From Carya illinoinensis (Eukaryota > Streptophyta > Magnoliopsida > Fagales > Juglandaceae): a stretch of 64,000 bases of DNA. Shown in pieces: positions 1-64,000 of the stretch. The stretch covers positions 28,862,254-28,926,253 of the forward strand of contig NC_056765.1 in the NCBI RefSeq assembly GCF_018687715.1. The letters are read 5' to 3'. Position 1 is the first letter of the stretch. The number at the start of each line of letters is the position of its first letter. The translations under genes were made by a program, and so were the position numbers. The notes under the pieces were generated by a model. It was given only the letters and a program-made list of their open reading frames with translations, was not told the origin of the DNA and searched no databases.

Positions 1-126
1 TCGTGAGTTTTTGTCCTCGTTCTTCTAGTATTCAAATGTATTTAGGTGTTTCTTTTGTATACATCCTGTGTACATAGGCTTTGCCTATTGCATTTGATGA
101 ATAAAATTTTTACTTATAAAAAAAAA
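1..126 (+). mobile_element. 3' tail of an L1-type LINE cut by the window edge
   Basis: The segment ends in the 3' tail shared by most LINEs here: a GTATAC...GTGTAC...GGCTTTGCCTATT core, then GAATAAAATTTTTACTTAT and an A-run at about 118-126. The same core closes the LINEs ending near 8.1, 56.2, 56.8 and 62.9 kb on this strand. No coding part is left inside the window. It lies in what should be an upstream intron of the DRMY1-like gene. Confidence 0.7.
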
Positions 127-1150
127 CAATTTGTATGAATTGCTATTTGGTGAGTATGTGGATGTTCTACCATCATCCACCTTTAACCTCTCAATATGTT
201 CCACAGAATGGGAAAAACTGAAGTAAATTGTATCAAATGGTCCTTGAATTCAGGTAGCGTCCATAGTCCTTTTAGGGAAAATTAGTGGAAAATACATTTT
301 GCACCTCCAAACCACAACCACTTTTTAAATTTGTAGTTTTTGCCAATTTTTACTTTCGGCTCAAATCTAATGGTTAAGATCGTGGTAAAATTGATAATGT
401 GGTACAGACTTTAAAGGTCAATTTTATATGATGGTGCAAATTGCTAAAATTGAGTACTTTAGGCGTCAATTGCCACTTTTGATAGTTTGAGATGTGTATT
501 ACAAAACCAATAGTAGTTTGGGGTTGCAAAGTGTAATTTCCTCTAAATTACTTCTAGAAGGATTACAAAAATCGAATTTCCCCATTGTGACTATAAACCC
601 GTGCTCATACTTTGAATCGTCTAATATACACACAGATCTCTTATATTCAAGCTTGTGGCAGTTTCTGCAATCCTAGAATTTATTATTACCAGCCGTTTAT
701 TTTGGTGATGACTTTATATTTTTTCAATCACCCCATTTAAGAGACTCAGTGTACTCTGCCTTTTAATTCACAATGTAGCCACTAAATTCCCAAGTGATGG
801 CCAGGCACTAACCTGATAATTTGTGGATGTGTTAAAGTTTATCTTTTGTAACTGATAACCATAAGCAACAAAATTGCTGGAGAGGAATTGACTACACAAA
901 AACTGTAATATTGTGCTGCTTCAAAATTCTGTATGTGTCTTGTATAAAAAAAAGGTTCACCTCTTGATGATAGTTTTACAGTTATAGTTACACCTACCTT
1001 TATTCTACTAATAATCAGGGTATTTTTGTAGAATATAGATCATGCCAGTGAAACTCAACCTCCGTCCTCTCTTAGAGCTTTTCTGTCTTTCTTTGCTTTT
1101 TTCTCTTCTATCTATTTTGCTGGTTGTTATGGATTTTCAAACATATGCAG
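127..1150. other. Non-coding stretch, probably intron of the DRMY1-like gene
   Basis: I see no coding segment here. The last 100 bases are pyrimidine-rich and end in TATGCAG, a good 3' splice site for the exon at 1151. Earlier exons of that gene must lie left of the window. The stretch holds the inverted-repeat element at 287-541. Short open frames are not conserved-looking and are treated as chance. Confidence 0.5.
287..541. repeat. Short inverted-repeat element (MITE-like)
   Basis: The left end reads GGAAAATACATTTTGCACC followed by TCCAAACCAC. The right end, reverse complemented, reads GGAAATTACACTTTGCAACC followed by CCAAACTAC, so the two ends form imperfect inverted repeats of about 28 bases around roughly 200 bases of non-coding sequence. 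There is no ORF. Size and structure suit a non-autonomous DNA transposon, perhaps Mutator-derived. No convincing target-site duplication was found. Confidence 0.5.
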
Positions 1151-1301
1151 AGGTGGGCTATTATTAGGAAGCGACGTGAAAACTTGAATGTTGGAATCAA
1201 CTCCACTAGCTCACAACTTTCTGAGGCACGGCGTGCAGCTCATCATGTAATCTCACTAGCCCTCGATATGCCAGTTAAAAATTTTACAGCAGCTCGTCCT
1301 G
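1151..1301 (+). CDS. Internal exon of a MYB/homeodomain-like protein (DRMY1-type), partial gene
   Basis: The exon starts after a pyrimidine-rich tract and TATGCAG, and ends at a CTG/GTAATC donor. It encodes a basic segment beginning RWAIIRKRRENLN, followed by SEARRAAHHVISLALDMP. This resembles the conserved region after the MYB/SANT domain in plant homeodomain-like proteins of the At1g58220 (DRMY1)/At1g09710 group, which are nuclear and affect cell expansion and organ growth. That family call is from memory. The exon ends in phase 1 and joins the exon at 8155 in phase. The MYB domain itself would be left of the window. Confidence 0.6.
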
Positions 1302-1769
1302 GTAATCCTTTTTTCATTTTATTCTATTTTAATTTTATTGAAGTTGCTGACAAACAATTTGTCAAATATTCTAGTACTGCTTATTTATGACTGTCAAACA
1401 TTCTAGTATCTTGGCCTGCTTTTGGTGACCATTTTCAAAGGCCAAGGAGTTATTTGAGAAAATTGAATATTGACTTGCTAACTGTAAGAAGATATATATT
1501 TATCCAAAGGCTGTAGGATTACTTTGATCAAGAGCACTTTCTCTAATCTGCCCTCAAGTTTCATGTCTCTGCTTCCGCCTCCTTTTAATTTTGGCTAGAG
1601 AAACTGCAGTGGGACTTCCTTTTTTTGTTTTTTTTTTTGTTTTTGGGGTGGGGGGGGGGGGGGGGGGGGGGTGAAGAAATCAAATTTCACTTCGTATATT
1701 GGGCAGGGCACAAGTATTTAATCTGATTTCTGATGATAGCTTAGGAGTTCTTAATCTAGATTGTTTGAT

Positions 1770-2440
1770 GGCGCACTTTTAGGGAAGTGGCTTTGGCACC
1801 ATCAGAATGAGAGACAAGCTTCGTGAACATCAGTTGTAGAATCTAAATATGGATGTCCATTTGGTGGGTGGTGTTCTAATGAGTCCAAGGGCTATATCAG
1901 GTGGGATTATGGAAGAACATAAGAAAAGATTGGGGGAGATTTTCTAACTATTCTAGATTTTAAATAGGAGATGGAGTCAGGATTAGATTCGGGCACGATG
2001 TGTACAGTGTGTTGTATTGCTTGTGTCAAAAATGCTTTTGCGGTAGATGATTAGGAAATATGTAGTGAACTTCCTCAATGGAATGCAAGCTTTATCATAG
2101 CAGTTTATGATTGGGAAATAGAAGCTTTTACAATATTCTTAATTTATCATATTCCAGTAGTTGGAGAAGAAAAGGATGTGAAGACAAGCTCCTATGGGCC
2201 CTTTCTAAGAAATGAATGTTTGATGTCAGCTCTTTTTTTAATATCCTTATTCCACATAATAACAATCAAGATCCTTTCCTTGGAGGAGTAGTTCCCCCAA
2301 GAGCTGCGTTTTTTGCTTTGACAGTCTCATTAGGGAAGATTTTCACCATGGATAATCCAATAAAAGAAATTTTGCTAAAAGAAAAGAAATTTTTCTTGTA
2401 TCTTTTTCTAATTCATAGGTGACTATCACTATGAATATGA
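1770..2440 (+). mobile_element. Fragment of an L1-type LINE, ORF2 C-terminal part
   Basis: Broken frames resemble the post-RT part of the other LINEs: LGKWLW near 1780, KYGCPFGGWC near 1840, then the zinc-finger-like segment RAAFFALTVSLGKIFTMDN near 2300-2350. Stops and frameshifts are frequent and both ends are missing. It is a separate, older fragment upstream of the longer LINE that begins near 2.8 kb. A stretch containing TATCTTTTTCTAATTCATAG is repeated at about 2398 and 2453, a local duplication. Confidence 0.6.
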
Positions 2441-2687
2441 TACCCTCAATGACTATCTTTTTCTAATTCATAGGTGACTTCAATGGACTTAGTTGGGTCT
2501 CACTGGATATGATTTTGTCTAGGCAACCGGATAATTCTTGTGAAGAGAATATAAATGATGCATGGTTTGTAAAGCATTTAGGTAGTGGTTTTGATTTATA
2601 TAACTGATTGCTTAGATGTTTTGGTTTCCAATGTTTCCGAAGTCCTGTGAAGAGAATCTTGTTCGTAAGTCATGTCATGTTTGAAAG

Positions 2688-2691
<4 letters not shown>

Positions 2692-2747
<56 letters not shown>
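2692..2747. repeat. (CT)n microsatellite
   Basis: An uninterrupted CT dinucleotide run of about 56 bases just upstream of the first recognisable LINE ORF1 sequence. It may be part of the 5' leader of that LINE or pre-existing intron DNA. Confidence 0.9.
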
Positions 2748-2750
<3 letters not shown>

Positions 2751-2807
2751 AAGTTTTCTGATGTCTTTCGCCGGAGTTTTCATTGATTATTTGGTTAATG
2801 CTCAGTG

Positions 2808-5800
2808 ATTAGAGCAGGGCTTTTTGCATTTAGATGGGTTCGTTTTGGAAGATACTTAATGATCAGAAGCTCTTTGAATTTAATCATGAGAATGCTTAGC
2901 GGTGGAGGATCACTGAGAATTGTCGTAGGGTCACTAAGTATATCTCCATTAATGGGCTGGCCTCTGTGGTGGGAGCTTGTGGAGCGTCTGTTGGCACTTC
3001 TGAGTTTTTCAAAACTCAAAGGAAGGGGAGCCAGGTGTTGGTGGCTCAAAGATGTCATAACAGATTTGGGAGATTCTTGGCTCTGTCAGAGTTTGGTCAA
3101 GAAAAAAGACGTGGTTTTATCGCTATATTGGAAGGATCAAATGGAAAGGGGTGGAAAAGGTTTGAGGCTTTATTGGTCATTAAACATAACATGGACTTGA
3201 TGTTGAAGTGGATTGAATAGGGTGTGGGTCCTTATGGATTTACTAACGGGCTTCTGGATGTGCAAAATGGCTTATTGGGTGTTGGGCCATTCCAAGGAGT
3301 GGGCAGCAAGAAGTCCAATGACCATAAGGGTGGTAAGAGAATTGCGAGCAGGCTGGGCTTGGATAAAAGCCTGAAAAGGGTGTGGCAGGTTAAACGTAAC
3401 GTTAATATTTTGTTTGCTTTGGGCATATCGGGTGTATCGGCTATATCAGGTGTATCGGTCTCAACTCCTTCTTCAAGCATGTCGGCGCTGTTACCTCCCT
3501 CGATGGTCTGCCTGCCTCCGGCGAGTCTATTGGTGGTGTGTCAGACCTTGCTCTGACGCCGGTAGCTGAAGTGGGTGATATAGTATCTCGGGAGGAGCTG
3601 AGTGGTGGGGAGAGTAACCCGCTCGTGTCTCTTGCCCCTTTGGTTTCACATGTGCCTCTCCTGGAGTCTTTTCCCTTGTCTCTAAAGCCTATTATGCTAG
3701 TTCAAAATTTGTTGAATGCTAGGATGGCCGATTGTCTGGTGGTGGCTAACTCAGGGTATCTGCTTCAGGAGGTTTCTGATGAGGAGGGTTTTGTAGATCC
3801 TAGACTTTAACTGAATATATATGAGGGGGAATGCTTTGAAGAGGATGTGAGTAGCCCGACTCCTATTCGTACACTCCTGCCTCATTTTTTAACCAGTTCA
3901 GCTTCAAATTGAGTTTTAAAAAAGGTTGAAGAAGTACATGCTTGTGTGGGGATTCCTTGTTTTGGTTTGAAGAACAATTCAAGGCCCTTCTTGTGGCTAT
4001 TGAAGCTGGTCGCACCTCGTCTTTGAAGTCAGCTTCTAAGAAGGAGAGGGAGTTAAAAAGATTAGAATGTTCTATCACTTATTCTTTGAAGGAAGGCAGT
4101 GTGGGTAGGGACAGATTGAAAGGGAGGGCATCTCTTGTTTCTCATGATGCCTAAGATTCTTTCTTGGAATGTGAGGGGAATTAACAATGTTAATAAGCGC
4201 CTTCGCATAAGGTCTCTTGTTCGTAGCTGGAAGATTGATATTGTTTGTTTGCAGGAAACAAAACTGGATTTTATTGATAGAAGCATTACTAGTAGCTTGT
4301 TTTTTGTGGGGTGTGGGGTCTTTTTTTTTTTTTTTTGTTGGGGGGGTGGGGTTTCCTTTGAGGATTGGGTCTATTTGGCTTCTTTGGGAGCTTCGGGTGG
4401 TGTCCTTTGATGTGGGATGGTAGAGTGGTGGATTTGTTGGAGGAGTGTATTGGGTGGTTTACTATTGCATGTTCTTTTAAAAATTCTGAAGATGGGTGGA
4501 AGTGGGCTTTGGCGGGAGTTTATGGGCCAAATTTGGCCAAGGATAGATGTTTCTTGTGGGAGGAATTGTCGGGTTTGTATTATTCGTGGGATTTTCCTTG
4601 GTGCATGTGTGAGGATTTCAACACAACTCGTTTCACGTTCAAGAGACACTAGTATGTCATTGGCTATGGAGGAGTTTTCAGATTTTATTTTTGACTTGGA
4701 TCTTTTGGATCTTCCCCTTGTTGGTGGAACATTCACTTGGTCCAATAGTAGGAGCTAGTCGAGACTGGATAGATTCCTTGTTTCTCCATCTTGGGAGCTT
4801 CATTTTCCTAGGTTATGTCAAAAGAGAATGTTTCGGATTTGTTCATATCACTTTCCAATTTTGCTAGACTGCAGAGGTATACACGAGGGCCGATGGTATT
4901 TCAAGATATGTGGTTTGGCGCTGATGGGTTTGTGGATAGGGTTAGGAGGTGGTGGATTTCTTATCAGTTTACGGGTACTCCTAGCTTTATCCTTGCTAGT
5001 AAACTTAAGGCCTTGAAGAATGATTTAAAGAAGTGGAATGTTGAAGCTCTCAGGAATGTTGACATTCAGAAAAAAATCTCTCTTGGAGGAGTTGCATGCT
5101 TTGGAGGTTGGAGAGGAGATTGTGGCCTTGAACAAGGAAACAAGGAGACAATGTCAAGGAAAAAAGAGGAGGTAACCGAGCTTGAAAGAATTTTGTTGAG
5201 GGAAGAGATTTCTTGGAGGCAAAAGTCAACGGCCCTTTGGTTGAAAGAGGGTGACAAATGTACAAAATTTTTCCACAGGATGGCCAACTCACATAGGCAT
5301 TGCAACGCCATTGAGATGCTTTATTCTAAAAATAATGTGCTTCATCCCCAAGATCATATTGTGCAGTTCTATGAAGTTCTTCTAACTAAGCCGGCTAATT
5401 GGAGTCCTAATCTTGATGGTTTGGTTTTCGATTCCTTGGATTCTTCTTCTGCTAGTTGGTTGGAGAGACTATTTGAGGAAAATGAGGTTTATCAGGTGGT
5501 TTGTGGCATGGTCAAAGATAAAGCCCCTGGCTCGGCTGGCTTTTCCATGGGTTTCTTTCAAGTTTGTTGAGATGTTGTGAAAGTAGATGTGTTGCAGGTT
5601 TTCTAGGAATTTTTCAGCTATCAAAAGTTTGAGAAGTCTCTTAATGCCAACTTCATCTCTCTTATTCCTAAAATAGTTGGGGCCTCTGAGTTGAAGGATT
5701 TTCACCCCTTTAGCTTGGTAAGTAGGGTTTATAAGATAATTTCTAAACTGCTTGCCAGTTGCTTGAGTACAATGATGCATAGAATTATTTCTTAACTCCA

Positions 5801-8101
5801 AAATGCCTTCATTTGGGGTAGGTAAATTCTTGATTCTGTTTTGATTGCTAATGAATGTTTAGATAGCCGTATGAGGGAGGGTGTCCTGGGTGTCCTTTGC
5901 AAGCTAGATATGGAGAAGGCGTTCGATCATGTGAATTGGGATTTTCTTCTCTATATACTTGGGAGATATGGTTTTGGGGAGAGGTGGTGTGCGTGGATTA
6001 GGCATTGTGTCTCTACTGCTCGGTTTTCTATGTTAGTTAATGGAATTCCTTGTGGTTTCTTTCATAGCTCTCGTGGATTAAGACAAGGGGATCTATTATC
6101 TCCTTTCCTTTTTGACATCATCATCGAAGCATTGAGTCGAATGGTGGAGGCTGCTATAGGGGGGGTTTCTTTCTAGATTTACGGTGGGAAATGTTAACAA
6201 TGGCTTCATCACTCTTTCTCACATTCTTTTTGTAGATTATACTATTATCTTTTCTGATGCTGATGGTGGACAGATTCAAGCCTTAAGGGGCTGTTTTACC
6301 ATGCTTTGAAGCTGTTTCAGGCCTTAAGGTTAACTTGAATAAGTCGGAGTTGGCTCTGGTGGGAGAGGTGAGGAATATTAACTGTTTGGCAGAGATTTTG
6401 GGGTGTAAAGTTGCTGCTCTACCTATGAAATACCTTGGCCTTCCATTGGGGGCGTCTTTCAAAGCTGAGTCTATTTGGGATGGCGTAGCTGAGAAGATTG
6501 AGAAAAGGCTAGCGGGTTGGAAGATGTTATATCTATCAAAAGGGGGTAGGATCACTCTAATTAAAAGTACCCTTTCGAATCTTCCAACCTATTATCTTTC
6601 TTTATTTCCTTTGCCTATTGGGGTGGGCAACTGTATTGAGAAATTATTTCGTACCTTTTTGTGGGGAGGTATGAGGAGACTGAATTTCACCTTATTAGTT
6701 GGAATCGAGTTTGCTCTCCCATTCCAAATGGTGGTTTGGAGGTTCGTAATTTGAGTAGTTTCAACAAAGCCTTGTTGGTGAAATGGCTGTAGAGGTATCA
6801 TTTGGAAGGGGAGTTGTTGTGAAGGGAGATTATAGATCAGAAATATGGATGTGATTTTTTTTTGGGGGGGGGGGGGGGGGGGGAGGGGGTTAGGAGGACC
6901 CCTTTTTTTCATTTAATGTCCGGGAACCTCTCCAAGGCAGGGTCCTTCGGATCCACCCCTACGGAGTAAACCCCGGCCCCGTCCTCCGCACCCTCGGAAG
7001 TTTCTCTATACTAAACTGATTAAATCGTTGGCTTTTCACCAGGGTGTGTGGCCCCAAAAGATTGTTTGGATGCATGAAATGTTGAACCTTGGACCTTGAA
7101 GGGAGTGATACCCCAAAGAAAGTTAGGGGGACCTACGGTGTGAGTCTTTGGAAATTTATTAACCATACAAACTTTGTTGTGGGTGAGGGTTCAAGGATCC
7201 TTTTTTGATTTGATACTTGGTGTGGTGATCAGGCTCTTTTTAGTGTGTTTCTGGGTATCTTTCGCTTAGCTGCTCACCAGTTTGCTTCTGTTTCTGATGT
7301 GTTAGTCCATTCCAATGGATTCTTGCATTGGGATGTTGGTTTTACTAGAGCTGTACAGGACTGGGAACTCGATGAGGTGACTGATTTTTTTCCTTGCGGA
7401 TTGGGGGGTATTGAGAGGGATAAACTGACTTGGAAGCATACGGGATGTAAAAAGTTCTTGGTTCGGTCCTATTACAAGGTGCTAACTGTCCAGCACTGTT
7501 CTCCTTTTCCATGGAAGACAATTTGGAGGTCTCATGTGCCTTCCAAATTAGCATTCTTCATATGGACAGCTTCACTTGGTAAAATTTTGACTATCGATAA
7601 CTTGAGAAAGCGGGGTTTTGTTATTATGGAGTGGTGCTTCATGTGTAAGAAACATGGAGAATCTGTGGATCATTTACTTTTGCATTGTGTGGTGTCAAAG
7701 GCATTGTGGGATGGTGTGTTCAGTAGAGTTGGGCTGGTTTGGCTTATGCCAATGAAAGTAGTGGATTTGCTTGCATGCTGGATGGGGCTTCGTCGTTCTA
7801 AACAAGTGGCTGCGGTGTGGAAGATGGTTCCTCTGTGTCTCATGTAGTGTATTTGGTGGAAAAGGAACGGGCGATGCTTTAATAATGAGCACTCTTTCGA
7901 GGAAATCTGGAAATTCTTTGTATTTTCTTTATTGCAATGGTCTTCTGCTTTAGGACTTGATGGAGCTTATGCTCATATTTTTCTCTCTCTTTCCCCCCTC
8001 TTAGAATGTATATAGGTGCTTTTTTTGTATACTTTCTATATACATGGGCTTCGCCTATTACTTCGCTGAATAAAACTTCTTTTATTATCAAAATAAATAA
8101 A
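2808..8101 (+). mobile_element. Near full-length but decayed L1-type LINE inside an intron
   Basis: A broken ORF1 (about 2808-3810) contains a segment like the ORF1 of the LINE at 44.2 kb (GQEKRRGFIAILEG). ORF2 begins near 4147 with an endonuclease start, MPKILSWNVRGINN, and VCLQETKLD. The reverse transcriptase core is at 5841-6176 ([28 protein letters not shown]). A zinc-finger-like C-terminus ends near 7850 (WCFMCKKHGESVDHLLLHC). The tail has GCCTATT and an A-rich end at about 8085-8101. Stops and frameshifts occur throughout. The YADD-type catalytic motif reads FVDYT near 6229, so the RT is dead. It accounts for most of the intron between the two DRMY1-like exons. Confidence 0.85.
6857..7105. 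mobile_element. GC-rich insertion of about 250 bp within the LINE
   Basis: LINE sequence runs to AAATATGGATGTG (about 6853) and resumes near AAAGTTAGGGGGACCTACGG (about 7112), as judged against the LINEs at 48.7 and 61.9 kb. Between them is a T8/G20 tract, then GC-rich DNA unlike LINE sequence (CTCCAAGGCAGGGTCCTTCG near 6930, CCCCTACGGAGTAAACCCCG near 6955), ending GAACCTTGGACCTTGAAGGG near 7083. No ORF, clear terminal repeats or target duplication were seen. A SINE or short DNA transposon is possible. Confidence 0.4.
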
Positions 8102-8154
8102 TGTTGTCAATGCAATTAGTTTTTAGTAGTTATTTGTTTACATCTCTCTTTGAG

Positions 8155-9134
8155 TGGGGGGAATAGCTGGCACAAACATGACCAGTTACTCCGTGCTTCC
8201 AACTGCAACTGCAGAAGCTGCTGAGGTTGGCAGCATTATACAAGCCAAAGACAAGTCCCATCAAGGCTCTGTTCCTACAAAAACATCTCCAATGGGATCA
8301 TTGGGTCCCACAGAAAAATCTCAAGTATCCTCGAAGAAACCTTCAGCATCTACCATTGGTTCCGATTCTGTTTTAAGAGCAACTGCAGTTGCTGCTGGTG
8401 CTCGCATTGCTTCTCCATCAGATGTTGCATCGTTTATCAAGGCTACTCAGACAAAGAATGCTGTCCATATCAAACCTGCAAGTGGTTATTCAACCAAACC
8501 ATCCATGCCTGGTGGTGTGTCAACTCTCTCAGAGACTCAAACTAATCTACTTCATGTTTGTCCTGGCCCCGAAGCCACACATCCTGGTTCGGCAAAAGCT
8601 GCCTCACCACCAATTCAGCGTACTCTATCTGCCACATCATTGAATAGGTCATCAGGGCAAATTAATGCTGTTATCTCTACTTTGCCCCCTGAACATTTGC
8701 CAAAGCTAGAGGTTAAGGCTGTAGATGAGATCGAAATCAAAGATGGAGCATGTGTCTCAAGAAATGCACAAACTGAGCGAATTCAAGAGAATAAAGAATC
8801 CTCCCCAGATTTGAAACCAGAGTTAGAAAAACAAATGACTGATGTCGACAATTCTAGGAGTTCTTTGAACATGAAGACAGCTGAAAGTTATCACCAAGCT
8901 GTCGGTGACAACCAGGCGGAAGTTAGACAAAGCACAGATGCTACAGAACTTAGGACTTCACCAGTTAGAGGCGACATTCAATCTGCACTTAAGGAGAACT
9001 GTGAGAATCAGGGCACAGATGAGAAACTGGCGGATTTGCCAAGCATTGTAGCAGATAGATTCGATGAAAAGCTGGTGGTTTTAAGAAAAAATGAGGGTGG
9101 CAATGAGATTGAAGAGGAGAATAAGGTTAAGTAA
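8155..9134 (+). CDS. Terminal exon of the MYB/homeodomain-like protein (DRMY1-type)
   Basis: It opens after TCTCTCTTTGAG with TG GGG GGA, completing the phase-1 codon left by the exon ending at 1301, so the protein reads AARP-VGGIAGTNM across the join. About 326 residues follow without interruption to a TAA at 9132-9134. The segment is rich in Ser, Thr and Ala and looks disordered. It includes the recognisable stretch RATAVAAGARIASPSDVASF and an acidic, Glu/Lys-rich C-terminus. The open frame, host-like codon use and phase match argue that the gene is functional despite the LINE-filled intron. The nuclear regulatory role is inferred from family resemblance only. Confidence 0.7.
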
Positions 9135-9966
9135 CTTGTGCAAATTAATATAATTCGTTTGTGGGTCTAGGTTAAATTTTCGTTTTTTGTTTTGGAAAAA
9201 GTGTAAATTTGGATGTTGAAGAATATTGTGGAAGTGAAATGATGGGATGATGATCAATGTAATTGTTGCAACTTTTAATTTTCTTTTTTCCTCATTCTGT
9301 TGAGGGATGGTATTACCGTGGATGCATTTGACGGTTCAAGATGGACATATTCTGAGTTTTACAGGGAAAGGGATCTCTGTTTATATGATAAAAAATGTCT
9401 TATTAATTATTATGATATTCACCTTCTTGTATACATACACACAGAAGTGAGAACGGAGCGTTATTAATTTCACAAAGAATAGCAAAGAAAAACAGAAATA
9501 GTTCACTTCGTATGCAGGCACGAGACCCCCCCCATGCAAAAGCTGGTAGCCTGGTAGTTATTTGTTGATAATGTCTCGTAATAAAAATCCAAGTAAAGGC
9601 CCCTAAAAAGACCTTCAACCTGTAATTTCATGAGGTAAAAATTTTAAAAAAAAAAAAAAAAAAAAAAAACACTGTTAAAGTCTCCAATCAGAAATGCACA
9701 GTAGTAAAACCTAACCATAGATATAATTTTTTTTTCTTTTTCTTTTCATAAGAAGCAATCAGTACAATTAGAATGTATAAGATGTATAAAGCAGAATTGG
9801 GGCCTACAACTGCAAAAATTAGAAACTACCAAGTTTCCCTTCTGTTTCCCTGAATCACACAAATAAGGATATTTTAATTACCCACATTAAAAATTAAAGT
9901 TACAAGCACAATAAACCTCTCTTCAATACCTACCTACAGAGGCATATCTCTGGTTAAATAAAAGAG
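9135..9966. other. 3' UTR of the DRMY1-like gene and intergenic DNA
   Basis: The first 150-250 bases after the stop are T-rich, as in plant 3' UTRs, and no gene is visible beyond. An A-run occupies about 9643-9669. I see no coding segment. Confidence 0.4.
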
Positions 9967-10139
9967 AAATGATATTTGCAGTCGTAGTTGTGTAAACGCC
10001 GCGCAGTCTCTTTGAAAAAAGTGGATTAATACAGGATCCACATGAAAAAAAAAATTAACTTTTTTAATCGTGGACCCCTCTCTTTTTCAAAGCGATTGCG
10101 CGGCATTTGCACACTCCACGACTGTATTAGCATTACTCT
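9967..10139. repeat. MITE of the GCAGTCGT family
   Basis: The left end is AAATGATATTTGCAGTCGTA followed by GTTGTGTAAACGCCGCGCAG. The right end, reverse complemented, is AGAGTAATGCTAATACAGTC followed by GTGGAGTGTGCAAATGCCGCGCA. The ends pair as imperfect inverted repeats of about 40 bases around a short core containing GGATCCACATGAAAA. Related copies lie at 37895-38357 and 51267-51439. There is no ORF, as expected for a non-autonomous DNA transposon. Confidence 0.7.
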
Positions 10140-11334
10140 AAAAAAAAACCTATCTAAAGAAGCATCTAAGACCCCAGAGTCAACAAATATTCAGCATAGG
10201 TTTTGAAGCAATAACAAAAAAACAAATGAATGGAATCTTTGTATCGATGAATGGAAGTGCTTTTTTTTGTTTTTTATGGAAGTGCTTTTTTTTTTTTTTT
10301 TTTTTTTTTTTTTCTTTCTTTTGATATGATGGAACTGAAGTGCTAAACCTCAGCCGGAACCTTCTGAGACTCAATACTCGGTATGAAGAGCAAAACCTAT
10401 TGTCTGTCCAAAACCATTGGTCTCACCATGTTAAACTGAAACTTTCCAAGAGCTCCAAGACCCTGCCATGGTAAGCATATGTTAGAAAAATATGCGCACT
10501 CAATTAAGCCATAAGGGTTTGCAAGGGAAGCAAAACATCCAATCATTCCAAGAAGGATAGGCAAGATACTGCGTTAACATCAAACTCAGAACACAGTAGA
10601 ATAAAAATATCCCTTTTACATTAGGTTCAAGATTATTTGCTTAACCAATATGGTAAGCAACCGAAAAAAGTTAAAACTACTAATTAGTTCTCAAGCAGAA
10701 TTTGATATCAACAAGATAGAACGAGGGCAATGCTGGAAAGCACAAAGATACAAGATCTAGACACAAAATCTGAGTTAATTAAACTCTGTTGTATATGGTA
10801 CAATCCCCATCAAATAAACCCCAAAGAAAAAGGAATAAAAATTTTCAACCTACCTTACACCAACACTTTAATAAATTAAAGATCTAAAAGCATTCCTTCA
10901 TAGAGCAGCATTGGGATAATATGAAAGATCATTCAAACAATTACATTTTTCCTGAACAAGAAGGCAGAGGGAAGATAGCATTCCTACCTAGGTGTCACGA
11001 TGGTATCATCGACCCCCTGGCGCACTGAAGATGAGTGGCTAAACAATTCCATGCGGGGAGGCAATTACTCCATGCAGGATCAAGCCATAGTCTATCCAAC
11101 TCCACAGATGGCATATTGGTAAACAAGTCAGTCCGCATGGATTAATGAGCATGAAACCTGTGACCCCTAACCACTGCTGATACGAATCAGATCCATGACC
11201 TCTTTTTCACCAAACCACTTGGGAGTGGGTTTAACTGCTAGGGCAGAGCCTATGATGGTTATATGAAGACTGACTTGAGTGAACACCGTGGGAGATCTAG
11301 CATGGCATCGGCAAGCCTTTTGAGATGGAGAATA
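10140..11334. other. Intergenic DNA, probably including the PPR gene's 3' UTR
   Basis: No gene is supported. A T/A-rich tract lies at about 10261-10320. The minus strand downstream of the PPR stop has splice-like signals (for example CCATGGCAG read on the minus strand near 10467), so a spliced 3' UTR is possible. A minus-strand open stretch of about 50 codons ends near 10389, but I recognise nothing in it. Confidence 0.35.
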
Positions 11335-13524
11335 TCATGCAGCACATAATTTTAGTTCCGGGTAAGACTTATTCAGTTTTGATAAAAATTCATCACATGA
11401 AATGCTCGCTCCTTTTGATGTTTCTTGGGAAAAATTTGGCAGAATATCCATAACATTAAGTTCTTCAGAGAGATTGCATAGGCATGTCAAGATGGTAGAT
11501 ATTATTTCCAAGTCAAGTACTACACCCTTATCTGCCATTTGATAAAGCAGGTCAATGATTTCTTTGGTTTCACCCTTTGAAGCAAAGCCCTTTAGTAAAG
11601 AATCATATACAAAGGTGTCTGGTGTTAAACCATTAGCTATCATTCTCTCTAAAACACCTTTAGCTTCATCCAGTTGACCAAGTTTTGAAAATCTATTTAT
11701 TAACGTGAAGAAGGTCAAATAATCAGGAGCTAAACCCATTTCAAGCATGTCCATTAACAGTTCCTTGGCAGATTGAAAATCTCCAGCTTTGAGAGTTCCA
11801 TCAATTATAGTATTAAATGATACCACATCTGGTCCATGAGTTACATTTCTCATTTCCTGAAAAAGCCCTTTAGCTTGCTCCAAACTACCCTCCTTACACA
11901 ATGATGCCATTAGAGTATTGTAATCAATCGGCATAGGTCTAAGTCCACAAGTTTTCATTTTACTGAAAAGTCCTTTAGCAACACTAAGCATATGCATTTT
12001 GCAGAATCCATTAATCATAATACTATAGGTAAATGAGTTTGGAAAAAACCCCCAGTTTAGCACATCTTTCCAGATTTCCATGGCTTTGCCTACCATTCCT
12101 GCCTTTAGATACCCACCAATCAAAATGTTATAAGTTACCATGTTACCAGATATCCCCCGTTCAAGCATTGTATGATATATTGCCACAGCTTCATCAAGGC
12201 GGCCTTCCTTGTAGAATCCTTGAATTAACAAATTAAATGTCATAACATCTGGTTCAACAAAGCTCTCGCCAATTAACATGAACTTCAAGAGTTTCATTGC
12301 CTCATCAACCTTTCCATCATTGCAAAGTCCTCTCATCATTGTATTGTAAGTAACCGTATCAGGCTTTTTCCCTGCCTTGGTCATCATTTCCAATATTTTG
12401 AAAGCCCCACTGACAGGGCCTTCCTTGCATAGTCCATTAATAATAACGTTATAGGTTGCAGTACTGGGCTCTACACCCTTCTTCTGCATCATATCCAAGA
12501 TATCCATGGCTTTAGTAGCCCTCCCATTTTTGCAAAGCCCATCAATTAACCCTGTATAAGTAACAACATCAGGGTGAATTCCGCGTTCTGTCATATCATT
12601 TAGCATTGCAGTGGCTTCCTCCCATCGCCCCATCTTACAAAGATTATGTATCAAAGGACTATAGGTGACTACACTCGGGAGAATTCCTTTCGTCAGCATC
12701 TCCTCAAAAACTTCTTTCCCTCTATCAAAACTACCTTTGCAACAAAGGCCACTTATAAGGACACTGTACACAATAACATCTGTATCCAAACCTTTCTCCT
12801 TCATCTCCTCCCACAAGTCCACTGCCTCATCAACTCTACCATCCTTACAAAGACCATCCACCAAGATGGTGTATGTCACAAAATTCGGGTGACAATCTGC
12901 TGACCTCATCTCAAAAAACAAACTTACTGCTTCTTCCAATTTCTTTGCCTTGCAAAGCCCATTTATAAGAACATTGTAACTAAAAATATCCGGCAGTACA
13001 CAATTTCTTCCCATTTCTCGGAACATGACCATTGCCTTCCCAACCTCACCATTTAGACACAAACCCTTCAATATAAGGTTCATAACATACACATTAACCC
13101 TATAACCACCCTTCACAATCAACCCTACAACCCCAAGTGCAAATTCGGGCTTATGCCTACTCACAAAACAATCAATTAAACCACTCAATGATAGAAAACT
13201 CGGTGAAACGCCAACATGGGTCATCTTCTTATAAACAGAAAAGACCAATTCAAAATTTTTCGACCTTGCAAGCGTATCAACAAGAAAATTGCAGGTTGAC
13301 CCAGAAGGCAAGAGGCAAGAATCCACGGCATGATGAAAGAGGGAAACAGCCTCGGAGAATTGAGAATTGGGTTTTTCACAGAGGGACCTCAATCGGGTAT
13401 CTATGTCAGTGTGTGAAGTAACAGTTACCATGGAAGAGAAGAGCTGGAAGTAGGCAGTGACAGCATAGGTGGTAGAGGAAGTATAAAACTTGTGGTGCGG
13501 ATTTAATAGTGCTTTCATGATCAC
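11335..13524 (-). CDS. P-class pentatricopeptide repeat protein (At4g28010-like)
   Basis: A 729-residue uninterrupted, intronless frame with about 17 tandem 35-residue PPR motifs from roughly residue 75 to 690 (for example VTYTGLIDGLCKNGRATKAM, FSYNVLINGLCKAKKLEEAV). There is no E, DYW or SMR domain, so it is a pure P-class member. Such proteins bind organelle RNA base by base and stabilise, process or help translate it. Motif order and phrases such as SLCKEGSLEQA near the C-terminus match Arabidopsis At4g28010 as I recall it. The first 35 residues are low in acidic residues and Ser/Thr-rich, fitting an organelle (probably mitochondrial) transit peptide. Met3 is an alternative start. Codons are intact, unlike the surrounding transposons. 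Confidence 0.93.
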   Translation of the reverse strand: MIMKALLNPHHKFYTSSTTYAVTAYFQLFSSMVTVTSHTDIDTRLRSLCEKPNSQFSEAVSLFHHAVDSCLLPSGSTCNFLVDTLARSKNFELVFSVYKKMTHVGVSPSFLSLSGLIDCFVSRHKPEFALGVVGLIVKGGYRVNVYVMNLILKGLCLNGEVGKAMVMFREMGRNCVLPDIFSYNVLINGLCKAKKLEEAVSLFFEMRSADCHPNFVTYTILVDGLCKDGRVDEAVDLWEEMKEKGLDTDVIVYSVLISGLCCKGSFDRGKEVFEEMLTKGILPSVVTYSPLIHNLCKMGRWEEATAMLNDMTERGIHPDVVTYTGLIDGLCKNGRATKAMDILDMMQKKGVEPSTATYNVIINGLCKEGPVSGAFKILEMMTKAGKKPDTVTYNTMMRGLCNDGKVDEAMKLLKFMLIGESFVEPDVMTFNLLIQGFYKEGRLDEAVAIYHTMLERGISGNMVTYNILIGGYLKAGMVGKAMEIWKDVLNWGFFPNSFTYSIMINGFCKMHMLSVAKGLFSKMKTCGLRPMPIDYNTLMASLCKEGSLEQAKGLFQEMRNVTHGPDVVSFNTIIDGTLKAGDFQSAKELLMDMLEMGLAPDYLTFFTLINRFSKLGQLDEAKGVLERMIANGLTPDTFVYDSLLKGFASKGETKEIIDLLYQMADKGVVLDLEIISTILTCLCNLSEELNVMDILPNFSQETSKGASISCDEFLSKLNKSYPELKLCAA

Positions 13525-14111
13525 TTTGAATGAAGCGTGAAATTTCAGTACAACGGGGAAGAGAAAGAAGAGTGAAGGAAATATAAATATAAAAAAACTA
13601 AATAGGATTCTAAAATGTTAATATCCTTGGATTTTGCAAGGAAAAAGAAGCTTCTTTACCTCTCCTGAGGTTGACGTAGAAGTAGAAGAAGAGGAAGTAG
13701 ATGAAGAAGAAGAAGCCAGCGGTGCTAGCAGTAGCCGTAGCCGTGATGGACTGGACTCCAAACTAGGGCTCGCCTCGGAATTTCTTCGGAAATATGTATA
13801 GTGATAGTTTGCTACCATTTACCATTATGATGCATTTAATTTTTTTTTTATATTTTATCGTTTTTTATATACGTATTCCAAATAATATATAATAGATATA
13901 TATATTTAATAATTATAATAATAGACGGTATAATTTATCAGTTTTATATAAATAATAAAATGTGGTAGAACCAGTCATTTGTATAAATAAAAATAATTGA
14001 CAGAAGAGAATAAAATTAACTTCATTGAAAACATAACATAATATTTATAAGGAGATTAATTTTTAAAAGAGTTGTGAGCAAAAGATATGAAATGAAGTAT
14101 TTTTTTTTTTT
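13525..14111. other. PPR upstream region
   Basis: The minus-strand promoter of the PPR gene should lie here. An A/T stretch at about 13577-13594 reads TTTATATTTATATTTCC on the minus strand and could serve as a TATA element about 55 bases before the ATG. A short minus-strand frame at 13618-13818 is a Ser/Thr low-complexity run (GAA/GTA repeats) with no family resemblance. The rest is AT-rich with no gene. Confidence 0.35.
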
Positions 14112-14168
14112 GGAAAACTCTACTTGCAGGCGCGGAGGGGACGAATCGCGCACCAATTGCTGACGTCA
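14112..14168 (+). repeat. Left terminal inverted repeat of the Mutator-like element
   Basis: Carries GGAAAACTCTACTTGCAGGC, then GGACGAAT seven bases on, matching the right end in inverted orientation. At 14161-14168 it also holds TGACGTCA, a palindromic bZIP/CRE-type site that could drive expression from the terminus. MuDR-type elements place promoters in their terminal repeats; the use of this site here is a guess. Confidence 0.5.
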
Positions 14169-14454
14169 GTTAATAAATGAAATGGTGCGTTTTAAGTTAA
14201 GCAGGAAAGAGAAATTTTTGACGTTATTTCCACTAGCCATTTTCGTTTGACTTTTCCTTGCTTTCATTTGCTTTCCCCTCCCCCCTTCAGCTTCCCCCCC
14301 TCCCCCTCCGCCCCCCCCCCCCCCCCCCAAATCAATCTCTCCCCCCGTATGATACTCCTCCTCTCTTCTCCTCTATCAATCTCTCCCCCACTAGAGTTTT
14401 GATGCCATAACTCCGCGGCTTATTATTCATTGAAAATGATTGTATTTCGTGGAC

Positions 14455-14503
14455 TAAGCGGCGTAGATTCGTAGACTTTGAGAAATCCTAAATTGAGATT
14501 GAA

Positions 14504-14572
<69 letters not shown>

Positions 14573-14735
14573 GGTTTTAGTTATTTGATCTATTATTTAT
14601 GATATATTGCGATTTTTTGTTTTCAACAGGTTAAATCGACGTAGATCCGGCTTCTGAAAACCCTAAATCGAGCCAACAGGTCTCTCTCTCTCTCTCTCAA
14701 TCGTGCTTTTGGTGATTTGGTCTATTATTTAATAG
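14455..14735 (+). repeat. Duplicated leader segment with CT microsatellites
   Basis: Two related blocks occur in tandem. Block one (about 14459-14600) has CGTAGATTCGTAGACTTTGA, then GAAATCCTAAATTGAGA, then a 64-base CT run (14507-14570) and TTATTTGATCTATTATTTA. Block two (about 14635-14733) has CGTAGATCCGGCTTCTGAAA, then ACCCTAAATCGAG, a short CT run (14679-14698) and TGATTTGGTCTATTATTTA. CAACAG before block two resembles a splice acceptor. This suits a spliced 5' leader for the GRF-type gene downstream. Confidence 0.5.
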
Positions 14736-14987
14736 GATAATGATACACTTACCACTCTTTTACCATTATTTTACTACTTATAGTGTATTTAATTTTTTAT
14801 CATTTTCTTTTAAGTATTTTTTTAATATCCTTAGTCATTAAGAAAAAATTTAAAAAATATATAATTTTAGTGATAGTCACTTGCTTAATCATTAAGTAAA
14901 AGAAAAATTTTTTTAAAAATTAAAAAAAAAAGTGATAAAAGAGTGGTAAAAGAGTAGTAAAATAATGGTAAGGCTATCATTATTCTA
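14735..14987. repeat. MITE with long terminal inverted repeats
   Basis: The left end ATAGGATAATGATACACTTA runs on into CCACTCTTTTACCATTATTT. The right end reverse complement ATAGAATAATGATAGCCTTA runs on into CCATTATTTTACTACTC. The arms are about 45 bases, around an AT-rich centre without an ORF. It is nested within the larger Mutator-like element and is therefore younger. Confidence 0.7.
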
Positions 14988-16403
14988 TTTAATATGGTGA
15001 ATAAACTAGAAGCTCCAAATCTGTATGAAGAATTTTTTTTTAGGGTTTATAGTTTTGGTTTTTGTAGGAACATTTTTTGGTAGGGTTTGTGTTCAGAAAT
15101 TAATATATAGTTTTGGGTTTTGATGTGTTTGGCTGCCGAGAAAGTGGAAGAGAATAGGTTCGAAAATTTGAACTTTTTTTATTAATTTATTGTGTGTTTA
15201 GATTGACATCCAACTGGATAATTAAGCTGGTCAAAGGGGTTGTGTTGGGTCAATCCACCCAACCTGGATATCAAAGATGGTTGATCGTTGCTTTAGAGTC
15301 ATATTGTTTCTTCAGTTTATTTTTTATTTTTTTTGGTAAAACTTTTTGGTTTCAACATATCAACCAGCCACCCGCTCTTCAACTGGATTATAATTGATTC
15401 AAATTTAGATTGACCCATATCGACCTAAACCCGATTATATCCAACTCTAATATTATTATTCAATTGCATGCTTGACGCCCTTCAAGTAGAATGTGTAAAA
15501 TGTTTGTGCAGAATGTGTTCTATTAGAAAAAAAGTTGTTAGAGTTCTGTTTGCTTGTTACTTATCTCAAAAAAAAAAAAAAAAAAAAAAAGTTCTCTTTG
15601 CTTGTTTCTTATCAACAACCATTTTGGAGGACAAACTTGTACTACCCAATGTCCAGTGGCCATTTTCTTCTTAGCTCTCTCTGCATGGGAGCTTTTTCCA
15701 AGATGCTATTCTGTAAAGAGATGACATTGCAGATAATATGGATGTGCTGGACATATATGAATGCATCTTACTTTTTGCGTTTTACCTTATAATATGGAGG
15801 GGCTAGTCCCCTAGCCTGGCCTAATCCTAAGTGACTCCTATCATGATAGACCTATAGTCTCTTCAGTCCTTTCTCTGACATCTTGAAACATGATAGAGGC
15901 AATAAAGATGTCCTTGGTTTAATGCTAAAAGAAAATCTCTGAAGATCTTATATTAGTGATCAGCGCTATATAATTAAAGAATTTGTGGAGTATTAAGAAA
16001 TATAATGTACAACAAAAGTCCATCTCCCTCTTTCTTACACCAAAGGACATGGGAGAAGTAAAGGTTTGAACACAGGAAAAGTATTGAAGACAAATTGAAA
16101 AATAATGAAATAAGAGAAGCAGTTAGCTCGCTTTGTGTTGTGCAGTTTTGTTCATTGATTGGGGTGGGTCTATTATTTATGGATAATAATAAATTTGTGT
16201 TTCTGTCTGTGTTCATGACATTACCTCTCTTATTGCCCTAACACTAACATGATTTATCTGTTTTTCATTAACATTCACCTAACGGTAACTAAGTTGGTCC
16301 ACCTCTCTTCTCTAAAAAAATACTTCTAAACCCTTATACATAAACTAAAAATGAAACACTTTGCACCTTATCAACAGTATACTCCATTGCCTATTTTGGC
16401 AAA
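14988..16403. other. Non-coding stretch upstream of the GRF-type gene
   Basis: No gene is supported. There is an A-run at 15570-15590 inside locally duplicated sequence (GTTCTGTTTGCTTGTTACTT and GTTCTCTTTGCTTGTTTCTT on either side). The segment at about 15195-15450 contains several GGGTTGGGTC/AACTGG-like motifs of the sort found in decayed DNA transposons. The rest is unremarkable. Confidence 0.35.
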
Positions 16404-16993
16404 ATGTTGTCTGGAGCAAAGGTATCGAGTGAAGATTCTTCTTCTTCACTTATTACTCATACTTTGAGAAACAATCCAATGTGTACTTGTGGGTCACTCG
16501 CTTCACTTAGAACATCGAATACGCCAAGAAATCCAGGTCGATCATTCTTTGGGTGTTCAAAGTACAATTCTCAAGTAAATAGTATTTTCCGTGCTTTAAC
16601 TTGCAATATTTGGGTGTGAGTCAATATTTTGATATTTTACTATGCCTTTTGTTTGTTTGTTTATACAGGGGTTGCCACACTGCAACTATTTCAAAAATGG
16701 CAGATAGCGATAGCGGCCATGAAAAAGAAAAAGAAATTGAGATGTTAAGGAAGGAGGAAAAGCTTCAGAAAAAACAAATAGCCAAAGAGGTTCGAAGAAG
16801 AGAGGAAGAGATTCAAAGAAGAGAGGAAGAGGTTCGAAGTTGGATGGAAGAGATTTGAAATTGGATGGAAGAGATTCGAAAAAGAGAGGGCGAACTTGTC
16901 AAGAGGGATTTGGGAGTCCAGCGTCAATGCACAAATGTTTGGCTCTATTGTATAATTTGTATCCTACTTTATTTGTACTTCTCACGATCGTAG
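16404..16993 (+). pseudogene. GRF-type zinc finger membrane protein (At4g04775-like), degraded
   Basis: Exon 1 (16404-16574) encodes NPMCTCGSLASLRTSNTPRN and GRSFFGCSKYN. A 94-base intron with GT...CAG ends follows. Exon 2 (from 16669) opens GLPHCNYFK, completing the CxC...C...C zinc-binding GRF fold. A frameshift at about 16693-16700 (FK followed by AATG where one Trp codon is expected) breaks the frame. The next frame gives an acidic/basic coiled coil with repeated RREEEI/RSWMEEI units. A TGA at 16856 replaces an Arg codon in the repeat. Beyond it, a further 44 codons end in a hydrophobic helix (LYCIICILLYLYF). GRF finger, coiled coil and C-terminal membrane helix is the usual order in this plant family. 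Its function is unknown; the GRF finger suggests nucleic-acid binding. Confidence 0.7.
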
Positions 16994-17197
16994 TGAATAC
17001 CCACTAATCTGGGCAACTTCGTGTATAAAGCTTATCACTTGTGATAATATGTGCTTTAGAGTAGCTGTAGTCCAACAGTCTACAAAATTTGTTGAACAAG
17101 TCTTTATTCTGTATTTTGGAAGAGTTGGGTCAGTTCTTTTGAAAAAGTAGGCAACTGACTTACAACTGATCTTGGACACTGCTGATTGTGTTTTTGG

Positions 17198-17322
17198 GCA
17201 TTAGTTCATTGAAGCTAATTTATTATAGAACATTTGGAAAGTATGCTTGTGTTGTTATTTCAGCATTAGTTCATTGCAGCTAATTTATTATGGAGCATTT
17301 GGAAAGTATGCTTGTGTTGTGT
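17198..17322. repeat. Tandem duplication, period 65 bp
   Basis: GCATTAGTTCATTGAAGCTA at 17198 and GCATTAGTTCATTGCAGCTA at 17263 begin two near-identical units that both end with GGAAAGTATGCTTGTGTTGT. It lies 3' of the GRF-type pseudogene. Two copies only. Confidence 0.85.
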
Positions 17323-18413
17323 TGTGAAGATAGTCCTATTTTGGAAATGATCAGGTGCTTGAAAAGGTTATTGACAAAAAATTCAGGTGCTCAGATCTCT
17401 TAATTAACCAAGACATATGCTGAAGCCGAAATGTGCTTCTTATTCTGGACTCAATACATCTGTTTCCACTATCAAGCTGAAATTGCCCTGTTTTATGATA
17501 ACAACCACTAAAGCATCCCCGGTTTTTAACTATCAATCCGAAAAGTTGGATTTGGTCAATCAAGCTCATTAAAGTTGAAAAGTAACTCCAAAATTTAGTC
17601 ACCAAACACTTCACTATTACTCATGGTTAATGCATATCATATATGGGCAACAAACCATTATAAAAAATCTGGGCATATATATTACAAGTTAACATATAAA
17701 ATAAAATATTCGTTGGGTTGTAAATAAAAGGACAAACCATGTGATCAAGCTGAAATAAATGCCTAATATCTGCTATTTGGCCTCATTGGCATCTTTGGCC
17801 AAAAAATGCCTAATACATTAGGACTCATTATGAAATAAAAGCTACAAAGCCTGAGTTAACATAAAATAAAAAATAAAATAAAATAAAAAGCATGAACATG
17901 TGGTTATCAACATCCTCAAATACCATTTCAACAAAAAGGCAAATAAGCACCCTGTAGTTCATTGCAACAAAATATTCCTCAAAATAGGCTTTTACATGTG
18001 GTTGTTTTTCATCAAAAAATAATAACAACCACTCAAGTTACCCATCAAATATAACACTTTGGAACATTTACACATATAGCTGTAGTATTTGAGCTAATTT
18101 TTCATCCGATCTGGATGTTTTTTAACAAAAAATAATAACAACCACTCATCCATAATAGCTCAAGTTGTCCTTCAAAAAATATTTACAACGGCATCCGAGC
18201 TGGATTTTGCTAGTTTGGCTCCACTAGTCTGGGCAATCTTCCCCTTACTCTTCCTTTTTTTGTACAAAACTTCCATGAATCTACCCTTATACAACTGCAA
18301 AGCACAACACACCAAATCAACTCATTTTGCACATACCAAACTCCCATAAATGAATATCAAACTAGATTTACAACCTGAACATGAATACACATTCTTTGGA
18401 TTAGCTAAATCTT

Positions 18414-18592
18414 GGCATAAGCAACCTTTATAATTACAGAATATTTTTGTTAGCTAACTATGGGCATAAGCAACCTTTATAATTAACAACATTTTTGTTA
18501 CCACGATCTGAACATAAGCAACCTTTAGATTTACACAATATTCTTGTTAGCACAATCTGATTAACATAAGCAACCTAGATTTACAACCTTTC
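18414..18592. repeat. Short tandem array, about four units of roughly 50 bp
   Basis: CATAAGCAACCT recurs at about 18415, 18464, 18512 and 18563, each followed by an A/T stretch with ATTTTTGTTAGC or CTTGTTAGC. It lies between the two convergent pseudogenes of the Mutator-like element. A looser direct repeat, AAAAAATAATAACAACCACT, occurs at about 18014 and 18126 nearby. No coding potential. Confidence 0.75.
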
Positions 18593-19246
18593 CCATAAAG
18601 TCAGACCTGGTGGTTTTCATCTATTTTCAGGAAATTTAGGCAGAATATTAATGCATAATAAATCGAGATACAAACCCTATAAAGTGTTTTATTGCGACGG
18701 TTGTGACTCATGCAACCATTCCGGCTGGTTTCCATCCAACCCCATTTGCATCTGTGAACATATAAAGAATTAGTTAAAAATCAAACCAATATGTAAATTT
18801 ATTATGGAACATTTACACGGAATTGGTCAAGCATAAATAACAAACATTTACACTTTCTCGAGTCTCATTCACTGCAAAGCCTAACTCGGTGGCACTAAAG
18901 TCCAACAGTTCCCTTAAGTTTTGTGAGGGCTACCAATCCAATAAGTAGAATATTAGTGAAGATAGTAACACATTATATATATAGTGATTAAATTTTCAAT
19001 ATGTATTAACAACACAATATATTTTCTCCTATCATTAAAGACCCGTAATGCCTACCTGAACTGGAACATTTTGTTGTGTCCCAACATCTGTTTGGCCAAA
19101 TAAATTCCTGCACGTTCCAACAACTTTGCCTTCTATTCCATGCGGCTACAAAGTTAAAGTAAATCCAGTCATATATATTTATTAATAAACATATATTTTT
19201 TATACAAACTAATTTTATAACGGTAAATTAGGGAGTATAAAATGAG

Positions 19247-21905
19247 CTATGTATTTTCGTTAACCTGTTTACGTTTTCCTTTTTGGCTAGACTTCTTCGT
19301 CATGGGTTTCCCTCTCTCAATCATTGACTTTTTTTTAAGAGATGGCGGTCTGCCTTTTCCTCTCACTACATGAGGACTCAATACTTTCTTAGAGCTCGCA
19401 TCTATCGTTGCATCGGCATTATAAATTATAACATTCGAGGGCAGGTTGTTGGTGTGGTAGCCTAAGTTCATTGCATCTAACTTAGCTAGCATATCCTCAG
19501 TGTGCTCATCACATGAAGATGCATTCGTGGCTACTTCGTAGCATTTTTTGATGATACGTGAATATCTGCTAACTTCAGGCCTCTGATCAACCGTGTCATA
19601 ACTACTTCGTATAAGAGTGTATGTCCTTTTTATGTCTTTCCTCCATCGATCTAGTATGTACTTTCCTGGAACCGAACGGACTTTGTTAACTCTCATAATG
19701 CCTAATACATGTCTACACAATATCCCTCTCATCTCAAACAAGGCACATGAACACTTCACTTCACATTCGGCCTCATTAAAGTACACTATATGGGTCACCT
19801 CCTTGATGAAATCATCAACATTAACTTCATCTTCTACATGGTACATTGCAATTACACCATCTTTCCGATGTAGAGTTGGAAGAGTTGCAAGCATCCCTAT
19901 TACTTCTTTCTGCACTTCTCTAAATTTCAAACAAGTGTATATGTCTTGAAAAGTCTTCTCAAGTGGAGAGGGAGAGACGACGGGAATTGTGACGTTGAAT
20001 GAGTGGAAGTCTGCCTCACTTTCATTCTCTATCTTCTTCCTCACTGCATTATCGAACTGATCGACAAACTCTTTTAAGTTTTTCTTAGCATGAACATACC
20101 CGTCAAAAAAAGCATTCATGCTCTCACTTCGTTGGGTTGTACTTATTCTTGCCCAAAAAACTTCTTTCATGAACACAGGTGCCCAATACATACGCTCAAC
20201 GTATAAACTCTTCAACTAAGCATTCTCCTCCAAGTTGTACTTCGTAATTAACAGTTCCCAAGAGCCCTCAAACTTTTCTATTGTGTGAGAGTCATACACA
20301 CAATTTAGTAACTGACTTTTCAACCCAGTTTTGTATGCACCATGTGAACCTAGCTTCTCTGGCAATTTTTTCAATATGTGCCATAAGCAATATCTGTGTC
20401 GGCTGTTTGGAAATACGAGACTTATTGCATTTTTTATGGCTCTATCTTGATCTCTGATAATAGCCTTGGGAGCTTCACCATCCATACAGGTCAACCAAGT
20501 CTGAAATAACCATCTAAATGTTTCTGTATCCTCACTAGATACTAATCCTGCCCCCAACAGAATTGACTGGCCATGGTGGTTTACACCAACAAACGGTGCA
20601 AACGACATTCCGTATCTGTTTGTCAAATATGTCGTGTCGAATGTGATGACATCCCCAAAATATTTGTAGGCTGCCCTACTTCGTGCATCCGCCCAGAATA
20701 CATTCCTCAACCGTCCGTTATCATCCATATCCATTAGTGAAAATAACCCATCATTCTTGTATTGCATCCAAGCAAAGTACTCACGGAGGGCTCCAGCACC
20801 ACCTTTCCCAAGTCGAAGGTGACGTGTCTTGTCAATATAATTTCGACAATCTTTTTCATTAAATGGCAAGTTTTCAAACCCACCCGCTTCTTGTACAAGA
20901 GAGACAAAACTCTTGTTCATTCTGATCCCAGCCTGATCATTAATATCTAAGACTCTCTTAACAGACTCACTCACTTCTCTATTGCAGCGGAAGAATCTTG
21001 ACTTTTGTGGACTTAGGCCGTGATTATGGGAATTGTTAACACTCGACACCGTCAACACTCCTTTTTTGTATATGACATTTATCCTTGCCTTACAGTCTGT
21101 CTTTGATGTCGACGTGGTCTCGCGACATGTGTCGTACGGTTCTGTGCCTTCCCACCACGAGCACACCCCAATGTGACATATCTAATGCTCTCATCCTCAA
21201 ACCTATGACTCCTTTGTGTCATAATCACAAAACCACATTGTTACCCATATCTTTTATAATAAGAAAGTAACTCCTCTTCAGATTTAAACATCATTTCCAA
21301 CTTCGGCTCCTTAATGATATCGGCCCCCTCAGTATGCATAGTATTTTGTAGCCCAGACTGATTAACATCTCTGGGTTCAACAGTATCATCAATATAGGGC
21401 GTAGACATACTTTTTCCAGTAGAGTCGGGTGATATATTTTGGAGTTCATCTACATGGCTTGAACTTGTCGAGTGTAAACCAATTGGAGAGGCAACTGATG
21501 AGAGAAATGGGGCCATTTCATTTCCTTGCAGTTTATGCCCACAAAAAAAATTGTTTGAGTACAAACATGGATAAAAATAAGCGCAGTACATAACAAACAA
21601 ATTTATCACCTAATTAGTATTAGTAGATGAGTTGGCATCAGGACGCTTCACAAATGGCATAGGTAACCACGTATGTGGCATTGGTGGATGGAAACCATGC
21701 ATATAGTTGGGAAATTCCGGATAAAATTGTATTGGTATAGCCTATCATATAAAATAGTAATGATTATGAAACAAAACCAGTCAACATAATGGTTTAAAAG
21801 CTGAATATCTGCTACAGCTCAAATTCCTACCTGGGACAGAGGATTTGTTGCTTCCTCTATGGTAGGAGGTGTAGAGGAAGATGTCTGCTCATTCCCTTTC
21901 TCCAT
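19247..21905 (-). pseudogene. FAR1-RELATED SEQUENCE / MULE-type transposase, recently inactivated
   Basis: Exon 1 (21905-21831) starts MEKGNEQTSSS and ends at CAG/GTAGG. A second exon candidate is 21741-21610. The main body runs from about 21530 to 19247. It has the FAR1 DNA-binding region (KSEEELLSYYKRYG, RYVTLGCARGGKA, SKTDCKARINV), the MULE transposase domain (GDVITFDTTYLTNRYGMSFA, IIRDQDRAIKNA, CLWHILKKLPEKLG) and a SWIM zinc finger (CEVKCSCALFEMRGILCRHV). Lesions: TAA after YKRYG (about 21240), a one-base frameshift around 21115-21130 (RT..RPR to TSTSK), and TAG at 20216-20218 exactly where the family has Trp (ENA-W-LKSLY). The second exon also ends in TAG at its donor. The rest is open, so inactivation is recent. 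Confidence 0.88.
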
Positions 21906-23460
21906 CTAGAGAATATTTTAGAACATTAAAACTCTATGAATATAAATTTATTCAAAATTAATAAAGTCTTATAGAAATTTAAATATGGTATAAACTTCAC
22001 AGAGAAGTGAATCTAGTTGATTCTAGAACAGAATCTGATACTTGAATCTAGAATGCACCTTGCATTGGAGTGTTGAGTTTTTGTATAACAAGCTTAGTTA
22101 TCCAAAATATAATGTTTTACTTAACAAATGTAAGAAAACAATACAATGAATATGATTTTATTTGCTCTAATAATGTTTTATTTGGTTTTTCAGGGATTGA
22201 AACTTAATCCAATGAAAAATGATATTTATGGTATTTTTAAACATCTTCCTTTGATCACCTCATATTTGTCATCAAATTATTTTGGAAATTATGTGTATCC
22301 TGTACTAATCTAATTTTGATATCACATCAATAAGGATTATATGAATATAATTAAAAAATGACAAGAGCAACATTTTTCTAATACGATACACATAATGTGA
22401 ACATCCTTGACTTGCCAAAAGACATATCCTTCTAAAACATTACATATTAGTATATTTCTCTAGTGATTTCAACAAAGTACTCACGGTTCCTATATATCCA
22501 TAAGCACGATTCACATTTCCTTTCCCTATAAAGCACATTACAGAATTAGAACTCATCCTCTCTTGCAAATCCACATACAATTTGTATCAATGAACAAACC
22601 TTAACTGACTTCTCTATTTACACTTGCAGATAAATTACCAGCCCACTTGCAGATAAATTACCAGCTGAAATGTGCTTACTCAAACCGTAGCTTCTGTTCC
22701 TATAATGCTTCTCTTTTTAGTTGTGGACATAATTTAACTTCATAATTTTTGAACTACTTACAAGGGAAATCATGATATACTCTTACAAATAGTTATAAAA
22801 AAATTTCAAACTAATTCTTAAATCATGATAAAAATTACATTCTATTTTAGGAAACCAACCAACACAACCTCACTCTAGCCGTGCCTTCCCCTGCTTTCAG
22901 GAAACCAACCAACACAGCCTCAACCACCCCTTCTTCAACTCCTTTCCTCCATTCTTATGTATGTACACTATGTTTGGTTGTAAATGAAAATAAATAATAC
23001 TTTGTGAGGTAAAGGAAAGCACCATCTAGTATCTCGTTATACAAGAGCAAAAAAATGCTGAAAATTTACATACTTGTTTTCAAATAAACAAGAAAACTAA
23101 AAATATGGAAGCCAATACCTTTTCGGGATGATGATCTTTACGTGTGAAAGCCGAATGTTTCTCCTTTTGAGTTCTATTATGTCCTCTAATAGCAGAAAAA
23201 TAGACCGGAACAGATAAATGAGAGATAAAAAAGAGAAACTCAAAAATGAAAATGGAGAAAGTGAAACAAGAGTTGCTCACGACAGTGCAAATGGTGGAGA
23301 AAATCTGTGAGCTAAACTCGGAGGGCTGGGTCACATGAAACGTGCTTGCAGAGCTGCAGCGGATGGACGCGGATGGTGGACGGGAGAGAAAGAAATCTTC
23401 TCCAACACATTTCAGCTTTTTCCCTCGTAACACTGTTTTGCTTTTCTTTTTCTTTTTCTT
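21906..23460. other. Upstream leader and promoter side of the FAR1-type gene
   Basis: No further coding exon is supported. Local duplications include GCAGATAAATTACCAGC (twice at about 22627-22665) and GGAAACCAACCAACACA(A/G)CC (about 22851 and 22901). A minus-strand frame at 23080-23433 near the right terminus begins by chance at an ATG and has no family match; it may overlap the transposase 5' UTR. Confidence 0.35.
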
Positions 23461-23530
23461 TTTCTAACTTGCCACCTCATTTTCGTCCGCTTATTCGTCC
23501 GCATCATGCCTGCGTATAGAAGTACTTTTT
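23461..23530 (-). repeat. Right terminal inverted repeat of the Mutator-like element
   Basis: On the minus strand it reads CTATACGCAGGC, seven bases, GGACGAAT, AAGCGGACGAAA, matching the left terminus in the two exact blocks. GCGGACGAA then recurs within the arm. The FAR1-type gene starts about 1.6 kb inward from here. Confidence 0.5.
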
Positions 23531-23657
23531 TTTATCAATTTTTTAAGCATTTTTTAAATATTTTTAATCGAAAAAATTAAAAAAAATATGAAAAAAAAAA
23601 CCTTCGCCTCTAACAAGCTTTTAAATAGTGTCGTATTTTATGATAAGTGAATATTTA

Positions 23658-26600
23658 TCTATACTTATATATAAAGTGCGAATCCACTTTCTACAATATT
23701 TTTGTCTAACGCTTTTTTTCCCATTTTACCCATGCTTTGTCTACGTTTTTGCCGAGTTGCCATTTTCATCATCTCCTTATTATTTGCATCAGAGAAATGC
23801 AATTTCGGGGGAGGATCCATGAGGGGAGGGTATACGGATTTGGTGATATCCAAGAGCTAGAGAGAGAGAGAGAGGGCTTTGGGAAAGAAGAGAGAGAAGG
23901 ATATGGAGTGGGAAAGTCGCCGTAACGGCGTGCTCGTGGTACGCTTGGGAGGTTGACGATGGTGGCTGGCATGGAGGGCCTGGGAGGGGCTTACGATGGC
24001 TTTGGTGTGCTCGAGGTGGGGCTCGTGGTGGTCGTGGTCGTGGCTTCGGGTGGCGCACAATGTGGGTGTGAGGATCTAGAGAGATCTGAGGGAGAGACGT
24101 CCACGGGGAGGGAAGGCTGAGAGGGGTGAGGGGTTTTCTCAATCGATGATGGTGGGCTCGTGGAGGGGCTACTGCCGAAGGCGGTGGCGTCGCTATGCGG
24201 TAGTGTTTCCCTTAGCACGCCGAATTTCCCATTGAAGCTGTTGACTATGGGTTGGTTGAGAGAATTCCTCTGTTTCGATTATAGACAAAAATAGAGGCAT
24301 GGCTAGCAGTTTATGTGGCTGATCATATGCACAACAGGAGTGTCTCGACAGTGAGGGGTCGTCTGAGCATAGGATGGAGGTTGAGTAGCTGGTCATGGTT
24401 GGTTTTGGGCTGTCTGTGGCCATGTAGGAAAAATCGAGATTAAGAGTGCAACAGTTTGCTCTGATTTTGAGCAACCAATTAAACAGAGGGTTTGAAGAGG
24501 TGTGACTGCAATGGAGAAAACAAGTCTGGATGGATGTGAAGTTTGGCTTCGATCTGGGTTGAGAGAGAGAGAGACGAGAGAAATGATAGAGACGAGAGAT
24601 CTTTATTAGTTTAAAAGTAAAAGGAACTGGCAGCCTTGAAGCTGCCTTTGTTTAAATTCAAGATGGCATGGTCTTGGATGGGGAAAGCTGACTTGGTCAC
24701 AGATAGCTTGAGGAAGAAGAAGGACGGAAAAGAGAGAGAGAGTGAGAGAGAGAGAGAGGGGTAGGAGATTCAACTGAGCTTGACAAGATGAAGAAATCCA
24801 GCATCGATTGGGAAGACCCACGTGAGATTGTACGCGAGGTTGACAAGAGGATTTATTTAAATAATATACGATTTAATTACTCCTTGGACCTTATCTATGA
24901 AATTAAAAAAGAAAATGAAAAGAAAAGCTAGATCTTGACAAGAGGGACGAGACGTGAATGGTTAAAAAAAAAAAAAAAAGGTTACATTTTTGTGTGGGAG
25001 GAATGCATTTTTATTGGTGTGTTGATCGGATTGGACCAACACGTTTGTTTCCTATTTGCCTTTTTTCTTTTAAATTTTACTACTTACAAATAAAATTATA
25101 TATTAATTTATATATTAATATTAATTTTTTATATTTAAAATTTAAATTAATATTATTTTAATAAAATTTACTTTTTAATCGTTTAATTAATACATATATT
25201 AATATATAATTATATTTATAATTAGATTTTTCTTTTTCTTATATATATATATGCATTTGAATTTACTCCAATATGTAGACTAAATTAAGAGGATTTTTCT
25301 TCCACTAAGAATGAGAAAGGCATGCAAGGATATATACATGTTGAGAAATGTTAAAGCTCTGAATTTTGGAGATATTTTTTTTTACCTAATTCTTTTTATT
25401 TATATTTTTTATTTTTACTTAGTGATTAAGTAAAAGTTTTTAAGTGATGTTGTGGATTGTTTTTTTTTTTAAAACATTTAAGAATATAAAAAAATCAAAA
25501 TTCATAAAAATAATGAACTACTTCAGTGAGCTTTCGGTCCTTTTTTCGATACCTGTAGAGTAGCTCATACATGTTTAGAAAAATGTTGAAAGCGTGACGT
25601 TATTGGGTAAGTGCCTGTTTGTGGTTGAGATTAAAAGTTTTTAAAATATTTTTAATCATTTAAAAGTTTTTTAAATAAAAAATGATATGTTTGATAAATT
25701 TATAAAAGTATTTTAATCTTTTTAAAAATTTAAAAATCTACTTTTTTAAAAAGCACTAAATTAAAACTTTTATCGAAAAACTCCTACAGATAACTATATA
25801 TTTTTAAAAAATTAAGACAATTAGCTTTAAAAGTACTTTAGATACATGTTTATTAAACAATAAACAATTTTTGAAGTATAGAGCTTATTATTTAAGTTAT
25901 AAGGTATAAACCTTAAAATTATAAGTTATATTTTTCACTGCAATTTTAAAATTGCATTAAGTTTATCATTTTTTGAACGTATTTGAATAATAATTTTATG
26001 AAATTTTTTATAATAAAAATAGTTTTTAATAATTTCAAATAAGTATAATAAATTTTTTTATTAATTTGATGTACTTTGAATAGCAATGATACAAGAGAAA
26101 AATAAACTAAAAAAATGATAAAGTTTATGTAATTTATTTTAAACATTGTATTAAAAAATGACTTTTGGGTCTATTTTTCATTTAACATTTTTTTTTTGGA
26201 TATTAGGCATAGTTTGGTTTCACAAATTTTTAAAATTATCTGATTATATCATTTAAATATAAATATTTTTCAATTTTAAAATTTTAGTTTTTTAACTTTG
26301 TCATTTAATCATTACCAAGTTATTACAATTTATCAAACTTCAAACAAAACATAAAAAATAATTCAATCTTTTCAAAATTCAATACAAAAAATTATATTAA
26401 AAAATTATATTTTAACTCTCTTTTAATATTATAATTTTTTATTCAATTTTTTCTCTTTCACTTTTTAAACTCTATAAAAATCTTTTGGACCTTACATTTT
26501 ATACATTTTACATTATTTTTTCAGTGCTATTTACCATTCTTGAAAAACATGGCCAAAGAAACCTCACAAAAAGAGTGGATAATCCAGCTTAGCACAAATA

Positions 26601-26993
26601 TAGACGAACTAAAAGAACAATACCATAATAAATTTAATATCCTATCAATTGATTTTATAAAAAAAATATGAAACATGTTCATCAACAAGTACTATTGTAT
26701 AATTTAAGTTCACTTCATTCTCGAAACTTCTATTAAACTATATTTATAAATTTGTATCAAATTTCTTTAGATTGGATGTATATATAATGCATGTTGGATT
26801 TTTTTATTCGATCATATTTTTTTTTTCTTTCATCTTATTCTAAAGTTTTTTTGTTCTTCTAATAATCCATTATTTCTATTTCTTATATTTTTCTTATATT
26901 TTGTCATTAATATATTTTTTTCCTAAATTATTGTATAATTAAATATATATTTTCTACACTGGGCGAACGTCCAAGGGACGTTCCCCCTACTAG
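23658..26993 (+). mobile_element. Non-autonomous Helitron, about 3.3 kb
   Basis: The 5' end is A/TCTATACTTATATATAAAG, matching the usual plant Helitron start (TC, then TATACT..AAAG) directly after an A. The 3' end is CTAG (26990-26993) followed by T, preceded by a stem-loop: GGGCGAACGTCC pairs with GGACGTTCCCC, with one bulge and a short AAG loop, about 6 bases from the terminus. Helitrons insert between A and T and show exactly these signs. There is no Rep or helicase coding, so it is non-autonomous. The inside is a GC-richer block (about 23800-24830) followed by 2 kb of very AT-rich DNA. Confidence 0.65.
26961..26993 (+). other. Helitron 3' hairpin and CTAG terminus
   Basis: GGGCGAACGTCC-AAG-GGACGTTCCCC forms an 11-pair stem with a single C bulge. 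CTACTAG follows, with the CTAG end and a T on the flank. The hairpin acts as the rolling-circle terminator in this superfamily. Confidence 0.65.
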
Positions 26994-27099
26994 TAATTAA
27001 AATATAAATTTATAAAAATATATTTAAAAAACAAAATTGAAAAAAAAAAACTAAAAATAAAAAATTCATAACACAAATTTATAAAAAGAAATTAAAAAA

Positions 27100-27780
27100 A
27101 TTGATGACCTCCAATTGAGAAATAAAATATTCTAGGGTTGATACGATGCGGGTAGCTCCCTCCCTGCATCCTGTCGCATGGTGCAGGGGTGGGGTTTTCC
27201 CATCCCCCACACCCTCCCCCCCCCCCCCCCCCGCGGCCCCGTGATGTAGGGGCGGGGCACCTCTCCCCGCCTAGCGGGGGTGTAGGGCGGGCAGTGCCTC
27301 GCCTCATTTCCACTTCCAAATATTAACTACATTTCACTATATTTAAAAATTATTTCTAAATTTAAAAGTAATCAAAAATATATTTTTAGATTTAAATTGT
27401 AAATTTAAATTTTGTAAATATGACTATAATTTAAAAATTATGTAGTTTTTAAATTTGCTAATGCTTACTTTATAAACAAGTCTAACAAATTGTAATATAT
27501 ATTTATATATACACAATTTATAAAATATAAATATATATTTATATTTATATATAAAAACATATATTTATGTTTTTGTATATATATAAATATTTATGTTTAT
27601 ATATATATATAATATATGAGCGGGGTGGGAGAAATGCGAGGCGAGGTTGGGCCCTCCCCGCCCCTTGCCCCCTCTAGAGGGACTAGATGCAGGGCTGGTA
27701 ACACCACCCCGCTATGCGAGAGTGGGGCGAACAGGGGTGGGGTAGCGGAGTGCAGGGCCTCGCTGCCCACCCCTAAAATA
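27100..27780. repeat. Element with two GC-rich ends in opposite orientation
   Basis: Two islands of about 170-230 bases of very high GC (27135-27305 and 27617-27775) flank a 300-base AT-rich centre with TATATA runs. The outer edges read AAATATTCTAGGGTTG (left) and, reverse complemented, GAATATTTTAGGGGTGGGCA (right). Both islands contain GTGCAGGG/GCAGGGC and GAGGCGAGG-type motifs in inverted orientation. The G/C run at about 27216-27232 may carry assembly error. It resembles a DNA transposon with long subterminal GC-rich arms. No gene. Confidence 0.4.
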
Positions 27781-28090
27781 TTCCAATTGAATCTCAGCGA
27801 GTTTTGATCAAATTTCAGTGGTCTATAATTGTCACCACCATTCGGGTTGGATTGATGGTTACGATTCCAATCGTCTCTCAAGGTGGTGCTTAGAGAGGTG
27901 AATAGAGGTGGAATTAAACATCAATAGGATTAAGTATTTTAGGATTTATCTTTTTATATTTTAGACTTTTAGTTTAGATCTAAATAATCGTGTATGATAA
28001 ATATTTAAAAAAAAAAATTATACATCCTGTATGTGGTATCTTATAATTGAAGGTTATGAAATCACATTTACAAATCTTATAATCAGGCCT

Positions 28091-28238
28091 GCCTCGTTTG
28101 TTTTCACAAAACTTTCATCTCAACTCATTTTAATCATTACAATTTTTTCAAATCTCAATATAAAAATAACATATTATAATAATAGTTTATTCAACTTATC
28201 TCATTTCATCTCATCTTATCTCTGAAAACAAACAAGGC
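28091..28238. repeat. MITE with GCCTCGTTTGTTTTCA termini
   Basis: The left end GCCTCGTTTGTTTTCA and the reverse-complemented right end GCCTTGTTTGTTTTCA match at 15 of 16 bases. The core has TCATCTCAACTCATTTTAAT and TCTCATTTCATCTCATCTTA. The termini match those of the longer insertion at 58610-59440, so both belong to one family. Confidence 0.8.
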
Positions 28239-28439
28239 GAAAAAAAAATCTACAATCTCAAAGGTTGTATCAGTTGAATATATATATAAATAAAATAAAA
28301 TAAAATATTTAGAACTTAGAAGTTTGAAACACTTCATATTTTTTCTATGTTTCATCTACTTTCCTCTATTTAAATATTTTATTTACATAGAAATTCCTCT
28401 GCACATTCATAAATCAACAATTACATGGTTGTTCAACAA

Positions 28440-31400
28440 TAATACATTCTTAATAACATCTGGGCCATCTTCCAGCCATACAGTCTCGTTATCAACATTC
28501 AAAGCATGCCTTACAGTTTGATGAGCAGCTTTGTTTCCTTCCTTTGGCATATATTGTAATTTCAAGTAGCTACAATTAGAAAAACCTTATTAATGTCTTC
28601 AATAAGCTGACTTTACCATGAGCAATTTTCTTCAAGTGATTGAATTTCCTTTGTGATATTCAAAGCATCATCTTCAAATATAACATTACTTAAACCAGTT
28701 TCCTTTAAAAAAGACATAACTCTCCATAAAGCATTGAGTTATACTAACACATGATGAGAAACAAAAAACTAAGGCGCATATAGAGTAGCAATTAAAGAAC
28801 CTTCACAATTTCTGATTACAACCGCACCACCCATCTTTGCATGATTCACATCCAAAGCTGCATCTCAATTAGCTTTGTACTAATCACTAGTTGGTTTCTT
28901 CTATTTCACATCTGTTTGTGGTTTTGTGTGTTTGAACAGAGTTCCTTGATAAAACCTAAGCTCTTTTATACTCCTCCAATTCAATCATAGCACGAGTATA
29001 AATCAAGGTAGGACTCAAATTTTTCATAAAAACACTACAACATTTCATTTGAACTATATCATTCTAAGTACACAAGTTATTTCCTCCAATTCTTTCTTCT
29101 GCAATCTCCTAACTAGCTTCTCTCAAAGAGTTTAAAAAGTTTCCTCTATACATGGCCATTTATGTACCAGGCTTTGTGAATATGCAAATACATCAGACAC
29201 AACATTATAAGACCACAAAATAAGACATACTGACTCTTCCACTAACCAACATATTGGGCATAAACCATTATCAGTGGCCTTTCGTGCTAACATATTCTAT
29301 TTTGTTGGAAGAGCCTCATTTGCTACTTTCCAAAAAAAGACTTTAATTGAATTAGGCACTTGTAAATTATATATGATCTTCCATCATTTTGTAGCACTAG
29401 CATACTGTGATGGTCCACCCTTATGGCCTTTTAAACTATCAACTGCCATATAGTAGGCACTTCTAACTGTAAACAAATCATGTTTACTAAATCACCAGAA
29501 CATTTTATCCTCAAACCCCACTAATAACTTCAGCTTCATCTTTATTCAAGATTTCATGAATTAGTTTGGAGTTCCAACAACCTTTAACTTGATCAAGTTC
29601 ACTCACTGTCGAATCTGGTTGAAGGACTTTAACAGGTGACTAAACTTTAAAAGAACTTGCTATGGGCAGCCACTGATCATCCCATATCTTAACTTTAAGA
29701 CCATTGCCAACTCTCAATCGTATCCCTTTTTAAATAAGATACTTGGAACCCTAAATACTCTTCCATATATGTGAGGGGTCATTTCCAAGTTCAGTAGACA
29801 AAATATCACCTTCTTTATAATACTTTTCTTTCATAATCTTTGCTGACAAAGAGTTTGGATTTGTAAGCAATGTCTAGAACTGCTTAGCCAACATAGCATC
29901 ATTAAAAACCTCAATATCCCTAAAAACCAAGCCTTCATCACTCTTTGGGGTTCCCATCATGCTCCATTTCTTCCACTAAATTTTATTGTCAACATTCATA
30001 TGTCCCCACCAAAATTTAGCCATTAGAGCTAATAGTTCCTTACATAGTCTCTTTGGGAGCTTCAAAACACTCATAGCTTAAGTAGGCACAACTTGAATAA
30101 AAGTCTTGATCAAAATTTCTTTACTAACGTGAGAAAGGAAATGATTTTTCTAGTTACTGATCTTTAACCAAACTTGATCCTTAATGCAATGAAAAGTAGA
30201 ATATTTTGATCTTCTAAGAACTGCAGGCAAACCCAAGTATTTTTCAAAGTCCCTACTGACTCTTGCTCCTATTTCTTTGCCAATTTAAAGTTTGGCTTCT
30301 GCCGTTGTATTGGAACTAAACCAGGTAGATGTCTTCTACAAGTTTAATCTTTATCTAGAAACCAAATCATAAACATCCAGAATATGCTTAATACCTTGTC
30401 AATCATCTTAGCTCAACTAAATAAAATACAATCACCTGTAAAGAGTTAGTGATTAACACTTGAACCTCCTCTAGATATTGATATCCCTCTTAATCTTTCC
30501 TTATCTCTCAGTCTTGTTAATCAAACAACTTAGTCCCTTTGCACAAAATAGAAAAATGTAAAGAGATAATGGATCTCCTTGCCTAAGACCTCTAGTGGTG
30601 ATAAGAAGAGGACCTGAAACCCCATTCACCAAAATTGAGTAATGCACGGTAGTCTCCCACTGCATAATCAAATAAATTCACCGAGCTCCAAAACCTAACT
30701 TGTCTATTACTGCCTTTAAATACCCACATTCAATTCTATCATAAGCCTTTGACATGTCTAACTCAATGACCATACTTTCCACTTGATTTCTTTGCCTAGT
30801 TTTCATTATATGGAGAGCTCCATAGGCTATAATAATATTATTAGAAATTAATCTACATGGGATAAAAGCACTTTGATTTCAAGAAATTACTTGTGGTAGC
30901 ACTCTCTTCAATCTATTAGCTAGTGTCTTTGCAATGAGTTTATAAAACACATTACATAAGCTAATAGGTCTATATTCCCTATCACTAATCAGGGTCTTAA
31001 CTTTTGGTATTAAAGCAATGAAAGTAGAATTGACAGAGTTATCCAAAGCACCACCATTTAAAAACTCAAGGACAACCTCACTGACCCTATCGCCAACTGT
31101 AGTCTAGAAAGATTTATAAAAACAGGTCCCAAACCCATCAGGACTTGGAGATTTTAGAGGGGCCATTTGTTGCAAAGCCTCTTCAACTTCTAACCTTGTA
31201 AACACTTACTGCAAACACACATTCATCTCCTATGAAGAAGGATAAGCTGACTAATAAACACTTGTGAAATGGTCATGAAAAGCTCTATGAATACCTTGGT
31301 GATCACACTTCTAATATTAGAAATAGAGTCCTGCACTTGGAGTATTTGATTCTTCTTTTTTCTTTGAGAGGCACATACATGAAAGAATATTGTATTTTTG

Positions 31401-33545
31401 TCCCCTTGGTGATACCAGTTCTGTTTTTCCCTCTGTCCCTATTTAAGGTCTTCTTACTCTAACAAAAGGCCAGCTTCTGCTTGCAAGGTTTTGATTTCAG
31501 CAACATTCTATGGACCCTTCTCATCTTGCAATCTTTTTATTGATTTTGTTTTCTGCTTAATAATACTCTCAACACCTATTTTCTTATTTCTGCTCCACCT
31601 ACTTGAGGAAGTGCTACATTCAAGCAGCATAGATCGCACTTTTCCTATAGAGTTTGTTGAAGGTCTGGAATTACACCATTCCTTGTCTACAATCTTTTCA
31701 CAATTCTCCTCCTTATTCCATGAAGCTTTCAATCTAAACAACTTGCATATGTTTCTTCTCAGAAATACCTCATTTTGAAAAGAGAGCAGAATTGGTTTAT
31801 GATATGAGCGTCTAGCTGTTAGACATTCCACCACAGCTTTTGTAAACAGTCTTCCATTAAATATTAGCAACAACTTTATTCAACCTTTCTTTGACAAAAC
31901 CTTCATTAAATTGTTTGTTACTCCAAGTAAACTAGTTACCTCTACACCCAAAATCAACTAACTGATTATCTGCAATAGCACATCTAAATCCCTTCATCTG
32001 ACTTTCTAATCTATCTCTGCCCCTAATCTTCTCCCTTTGGGATAAAATCTCATTAAAGTCCTTTATGACACACCATGGTACATTCTTTTGATTAATCCTT
32101 GACAACAAATCCTATGATTCTTTTCTTATATTTGCAACAGGTTGGCCATAAAAGCTAGTGAAGAGCCATTTTTCTAATGATATCTCTATTGTGATCCAGC
32201 TACTTATATGTCTTAAAGAATAATTATGTAATGCAAAGTTAATATCTGCCTTCCAAAGTATAGCCAAGCCCCCACTTCTCTCAATAGGATCAACCTTAAA
32301 GCAACCTTCATAACCTAACCTTCTTCTCAGACCCTTTAATTTAGAACTTTTCAATAAAGTTTCCATTAAAAATAAGATTTTGGGACACTTACCTTTTACC
32401 ATTTGGTAAAGACCATTAACTGTTCGAGGGTTCCTAAGCCTTCGGTAGTTCCAACTAAAGACAATCATGGCTTCCGGGAGGGCTACTCCACAACCTCTGC
32501 CGATGGAATCTTAATTTCAATTTGAAAGTCACCCACATCAATTTTAATATGTTTATCAGACTCCAGTTCACATACATCATCCACCAAAACTAACTTAGAA
32601 CATTTATTGCTCAAGTGATGAGTATTAGACTTACCTTTCACCCCATCTCATCTGGCCCTCCTCTTCCACGTAAGTTTATTTTTCAAAGACTTCACTTGTA
32701 TTGATGACATCAGGCCACCCAAAAAGAATATTAGTCAAATGGTGAAAAAGGCCCATGGAAAACATGCTTCCTTGGATTATAAGAGATAATTTGTTTAGAT
32801 GGGCTGATTTTGAACAAATCTGGAGTCTTAGCTCATTCATTCCAAGCATCAGTTACTTGAATGGGTAACTCTCTTAACACTGGTATTGTCTCTTGGGGTG
32901 TAATCAACATAACTTCTCCTAATTCATTTGTCTTGCTCCCCTTATTCCGTATGACAATTACTTCTTTAACCTCCTTGCCATAACCACCACTATTAACCGC
33001 TAATTGTTTCTCAGGCAGCCTACAATGAAATCCATCATCAATCTTCAAACGAGACGTTGAACTATCTGCATCAGCATGTCAATTATGATTTACACCATTT
33101 CCAGAACTGCTACAATGATCTCCCTTACTGACATAGTATGTATGCCATTTACGTTTGACACTATAATCTGCCCTAAGCTAAGAATCATACTGATCTTTAG
33201 AAAGTGATTTATGATTCGAGAAAGAAAAATTATAATCACAACCTTACTTCCCATGCATAATCCTCCCACATCTAATGATATTTTTATATTTTATAGGAAC
33301 CTACATAATCCTATGATTAAGATTAAGGGTTCTTCCTCTAGCCATAGCTTTCCTCAACTCCACTTCAACCCTCACTCCCAGGAACCTCCCCCATCCAATA
33401 TTATCTCCAGGAACATCCACATCAAGAACCTCTCCCAATGATAGTCCAATTTGTTTCCTAACTTTTCGATTCATACAAAATATGGGAAGGTTATGTAATT
33501 GGATAAAAAAGAGTTCACTATCAAACTCCAGTTGGTCTGGTTGAG
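28440..33545 (-). mobile_element. Old L1-type LINE with ORF1, endonuclease, RT and RNase H
   Basis: Read leftward: an ORF1 DUF4283-like segment near 33350-33540 (FFIQLHNLP, GWGRFLGVRVEVEL), more ORF1 at 33048-32833, the endonuclease from 32468 (MIVFSWNYRRLRNPRTVNGL), RT near 30772 (VIELDMSKAYDR), the zinc-finger-like region near 29300, and RNase H remnants at 28690-28500 (FEDDALNITKEI, then MPKEGNKAAH). The YADD box reads FTGDCILF near 30443, so one catalytic Asp is lost. Stops are dense, making this one of the oldest copies. ORF1 is cut at its 5' end, and the A-tail is not clear. It belongs to the same RNase H-bearing type as the LINE at 43.1-51.2 kb. Confidence 0.8.
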
Positions 33546-36422
33546 TAATTGACTCAATTTAAAAATTGTTTTAGAATTACTCCCAAGTATAAGAGTTGTC
33601 AAGTAATAATAGGGAAGTCCCTAAGTCATTTTCTCAATGAACGATTAGTTTAAAATGCAAATTCATTCACTATCGAAATTAAAAGAAAATTATTAGTTAA
33701 GGCTATCTACGATGATATTCACAATGAGAATTAATTTTTTTTGTGGACATTATAAAAACATGCCCTCATTTCCTTTTTGTATGAGATGGTGAATGAATTC
33801 TAAAAATATGCAAGAAAAATGAGTAAACTAAAGTATTTACACGAGTGGAGATTAGAAAATATTTAGCTAGCATGTAATAATTTTCACTTTAATGTACCTT
33901 GACGCTACTTCAATCGCTTCCATACATTAAATAGATTCGTGAACGTGCATTGATTAAATTATGATTATCATCGCTTAAGAAGCTAAACCACATTCATCAA
34001 CGTCATCTAATCCAATATTTCCAAGCAATAAATTGAAGTTCACAAAGTTTATGTTCTAAGAGACATTTTATCAAACACCATGTATGTCAACCAAAAAGCC
34101 ACTATTTTCCATCCAATAGAGTTCAATCTAAACCAGAAAAAATTACACTACTTAGACTAATCAACTCCAATGAAGATAATCTAACATAAAGATACAAACA
34201 GCCCCAAGCAACCAACATGAACCAAGCAAGAGTGGCGTGAATATGAATGGAAATTACAGAAAAAAATTACATACGAATGAAAATGAATTCAACGTAATAG
34301 CTACTGGAAATGTTCGGCTGAACTGAAAATAAACTAAATGAGAACAAATTAATGTAGATGAAATGTAAATAAAAGCTTGAATCAAACACAAAGCAAGGGA
34401 AATGTAAAAACTGAAAACATGGAAAGGAAAGTGGGTTTCGGAGTCTCCAAAATTCTCCAGCAAAAACCAAGTGTTTTTTCTCCCCCTCTCTTGCGTTTTC
34501 TCCCATCTTTGATGTAATAAACGAGTTGCCTTTCCTATTGGCAGTAGTTGTATGTCCAAGAAGGGAAAGAAGCTCTACTACAGTAACGTCTCACGTGAAC
34601 TGCTATCCATTTGGTGCAAAGGATGTGGCTGGACGTGAACTGAGTTTGCTTTTGACGATGGAGGCCGTGGTCTTCAAGGTGATTTCTGTGATTTACTCTG
34701 CAATGCCTTTAGGAGAAGTAAGCATGCTTGTAGTGCTCTGCATATCCGTGATTTACTCTGCAGTTTTCCGTGATGTGCGTGTTATGCCTTTAGGAGAGAT
34801 GCAGGTGCTTGAAGATAAGCCTCATGTGCTTGCTTTTGGCGCAGAATTTTCGTGAGGGTGAACTTAAATCCATTGAATCAAAGTGGAAGTCTTCATGTGG
34901 TGATACAACTGTGGGGTTAACTTGGACCATTCCAGGGTTATGCTTTTAGGAGAAGAGTCAAGTGGGTCAAACGGGTCCAAGTGCATCCCAGCTTTATTGT
35001 AGACTCTGTGCCATGTGAGTTGCAACTTTTCCATGTGATTGGAATTAAAGCATCAGCTTGTAGAGTAAGTCCAAAGTGGTTTTTTTTCATGGGGTCCAAC
35101 TTCATTCCATGACGCAAGGATCGGCTCATCAGCTTGAAGAGCATATAATATTCTGGTGATAAAAAGTCAAAGCATGTGCACTTGAAGACAACACTTTTCC
35201 ATGTGAGTCCAAGTTGTTTTTCTATGTGATTGGTTAAATGTAATTTGAAGATAAGCATGGAGGCATGTACGTGTGAAGTGCTTTGGAATTTTGTCAAGCC
35301 TACTATGCTTTTAAATTTGCAAAGTTCCTTTGTTATGCTGCATTTTCAGTCACATGAATCCGTCAAACGTGTCTTCCGTGTGGAAATTTCTGCACAGCTC
35401 ACCTACACATGTGCACAATGATTAACTTCCTCAATTGCATGTAATAAATTAGAGATTAAGACCATAAAATTAGGTTGTTATCAATTGAGTTAGAATTTAT
35501 TTATTGAGGCCAAACCCATTCAATTACTAGTAAGAAAAGTGTAATTGACTCGAATTTAAGTGTAAAATAATCACAATATTATAGCTCAATCAGTAATGTC
35601 ATAAAAAAGAAAAAAAAGAAAAAGAAAGTAATGCCATCAAAAGGCTTAAGGACAAATAGACTAGTATCGAATAACCATGGTCTTCCCTCTATAATTCAAT
35701 CTTTGTTCTTCTCAATAGCAAAGGTGATGACAAAAGTATTCATAGAGATCTCCTTAAAAATGACAGACTTTCAACTTTTTATAACTTCAACATAGTAGAT
35801 AAAAGTACATTTCTTCCTATATGTCATTCCATACATACCTTGCCAATCAAACGTCTCACCTCCTTATCTCCCAGACCAATTGCCCTATCAAATTGAACCT
35901 ATTCCCACCTTTTCATCATCATGAAGATTTAGATTTTGCTAGTCCTCGCTCAATTCATCCATAGCAGAATCATGGTACTCATATACACTATTTAGAGCAA
36001 ACAAAACCAGACAAAACCACCCCATCCACCAAAAAGAAAGGAGACTTTGACATTTTTCCTCATACGTTCAAAGAGTGGTAGAAAAGAGACTTCCTTTAGA
36101 ACGAACGGAGTTTGCTAGTTGGATGGGCAGCTTTTTAACTCCCAGTTTACATTTCTCGTGTGTTATCAGTTCTCTATTTGAATAGTTTAGATATTGAATT
36201 TAACCAACATCACTACCCAATTATATATAACTAATAATTATTTTCCTTTGCATTGCATGGCACATGACTAATATTTTTAAAGGGATGCTTAGAGAATGAG
36301 ATGAGATAGAAAATCTATAAATAGTAGTAAAATGATTTGATTTAAAATATCTTATTGAGTTTTAAAAAATGAGAGAGAGTGAGGTGAATAAAAATATTAT
36401 AAAATTAAAATATTGTTTAATA
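33546..36422. other. Non-coding stretch without a supported gene
   Basis: AT-rich with scattered short frames that I do not recognise. At 34686-34803 a segment with GTGATTTACTCTGCA and ATGCCTTTAGGAGA is duplicated imperfectly. A string of TTCCATGTGA/GTCCAA-like words recurs between 34900 and 35260. At 36282-36420 there is GAGATGAGATAG...AAAATATTGTTTAATATAAT, a decayed piece of the MITE family found whole at 37662-37860. Confidence 0.4.
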
Positions 36423-36434
36423 TAATTTTTAATA

Positions 36435-37019
36435 GGCCTGCACAGTAGTCTGCCCGAATTGAATTTGGGTCCGACCCGACCCAACTCGCAGGAAGAATCA
36501 TGCCAACGCAATCTAGCCCAACCCGTAAATTTCGGATCGGGTCAAACCCGTTCTTTTTAATCCTTCACCGTTTGTGGACGCGGCAGACCCAAAGAACCTT
36601 TCTGATCTTATTGTTGCTTTCGTTCTTTCTTTCATTGGCTTTCTTGCTAGCTATCTTTTCAGTCTTCATATCTTTCTTTGATATCAATCTACACTAAAAC
36701 ACCTAAGGCACCACAATCATAAGGGAAAAGGAAAACAAGAACAAAAAAAAAGAGGGTAAAATAGAGGTTTAGAGTAAAAAACTAAAAAAAAAAAAGGAAT
36801 TGCCAAGTACAAAGGAGAAGAGTTCGTGCACCGGAGGAAACTCTACCAAGCCTTCGTCCAATGCAATAAGGAATCCAAGAGTTCTATCTATATAGCCATC
36901 CAAAATTTTGATCCCTTCCTTTTGCACTGCATCGCACAGTTGCACCTGGAACTGGGGAAACAACTATAATGGCATCGACGAGAGAAAAAGAAGGTTGTTT
37001 TCATCGGGAAGAGTTCCCT

Positions 37020-37074
<55 letters not shown>

Positions 37075-37398
37075 GTGCAGTGCTATGCAACTCTTGTGAG
37101 CCATCTTTCTATTATTTCTTTTGGATGAAAAAAGATCTTTAATGGTGGAGAATCCATTAAAAAGCTAAAGAGGAGAAACCCAAATAGTGGGCAGTGGTAT
37201 CGATGAAGAAGAAGAAGAGGAAGAACGACGGCTAAAGCGTGAGGAGAAAGAAAACCGTATAGTCGGGTGATCGGTTTCGATTGACTTTGTGAGTTGTCGA
37301 GCCCGATCCATTGTCTAAACCGATCAATTCAAATTTTTTCGGATGGGCCCAATTGGATCTTTCGGTTTGATAGGATTCAGGGCCTTTTTGCATAAACC
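36435..37398. mobile_element. Inserted element of about 960 bp flanked by a 12-bp direct repeat
   Basis: TAATTTTTAATA occurs immediately before (36423-36434) and after (37399-37410). The AT-rich sequence on either side reads as parts of one older repeat. The left end is GGCCTGCACAGTAGTCTG, with GGGTCCGACCCGACCC inside. The right side carries GATGGGCCCAATTGG and ends AGGGCCTTTTTGCATAAACC. Both ends share AGGCC(C)TG-like words in inverted orientation. A CT microsatellite lies inside at 37022-37072. No transposase. A non-autonomous DNA transposon is the best guess; the AT-rich duplication could be chance. Confidence 0.4.
37022..37072. repeat. (CT)n microsatellite
   Basis: An uninterrupted CT run of about 50 bases inside the inserted element at 36435-37398. 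Confidence 0.9.
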
Positions 37399-37661
37399 TA
37401 ATTTTTAATATAATTTTTGTTTAGAAATTTGAAAATGTAATATTATGTTTTGTGTTTTGCTTGGATGTTTGGAAAAGTAGTAATGATTAAATGAGAAAAT
37501 TGAAAATTGATAAGTGTTTGTATTTTAGTGATATTTGTGAATAAATTTATGAGAAATTATAAGATGTGATGCGTTTGCCAAACAACCATTGAGTTTATCA
37601 ACAACTGTTGCATTATGCAACTATTGCCTATCAAATCAAAATTTTGGTAAAAACAATTAAG

Positions 37662-37860
37662 GTGCTATTTAAATTGTGAGTTGAGATGAAAGTTAAATTG
37701 AAAATTGAATAAAATATTGTTAAAATATTATTTTTTAATATTATTACTTTTTTTAGAATTGAAAAAGTTGAATTGTTTATTATATTTTGTATGAAAATTT
37801 GAAAAAATTATATTGATGAGATGAGATGAAATAGAATACTTTCACTATCTAAACGGGCAC
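37662..37860. repeat. MITE with GTGAGTTGAGATGA core
   Basis: The left end GTGCTATTTAAATTGTGAGT and the reverse-complemented right end GTGCCCGTTTAGATAGTGAA form imperfect inverted repeats. The interior (TTGAATAAAATATTGTTAAA, GAAAAAGTTGAATTG) is a sequence I recognise as very frequent in walnut-family genomes. About 200 bp, no ORF. Decayed relatives lie at 36282-36420 and 39190-39400. Confidence 0.7.
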
Positions 37861-37894
37861 TCTAGTGGTATTAGTGGAATTTAATATAATGGAA

Positions 37895-38357
37895 CGAGTA
37901 ATACTAAATATACTCATGAGTTGTGTAAACGTCGTATACTTATATTAAAAAAGAGTGAGATCCACTATTAAAAATATATTTGTAATCATAGAGTACGCAA
38001 ACGTCGCGCAATTATTTAAAAAAAAAGTGAGTAAATATAACATCTACATGAAAAAAATTAAATTTTTAATAATATACCCTAATCTTTTTCAAAAGGGAAA
38101 TGATATTGCAGTTATGAATTGTACAAACGCCACACACTCCTCTTGAAAAGTTAAGTAAATATGAGCTCACATGAAAGAATTTAATTTTTTTTTAATATTG
38201 AACTCCACTTTTTTCTAAAAAAAGTGCGCAACACTTACATAATCCTAGGACTGTATTTAGCATTACTCATGTTTTAATGGTGGAGCCTAATTTTTTTTTC
38301 AAAAGGAGTAAGCGCCATTTAAACAATCCATGACATGACTGTAACTAGTATTACTCA
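37895..38357. repeat. Composite of two or three GCAGTCGT-family MITEs
   Basis: Characteristic words recur: GTAAACGTCG, GCAAACGTCGCGCAA, GTACAAACGCCACACACTCC and GTGCGCAACACTTACATAA, with GATATTGCAGTTATGAATTG near 38101 and ACTGTA...AGCATTACTCAT near 38250. The order implies copies inserted next to or into one another. See the simple copies at 9967-10139 and 51267-51439. Confidence 0.6.
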
Positions 38358-41300
38358 ATCTAACATATCTCAATTTTCACATCAATTGATAAATTTATTT
38401 TTATAAAATCTTTTTCTAATTTAACACATCCCCAAAATTATTAATAGTTTATTTTTTTTTAACAAAAACAGAATGAGAACAAGTTTACAAGTTCAAAGTA
38501 AATTTTTATTTTTTAAGTTTTGTTGGGTTTGAAACTGGTCGTTCTGGTGCCGAATTTGATAGAAAGATAAATCTTTAAAAAAAGTTTGCACGGTTTTTTT
38601 TTTTTAAATAAATTCTATCATAAAAAATTTATATAAAAAAATATTTTTAATTAATAAGACCGTTTATTTTATAAAAAAAAATAATAGTTATAGTCGTAAA
38701 TACACAATCGTTGTATAATCATTTTGAAAAAAATAAAAAAATATGAAATTCACATAAAAAAATTAATTTTTTAATAATAAATTACACTTTTTTAAAGAAA
38801 AATTTTATACATCATACTATCATCCCACTAAATATGATGTGACATATTTATTACCTTTAAATGATCATTTATTATATATTTTTTTATCATCTAATAATAA
38901 TAAATGAGCTATATTTTATTTAATAAAATAAAAATATTATATATAATATTATCTTCTTTTTAAAATAACTGCATAACTATTTATATTATAATTATATATA
39001 TCATTACTTTGGATAAAATATCTACCCGAAAGTTATGTACTTAAAGACAATCTACCTAGAATTATGGTAGAACAGCGGTGCAATGCAGACGTCTTTCCTA
39101 CTCTCGCAGTTTGGGCTCCACTACATGCTACTACCCGCCATTATTCAAACAAAACGACGATACCAACAACAGCTGCTGAACAATTATTATAATAATATAA
39201 TAATACAACTTAATTTAGAAGAATTGATTTTAATTCATCTTATTTTATTATTATAATTTTTTTAAATTCACACATAAAATATAATAAAATAATTTAATCT
39301 TTTAAATATTAAAATAATAATAATATTTTAATAATATTTTATTTAACTTTCATTTTAATTCATTTTATTTTAACGTGTTATTCAAATCTCATTTTAATAT
39401 TATTCTGCAGTTTCTACAACTTTAATTCTTTTATTCTGATTTTTTATTTTTATTTTTTTTTTAAGTTTAAAGCAAACAAAGTAAAATACTCATACACAAA
39501 CTATCTAAATGAAGTAAAAATACTAAAAGTTTTTATTTATTTGAGAATATACCATTGTCTGGTATATTTGATTTAAAAATTTAAGTTTATAAATTATTTT
39601 TATAAGTCACATTTTATCACATCTGCAATACAGAATGTGTATTATTAATAATATGAGAAATGCTATTCTAAAGATTCTACACTATATACTATTTACATGA
39701 CATAATTTTATTTTATAATATTCAAATTTTGAAAAGAGAGATGCTACTCATATTCCTAAACCACCACTTTACATATTTTAATTTAATTTAATTTTTTTTG
39801 TTAAACTAAATGAATTATTTTATTCATCATCTATACACTATATATTTATTATAAGAAAAATGAAAAAAGAAATGTTATATGTGGTATGTAAGGATGGTAT
39901 ATATAATTATTCTATTAAAAAAAATCAAATTATGGTATGTGGATGGGTGTGTAGTGTAAAAGTCTTATAATAGAGTTATTTTAATAATATAAGAATTATT
40001 TCATAATTAAATTAGTGTATAGAGTAGACCGTTCACATAAATTTTTTTTTTTTAAATTTCTATTTTAAATCAAGCCTATAAACCTATTTTTTATTGAATT
40101 GAATTGAACATAGAGTAGCGCTCCCAGCCGGACGGGTGCCATTTTTGTTTTCCCACCAACCAATCAAAAATAGCCACGTAGGCATCTGACCAAATTTAGA
40201 GTTGGACCTGCATACATATGAGCCTCCTCTCATTCTTTGTCTCCCTCTCCCTTCGAATCTACAAACGTTGGCCCGAAACATTTCTTTCCCTCTCCCTCTG
40301 AATCGATGAATGGACGCCCCAAAAAGAGATTAGATTCCAAACACGATCTAGCTGAATTGACTAACGAACGCCCTAAACAGAAAAACAAAAACAGATCCCA
40401 CCCCTCCCTCTGAAGCTCAAACCCCTCCCCGCTACTCGGTAAAATTTTATCCCAATAAAGATCAAAATCGCACTCCTCAAAGAATCAAAACCTCACATCC
40501 AGACGATAGGTTTTTGAGAAAAATTTGAACTTTAGAATAAAACTCTGCACAACAAAATGCATAATTGTTCTTCCCCAAAACTACCAAAATAGAGAATAAA
40601 AAATATAGCATGTAGTACATGTATGTCGAAGAGATGAAGGATACTTAACTATATTATTTAAAATAAACGGAAACAAAATATTTATTACACAGCAAGGGAA
40701 GAAATGGAGTTGGATGTGGACGTTGCAAGGGAGGAAACAGCAAGTTGTACACGGAATGTGGACGCTGCAATTACAGTAGGTGCGACGGCGGTACCTTGAG
40801 GCTTGGATGGAAAAAACAAAGATCTGCAGATGGAGATGAGAGTGCTCTGAATCTACAGATGAAGGGACTAGTTTTTTCATGAGAGAAATATCTCAAGCAT
40901 ATACAGAGAATACAAAAAGATGGGCTACGGGATTCCAGTCGAAGAAGTGCATCGCAGAAGAGATAGGCTATGGGGCTGGAAGAGAAAAGAGGGGTTTACC
41001 TGGTTCACGCCGGTCGGGCTGCAAATCCCACAAAAATAGCCATCCATTCATCTTAAGCCACGTAAGAAAAAACACTAAGAAAAATACACTTCACCATATA
41101 GAATCAATTTGTATGCTAACCCGTTTCTCATTTGCCTTCTTGCCTTCTCTTCCTCGCTGCTATCTGTGCACTGCCCTCAGTCCGATGCCGATGCCTACTC
41201 AACCATCTCAGTTCGATGCCGACTGGAATTTTACCCTCTGCACTGTATTTGCATCCTCTGCCCTCTTGCCTAGATTGAAAATATCTTCTACGGCATTATG

Positions 41301-42200
41301 CTTCTGACCAAAAAAGTGAAACAAAACAAAGCACATATTCACAACCAACAAAAGTAATTAAACTACAGAATTATCATCACCACCAATACATTCCTGCAAC
41401 TAAAGTAAAGTATCTAGACAATAAAATTCTATAACAGCAGCCATTACTCCCTAACCTCAGCACAGTCGTTATTTTAATTTTATTTATTAAAATCACCAAT
41501 CTTAATCGTAGACTCCTCCTGAATATTCTCATGTACTACTAAACATTGTGGGAATGTTTAGAAAGAAAAACCATTGACCCCACATGTCCATAAAATAGAA
41601 AGAAATTTTTTTTTTGGATCTCGAGTAATTGGTTTTCGGCTGCCAAAAGTAAGCCAGATGAACAACTATTGACCGACCGGCCTTGTAAAACACAAATTGG
41701 AGAAATCGCGAAGAGAGATGGGTCGCGAAGAGAGATGGGTTGAACGAAGTTCTGATTTTGAAATTGCGAAGAGAGATGGGTTGAACGAAGTTCTAATTTC
41801 TGAAGCCCCAAATCCATTTCTGATGTAGTGCTGGTCCAGGATAAGTGTGGTGGAAGTCTTAGGTATTGGTATGTGATTGGCAGGCTGTTATTTGACTAAA
41901 CCAGCCCAATCGATCCTAAGGAATTCTCTTACCTGGATCCAATCCCATTGTAATTTCTATAAGCTCCTGATGTGTTTATTTTTCGCTTGTGGGTGTAAAA
42001 AAGAAAATAACACCTGACCGGTTTAAAGGTTTTTTCTTGAACATATAGTCATTTTTACTTACTATTTTATATATTTTATTAATATAATTAATTTTAAATT
42101 AATAATTGATTATAAATTAAAAAGATTAATATAATTAATTATTTCAATAGAGTGTATAAAAGGACGTAAAAATAATTATTCATACATTACTCATTTTCTT
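38358..42200. other. AT-rich intergenic stretch without a supported gene
   Basis: The part to about 40080 is extremely AT-rich, with relics of the two MITE families (for example near 38690-38800 and 39190-39400). From 40090 to 42000 composition is more even, with short frames (such as 40879-41307 plus) that I cannot tie to a family. At 41708-41800 a 42-bp unit (GCGAAGAGAGATGGGTTGAA, then CGAAGTTCT) is repeated about 2.4 times. Confidence 0.4.
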
Positions 42201-42352
42201 TATCTGTTTAATTGGGATTTGATTTGGACTGGAGCTTGACTACAGACAACTCAGTCTCTTCCGTGGCACTCTTTCCCTGTCAACCATTGTATGCATTCAG
42301 CATCCGGGGCAAAAGCCAAAAAGTAGGCGAAAAGCAGAAGCGGACAGAGAGA

Positions 42353-42360
42353 TATATAAA
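42353..42360 (+). promoter_or_regulatory. Candidate TATA box of the PH-RhoGAP gene
   Basis: TATATAAA lies about 30 bases upstream of a CT-rich stretch (about 42385-42400, CTGCTCTTTCCCTCCTCC) suitable as a start site, and about 400 bases before the main ATG. Sequence composition shifts here from AT-rich transposon debris to genic DNA. Position and motif only; no direct evidence of use. Confidence 0.35.
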
Positions 42361-42649
42361 ACTAGTATTAATCGGCTACAACTGCTCTTTCCCTCCTCCA
42401 CCTAATAACCCCACTCGCTAAATTATTGCAAGATAAATGACACAAAAATTCTAGAAAAAATTGCCTGGAAGATTGTTACTTTTACTGTAAGAGTGTGTGT
42501 GATTCGGTTGGTGCATTTACTTTACGTTTCTCCGATCAAAGTCCGAGTCTTGGGAGCTCTTTTAACTCGCTCTGCGTGTCAGATCCCGCCGGTTAGTTTC
42601 CGCACCATTCGACGCCCCCGATCTGGGTGTTACATTCGTGCTTGACGCA

Positions 42650-42751
42650 ATGGGGGGGCTCTCGACGGTTCTTTTTGTGGAAATGGTGACGATTTCGGCC
42701 GTGATTTTGATTGGGTTGAGCACCATTTCGATGTCGTATGTGCGGAACTAA
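42650..42751 (+). CDS. 33-codon hydrophobic upstream ORF in the RhoGAP 5' leader
   Basis: ATG GGG GGG CTC opens a frame of 33 codons ending in TAA at 42749-42751, nine nucleotides before the main ATG at 42761. The peptide starts MGGLSTVLFVE, has a hydrophobic centre (VTISAVILIGLSTIS) and ends MSYVRN. It could span a membrane once. It has even, codon-like base use, unlike the surrounding leader. A uORF this close would force reinitiation or leaky scanning for the RhoGAP. Whether the peptide is conserved or made is unknown; I do not recognise it. Confidence 0.45.
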   Translation: MGGLSTVLFVEMVTISAVILIGLSTISMSYVRN

Positions 42752-42760
42752 TTGGTGCAA

Positions 42761-42790
42761 ATGTCGACTCTTTCTACAGCTTCAAACAAG
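42761..42790 (+). CDS. First coding exon of a PH-domain Rho GTPase-activating protein
   Basis: ATG TCG ACT CTT encodes MSTLSTASNK and ends at AAG/GTATGG in phase 0, so it joins VFKSGPLFISS of the next exon. Plant PHGAP proteins begin with a short MS-rich tail ending in SNT before VFKSG, so this exon fits in length and in its last residues (ASNK). The first intron, 42791-56320 (13.5 kb), is long because it holds the LINEs at 43.1-51.2, 51.6-55.0 and 55.5-56.2 kb. The start choice rests on splice phase and family fit; no transcript is available. Confidence 0.65.
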
Positions 42791-44144
42791 GTATGGATCC
42801 CCTTGTTTTGATTAGTTACCGGTCTGAAGTTATGGTAATCAGAAATTTATAGTAGTCGGTCCACTTTCCTCATAGTGCATTTACTTGAATCGACCTTCTT
42901 CTGTGACTGTGAGAAAAGAAGAAACTAAAGTAATCCAAGTACGAATGTTGTGCTAAGAAAGGAAAAAGGTTCGAATCTTCTGACTAGTATTAGATGAATT
43001 TCGTTTTGGTCATTTATTGTGGACAGCCGAACAGAATTCAATTACTTTTACTTTGTTCGATTTTCTTACACTGTTTACTTGATATTTTTGTGGACAAGCA
43101 TTGCTATAGGTTCTTATTTATTTATTTATTTTTGAAGTAAAACCGTTGCCATTCATATAGAACCAGTAACAACAAAGTCAATATCAAACAATAATCAAGC
43201 ATAACCTGAATAAATTCTGGACATTGATGCCACCACTAAATAGTATCATCCACACTACGAACATGCCTTGCAAGTACATAAGCTGCTTCATTTCCTTGGC
43301 GCCCAACATGAGCTACTTCATATACTGCATATCTCGATAGGAGACGTTTAATCTCAAATATCAGATTCCCTTGCCTTGAAAAGTTTGGCTCATGTGAACC
43401 AATGGCCTCAATAATTGTCCATGAATCCCCTTCTAGTAATAAACTTGAGAAACCCAAATTAGATATAATTTGAAGACCCCATGAGGCAGCCAAAGCTTCA
43501 ATATCATCTACTGCATACAACCCAATTTCCTTCCTACTCAAAGCAAATAGAACATCACCTTTTTCATCCTTCAAAATAGCCCCAATACCAGCACAGTCAA
43601 GAGATTGAAACAGAGCACCATCAAAGTTAAGCTTTACCATACCTGGAGTAGGAGGCTTCCAAGACAGGACAATCTCTTTCCATAGCACCAACTGAGATTG
43701 TTTAACAGTAATATAACTCTCAACATATGCTAAACAATCATCAACAACTTCTTGCAACACGCAAGAAGAATCCTGAAATAACTTTAAATTTCTATACTTC
43801 CAAACTCCCCAAGAAATAGATATAAATATTGGAACTAAAGTCACATCAAATTGCATTAATTCCCAAACCATCTCCATAACAAGCATCAGACTTCAAACAA
43901 GATAAAACCGGTGGACAGCGAACAGACAGTACCTTTTGTACATCTGGACAGCCACAAAAAACATGATAGCAATCCTCATCAACCAATTGACAAAGAGGAC
44001 AACCTGCAGTTGACTGAACATTGCGCTTCATTAAATTCATTTTAGTAGGAAGATTATCCTTACAAGCTCGCCATCCAAAATTTTTAACCTTATTTGGTAA
44101 ATTCATATTCCAAAATTGACACCAAAATTAGGAAGTGCCATGTG

Positions 44145-44159
44145 AATGAGAACTTCCAG
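44145..44159. repeat. Left target-site duplication of the 5.6 kb LINE
   Basis: AATGAGAACTTCCAG, identical to 49729-49743. Removing the LINE and one copy restores the host LINE's reading: VGAG-SSHSHGTS continues into the zinc-finger region. Confidence 0.9.
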
Positions 44160-47100
44160 TCTCCATCTTAACTCGCAAAGCGGCAACCCCCACGTCTCTT
44201 AGCACATCCCGTCGCTGCCTCACCACGCTGGTCCTCTCCTTCCGGCGCCGGTAGCAATTCTGGCTGCAAATATAAAGGCAAGGTGGTGCCAATTTGTGTT
44301 ATCTTGTTAGCGACGGTTTCCACGGTTGTTTTTTAGTTCTGGGGTGCAACTCTCTTCATGGGGCTCTTTAAAATGTTAGTCATTGATTCTAAGCAGTTCA
44401 CGCTCGTGAAGGAGGGGGCCAGCTTGGTTATTACAGAGAGAACTTGGAAGGTGATGGCTACGGTTACATTGGAACCTGCCTCAGTACAATGGCTGGCTAA
44501 GGCCATGGATTCATGCTCAAAGTTTGAAACAAATGACTTCTACACCACAATCAGGGAAGGTAACCGAAACTTCATTGCTCAGCGATGCATGAATGAAAGA
44601 GGCCGATATTTGGCGGTGGTGGAGTATAGTGGTGGTGGGAGGAGGAGTTTTATTTTCATACCAGAGGAAGAGGATGATGGGTGGAGGAGAATGGGGGAGG
44701 CGTTACGGGAGTCCCTCGTTGTCAACAGAAAAAGTTCCAGCAATGGAGGCGTAAAGAGGATGCATACGGACGCTCAGCCACAGCCTCGTTCCTACCTGGA
44801 AGCACTGATGGTGGTGCAACCCCTTGAACTTTGGTCTGAAATCAAAGACAAGCAAGGACACAACGGTCTGAATACGGGACAAAATTCTGACACTGAGAGA
44901 CATCTAGCAAGCTGTCAAGGTAGTGGTTGCAGAAACGAAGGTGGCGTGATAGAAGGGGAGACGTTGAGGCTCCTTTTGGAAAGGAAGACTCAGCTGATTG
45001 ATTTACAGGCTAAAGTAGACCACCTAATAAAGAAAGAAAAGGAACAAATTGGGTATGGGCTTTTAACGGGCCCGACTAAGGAATTTTTGCCCTTAGCAAA
45101 GCCCAACTCCTATGTGGGCAAACCAGATCATCCTAGGCCTTTGTTAGGCTAGCCCCAGCCCAGCCATAACACCCGGCCCAACGGGTAGGCTCCCAAGTGG
45201 AGAATCCGAAGTGAGTTGTCGACCCGTCCACTGAAGGAAATATCAGTTACACTGATACCGACAGTGAACCAAACCCAGGGAGAACAGAGAACGCCGGCAC
45301 CGATAGTGGACCAGATCTTGCCGTCGCGGGATGCCGGACAAGAGGACAACATGCAGTTTTTGTCTTTTCTCCCTGAGCGTCACGCACAGAATGAAACGAT
45401 AGGGGATGTGGAGTTCCGATCTCCCCAGATGGAGGCTCCCATGGCTTCGGGTGAGCTCCCTGACACACAGAACACGCCGAATATGGGTTGGGAATCAATG
45501 CATCCCCAGGTGGAAGTCCCCTTAGGTTCGGGTGAACATCTGGATGGTTTTTCAGAAGGTGACATCGACGTAAACGTGGAAATGGGGGAGGACTGAGTGG
45601 AAGGGATCTCGGAAAATCCTACATATACCAGCATGGTCCCGGATACTCAATTGGTTGCTGCTCAAGTGGATAACAACGTGGGCATCATTTTTGAATGGGG
45701 AGGAAATAATTTTTTGGGGGAGGATTTTGAGGATGGTGACAGGAACCTTACCCTTTGAATTGCTTATTACCCAGAGATTTTGAGATGTCGGAGTGGGTCC
45801 TCAAAAAGGTAGAGGATATACAACATGTTGTGGGAATGAAGTGTGTGGGTTACGAAGAACAATTCATGGCACTTCTCACGGCAATAGAGGCTGGTCATGT
45901 GCCGAAAAAAAATGGATCCAAGAAACAACGTGAGCTAAAGAGACTTGACTGGTCTTTGAACGAGGGGAGCTCAAGCCGTGATAGAAGCAAAGGGAAGGGT
46001 AATGCTGATTTTTTATGAAGCCAAAAATTTTATTATGGAGCGTTCGGGGGCTGAACGATATCAACAAATGGCTCCGCATAAAAAATTTAATTCGAGAGTG
46101 GAGGGTGGATGTTGTTTGTTTACAAGAAACTAAATTAAAATTGGTGAGCAGAAAATTAGTGAGAAGTGTATGGAATTGTCCATATGTAGATTGGATTTAT
46201 TTAGCGTCGAATGGGGCCTTAGGTGGTATTCTTGTAATGTGGGATAAGAGGGTGATGGAGAAAATGGAAGAGTTTGTAGGGGAATATTCAGTGGCAGTAT
46301 CCTTCAAGATGGCGGAAGACAATTTTTCATGGGCATTTGCAGGAATTTATGGGCCCAATGCTGACAACATCAGAAAACACTTATGGGAGGAACTTGCTGG
46401 AATTTGGAGCTGGTGGGACCTTCCATGGTGCATAGGTGGAGACTTTAACATCACAGGATTCCCTAGCGAGAGATCAGGAGATAGTCGCTTAACCCCAACC
46501 ATGATTGAGTTCTCAGATTGCATTTTTGATCTGAATTTGGTGGACCTCCCACTTGTAGGTGGCCCTTTCACCTGGTCCAACAACCAAACGTACTCTCGGC
46601 TAGATAGATTCCTAATTTCGCCGGAATGGGAGTGTCACTATCTAGAGGTATCTCAAAAGAGATTACCACGTATTTGCTCAGATCATTTCCCCATTTTACT
46701 GGATGGAGGTGGTATTCAAGGTGGTCAAGTTTGAAAACATGTGGCTTAAAAGTGAAGGCTTTGTGGACAAGGTAAGACTCTGGTGGTCTTCTTATCAGTT
46801 TCATGGCACTCCCTCTTTTATTCTTGCAGGAAAATTAAAAGCTTTAAAGAACGATTTAAAGCTTTGGAATGCTCAAAGTTTTGGAGATGTGAGAGAACAA
46901 AAGCAAACCATGATCGAGGAAATACAGAATCTTGATAGAATCACTGAAGACAGAGTCCTCACCCCAGAAGAGTTATCACGTAAGACAAGTCTGGTTTCAG
47001 AACTAGAGAGGACATTATCCTTAGAAGAGATCTCATGGCGTCAGAAGTCAAGAGCCATTTGGTTAAAAGAAGGGGATAGAAGTACGAAATTTTTCCATAG

Positions 47101-49728
47101 CGTGGCTAATTCACATAGAAGAAATAATACCATTGAGATGCTGAAAATCAATGGTAGAGACTGCACAGAGGCTCTAGCTATCAAGGAACATGTGGTGAAT
47201 TCTTTTGAAAATCTTTTTTCAGAATGAGAAGGATGGAGGCCAACAATGGATGGGCTTGACTTTGATTCTATTGAACCACAACTAGCTTCATGGTTAGAAA
47301 GAGCTTTTGAAGACGATGAGGTGTAGGAAGTGGTTAGGAAAATGGGGAAAGATAAAGCGCTAGGACCGGATGGCTTTTCGATGGGATTCTTTCAAATGTG
47401 TTGGGAGGTTGTGAAAGGGGACATCATGAATGTGTTTCAAGAATTTTTCCATGCTGGAAAATTTCAGAAAAGCCTTAATACTACTTTTATCGCTCTTATT
47501 CCGAAGAAAACTAGGGCCTCAGAAGTGAAGGACTTTAGGCCCATTAGCCTTATCAACGGGATCTACAAAATTCTGGCCAAGGTGTTGGCGAACAGACTAG
47601 GGAAGGCTTTAGGAAAAATTATTTCTAAGCCTCAAAATGCTTTTGTAAGGAGTTGTCAAATTCTGGATTCCGTGTTAATAGCCAATGAATGCCTGGATAG
47701 TAGACTAAAATCTGGTATTGCTGGGATCATTTGTAAACTAGACATGGAAAAAGCTTATGACCATGTAAACTGGAACTTTCTCCTATATCTATTGCAGAGA
47801 TGTGGCTTTGGGGAGAAATGACGCAAGTGGATAAGGTGGTGTATCTCAACGACAAAATTTTCAGTCCTTATTAATGGCAGCCCGGAAGGTTTTTTCAACA
47901 GCTCTCGAGGTTTAAGACAGGGAGATCCTTTGTCCTCACTCCTCTTTGTTATCCGAAGGCCCTGAGTCGGATGTTGACGGCTTTGGTCACAAACGGCTTT
48001 ATGACAGGTTTCTCAGTGGGTGACTTGAATAGGGGCCTTATTTCTATCTCTCACTTGCTTTTTGCAGATGACACACTAATTTTCTGTGAAGCAGACAAAG
48101 AACAACTTAGGGCATTGAAGGCCCTTCTCCTATGTTTTGAAGCAGCGTCGGGCTTGAGGGTGAACTTCGATAAATCAGAGTTAGTGCCAGTCAGAAGAAT
48201 CAATAATAGTCAGTAGTTGGCTAGCATTTTGGGTTGTAAGGTAGCTTCTCTCCCCATGACCTATTTGGGGCTACCGTTGGGGGCTACTTCCCGATCATTA
48301 CCAATCTGTGACTCAGTTATCGAGAAAGTGGAAAAAAGACTGGCAGGGTGGAAGAGACTGTACTTGTCAAAAGGAGGTCGTGTGACTATTATCAAAATTA
48401 CTCTTTCTAATCTACCTACTTATTTCTTGTCTTTATTTCCAATCCCAACCTCTGTGGCTTCACGCATTGAAAAACTCTACCGGGATTTCTTATGGAGCGG
48501 AATGGGGAATGAATTTAAGTTCCACCTAGTCAAGTGGGACAAGGTGTGCAGACCACTCTCATCAGGCGGATTGGGGATAAAGAACTTGAAGATGTTTAAT
48601 CGAGCACTTCTTGGTAAATGACTTTGGAGATATAATATGGAACCAGAAGCATTATGGAAACTAGTCGTCGACTGCAGACATGGGAGCACATGGGGGGGTT
48701 GGTGTACTAGAGAGGGGAATGCCCCTTACGGGGTAGGGATCTGGAAACACATCAGACGAGGATGGGGAGCTTTTGCTCACCTAACTAGATTCTTGGTGGG
48801 GGAGGGGACCGGTATAAAATTTTGGAAGGACATTTGGTGTGGGGAGATGGCTTTAAAAGATGCGTTTCCTACCGTGTTCCGTGTGGCATGTGATCCAGAA
48901 GCTTCGGTGTCGGATTTTTTGGTTCGTTCAGGAGATCAAGCCCAATGGAATGTCACCTTCAGTAGAGCAGCTCAAGATTGGGAAATAGACAGCTTTGAGG
49001 CTTTTTTCAGCCTATTATACTCCACGAAGCTTATTGACTTGCGAGAAGATAAATTGTGGTGGACACCTGCGGGTAAGGGGAACTTCTCGGTTCGCTCTTT
49101 CTATAAATCCCTTGTAACCACACCAAATAGTCAGTTCCCTTGGAAAAATTTGTGGAGGAATAAGGCCCCACCTAAAGCACTCTTTTTCGTTTGGTCAATG
49201 GCTCTGGGCAAGATTCTGACGACAGATAATCTGCGAAAGCGCCGGGTAATTATTGCAGACTGGTGTTGTATGTGTAAGAAAGCTGGAGAGACCGTTGATC
49301 ATCTGTTGTTACATTGTGAGACAGCTAGAGCCTTGTGGTGTGAAGTGTTTAACAGAATCGGTTTAAATTGGGTGATGCCTGCTACAGTGACTGAGTTATT
49401 GGCCAGTTGGGGGATGCCGGGTGGACTACCACAGATCAAAGCTGTGTGGAAAATGGTTCCAATCTGTGTTATGTGGTGCATATGGCGAGAGCGGAATGAG
49501 CGGACTTTCGAAGACAAAGAGCGCACTCTAGTGGAGCTTCGCTCTCTTTTTTTCACCTCTCTTGTCCTTTGGGCCATTGCTGTAAATTTTAATGGCCAAA
49601 ATATGCACGATTTCCTTATGTCTTCTTTAGCAACTTAGATAGGTTTTATCTCTTGTATAACTTCTTGTTTTACTTGGGCTATGCCTATTCATATTAATAC
49701 TATCGTTTACCTATATAAAAAAAATAAA
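44160..49728 (+). mobile_element. Youngest full-length L1-type LINE, with perfect 15-bp duplication
   Basis: A 200-base GC-richer 5' leader is followed by ORF1 (44358-45150, MGLFKMLVIDSKQF, then a Lys/Glu coiled region, a TAG, and more ORF1 to 45596 and 45755-46018). ORF2 begins at 46015: endonuclease (MKPKILLWSVRGLN, VCLQETKLK, WCIGGDFNITGF, CSDHFPILLD), RT ([27 protein letters not shown] intact near 48060-48090) and zinc-finger-like C-terminus (WCCMCKKAGETVDHLLLHC) to a TAG at 49636. About seven lesions break ORF2: a frameshift near 46710, TGA 47225, TAG near 47323, TGA 47819, a frameshift near 47955, TAG 48214 and TGA 48619. The A-rich tail ends at the duplication. Confidence 0.92.
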
Positions 49729-49743
49729 AATGAGAACTTCCAG
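49729..49743. repeat. Right target-site duplication of the 5.6 kb LINE
   Basis: AATGAGAACTTCCAG directly after the LINE's A-rich tail, matching 44145-44159 base for base. Confidence 0.9.
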
Positions 49744-50208
49744 CCCCAACAATAGAGTCAAACAAATTCAAGGCTAGATGATACCCAGACTTTACAGAAT
49801 ATACACCATTCTTTGTGCCACTCCACACAAATTTATCTTCACACTCTCTTGAAAATATGGGAAGATGAATAATTGCATTCGCAACAATAGGAGGAAAAAC
49901 TGCTTGTATTAAATCCATATTCCAAGTTCTTTGACCCAAATTCATAGGCAACTTCACCTTAGAATCATCTTGTAAAACATAAGTAGGAGGTAACATCCTA
50001 GGTAACCAGAAAATTGGTACCGATTTATCATGAAGGATTCTGACTCTATCTCCATTCCCTATCCTCCAAATGCACCCATTCTGCAAAAGAGACTTAGCAG
50101 CACAAATACTAAGCCATACATGAGAGGACTTCCTATTTACAAGAGATTGAAGAAAATCTGTGGTAGGAAAATACTTAGCTTTAAAAACTCAATAAAGTAA
50201 AGAATGAG

Positions 50209-50870
50209 TATGTTTATGGTATGTTTATGGTACGTGTGTTCTACAAGTCCCTAACACAAACGCATCACTCTCAGTTTCCATGGAAAAGACTGTGGAAACA
50301 CAAGGCGCCCCTCAAAGTTGCCTTCTTTGTGTGGTCAGCTACCCTGGGGAAGATCTTCACAACGGACAATCTGAGAAAACGAAGGGTGATCATTGTAGAT
50401 TGGTGTTGTATGTGCAGAAACGGGGGAGAATCTGTGGATCATCTTCTACTACACTGCGAGGTAGCTAGAGGGTTGTGGAACAAGGTTTTTAGTAGACTAG
50501 ACTTGGGTTGGGTTATGCCGGAGACCGTAGTGGCAACACTAGCTTGCTGGACTGACCTAAGGGGTAACAACCAGATTAAGGCTTTATGGAAGATGATTCC
50601 GATTTGCATCCTGTGGTGCGTATGGCAGGAGCGCAATGCACGGACGTTCGAGGACAAAGAGAGATCGATGAAGGAGTTGAAAGCTTTCTTTTTTAGAGCT
50701 CTTTGTACTTGGGCCATCGCCGTTAATTTTAATGGCCAAGATTTTCGTGATTTCCTTATTTCTTTCGTTCCTATGTAGTTAGGACATTCTTTGTACTGAA
50801 CAAGGCTTTTGCCTATTCTTTTATTAATATACTTCTTACTTTTCTAAAAAAAAAAAAAGAAAGAAAAAAA
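50209..50870 (+). mobile_element. 5'-truncated LINE, last 560 bp of ORF2 plus tail
   Basis: An open frame (about 50221-50778) encodes the ORF2 C-terminus (FPWKRLWKHKAPLKVAFFVW, WCCMCRNGGESVDHLLLHC) and ends in TAG. A GCCTATT...TTAATATACTT tail and A-run to 50870 follow. It closely matches the 5.6 kb LINE at 44.2 kb and lies inside the same older minus-strand LINE. TATGTTTATGG is doubled at the 5' junction (50209-50231). No clear target duplication. Confidence 0.85.
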
Positions 50871-51266
50871 ACTTAGAAGAACACATTTTTTTCCAGCTAA
50901 TCCAATGCATCTCGCGTTCAATCTGTCTTTGTCCACACTAGAATTTTGCAAACAACCCTTCTAAGTCCTTACAAAATGATTTAGGTAACAAGAAACAACT
51001 CATAGTATAGGCTGGCAATGCTTGTACAACTGCTTTAATTAAAACTTCACGCCTAGCCAGCGATAACAACCGTTCCTTCCAACCTGTAGCTTCTGTCAGA
51101 CTCTTTCAATTCTTTAAAAGTAGCACATTTAAGAGAATCTTGTGTTTCTTATTTATAGATATAGTCAAATTGAATTTTAGAAGTACTTGGTCATTGAGAA
51201 AGTCATATCTTATAAGCAAAAAATTGAGTTAAATAAAATGATTCGCATGCATGCAAATTAAGATAG

Positions 51267-51439
51267 AGAAATGATATTTACAGTCCTAGAGTGGGCAAGT
51301 TTGTGCACTCCCTTTTGAAAAAATTGGTTAAATCTGGGATCCACATGAAAACATTATTTTTTTAATGGTGGAACCAATTTTTTTTTCAAAAGGAGTGCAC
51401 AAGGCTTGCATATTCTATGACGGCATTTACCATTACTCA
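51267..51439. repeat. MITE of the GCAGTCGT family
   Basis: The left end GAGAAATGATATTTACAGTC and the reverse-complemented right end GAGTAATGGTAAATGCCGTC pair as inverted repeats. The core has GGGATCCACATGAAAA and TTTTGAAAA/TTTTCAAAA pairing arms. The family also occurs at 9967-10139 and 37895-38357. It lies in intron 1 of the RhoGAP gene. Confidence 0.75.
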
Positions 51440-51601
51440 TTAAGATATCCCATTAGGAGAAGCTTTGATAGTGAGAATTTTCCCCACATGCTAATCAACC
51501 TATTAGGATCCCAAATTTTATACTTTTTTTTCCTCTCAATATTGGTAGAATCTGTAGAGCTTGATTACACCTTGTATTCTTCCTACAACAACATACATAT
51601 A

Positions 51602-54600
51602 TTTTTTTTTTATAATTAAGAAAGACAGTTTTATTAATACGAATGAAATGGGCGATGCCAATGTACACAATAAGTATACAAAAGAAACACCTAAATACGT
51701 TCTAAGAAGAAATAAACCACAACAAAAAATATGAGTAGAAGCTCCATTAATCACTAAAGCAGAAAACCAGAGCAATAATGTGTGCACAAAAAAGTTCTGA
51801 AAGTTCCTCCAAAGTGCGCTCCTAATCATTGAAACACCGCTCATTGCTTTCCATCTAGATACACCACATAAGACACGAAGGAACCATCTTTCAAACCGCA
51901 TCCACTTGAGAGCAACCATGAAGCCCTTTCCAACACACAAGAAGATTTACCACTCTCAAAGGCATCACCCAAGTCAAACTGGTTCTACAAAAAATTCCAT
52001 ACCACAATGCCCTTGCCACCTCACAATGCAAAAGTAAATGATCCACAGATTCTCCATGCTTCTTACACATGAAACACCAGTCCATAACATAAGACCGTGC
52101 TTCCTCAAATTGTCCATAGTCAAAATTTTCCCAAGAGAGGCAGTCCATATGAAAAAAGCAACTTTGGAAGGCATGTGAGACCTCCAAATACACTTCCAAG
52201 GAAAAGTGGCACTATTCTGAAATGTCAACAACTTATAATACGATTGAACTGTGAACTTTTTGCTCCCCTTGGACCTCCACAGCATCCTATCCCCATCATT
52301 ACCACCAAGCCTCAAAGAGTATAAAAAACTGAAAAAAGCTGAAACTTCATCAATTTCCCAATCCCGTACAGCTCTGGTAAAACAAACATCCCACTGAAAA
52401 GAGCCATTAGAATGAACTAACATATCTGAAATAGAAGCATACCTATAAAAAACCAGATGAAAGATGACTAGAAACACCCTATTGCGGGCTTGATCACCAT
52501 ACCAAATATCAAACCAAAAACGGATCCTAGATCCCTTTCCAATTGTATAATTAACATGGCTTACAAAAGTTTCCCATCCCTTTCTAATGAACTTCCATAG
52601 ACCCACACCATATGCCCCCTTACCTCATTAGAACACCAACACCCCCCCTCCCCCACAAACACTTCCATATTTATGGCCAATAACCTCCCTCCAAAGCGAC
52701 TCTCCTTCCACTTGATATCTCCATAACCATTTCCCAAGAAAAGCTATTAAAGATCCTCAAATTACGAACCCCCAAATCTCCATTAAAAATTGGAGAACAA
52801 ACTTTATTCCAACTAACCAGATGGAACTTCTCAAGAAAGCATAAAATAACTTCTCAATCCGGTTGGCCACCCCTGTAGGCAATGGAAATAAATATAGAAA
52901 ATAAGTGAGAAGATTGGAAAGAGTACTCTTGATTAAAGTAATTATGCCCCACCCCCATTGGAACCATCTCAGACTTTCCAAGATTCACCTTAAGGCCATA
53001 AATGACTTAAGAACATAAAGTGCACTGCGCTGCCATTAAAGCTAAAATCCTCCATGGCTGAAAGAATACTAACTTCTCCCGATCTCTCACTCGGGAAGTG
53101 AGTAATGTTGAAATTCTTACACCACACACATCCCAAAGATAATACGATCCTGCCAATTCCTCCCCCAAAAGTCTCTTTTCCCTATCCGAATTTGGCCCAT
53201 AACGGCCCTCATAGGCCACGCTCACCCATCCTCAACATTTTTAAAAGAACAAGCTACAAAAAAATTCCTTCACCGACTCCACCACTTGTGTCCCACATCA
53301 AGAGGACATGTAACTTTGTTTCTTGTAAACACACTATATAAACCTTCCAATTATGCAATAATGACTTGATACGAAGACGCTTGTTTGGATCATTAAGCCG
53401 CCTAACATTCTAGGAGAGGATCTTAGGCTTCATAAGAAAAATGAGACCCCCTCCCTTTCAATCTGTCCCACCATCCACTCCCCTCCTTATTGTCATATTT
53501 AATGGAGCATTTTAATCTTCTTAATTCCATTTCTTTCTTTGAAACCGATTTCAAGGCCAAGGAACGTCCATACTTGATAGCAATTAGAAGAGCCTTGAAT
53601 TTCTCTTCAAAACCATCATAAGAGATCCCAACACGGGCTTGAATCTCATCAACCTTTTTTAGAACCCAATCCAAAACAATGCTGGATGAAGTTGGACTAG
53701 GAGGAAGTGTGCATAAAGGTCAACCTCATTACCATTAGAACAACCCCCATCATGTAGGACCATTTGCAAATTCGAAGCATCCAAGAGCCTTAAGGGAGGA
53801 CGGCCTTATGCACGACTCTAGATTTTAACAACTCATGTGGGAAGGCCCCTTTATCCTTCCCTGGTTACTGAAGGGCTTCAATAGGAAACAAGGCCGGATC
53901 AACCATCGGAAATGACTCCACAAAACTGAAACCCTTGACAAATGGGACTAGAGACAAAACTGAGTTACCTTCCTTCCCAACCACCGCCATCCATAAGTGA
54001 TCACGCAACAAAAACTCCCCCTCACTTTCCGATGACATTTGCTGGATGTCGGCGATGGAGTTTGTGCCAGCCCAGTCGACGACCAAGCCCATGGATGAGC
54101 CCATGGATGAGGCAATAAGTCAGCCTTCTGCTTGCCCAATAAGCCATCCTCTAAACCCATTGAGCCTATGGATGGGGCCAGGCCCAATTCCACCTAGTGT
54201 AACATGGATCAACCTTCTCCTTCATGTCCAATAAATCTCTCTGTATGGCCAATAATGAAAACCTGTCTTTATCCACTGTCAAGCCTCCCTTGAAAAACTA
54301 ACCATTGTCCTTGGAGAGATGAAAGGATTGCAAGTCTAGCTTCACAACCTCCCCCGCCTATCAACCCATGAACATTTTGACAACCCTTTGAACTACTACG
54401 GGCCACCAAATTCAGTGGCAGATTCTTGAAGACCCTCCATAAAAGAGCCCTTGTTTCCTGAAAAGTGTAGCCAAGAGGCAAAGTCCTCTTATTTGCTCTG
54501 TTATCCACACCCGAAACAGAGGAAGGGGTAGCAACGTCCCTAAGCATTGCTACAAACCTCCTCCATCCCTCACCCTTTGATCCTTCCAGGACAGTTGAAA

Positions 54601-55030
54601 CCACGCCTCACCTTTTTCCTGTACTTATACAACGTCAAAAAATGGCCATGCTTGTTATGGCATTGCTAGGCTAGCAAAGCCCGATGCCCTTGTCTTTGAA
54701 TCTTGTAAAACTCTGAAGAACCAGTTGGTGGATTGCAAGCACCCACCACTTTGGCCAACCAGTCCACAACAGATACATCAACAGTGATGAACTTGGTGAC
54801 CTTGTGACTTCTCTCTGTAATTTGTCACCACTGACCATTTATGTGTTGAAAATAAAAAATCTTTGAGTCGATTAATAGCTTCCGACTCGAGCCCATCGCA
54901 AGAGAAATAACTAGAACCAAAAATACCCAACATGGAAGATACGAAAAAAATAAGAAACATAGATGAATGCACGCTATCATTAACAAAACCCATGCATGGG
55001 GGCAGGGAGGCCCTGACCACATACCAAGTT
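51602..55030 (-). mobile_element. L1-type LINE with a large internal deletion
   Basis: Read leftward: ORF1 from about 54896 (MGSSRKLLIDSKIF), ITERSHKVTKFI and SVVDWLAKVVGA; further ORF1 with KGEGWRRFVAML near 54580; the ORF1 end at 53674-53423; the ORF2 start at 53432 (MKPKILS then a stop in place of Trp); an endonuclease fragment to about 53007. Then, with the end of the endonuclease and the whole RT core missing, the post-RT region from 52981 ([16 protein letters not shown]), the zinc-finger-like C-terminus at 52606-51900 and the shared tail ending in a T-run (A-tail) at 51602. It is thus an internally deleted copy of about 3.4 kb in intron 1 of the RhoGAP gene. Confidence 0.85.
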
Positions 55031-55524
55031 TTATTTTATAGGAATTTATCTTCTATAAAACCTTGTACACCACCTATAAAAAATAAAACCTTGTACAACT
55101 CTTTTTATATTATTTATTATTTAATACAATTTTATACAATTTTTAATTAAAAACTTTTATGAGCTTTGAAAATTTCTTCTTTCTTTAAGATTTATTTTAA
55201 TTTTTGTCGTTATTCCATTATTTTGTTTTTTATTTTTGAATTTTACTTCAAGTGCTACAAAAAAACTTCAGCCTGATTGCTTATTCTAGCTCCAAAATGC
55301 GTGGTCCCTCTGGATTACAATCTTGGTTTCATCCTTGTCCTTCCAGCCCCAAATTATTTGGTATAGGAAGTAGAAAGCAGTTGAAAAACACCAAAATATA
55401 TGCCTTTTAATTTTATATTTGTTTAATTTGGTAGCTTTTGTAGATCATTATTGTTAAGATTATATTTATGGATTTTTTTGATAGGTTTGGCAATGATTCT
55501 ATTTTATTTGACTATGAAATACTT

Positions 55525-55990
55525 TTTTTTTTCCTTTAATTTTATTAAAAGCACAAAGGGGCACTACCCAATGTATTTGTGATTTATACAGGAGGGGTGC
55601 CTGCCTAATTTAAAGAGCCAAGGGAAACAAAAAGACAAAATCTAAATAAGAAGTAAAGCTAGAACAATCATGAGGAACCTTAACACATAACGTGTTTTTA
55701 GCACATTGGATCCTAGAATTTTGCTGTCTTCTCAGAATATTCAAAATTCCACACTTGGTGCTTCTTCGATACACACCACATGACTCGCAAATGGACAATC
55801 CTCTACGGTTCCACATAACAATGACCAACATCCTAACATCTACAGCAACCCAATAACTCTACCACCCTTTGAGGCATGATCCAGTCCACACCAAAAAGAT
55901 AGAAGGCTGAAGCCCCAACTGCCCTAGCTGCATCGCAGTGTAATAAAAGATAATTTATTGTTTCTCCGCTCTTCTTGCGTATAAAATGTC
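55525..55990 (-). mobile_element. 3' fragment of a divergent LINE
   Basis: On the minus strand near 55940-55850 a frame reads HCDAARAVGASAFYLFGVDW followed by MPQRVVELL, the segment that follows the HLLLHC box in the other LINEs. The tail (AATAAAATTAAAGG and an A-run, about 55545-55525) differs from the common tail of this window, so it is a different subfamily. Confidence 0.6.
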
Positions 55991-56039
55991 AATTGTTTCG
56001 CTATAATTCTCCTCCTGAAATTATTCACTAGTGTTTTTA

Positions 56040-56190
56040 ATAGAGCCAATTTACATGACTTTCTTGTATCACTTTCTAGCTTCTAACTTGTAATTAGGTG
56101 TTCTCAGTTGTGTACTTCCTGTGTACTCGGGCTGCCTATTTACTAATTTAGTTTCAATAGAATTTTATATTACTTATAAAAAAAAATTGT
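56040..56190 (+). mobile_element. LINE 3' tail fragment
   Basis: Contains TAGGTGTTCTCAGTTGTGTA, then CTTCCTGTGTACTCGGGCTG, CCTATTTACT and TTACTTATAAAAAAAAA, the shared 3' tail. Coding sequence is almost absent: a severely 5'-truncated insertion just before exon 2 of the RhoGAP gene. Confidence 0.65.
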
Positions 56191-56320
56191 CAGTGCTGAA
56201 AATCTAACACTATCTAATTATGCGTATGCTTTTTCATCATTTCTTAATGTTAAACTTAGTTTCATTCAGCACTAGGCAGGTGGTGATTGCTCCAGTTTCT
56301 AACACAAGATGATTGGACAG

Positions 56321-56357
56321 GTTTTCAAGAGTGGTCCACTTTTCATATCTTCAAAAG
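56321..56357 (+). CDS. Second coding exon of the PH-domain RhoGAP
   Basis: GTT TTC AAG AGT GGT encodes VFKSGPLFISSK plus one base and ends at AAAAG/GTTGGT. This is the invariant start of the PH domain in plant PHGAP1/PHGAP2 and REN1, which bind phosphoinositides at the plasma membrane through this domain and switch off ROP GTPases through the RhoGAP domain further along. An acceptor (GGACAG) precedes it. An in-frame TAA at about 56299-56301 limits how far left the exon could extend, and a slightly longer exon from an AAG just before ATGATTGGACAG is possible. Confidence 0.8.
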
Positions 56358-56699
56358 GTTGGTCACAAAGTTTGTTTTGCCTTTTCTTTCTTAATTTTTG
56401 TTGCTCAGGTCCAACAGTTTGATTTGGTTATGTCATTATCATATATATGTTTTGTTGCATTACTTTTGTGTGACTACGTCATTGTAATGAACTCCAATTG
56501 CCTGGGGATGGAATTGTTTATAAAGAAATAATTTATCCATCAGAATTTCGGAACAAATTCCAGACTAAACCATTTCTTAGAGCTTCCATTAGTCTTTACT
56601 TACATCATTTTGTGCAAAAACTTATAATGTTCTTACTAAAAGCTTAAATTTGTTAAATGTTGTGAAATATTTAGTCATTTATTTGGGTAGTTTTTCACA

Positions 56700-56837
56700 G
56701 GCTTTGTGGGTCACTAGGGGCTCTCTAATATGGGCTAGGTGTTTTCTTGTATACATTTTGTGTAGTTGGTTACTCCTATTGATATATATATATATATACA
56801 ATATTTTTACTTATCCAAAAAAAAAAAAAAAAAATTA
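56700..56837 (+). mobile_element. LINE 3' tail fragment with TA microsatellite
   Basis: TAGGTGTTTTCTTGTATACA, TTTTGTGTAG, TCCTATTGATATATATATAT and TTTTTACTTATCC precede an A-run (about 56818-56834). The usual GGCTTTGCC is eroded, but order and spacing match the shared tail. It lies in intron 2 of the RhoGAP gene. Confidence 0.55.
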
Positions 56838-57435
56838 GTCATTTATTGGGCAATTGTCAACACAAATATTAGATAGATGTCATACTTAAATTTTAACTTG
56901 TTGATGATTGCTGCTTAGATGTTAAGCAGATGGCATACATAAATGTGAAACATGGATATTTTTTGGAGCTTTTGTATAGTTTATGTCTTTTATGAGAAAT
57001 AAAGTCATTATTAAAGATATTAATGAAATGGTATGACTAGAATGATGAAAAATCGTTCAAAATAATAAGGAAAGAAACTAAAGATTTAAAATTAAGTGAT
57101 TTTTCTTTTTAGTTGATGCATTATTGATTGAGAAAACACTGAGTCAAGTAAACTTGGATTGCCTTTCGGCACTTCTTAATGAAAATTCTATTACTGATTG
57201 AAAAAATGATTCCCTTCAGACCGAAAGAGACACTTTCTTGAATTTGTGAAGGAAAATGTATCTCATATTTTGTAAAATGGATTTGGGTGAGAAGTCTACA
57301 GTTCTCTTTTGGGCTCACATTTGTATTCAACTCTCCTTTTTATTTTTATTTTTATCTTCTTACTGAAATCTGCCAAAAGAATTGGTGTAACAACCTGCAT
57401 AGGCCAGTGGTCTTGGGTTGAATCCCTTCTGAAGA
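56838..57435. other. Intron 2 sequence of the RhoGAP gene, no other feature
   Basis: AT-rich, with no coding segment I can support. Sequence near 57390-57420 (GTGGTCTTGGGTTGAATCCC) resembles the 3' half of a tRNA-derived SINE promoter, but no complete structure is visible. Confidence 0.35.
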
Positions 57436-60400
57436 ATTTCTCTTCTGTCAGTTTTTATGCTAGAGGAGATTGACGTACACAGCACGCTGGTGGAGATGCA
57501 GGCACAATTGTGGAAGCTGCAGGATGTGGTGGAAAAAGTGCTGAGATGTGTTGAGGGTAATAAGGAAAGAGTTAGTGAATGGGCAAGTAAAGGGGTTGGG
57601 GTGGGCTTAGGTGATTGGAGGCCCAACAGGGCCACAAATAAACGGCTAATTATCGGGACAGGCTCGATTGTTGGGCCTAGTAAAGGGGGTGAGGACCGAA
57701 ATGGTAAGGGGGCTGGGCTAGTGTGGAGAAAGTGGGTAGAAGCCCAGTGGGCCGACGGGTTGGGCCATAGCCAATGGGGCAGTATGATGGACAAACCCAA
57801 TCCGTGTGAAGAGAACGCACAAGGGCACCATCCAACGGCAGAAGTCGTCCTCTTACACTGGAAATCTTGACGCAAAGCATGCGGACTGCAGAGGATCTGT
57901 CGACGGGGACACAAAAGACACCGGGGATGGCGTCGGAGCAGTCAGTAGGTGATCAGTACACGCCGTGTGCCTAGAAAACGACAGCAGAGCTTCCAGTGGG
58001 TAGTACTTCACCATCGTGTGTCGTTTCACCATCAAGTGGAGGCTAGAAAGGGTATACTCCGGTGAACCCCTAATTATAGCTTCTCGATGATTCTGAGATG
58101 GGCGAAAGGGAGGGGGCTTGTTCAGATGACCTTTCCCATTCTGGCAGTGAAGAACTACCTTTTTCTTTAGAAGAGAATTCCCAAAGACTTGTCCAAGTGC
58201 TAAGTGGGCCTGTTGGGGAGGGTGAAAATTTTTTCATGGAAGAGACATGGGGTTTGCCGATGGAATTTAGAGTGGGTGAGCCTATTCCTCTGATTTATAT
58301 GTTACCAATTCAATCTTATGTTTTAGACTGGGTATTTCACAAGGTGAAGGAAATACAACAATGTGTGGGGATGGAGTGTGAAGGCTTTGAGGAACAGTTT
58401 ATGGCTTTGCTTATTGCCATTGAAGTGGGGCATCAACAATATAGGAAAGCTGGCTAAAAAAAAACGGTGTGCGCTTTAGAGGTTAACATGGTCGATGAAT
58501 TATGAGGGTAGTTCCAGCAGGGACAGGTCAGAAGGGAAGTGACTGGCTTCCCCCAAATGAAATCCAAAATTGTGTTGTGGAATGTTCGCGGGCTCAACGA
58601 GGCCAATAAGGCCTCGTTTGTTTTTACAGATGAGATAAGATAAGATAAAATTTTTTGAGATATGTTGAGATGAGATGAGATAAGATGAGATTAGATGAAA
58701 TATGTGTTTGTTTTTAGAGATGAGATGAGATAAAAAATTTTGAGATATGTTGAGATGAGATGAGATAAGATGAAATATGTGCTTGTTTTTAGAGATGAGA
58801 TGAGATTAGTTTGACTTTGTTATAGTTACTAATATGATGGGACCCACAAGTACTTGTAGTACTTTTTATAATATTTTATTTATTTACCAATGCTGCAATT
58901 TTTATTTTTATTTTTCTACTTCTTTTTTTATTTTTTTTTGCTGCTTCCTTTGTTTATTTATTTACCAATGATGCATTTTTTTTTCCTGCTTCCTTTTTTA
59001 TTAACCATTTGGTCAATTTTTTTTTTTTGTTTTTTTTTTCTGCTTATTTTGTTTATTTATTTACCAATGGTGATTTTTTTTTTCTACTTCCTTTTTTTTT
59101 AACCATTTTGTCTTTTTTTTTTTGGCTACTTCCTTTATTTATTTATTTACCAATGATGTAATTTGTTTTAGATGAAAACTTGAGATCTTTTTTTGAGATA
59201 AAAACCTGAGAAGAAACTTGAGATCTTTTGAGATGAAAACTTGAGAAGAAAACCTGAGAAGAAACTTGAGATCTTTTGAGATGAAAATTTGAGATGAAAA
59301 CCTGAGAAGAAACTTGAGATCTTTTGAGATGAAAACTGGTAGATCAAAATGTTTGTTTGTTTTTATAAAACTACTGATAGTACGAAAACTTTGAGAAGTT
59401 TTCAAAGTTTTGGTTTTTAGTCGCGAAAACAAACAAGACCAAAGTGTCTCCAAGTAAGAAACTTGCTTCATGAGTGGAAGGTGGACATTGTTTGTTTACA
59501 AGAGACAAAGCTGAAATTAATTATTAGAAGAATTGTGTGAAGTTTATGGAGTTGTGTACATGTGGATTGGGTGTATTTGGCATCTAATGGGGCGTCAGGA
59601 GGTGTTTTGGTGATGTGGAATAGATGAGTGGTGGAGAAAAGGGAGGAATTCATAAGTGTTTGTGGTAGCATGCTCCTTTAAGAGTGTGACATATAAATTT
59701 TTGTGGGCTTTTGCTGGTGTATATGGACCAAACTTAGACAACAACATAAGACTATCGTAGGAAGAATTAGCTGGAGTACATAGCTAGTGGGACCTTTGGT
59801 GCATTGGTGGGGATTTTAATGTCATAAGATTTCCAAGTGAATGTTTTGGAAATAGAAGAGTGCAGCCAACAATGGCAGAATTCTCAGAGTACATCTTTGA
59901 TTTGAACTTAGTGGATTTGCCACTAGTGGGGGGTTCTTTCACGTGGTCTAATAATTAGACGTGGTCTTAACTGGATAGATTCTTAATATCACCAGAATGA
60001 GAAAGTCATTTTCCGAATGTATGGCAAAAGAGAATGCCTCGTCTTTGCTTGGATCATTGGCCTATCATGCTGGATTGTGGTGGTCTCCAAAGAAGGCATC
60101 GGTACTTCAAATTTGAAAAATATGTGGTTGAAATTTGAAGGCTTTGTGGACAGGGTCAGACAGTGGTGGTGCTCATATTAGATATAGGGCACCCCCAGCT
60201 TTGCGGGTAAACTGAAAGCTCTAAAAAAAAGATTTAAAGCTTTGGAACATGTAGTCTTTTGGCGATATAGGGGAATGCAGGAAAAGCAAGGTGATGGAGA
60301 TCCAGGAGTTAGAGAGGATACAAGAGGACCAGACTCTCACACAGGAAGAATTAGCTCAGGAGATAGCGTTGGTAGTAGATCTTGATAGGATTATTTTATT

Positions 60401-62890
60401 AGAAGAGACTTCTTGGCGTAAAAAATCAAGAGCATTATGGTTAAAGGAAGGAGATTGAAGCACGGAGTTCTTCCACAGAATAGCTAACTCTCATAGGAGA
60501 ACCAACAACATTGAGATGCTGAAATTGATGGTGTTGATTGTAGGGAAGAGCAGGTAATTCATAATCATGCAGTTGATTTCTTTGAGCAGTCACTTATCGA
60601 GCAGGTGGGATGGTGGCCTACGCTTGATGGGCTTGGTTTTGACTCCATTGGGTTGTATGATGTTTGTTGGTTGGAGAGGCCTTTTGAGGAGACAGAGGTT
60701 TACAAAGTGGTGTGGAGAATGGTTAAAGACAAGGCACTGGGTCTTGACTCTTGACGGTTTTTCTATGGGTTTCTTTCAAACATGCTAGGATGTGTTAAAT
60801 GATGATCTTATGAGGGTATTTCAGGAGCTTTTCTTGGCTGGAAAATTTGAGAAAAGCTTTAACGTTACTTTTCTTGCATTGATACCGAAGAAGGTTGGGG
60901 CCGTGGAGATTAAGGAATTTCGGTCCATTAGTTTAGTAAATGGGGTATACAAGATAATTTTTAAGGTGCTTGCGAATCGTTTAGGTGAGGTATTGGGGAA
61001 GATAATTGCAAAACCCCAAATGCCTCACAAAATGCTTTTGTACTAGGATTTTCTTCTTTACCTTCTTGGGAGGTGTGGTTTTGGGGAGAGGTGGCGGTCG
61101 TGGATCCGGTGGTACATATCAACGGTGAAATTCTCAGTTTTGATAAACAAAAGTCCAGTTGACTTTTTTAATAGCACACGAGGTTTAAGACAAGGAGACC
61201 TGTTGTCTCTATTACTTTTTGTTATTGTGATGGAGGCACTAAGCAAAATGACCTCGGCATTGGTTAATAATGGTTTCGTGGCTGGCTTCTCAATTGGAAC
61301 CCTGGATAGGGGAATTATTAATATTTTTCATTTGTTATTTGCAGATGATACACTTATCTTTTGTTAGGCAGATCATAACCAGGTTCGAGCACTCTGGCAG
61401 TTGGCTAGCACTCTGGGGTGTAAGATTGCCTCTCTTCCTATGACTTACCTTGGACTCCCATTGGTGGCTGCCTCGAGAGTCTCTTCATTATGGGACACAG
61501 TGATTGAGAAAGTAGAGTGGAGATTGGCAGGATGGAAGAGAATGTACCTGTCGAAAGGTGGTAGGATTACCTTGATCAAGATTACATTATCTAATTTACC
61601 AACTTACTTTTTGTCTCTATTCCCTATCCCAGCAAGGGTGACGTTCATAATTGAGAAACTTTAACATGAGTTCTTGTGGAGTGGAGTGGGTGAGGAGTTC
61701 AAATTCCACCGATTCAATTGGGAGAAGGTAGGCAGTCCTATCTCCAATGGTGGTTTGAGTGTCAGAAATATGAGAATATTTAATAGGGCGTTACTTGGAA
61801 AATGGCTGTGAAGATACAATAAGGAATCAAAAGCCATATGGAAGTTGGTGATTGAGAGCAAATATGGAGGCTTATGGGGGGATGGTGTACTAAAGAAGTG
61901 AGAGGGACTTATGGAGTGGGTTTGTGGAAACACATGAGAAGAGGATGGGGGGTCTTTAGTCGACACACAAGATTTCTTTTGGGTGAGGGTTCTAGGATTG
62001 AAGTTTGGAGTGATATTTGGTGTGGCAATAGTGCTCTAAATGATTTATTTCCTTCACTTTTATGGGTTGCAAGAGCCAAAGATGTTTTAGTGGCTGAAGT
62101 CATGGTGATATTGGGAGGAGCACATCCAGTGGAATATCAATTTTAGTTGGGCGGCACAAGATTGGGAAATGAGTAGCTTTGAAGACTTTTTCAGCCTTCT
62201 GTACTCCATAAAATCGAGTAACCAGCAAGAAGATATGTTGTGGTGGATACCCGCAGGTAAATGTTCATTCTTGGTTTTCTCTTTTTATAAGTCTCTCACA
62301 CAAGAGCCCAATATTCAGTTTCCATGGAGAAAGCTTTGGAGACATAAGGCACCTCCAAATCTGCATTCTTCATGTGGACAGCTTCCTTGGGTAAGATCCT
62401 CACAACCGACAACTTGAGGAAACATAGGGTAATCATCGCAGATTGGTGTTGCATGTATAGGAACAGGGGCGAGTCTATGGTCCATCTCCGACTATATTGT
62501 GAGACAGCTAGAGTGTTATGGAATGAGGTATTTAGTAGACTAGACTTGGGTTATGCCCGAGATAGTAGTGGCAGTTCTGGCCCGTTGGACAAATCTAAGA
62601 GGCATTCAACAGATTAAAGCTATGTGGAAGATGGTCCCTATATGCATCATGTGGTGTTTGTGGCAGGAGCACAATGATCGGATGTTTGAAGACAAGGAGA
62701 GATAGTTGGAGGAACGAAAAGCTTTATTTATTAGAACTTATGTACTTGGGACATTTCTATTGACTTTAATGGCTTGGATCTACATGATTTTCTTGTCTCT
62801 ATTGCGCCTACATAGTTAGGGCATACTTTTGTAATGTACTTGGCTATGCCTATTCATTGATTAATAAAATTTGTTTACTTAAAAAAAAAA
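57436..62890 (+). mobile_element. Decayed LINE with a nested MITE and a deleted RT motif
   Basis: It starts within ORF1 (57457-57870, a Glu/Lys coiled segment) and continues 58098-58457. ORF2 begins at about 58560 (MKSKIVLWNVRGLNEANK) and is cut by the element at 58610-59440, resuming with VDIVCLQETKLK. RT remains at 60792-61046 and 61125-61367 ([26 protein letters not shown] then a stop). Directly after QNAF near 61040 about 120 bases are missing that would encode the first catalytic Asp block (KLDMEKAYD). The C-terminus (WCCMYRNRGESM) lies near 62450 and the common tail with A-run ends at about 62890. Stops are dense. It fills intron 2 of the RhoGAP gene. Confidence 0.85.
58610..59440. mobile_element. 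831-bp DNA transposon (MITE family) inserted in LINE ORF2
   Basis: The left end GGCCTCGTTTGTTTTTACAG and the reverse-complemented right end GGTCTTGTTTGTTTTCGCGA are inverted repeats. They match the termini of the 148-bp element at 28091-28238. It splits the LINE endonuclease exactly between NEANK and the following SPSK segment. The inside has three kinds of tandem repeat: GAGATGAGATAAGATGA-rich sequence (58630-58810), about four units of TTTATTTATTTACCAATG plus T-rich spacer (58875-59163), and units of GAAGAAACTTGAGATCTTTT plus GAGATGAAAA (59165-59335). No transposase frame. Confidence 0.75.
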
Positions 62891-63234
62891 ATTTTTTTTA
62901 TGCTGTTGTCTGTCTGTATGAATTAGCTTTGCACTTGTCATTGCCTTGGGTTAGGGACATTCATTGGCCAGTTTACTAATACCACAATCTTTTGGGGGGT
63001 AATTGTTTACAAACAGTGTTTAATCCTTCAACTATTGTTGGGTTTCTTTTTGACTATGAATTATCCTTAAGCAATCACATATGTCCCTTGGATCCTTCTT
63101 CTTATAAAATGGTTGATGTAATGATTGCCCTTTGTGTGGAATGATTTTTACATTATTGGATTCCTCTTGTTGATTCCTTTGGTGGAGGAATTCTTTAAAT
63201 ATTGCTTATTTTACTTTCTGTTGGACTTCTGCAG
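62891..63234. other. End of intron 2 of the RhoGAP gene
   Basis: No gene. The last 60 bases are T-rich and end TTGGACTTCTGCAG, a strong 3' splice site for exon 3. Confidence 0.5.
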
Positions 63235-63311
63235 GAATAGGCTGGAAGTCTTGGAAGAAGCGGTGGTTTATACTCACACGTATCTCTTTAGTTTTCTTCA
63301 AAAATGATCCT
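63235..63311 (+). CDS. Third coding exon of the PH-domain RhoGAP
   Basis: It starts GA ATA GGC, completing the Gly codon split by exon 2, and encodes IGWKSWKKRWFILTR then ISLVFFKNDP, ending at CCT/GTTAGT in phase 0. This is beta-strands 1-2 of the PH domain of plant PHGAPs. The KSWKK and FFKNDP wording is closer to PHGAP1/2 than to REN1 as I recall them. Residue Ile in TR-I-SLVFF replaces the usual Thr. The rest of the PH domain, the RhoGAP domain and the coiled coils must lie beyond the right edge. Confidence 0.85.
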
Positions 63312-63766
63312 GTTAGTACAAATCGTTTCTTCTTTCTTTTGTTTTTGGGGATGTTAGTATGGTTATTTACTTTGCCCATTTTTAGTTTTATTTGTTTTTC
63401 ATTGTTCTACAATGTTGGTGTTTGGTGGATTGTGTGCTCTTTTTTATTACTGAGGATGCATTATAGAATGCTTGCTTATAAGAAAAAACTATTGGAGAAT
63501 GCTATGTAGCAAAATGCCACACTTGCTGAATTGCACAATACTGGGAACACATCAAGTTTCAAATGCAGCTTGTGCCCAAAGCTATTTGGTTGAGTGCATG
63601 CCTGCCATTTTTAATAAGCATCATAAATCCTATTCTTCAAAACAAAAAAAAATAAAATAAAAAAACAACCTTATATAATGCTGTCTACTAGACAGAAGAA
63701 GATGTGCTTGAGGGGCTACCTGGACTCAAATCCTGCTTAGGAATCTTCAGTTTTCCATACAGGATT
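63312..63766. other. Intron 3 of the RhoGAP gene, no other feature
   Basis: T-rich non-coding sequence after the GTTAGT donor. Short open frames here have no recognisable product. Confidence 0.45.
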
Positions 63767-64000
63767 TTTTTTTTTGGTAAGTAAAAAATAATACTTTATT
63801 GATAGGAATAGGCATAGCCCAAGTACATAGGAAGTATACATAGAAAATGCCTAAGTTCCACTAAGCACTAGCGAGGGATACAAACAAATCATGAAAACTG
63901 TCCTCATTACAACTAATTCCTGAAGCCCAAAGAAATAAAGTATTGTAAAAGAATTTCTTCAGCTCATCCAAGGAAAACTCCTGGTCTTCAAAACACCTCT
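63767..64000 (-). mobile_element. LINE entering from the right edge, 3' end only
   Basis: A T-run (A-tail on the minus strand) at 63767-63776 is followed by the inverted common tail (TTGATAGGAATAGGCATAGC, then CCAAGTACATAGGAAGTATA). Then comes sequence whose minus strand corresponds to the end of ORF2 (the AGGTGTTTTGAAGACCAGGA region matches the TFEDKER segment of other copies). The bulk lies outside the window. Confidence 0.75.

Follow-up and report, generated by a model that had tools for sequence, protein, structure and literature searches.

The 64-kb window of pecan (Carya illinoinensis) DNA, that is, the whole stretch analysed here, probably contains a decayed copy, approx. 9.4 kb long, of a two-gene Mutator-like element (MULE) of the walnut family, in which a FAR1/MULE/SWIM transposase is combined with a small GRF zinc-finger protein. 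In all likelihood, a MULE lineage of the walnut family has inherited the GRF gene as its second gene. The following features were recognized (coordinates are those of the window):

14119..14146, + strand: left terminus, a short imperfect inverted repeat, which holds GCAGGC-N7-GGACGAAT at 14126-14146
14726..14994, no strand: MITE-like inverted repeat (arms 74 nt, 73%), nested between the left terminus and the GRF coding region
16404..16574, + strand: first coding exon of the GRF gene (homology, PF06839), with the first three of four cysteines
16669..16990, + strand: second exon of the GRF gene, with the fourth cysteine, a long charged helix, and a hydrophobic tail at the C-terminus; broken
18175..18303, - strand: alternative final exon of the transposase gene, present in the model of the relative P0024
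18692..19145, - strand: 3' transposase exons (19145-19053; ~18929-18849; 18745-18692), matching P0024/P0025
19265..21741, - strand: main FAR1-MULE-SWIM coding region (homology, Pfam), whose upstream part contains an intron
21831..21905, - strand: first transposase coding exon, matching P0025 (72%, 25 residues)
23493..23520, - strand: right terminus, an inverted copy of the left terminus (arm match and motif)

Termini and Layout of the Element

When the 64-kb window was scanned, GCAGGC-N7-GGACGAAT was found exactly at 14126-14146 on the + strand and at 23493-23513 on the - strand, which confirms the inward-facing termini with a common motif and identical spacing reported in a preliminary description of this DNA. 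No further match with up to two mismatches occurs in the 64 kb, and four are found with three mismatches. The arms at 14119-14146 and 23493-23520 form an ungapped, imperfect inverted repeat of 28 nt in the window copy, with 71% complementarity. The observed best arm score, 29, was reached by 1 of 300 dinucleotide shuffles (shuffle mean 20.3, maximum 33) of two 501-base flanks that had been picked once the motif was already known. The terminal inverted repeats of MULEs are described as 14-500 bp long (PMC6446971, cited here and below for excerpted text). A comparison of the flanks for a target-site duplication of 8-11 bp gave as best matches only T-runs at uneven offsets, and these were rejected as uninformative. 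An extra GGACGAA is located at 23482-23488, and this short sequence is present twice at the right end.

Between the termini, the GRF gene and the transposase gene are convergent, the GRF match ending at 16990 and the transposase matches at 18692 or 18175; both convergence and termini are observed in the window copy alone. No further copies of either gene were found in the window, as all 321 tblastn matches (143 proteins) fall inside the element. The earlier picture of two convergent, intron-containing genes is retained with regard to orientation and, by homology, to introns in both genes, but both are broken by stops and frameshifts, and neither gene of the window copy, as it stands, encodes a full-length product. 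That each gene starts from its own terminus, as had been proposed, is not evident: the start codons lie ~2.3 kb inside the left end (GRF) and ~1.6 kb inside the right end (transposase).

The Two Genes of the Window Copy

The FAR1-type transposase gene is encoded on the - strand. Its MULE domain (PF10551) is detected with an E-value of 6e-36 (123.3 bits vs. a cut-off of 27.6) and is followed on its C-terminal side by a SWIM domain (E 1.8e-6). The FAR1 domain is matched at E 3.5e-4 with 21.7 bits, under the cut-off of 28.1, where a frameshift interrupts the sequence; for close relatives such as P0024 and P0025, PF03101, PF10551, and PF04434 are all listed. The lesions comprise stops at 21241-21243 and 20216-20218 and a frameshift at ~21110-21111. 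The same domain set characterizes the FRS/FHY3-FAR1 host transcription factors, and the name FAR1-RELATED SEQUENCE is attached to many of the relatives in pecan and walnut; however, the window copy is broken, is flanked by inverted termini, and has many close relatives, and it appears to be an element gene rather than a domesticated one. Among relatives of P0024, none from viral contigs was confirmed.

The GRF gene lies on the + strand, and PF06839 (E 3.4e-10; 40.3 bits vs. a Pfam cut-off of 25.9) is the sole Pfam match, within the N-terminal 66 residues of this second protein. Matches of relatives to the first exon extend up to 16344-16353. A frameshift at ~16694-16696 and an in-frame stop at 16856-16858 interrupt the second exon, and the membrane-like helix is located downstream of this stop. 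Thus, the protein with GRF finger, coiled coil, and membrane helix that had been described is complete in relatives, whereas the window copy carries a frameshift and a stop. In the Juglans GRF models P0022, P0023, and P0161 (the last compared by its last 22 residues alone), the segment after the intron is read in another frame. The equivalent reading in the window corresponds to splicing one base later (16670), at a non-AG site; the gene is still regarded as broken because this later splice loses the fourth cysteine and still meets the stop at 16856-16858.

Gene Pairs in Pecan and Walnut

According to locus tags, pecan has three sites, and walnut two, at which a GRF gene is the immediate neighbor of a FAR1-type transposase gene:

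CIPAW_07G027100/027200, pecan, consecutive locus tags
CIPAW_13G125800/125900, pecan, consecutive locus tags
CIPAW_15G141100/141000, pecan, consecutive locus tags
F2P56_014987/014988, walnut, consecutive locus tags
F2P56_027603/027602, walnut, consecutive locus tags

In all five pairs, the longest contig given for the GRF protein is also that given for the transposase. The pairs, known from locus tags alone, emerged when 27 tagged GRF genes were compared with 44 tagged transposase genes, the latter taken from the best 120 of 1216 matches with one name per cluster. Five pairs show a tag distance of 1, none falls at 2-33, and the next distances are 34, 55, 85, 92, and 100; uniform placement predicts 0.028 pairs at distance 1 (Poisson P ~1.5e-10 for 5). 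No listed partner is found next door to 22 of the 27 GRF genes and 39 of the 44 transposase genes. The paired transposases belong to three lineages of a 121-row tree, each of which includes Carya and Juglans rows. Moreover, GRF and transposase distances correlate over six pairs (r 0.79), a value as high being obtained in 11 of 720 permutations; the nearest relationships within the Carya clade disagree between the two proteins. The adjacent pairs, the three transposase lineages, and the correlated distances therefore make an inherited second gene the most likely status of GRF; the five next-door pairs and the correlated divergence support the original proposal, in which GRF is the second gene of a FAR1-type MULE. 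The five pairs presumably also lie inside common termini.

MULEs are prone to acquire fragments of host genes (PMC6446971), and the window copy, taken alone, would be compatible with a host GRF gene captured in the manner of Pack-MULEs and carried without a role. Such a capture would nevertheless have to be either a single old event or repeated many times in parallel, since the five pairs are spread over two genera and three transposase lineages and the two genes diverge in a correlated manner, and the zinc ligands are preserved in 32 of 41 GRF relatives, which renders passive carriage unlikely. It is still less probable, to the point of being very improbable, that chance alone made neighbors of GRF genes and FAR1-type transposases, which would both be numerous and grouped in repeat-rich DNA, and that the termini match by coincidence. 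The shortness of the termini, the restriction of target-duplication candidates to T-runs, and the many tagged GRF genes (22/27) that lack a listed partner would fit such an accident, but clustering alone should give a spread of distances instead of five pairs at exactly 1 and none at 2-33, and just 1 of 300 shuffles reached the terminal arm score.

Comparison with Known Systems

MULEs have few accessory genes, and these are poorly understood. In maize MuDR, a member of the MUDR group, the transposase gene mudrA is accompanied by a second gene, mudrB, and for most of the group PMD is listed in antisense (PMC6446971). The window element resembles MuDR in possessing a transposase gene and a second gene, an analogy of layout only, and one observed in the window alone. 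However, its transposase carries a FAR1 domain and its second protein matches the GRF family only. Membership in the MuDR family was rejected, as the second protein matched PF06839 and gave no mudrB/PMD match; the label MuDR-like, applied in the preliminary description, is therefore apt for the layout but not for the affiliation.

By domain layout alone, in which the MULE domain is preceded by FAR1 and followed by SWIM, the transposase may be placed near the Jittery group or the plant-containing Hop sub-group. The former, known from dicots and monocots, is described with an N-terminal FAR1, a C-terminal SWIM or CCHC, and TIRs of 39-292 bp or none, and half of the members of the latter contain FAR1 (PMC6446971, Table 1). 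Both are listed in the same table with one ORF, whereas the window element has a second gene, GRF, between its termini. A second ORF is also present in Mutyl, a yeast MULE of the Hop group, whose antisense MutB is said to bind DNA; in contrast to the window element, it is listed with a C2H2 zinc finger, and no GRF is named in the excerpted text (PMC6446971). VANDAL21, likewise listed as a MULE group (PMC6446971), encodes VANA plus the further ORFs VANB and VANC; it differs in that VANC is an anti-silencing protein, and the excerpted description includes no GRF finger (PMC5735166).

Among open-access literature listings searched for GRF together with MULE or transposon terms, no report describing such a combination was found. 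GRF-type is mentioned once each in PMC9743578 and PMC11734081, and the remaining co-mentions are, by title, topoisomerase, spinach, and liver-cancer papers. If the interpretation is correct, recurrent GRF genes beside FAR1-type transposases would represent a new class of MULE accessory protein, and many pecan and walnut GRF genes annotated as 'uncharacterized' or 'hypothetical' could be re-labelled as element genes.

The GRF Protein Family and Its Possible Role

At the sensitivity used, 41 of 42 GRF family matches come from Carya (28) or Juglans (13), and Pfam lists PF06839 alone or nothing for these relatives. The four-cysteine pattern is kept in 32 of 41 proteins and fails in 9. A C-terminal hydrophobic stretch exceeds the threshold of 1.6 in 22 of 41; the other 19 miss it, including the paired P0013 at 1.03. 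The family profile matches the GRF fingers of NEIL3 (E 2.2e-5), and the predicted structure, a model of low overall confidence (mean pLDDT 69.8, pTM 0.30), matches them weakly (Foldseek E 0.012), with no Foldseek match at E 0.001 or better. The NEIL3 GRF fingers bind single-stranded DNA (PMC9266487, excerpted text).

The GRF protein may be a helper of transposition. The transposase would bind the GGACGAAT-bearing ends and move the element, while the GRF protein, self-associated via its helix, would bind DNA that is single-stranded or gapped, either at the ends after excision or at gaps in the target; its tail would anchor it in the ER/nuclear-envelope membrane and thereby promote reinsertion. 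To our knowledge, a membrane-like tail is part of no transposition model. As a whole, this mechanism, with the transposase at the ends and a membrane-held single-stranded DNA binder aiding reinsertion, is doubtful. Slightly more probable, though still rather doubtful, is the broader idea that the FAR1-type MULE lineage predates the Carya-Juglans split and that its GRF-finger, coiled-coil, tail-anchored protein is the product of a true accessory gene, a membrane-tethered single-stranded DNA binder that acts in transposition; the GRF expansions of other plants could share this origin.

VANC of VANDAL21 causes methylation to be lost in a sequence-specific manner (PMC5735166, excerpted text), so that silencing is a target of some accessory genes of MULEs. 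A GRF protein that acts in this way, outside the transposition reaction, would belong to an element of the same anatomy, and its likelihood thus overlaps with that of the preferred explanation. Such a role, with which the twofold GGACGAA at the right end would be consistent, is rather unlikely, though less so than host-gene capture: the NEIL3 GRF fingers bind single-stranded DNA, and a membrane tail would not suggest a chromatin factor.

Structure of the element

The stretch between the two termini is best described as a broken copy from a walnut-family lineage of FAR1-type MULEs that carries a GRF gene as its second gene. The parts of the element are as follows:

14126-14146, plus: left terminus, GCAGGC-N7-GGACGAAT (motif search of the window)
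16404-16574, plus: GRF exon 1 (homology to relatives)
16669 to about 16990, plus: GRF exon 2 (homology to relatives)
near 16694-16696, plus: GRF frameshift (homology to relatives)
16856-16858, plus: GRF in-frame stop (homology to relatives)
21905-18692 (reaching 18175 by another relative's model), minus: transposase coding matches (homology)
21241-21243 and 20216-20218, minus: transposase stops (homology)
near 21110-21111, minus: transposase frameshift (homology)
23493-23513, minus: right terminus, GCAGGC-N7-GGACGAAT (motif search of the window)

The common motif reported for the termini in the preliminary description is real, and at up to two mismatches it has no further copy elsewhere in the 64-kb window. 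Aligned without gaps, the inverted arms span 28 nt and are 71% complementary. When the flanks were shuffled 300 times with dinucleotides preserved, one shuffle equalled or exceeded their best score, which is modest support for the termini because the flanks were picked around the already known motif. No target duplication was recognisable at the element ends, where the best matches were T-runs.

A GRF zinc-finger gene (PF06839, E 3.4e-10) and a FAR1-type MULE transposase gene (MULE E 6e-36; SWIM E 1.8e-6; FAR1 E 3.5e-4, below the cut-off) converge in the window. The proposed convergent layout holds, and both genes are interrupted in this copy. Because close relatives free of these breaks exist, namely the pecan protein P0024 (95% over 615 residues of the main transposase region) and the GRF proteins P0001 and P0002 (88%), the window copy is a relic, probably of no very great age. 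The closest proteins to both genes are from pecan, Carya illinoinensis (for the transposase, among the matches listed), and the window sits among Carya proteins in both trees, which makes Carya or a close relative its probable source.

Pairing and probable co-inheritance of the two genes

GRF searches returned 23 proteins and, once their alignment was used as query, 42 (28 from Carya, 13 from Juglans); for the transposase, the best 120 of 1216 matches were listed. Locus tags were present for 27 of 41 Juglandaceae GRF rows and, among the matches listed, for 44 Juglandaceae transposase rows; two tagged Acer transposases were excluded, since the GRF searches found no GRF protein in Acer. With tags advancing per gene by 100 in pecan and by 1 in walnut, GRF and transposase genes prove to be associated: at least five pairs, known from tag order rather than bases, strand or termini, carry consecutive tags (pecan chromosomes 7, 13 and 15 and two places in Juglans regia). 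Both members of every pair (5/5) are listed with the same longest contig, and the next smallest distances among the matches listed are 34, 55, 85, 92 and 100. Uniform placement predicts 0.028 adjacent pairs, a conservative expectation because the tag range seen per chromosome, over which placement was spread, is likely too short. Against general pairing, the next-door partner is not among the matches listed for 22 of 27 tagged GRF and 39 of 44 tagged transposase genes.

GRF and transposase identities correlate when the window is taken together with the five pairs (r 0.79, a value equalled or exceeded by 11 of 720 permutations), with the window transposase compared from the FAR1 remnant onward and one pair's GRF model, P0021, only 120 residues long. 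Three lineages of the 121-row transposase tree hold the pairs: the first contains the window and the three pecan pairs, the second F2P56_014988 and the third F2P56_027602. Carya and Juglans rows occur in all three. In the GRF tree, F2P56_027603 falls in a starred 11-row clade (4 Carya, 7 Juglans). The window groups with the partners from chromosomes 7 and 13 in another starred clade, made up of Carya rows only, and the chromosome 15 partner belongs to a weaker mixed clade. These results fit a pairing that arose before Carya and Juglans diverged; however, closest-pair order inside the Carya clade differs between the two genes, which counts against co-inheritance.

The Acer saccharum transposases P0096 and P0142, together with P0055, are nested on short branches in a Juglandaceae transposase clade; horizontal transfer or contamination is a possible source of the maple sequences.

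The GRF protein and known MULEs

A four-cysteine pattern of our own writing fits 32 of 41 GRF relatives. C-terminal hydrophobicity exceeds the threshold of 1.6 in 22 of 41, with three similar tails slightly under it (1.52), P0013, the GRF protein of one pair, at 1.03, and the tail missing from several models; a membrane location of the tail is predicted from composition only. Overall confidence in the AlphaFold model is low (mean pLDDT 69.8, pTM 0.30), but the finger is modelled fairly confidently; one helix spans residues 94-164, and another, at the C-terminus, spans 172-190. In the Juglans GRF models P0022, P0023 and P0161, the post-intron segment is read in another frame, without the fourth cysteine.

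NEIL3 GRF fingers rank first in sequence and fold searches (Foldseek E only 0.012); according to the accessible part of PMC9266487, they are suited to single-stranded and forked DNA and bind such DNA in mouse. The transposase would act on the termini, and the GRF protein might be held in a membrane and bind single-stranded or gapped DNA at the ends. The main functional rival is that the GRF protein would act against silencing, by analogy with VANC of VANDAL21 (PMC5735166).

In the available text of the MULE survey PMC6446971, the plant Jittery group combines an N-terminal FAR1 with a C-terminal SWIM or CCHC, MUDR-group elements have a PMD that is often in antisense, and Mutyl has an antisense MutB. 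By its FAR1/SWIM domain layout, the window transposase would be placed with the Jittery group; in contrast to the second gene found here, that group is listed there with one ORF. The word GRF is absent from the main text of this survey and from that of PMC8599713 on FAR1 genes. The layout is thus of an already known kind, and the GRF partner is new within the literature searched here.

Surroundings of the element

14507-14570: extended CT microsatellite, 5' of the GRF coding sequence
14726-14994: MITE-like inverted repeat inside the 5' portion of the element
11335-13617, minus: open PPR reading frame
7209-7847, 43236-43892, 46009-46734, 48622-49638, 50185-50778, 51974-52624: retroelement-like fragments with zf-RVT (four), RNase H-like and endonuclease domains

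The retroelement-like fragments read as probable LINE remains. MULE insertions are frequent near genes; the upstream side of the PPR frame faces the element, and some 0.6 kb separate the first methionine of this frame from the left terminus. G+C content is very low (0.209) at 38001-40000.
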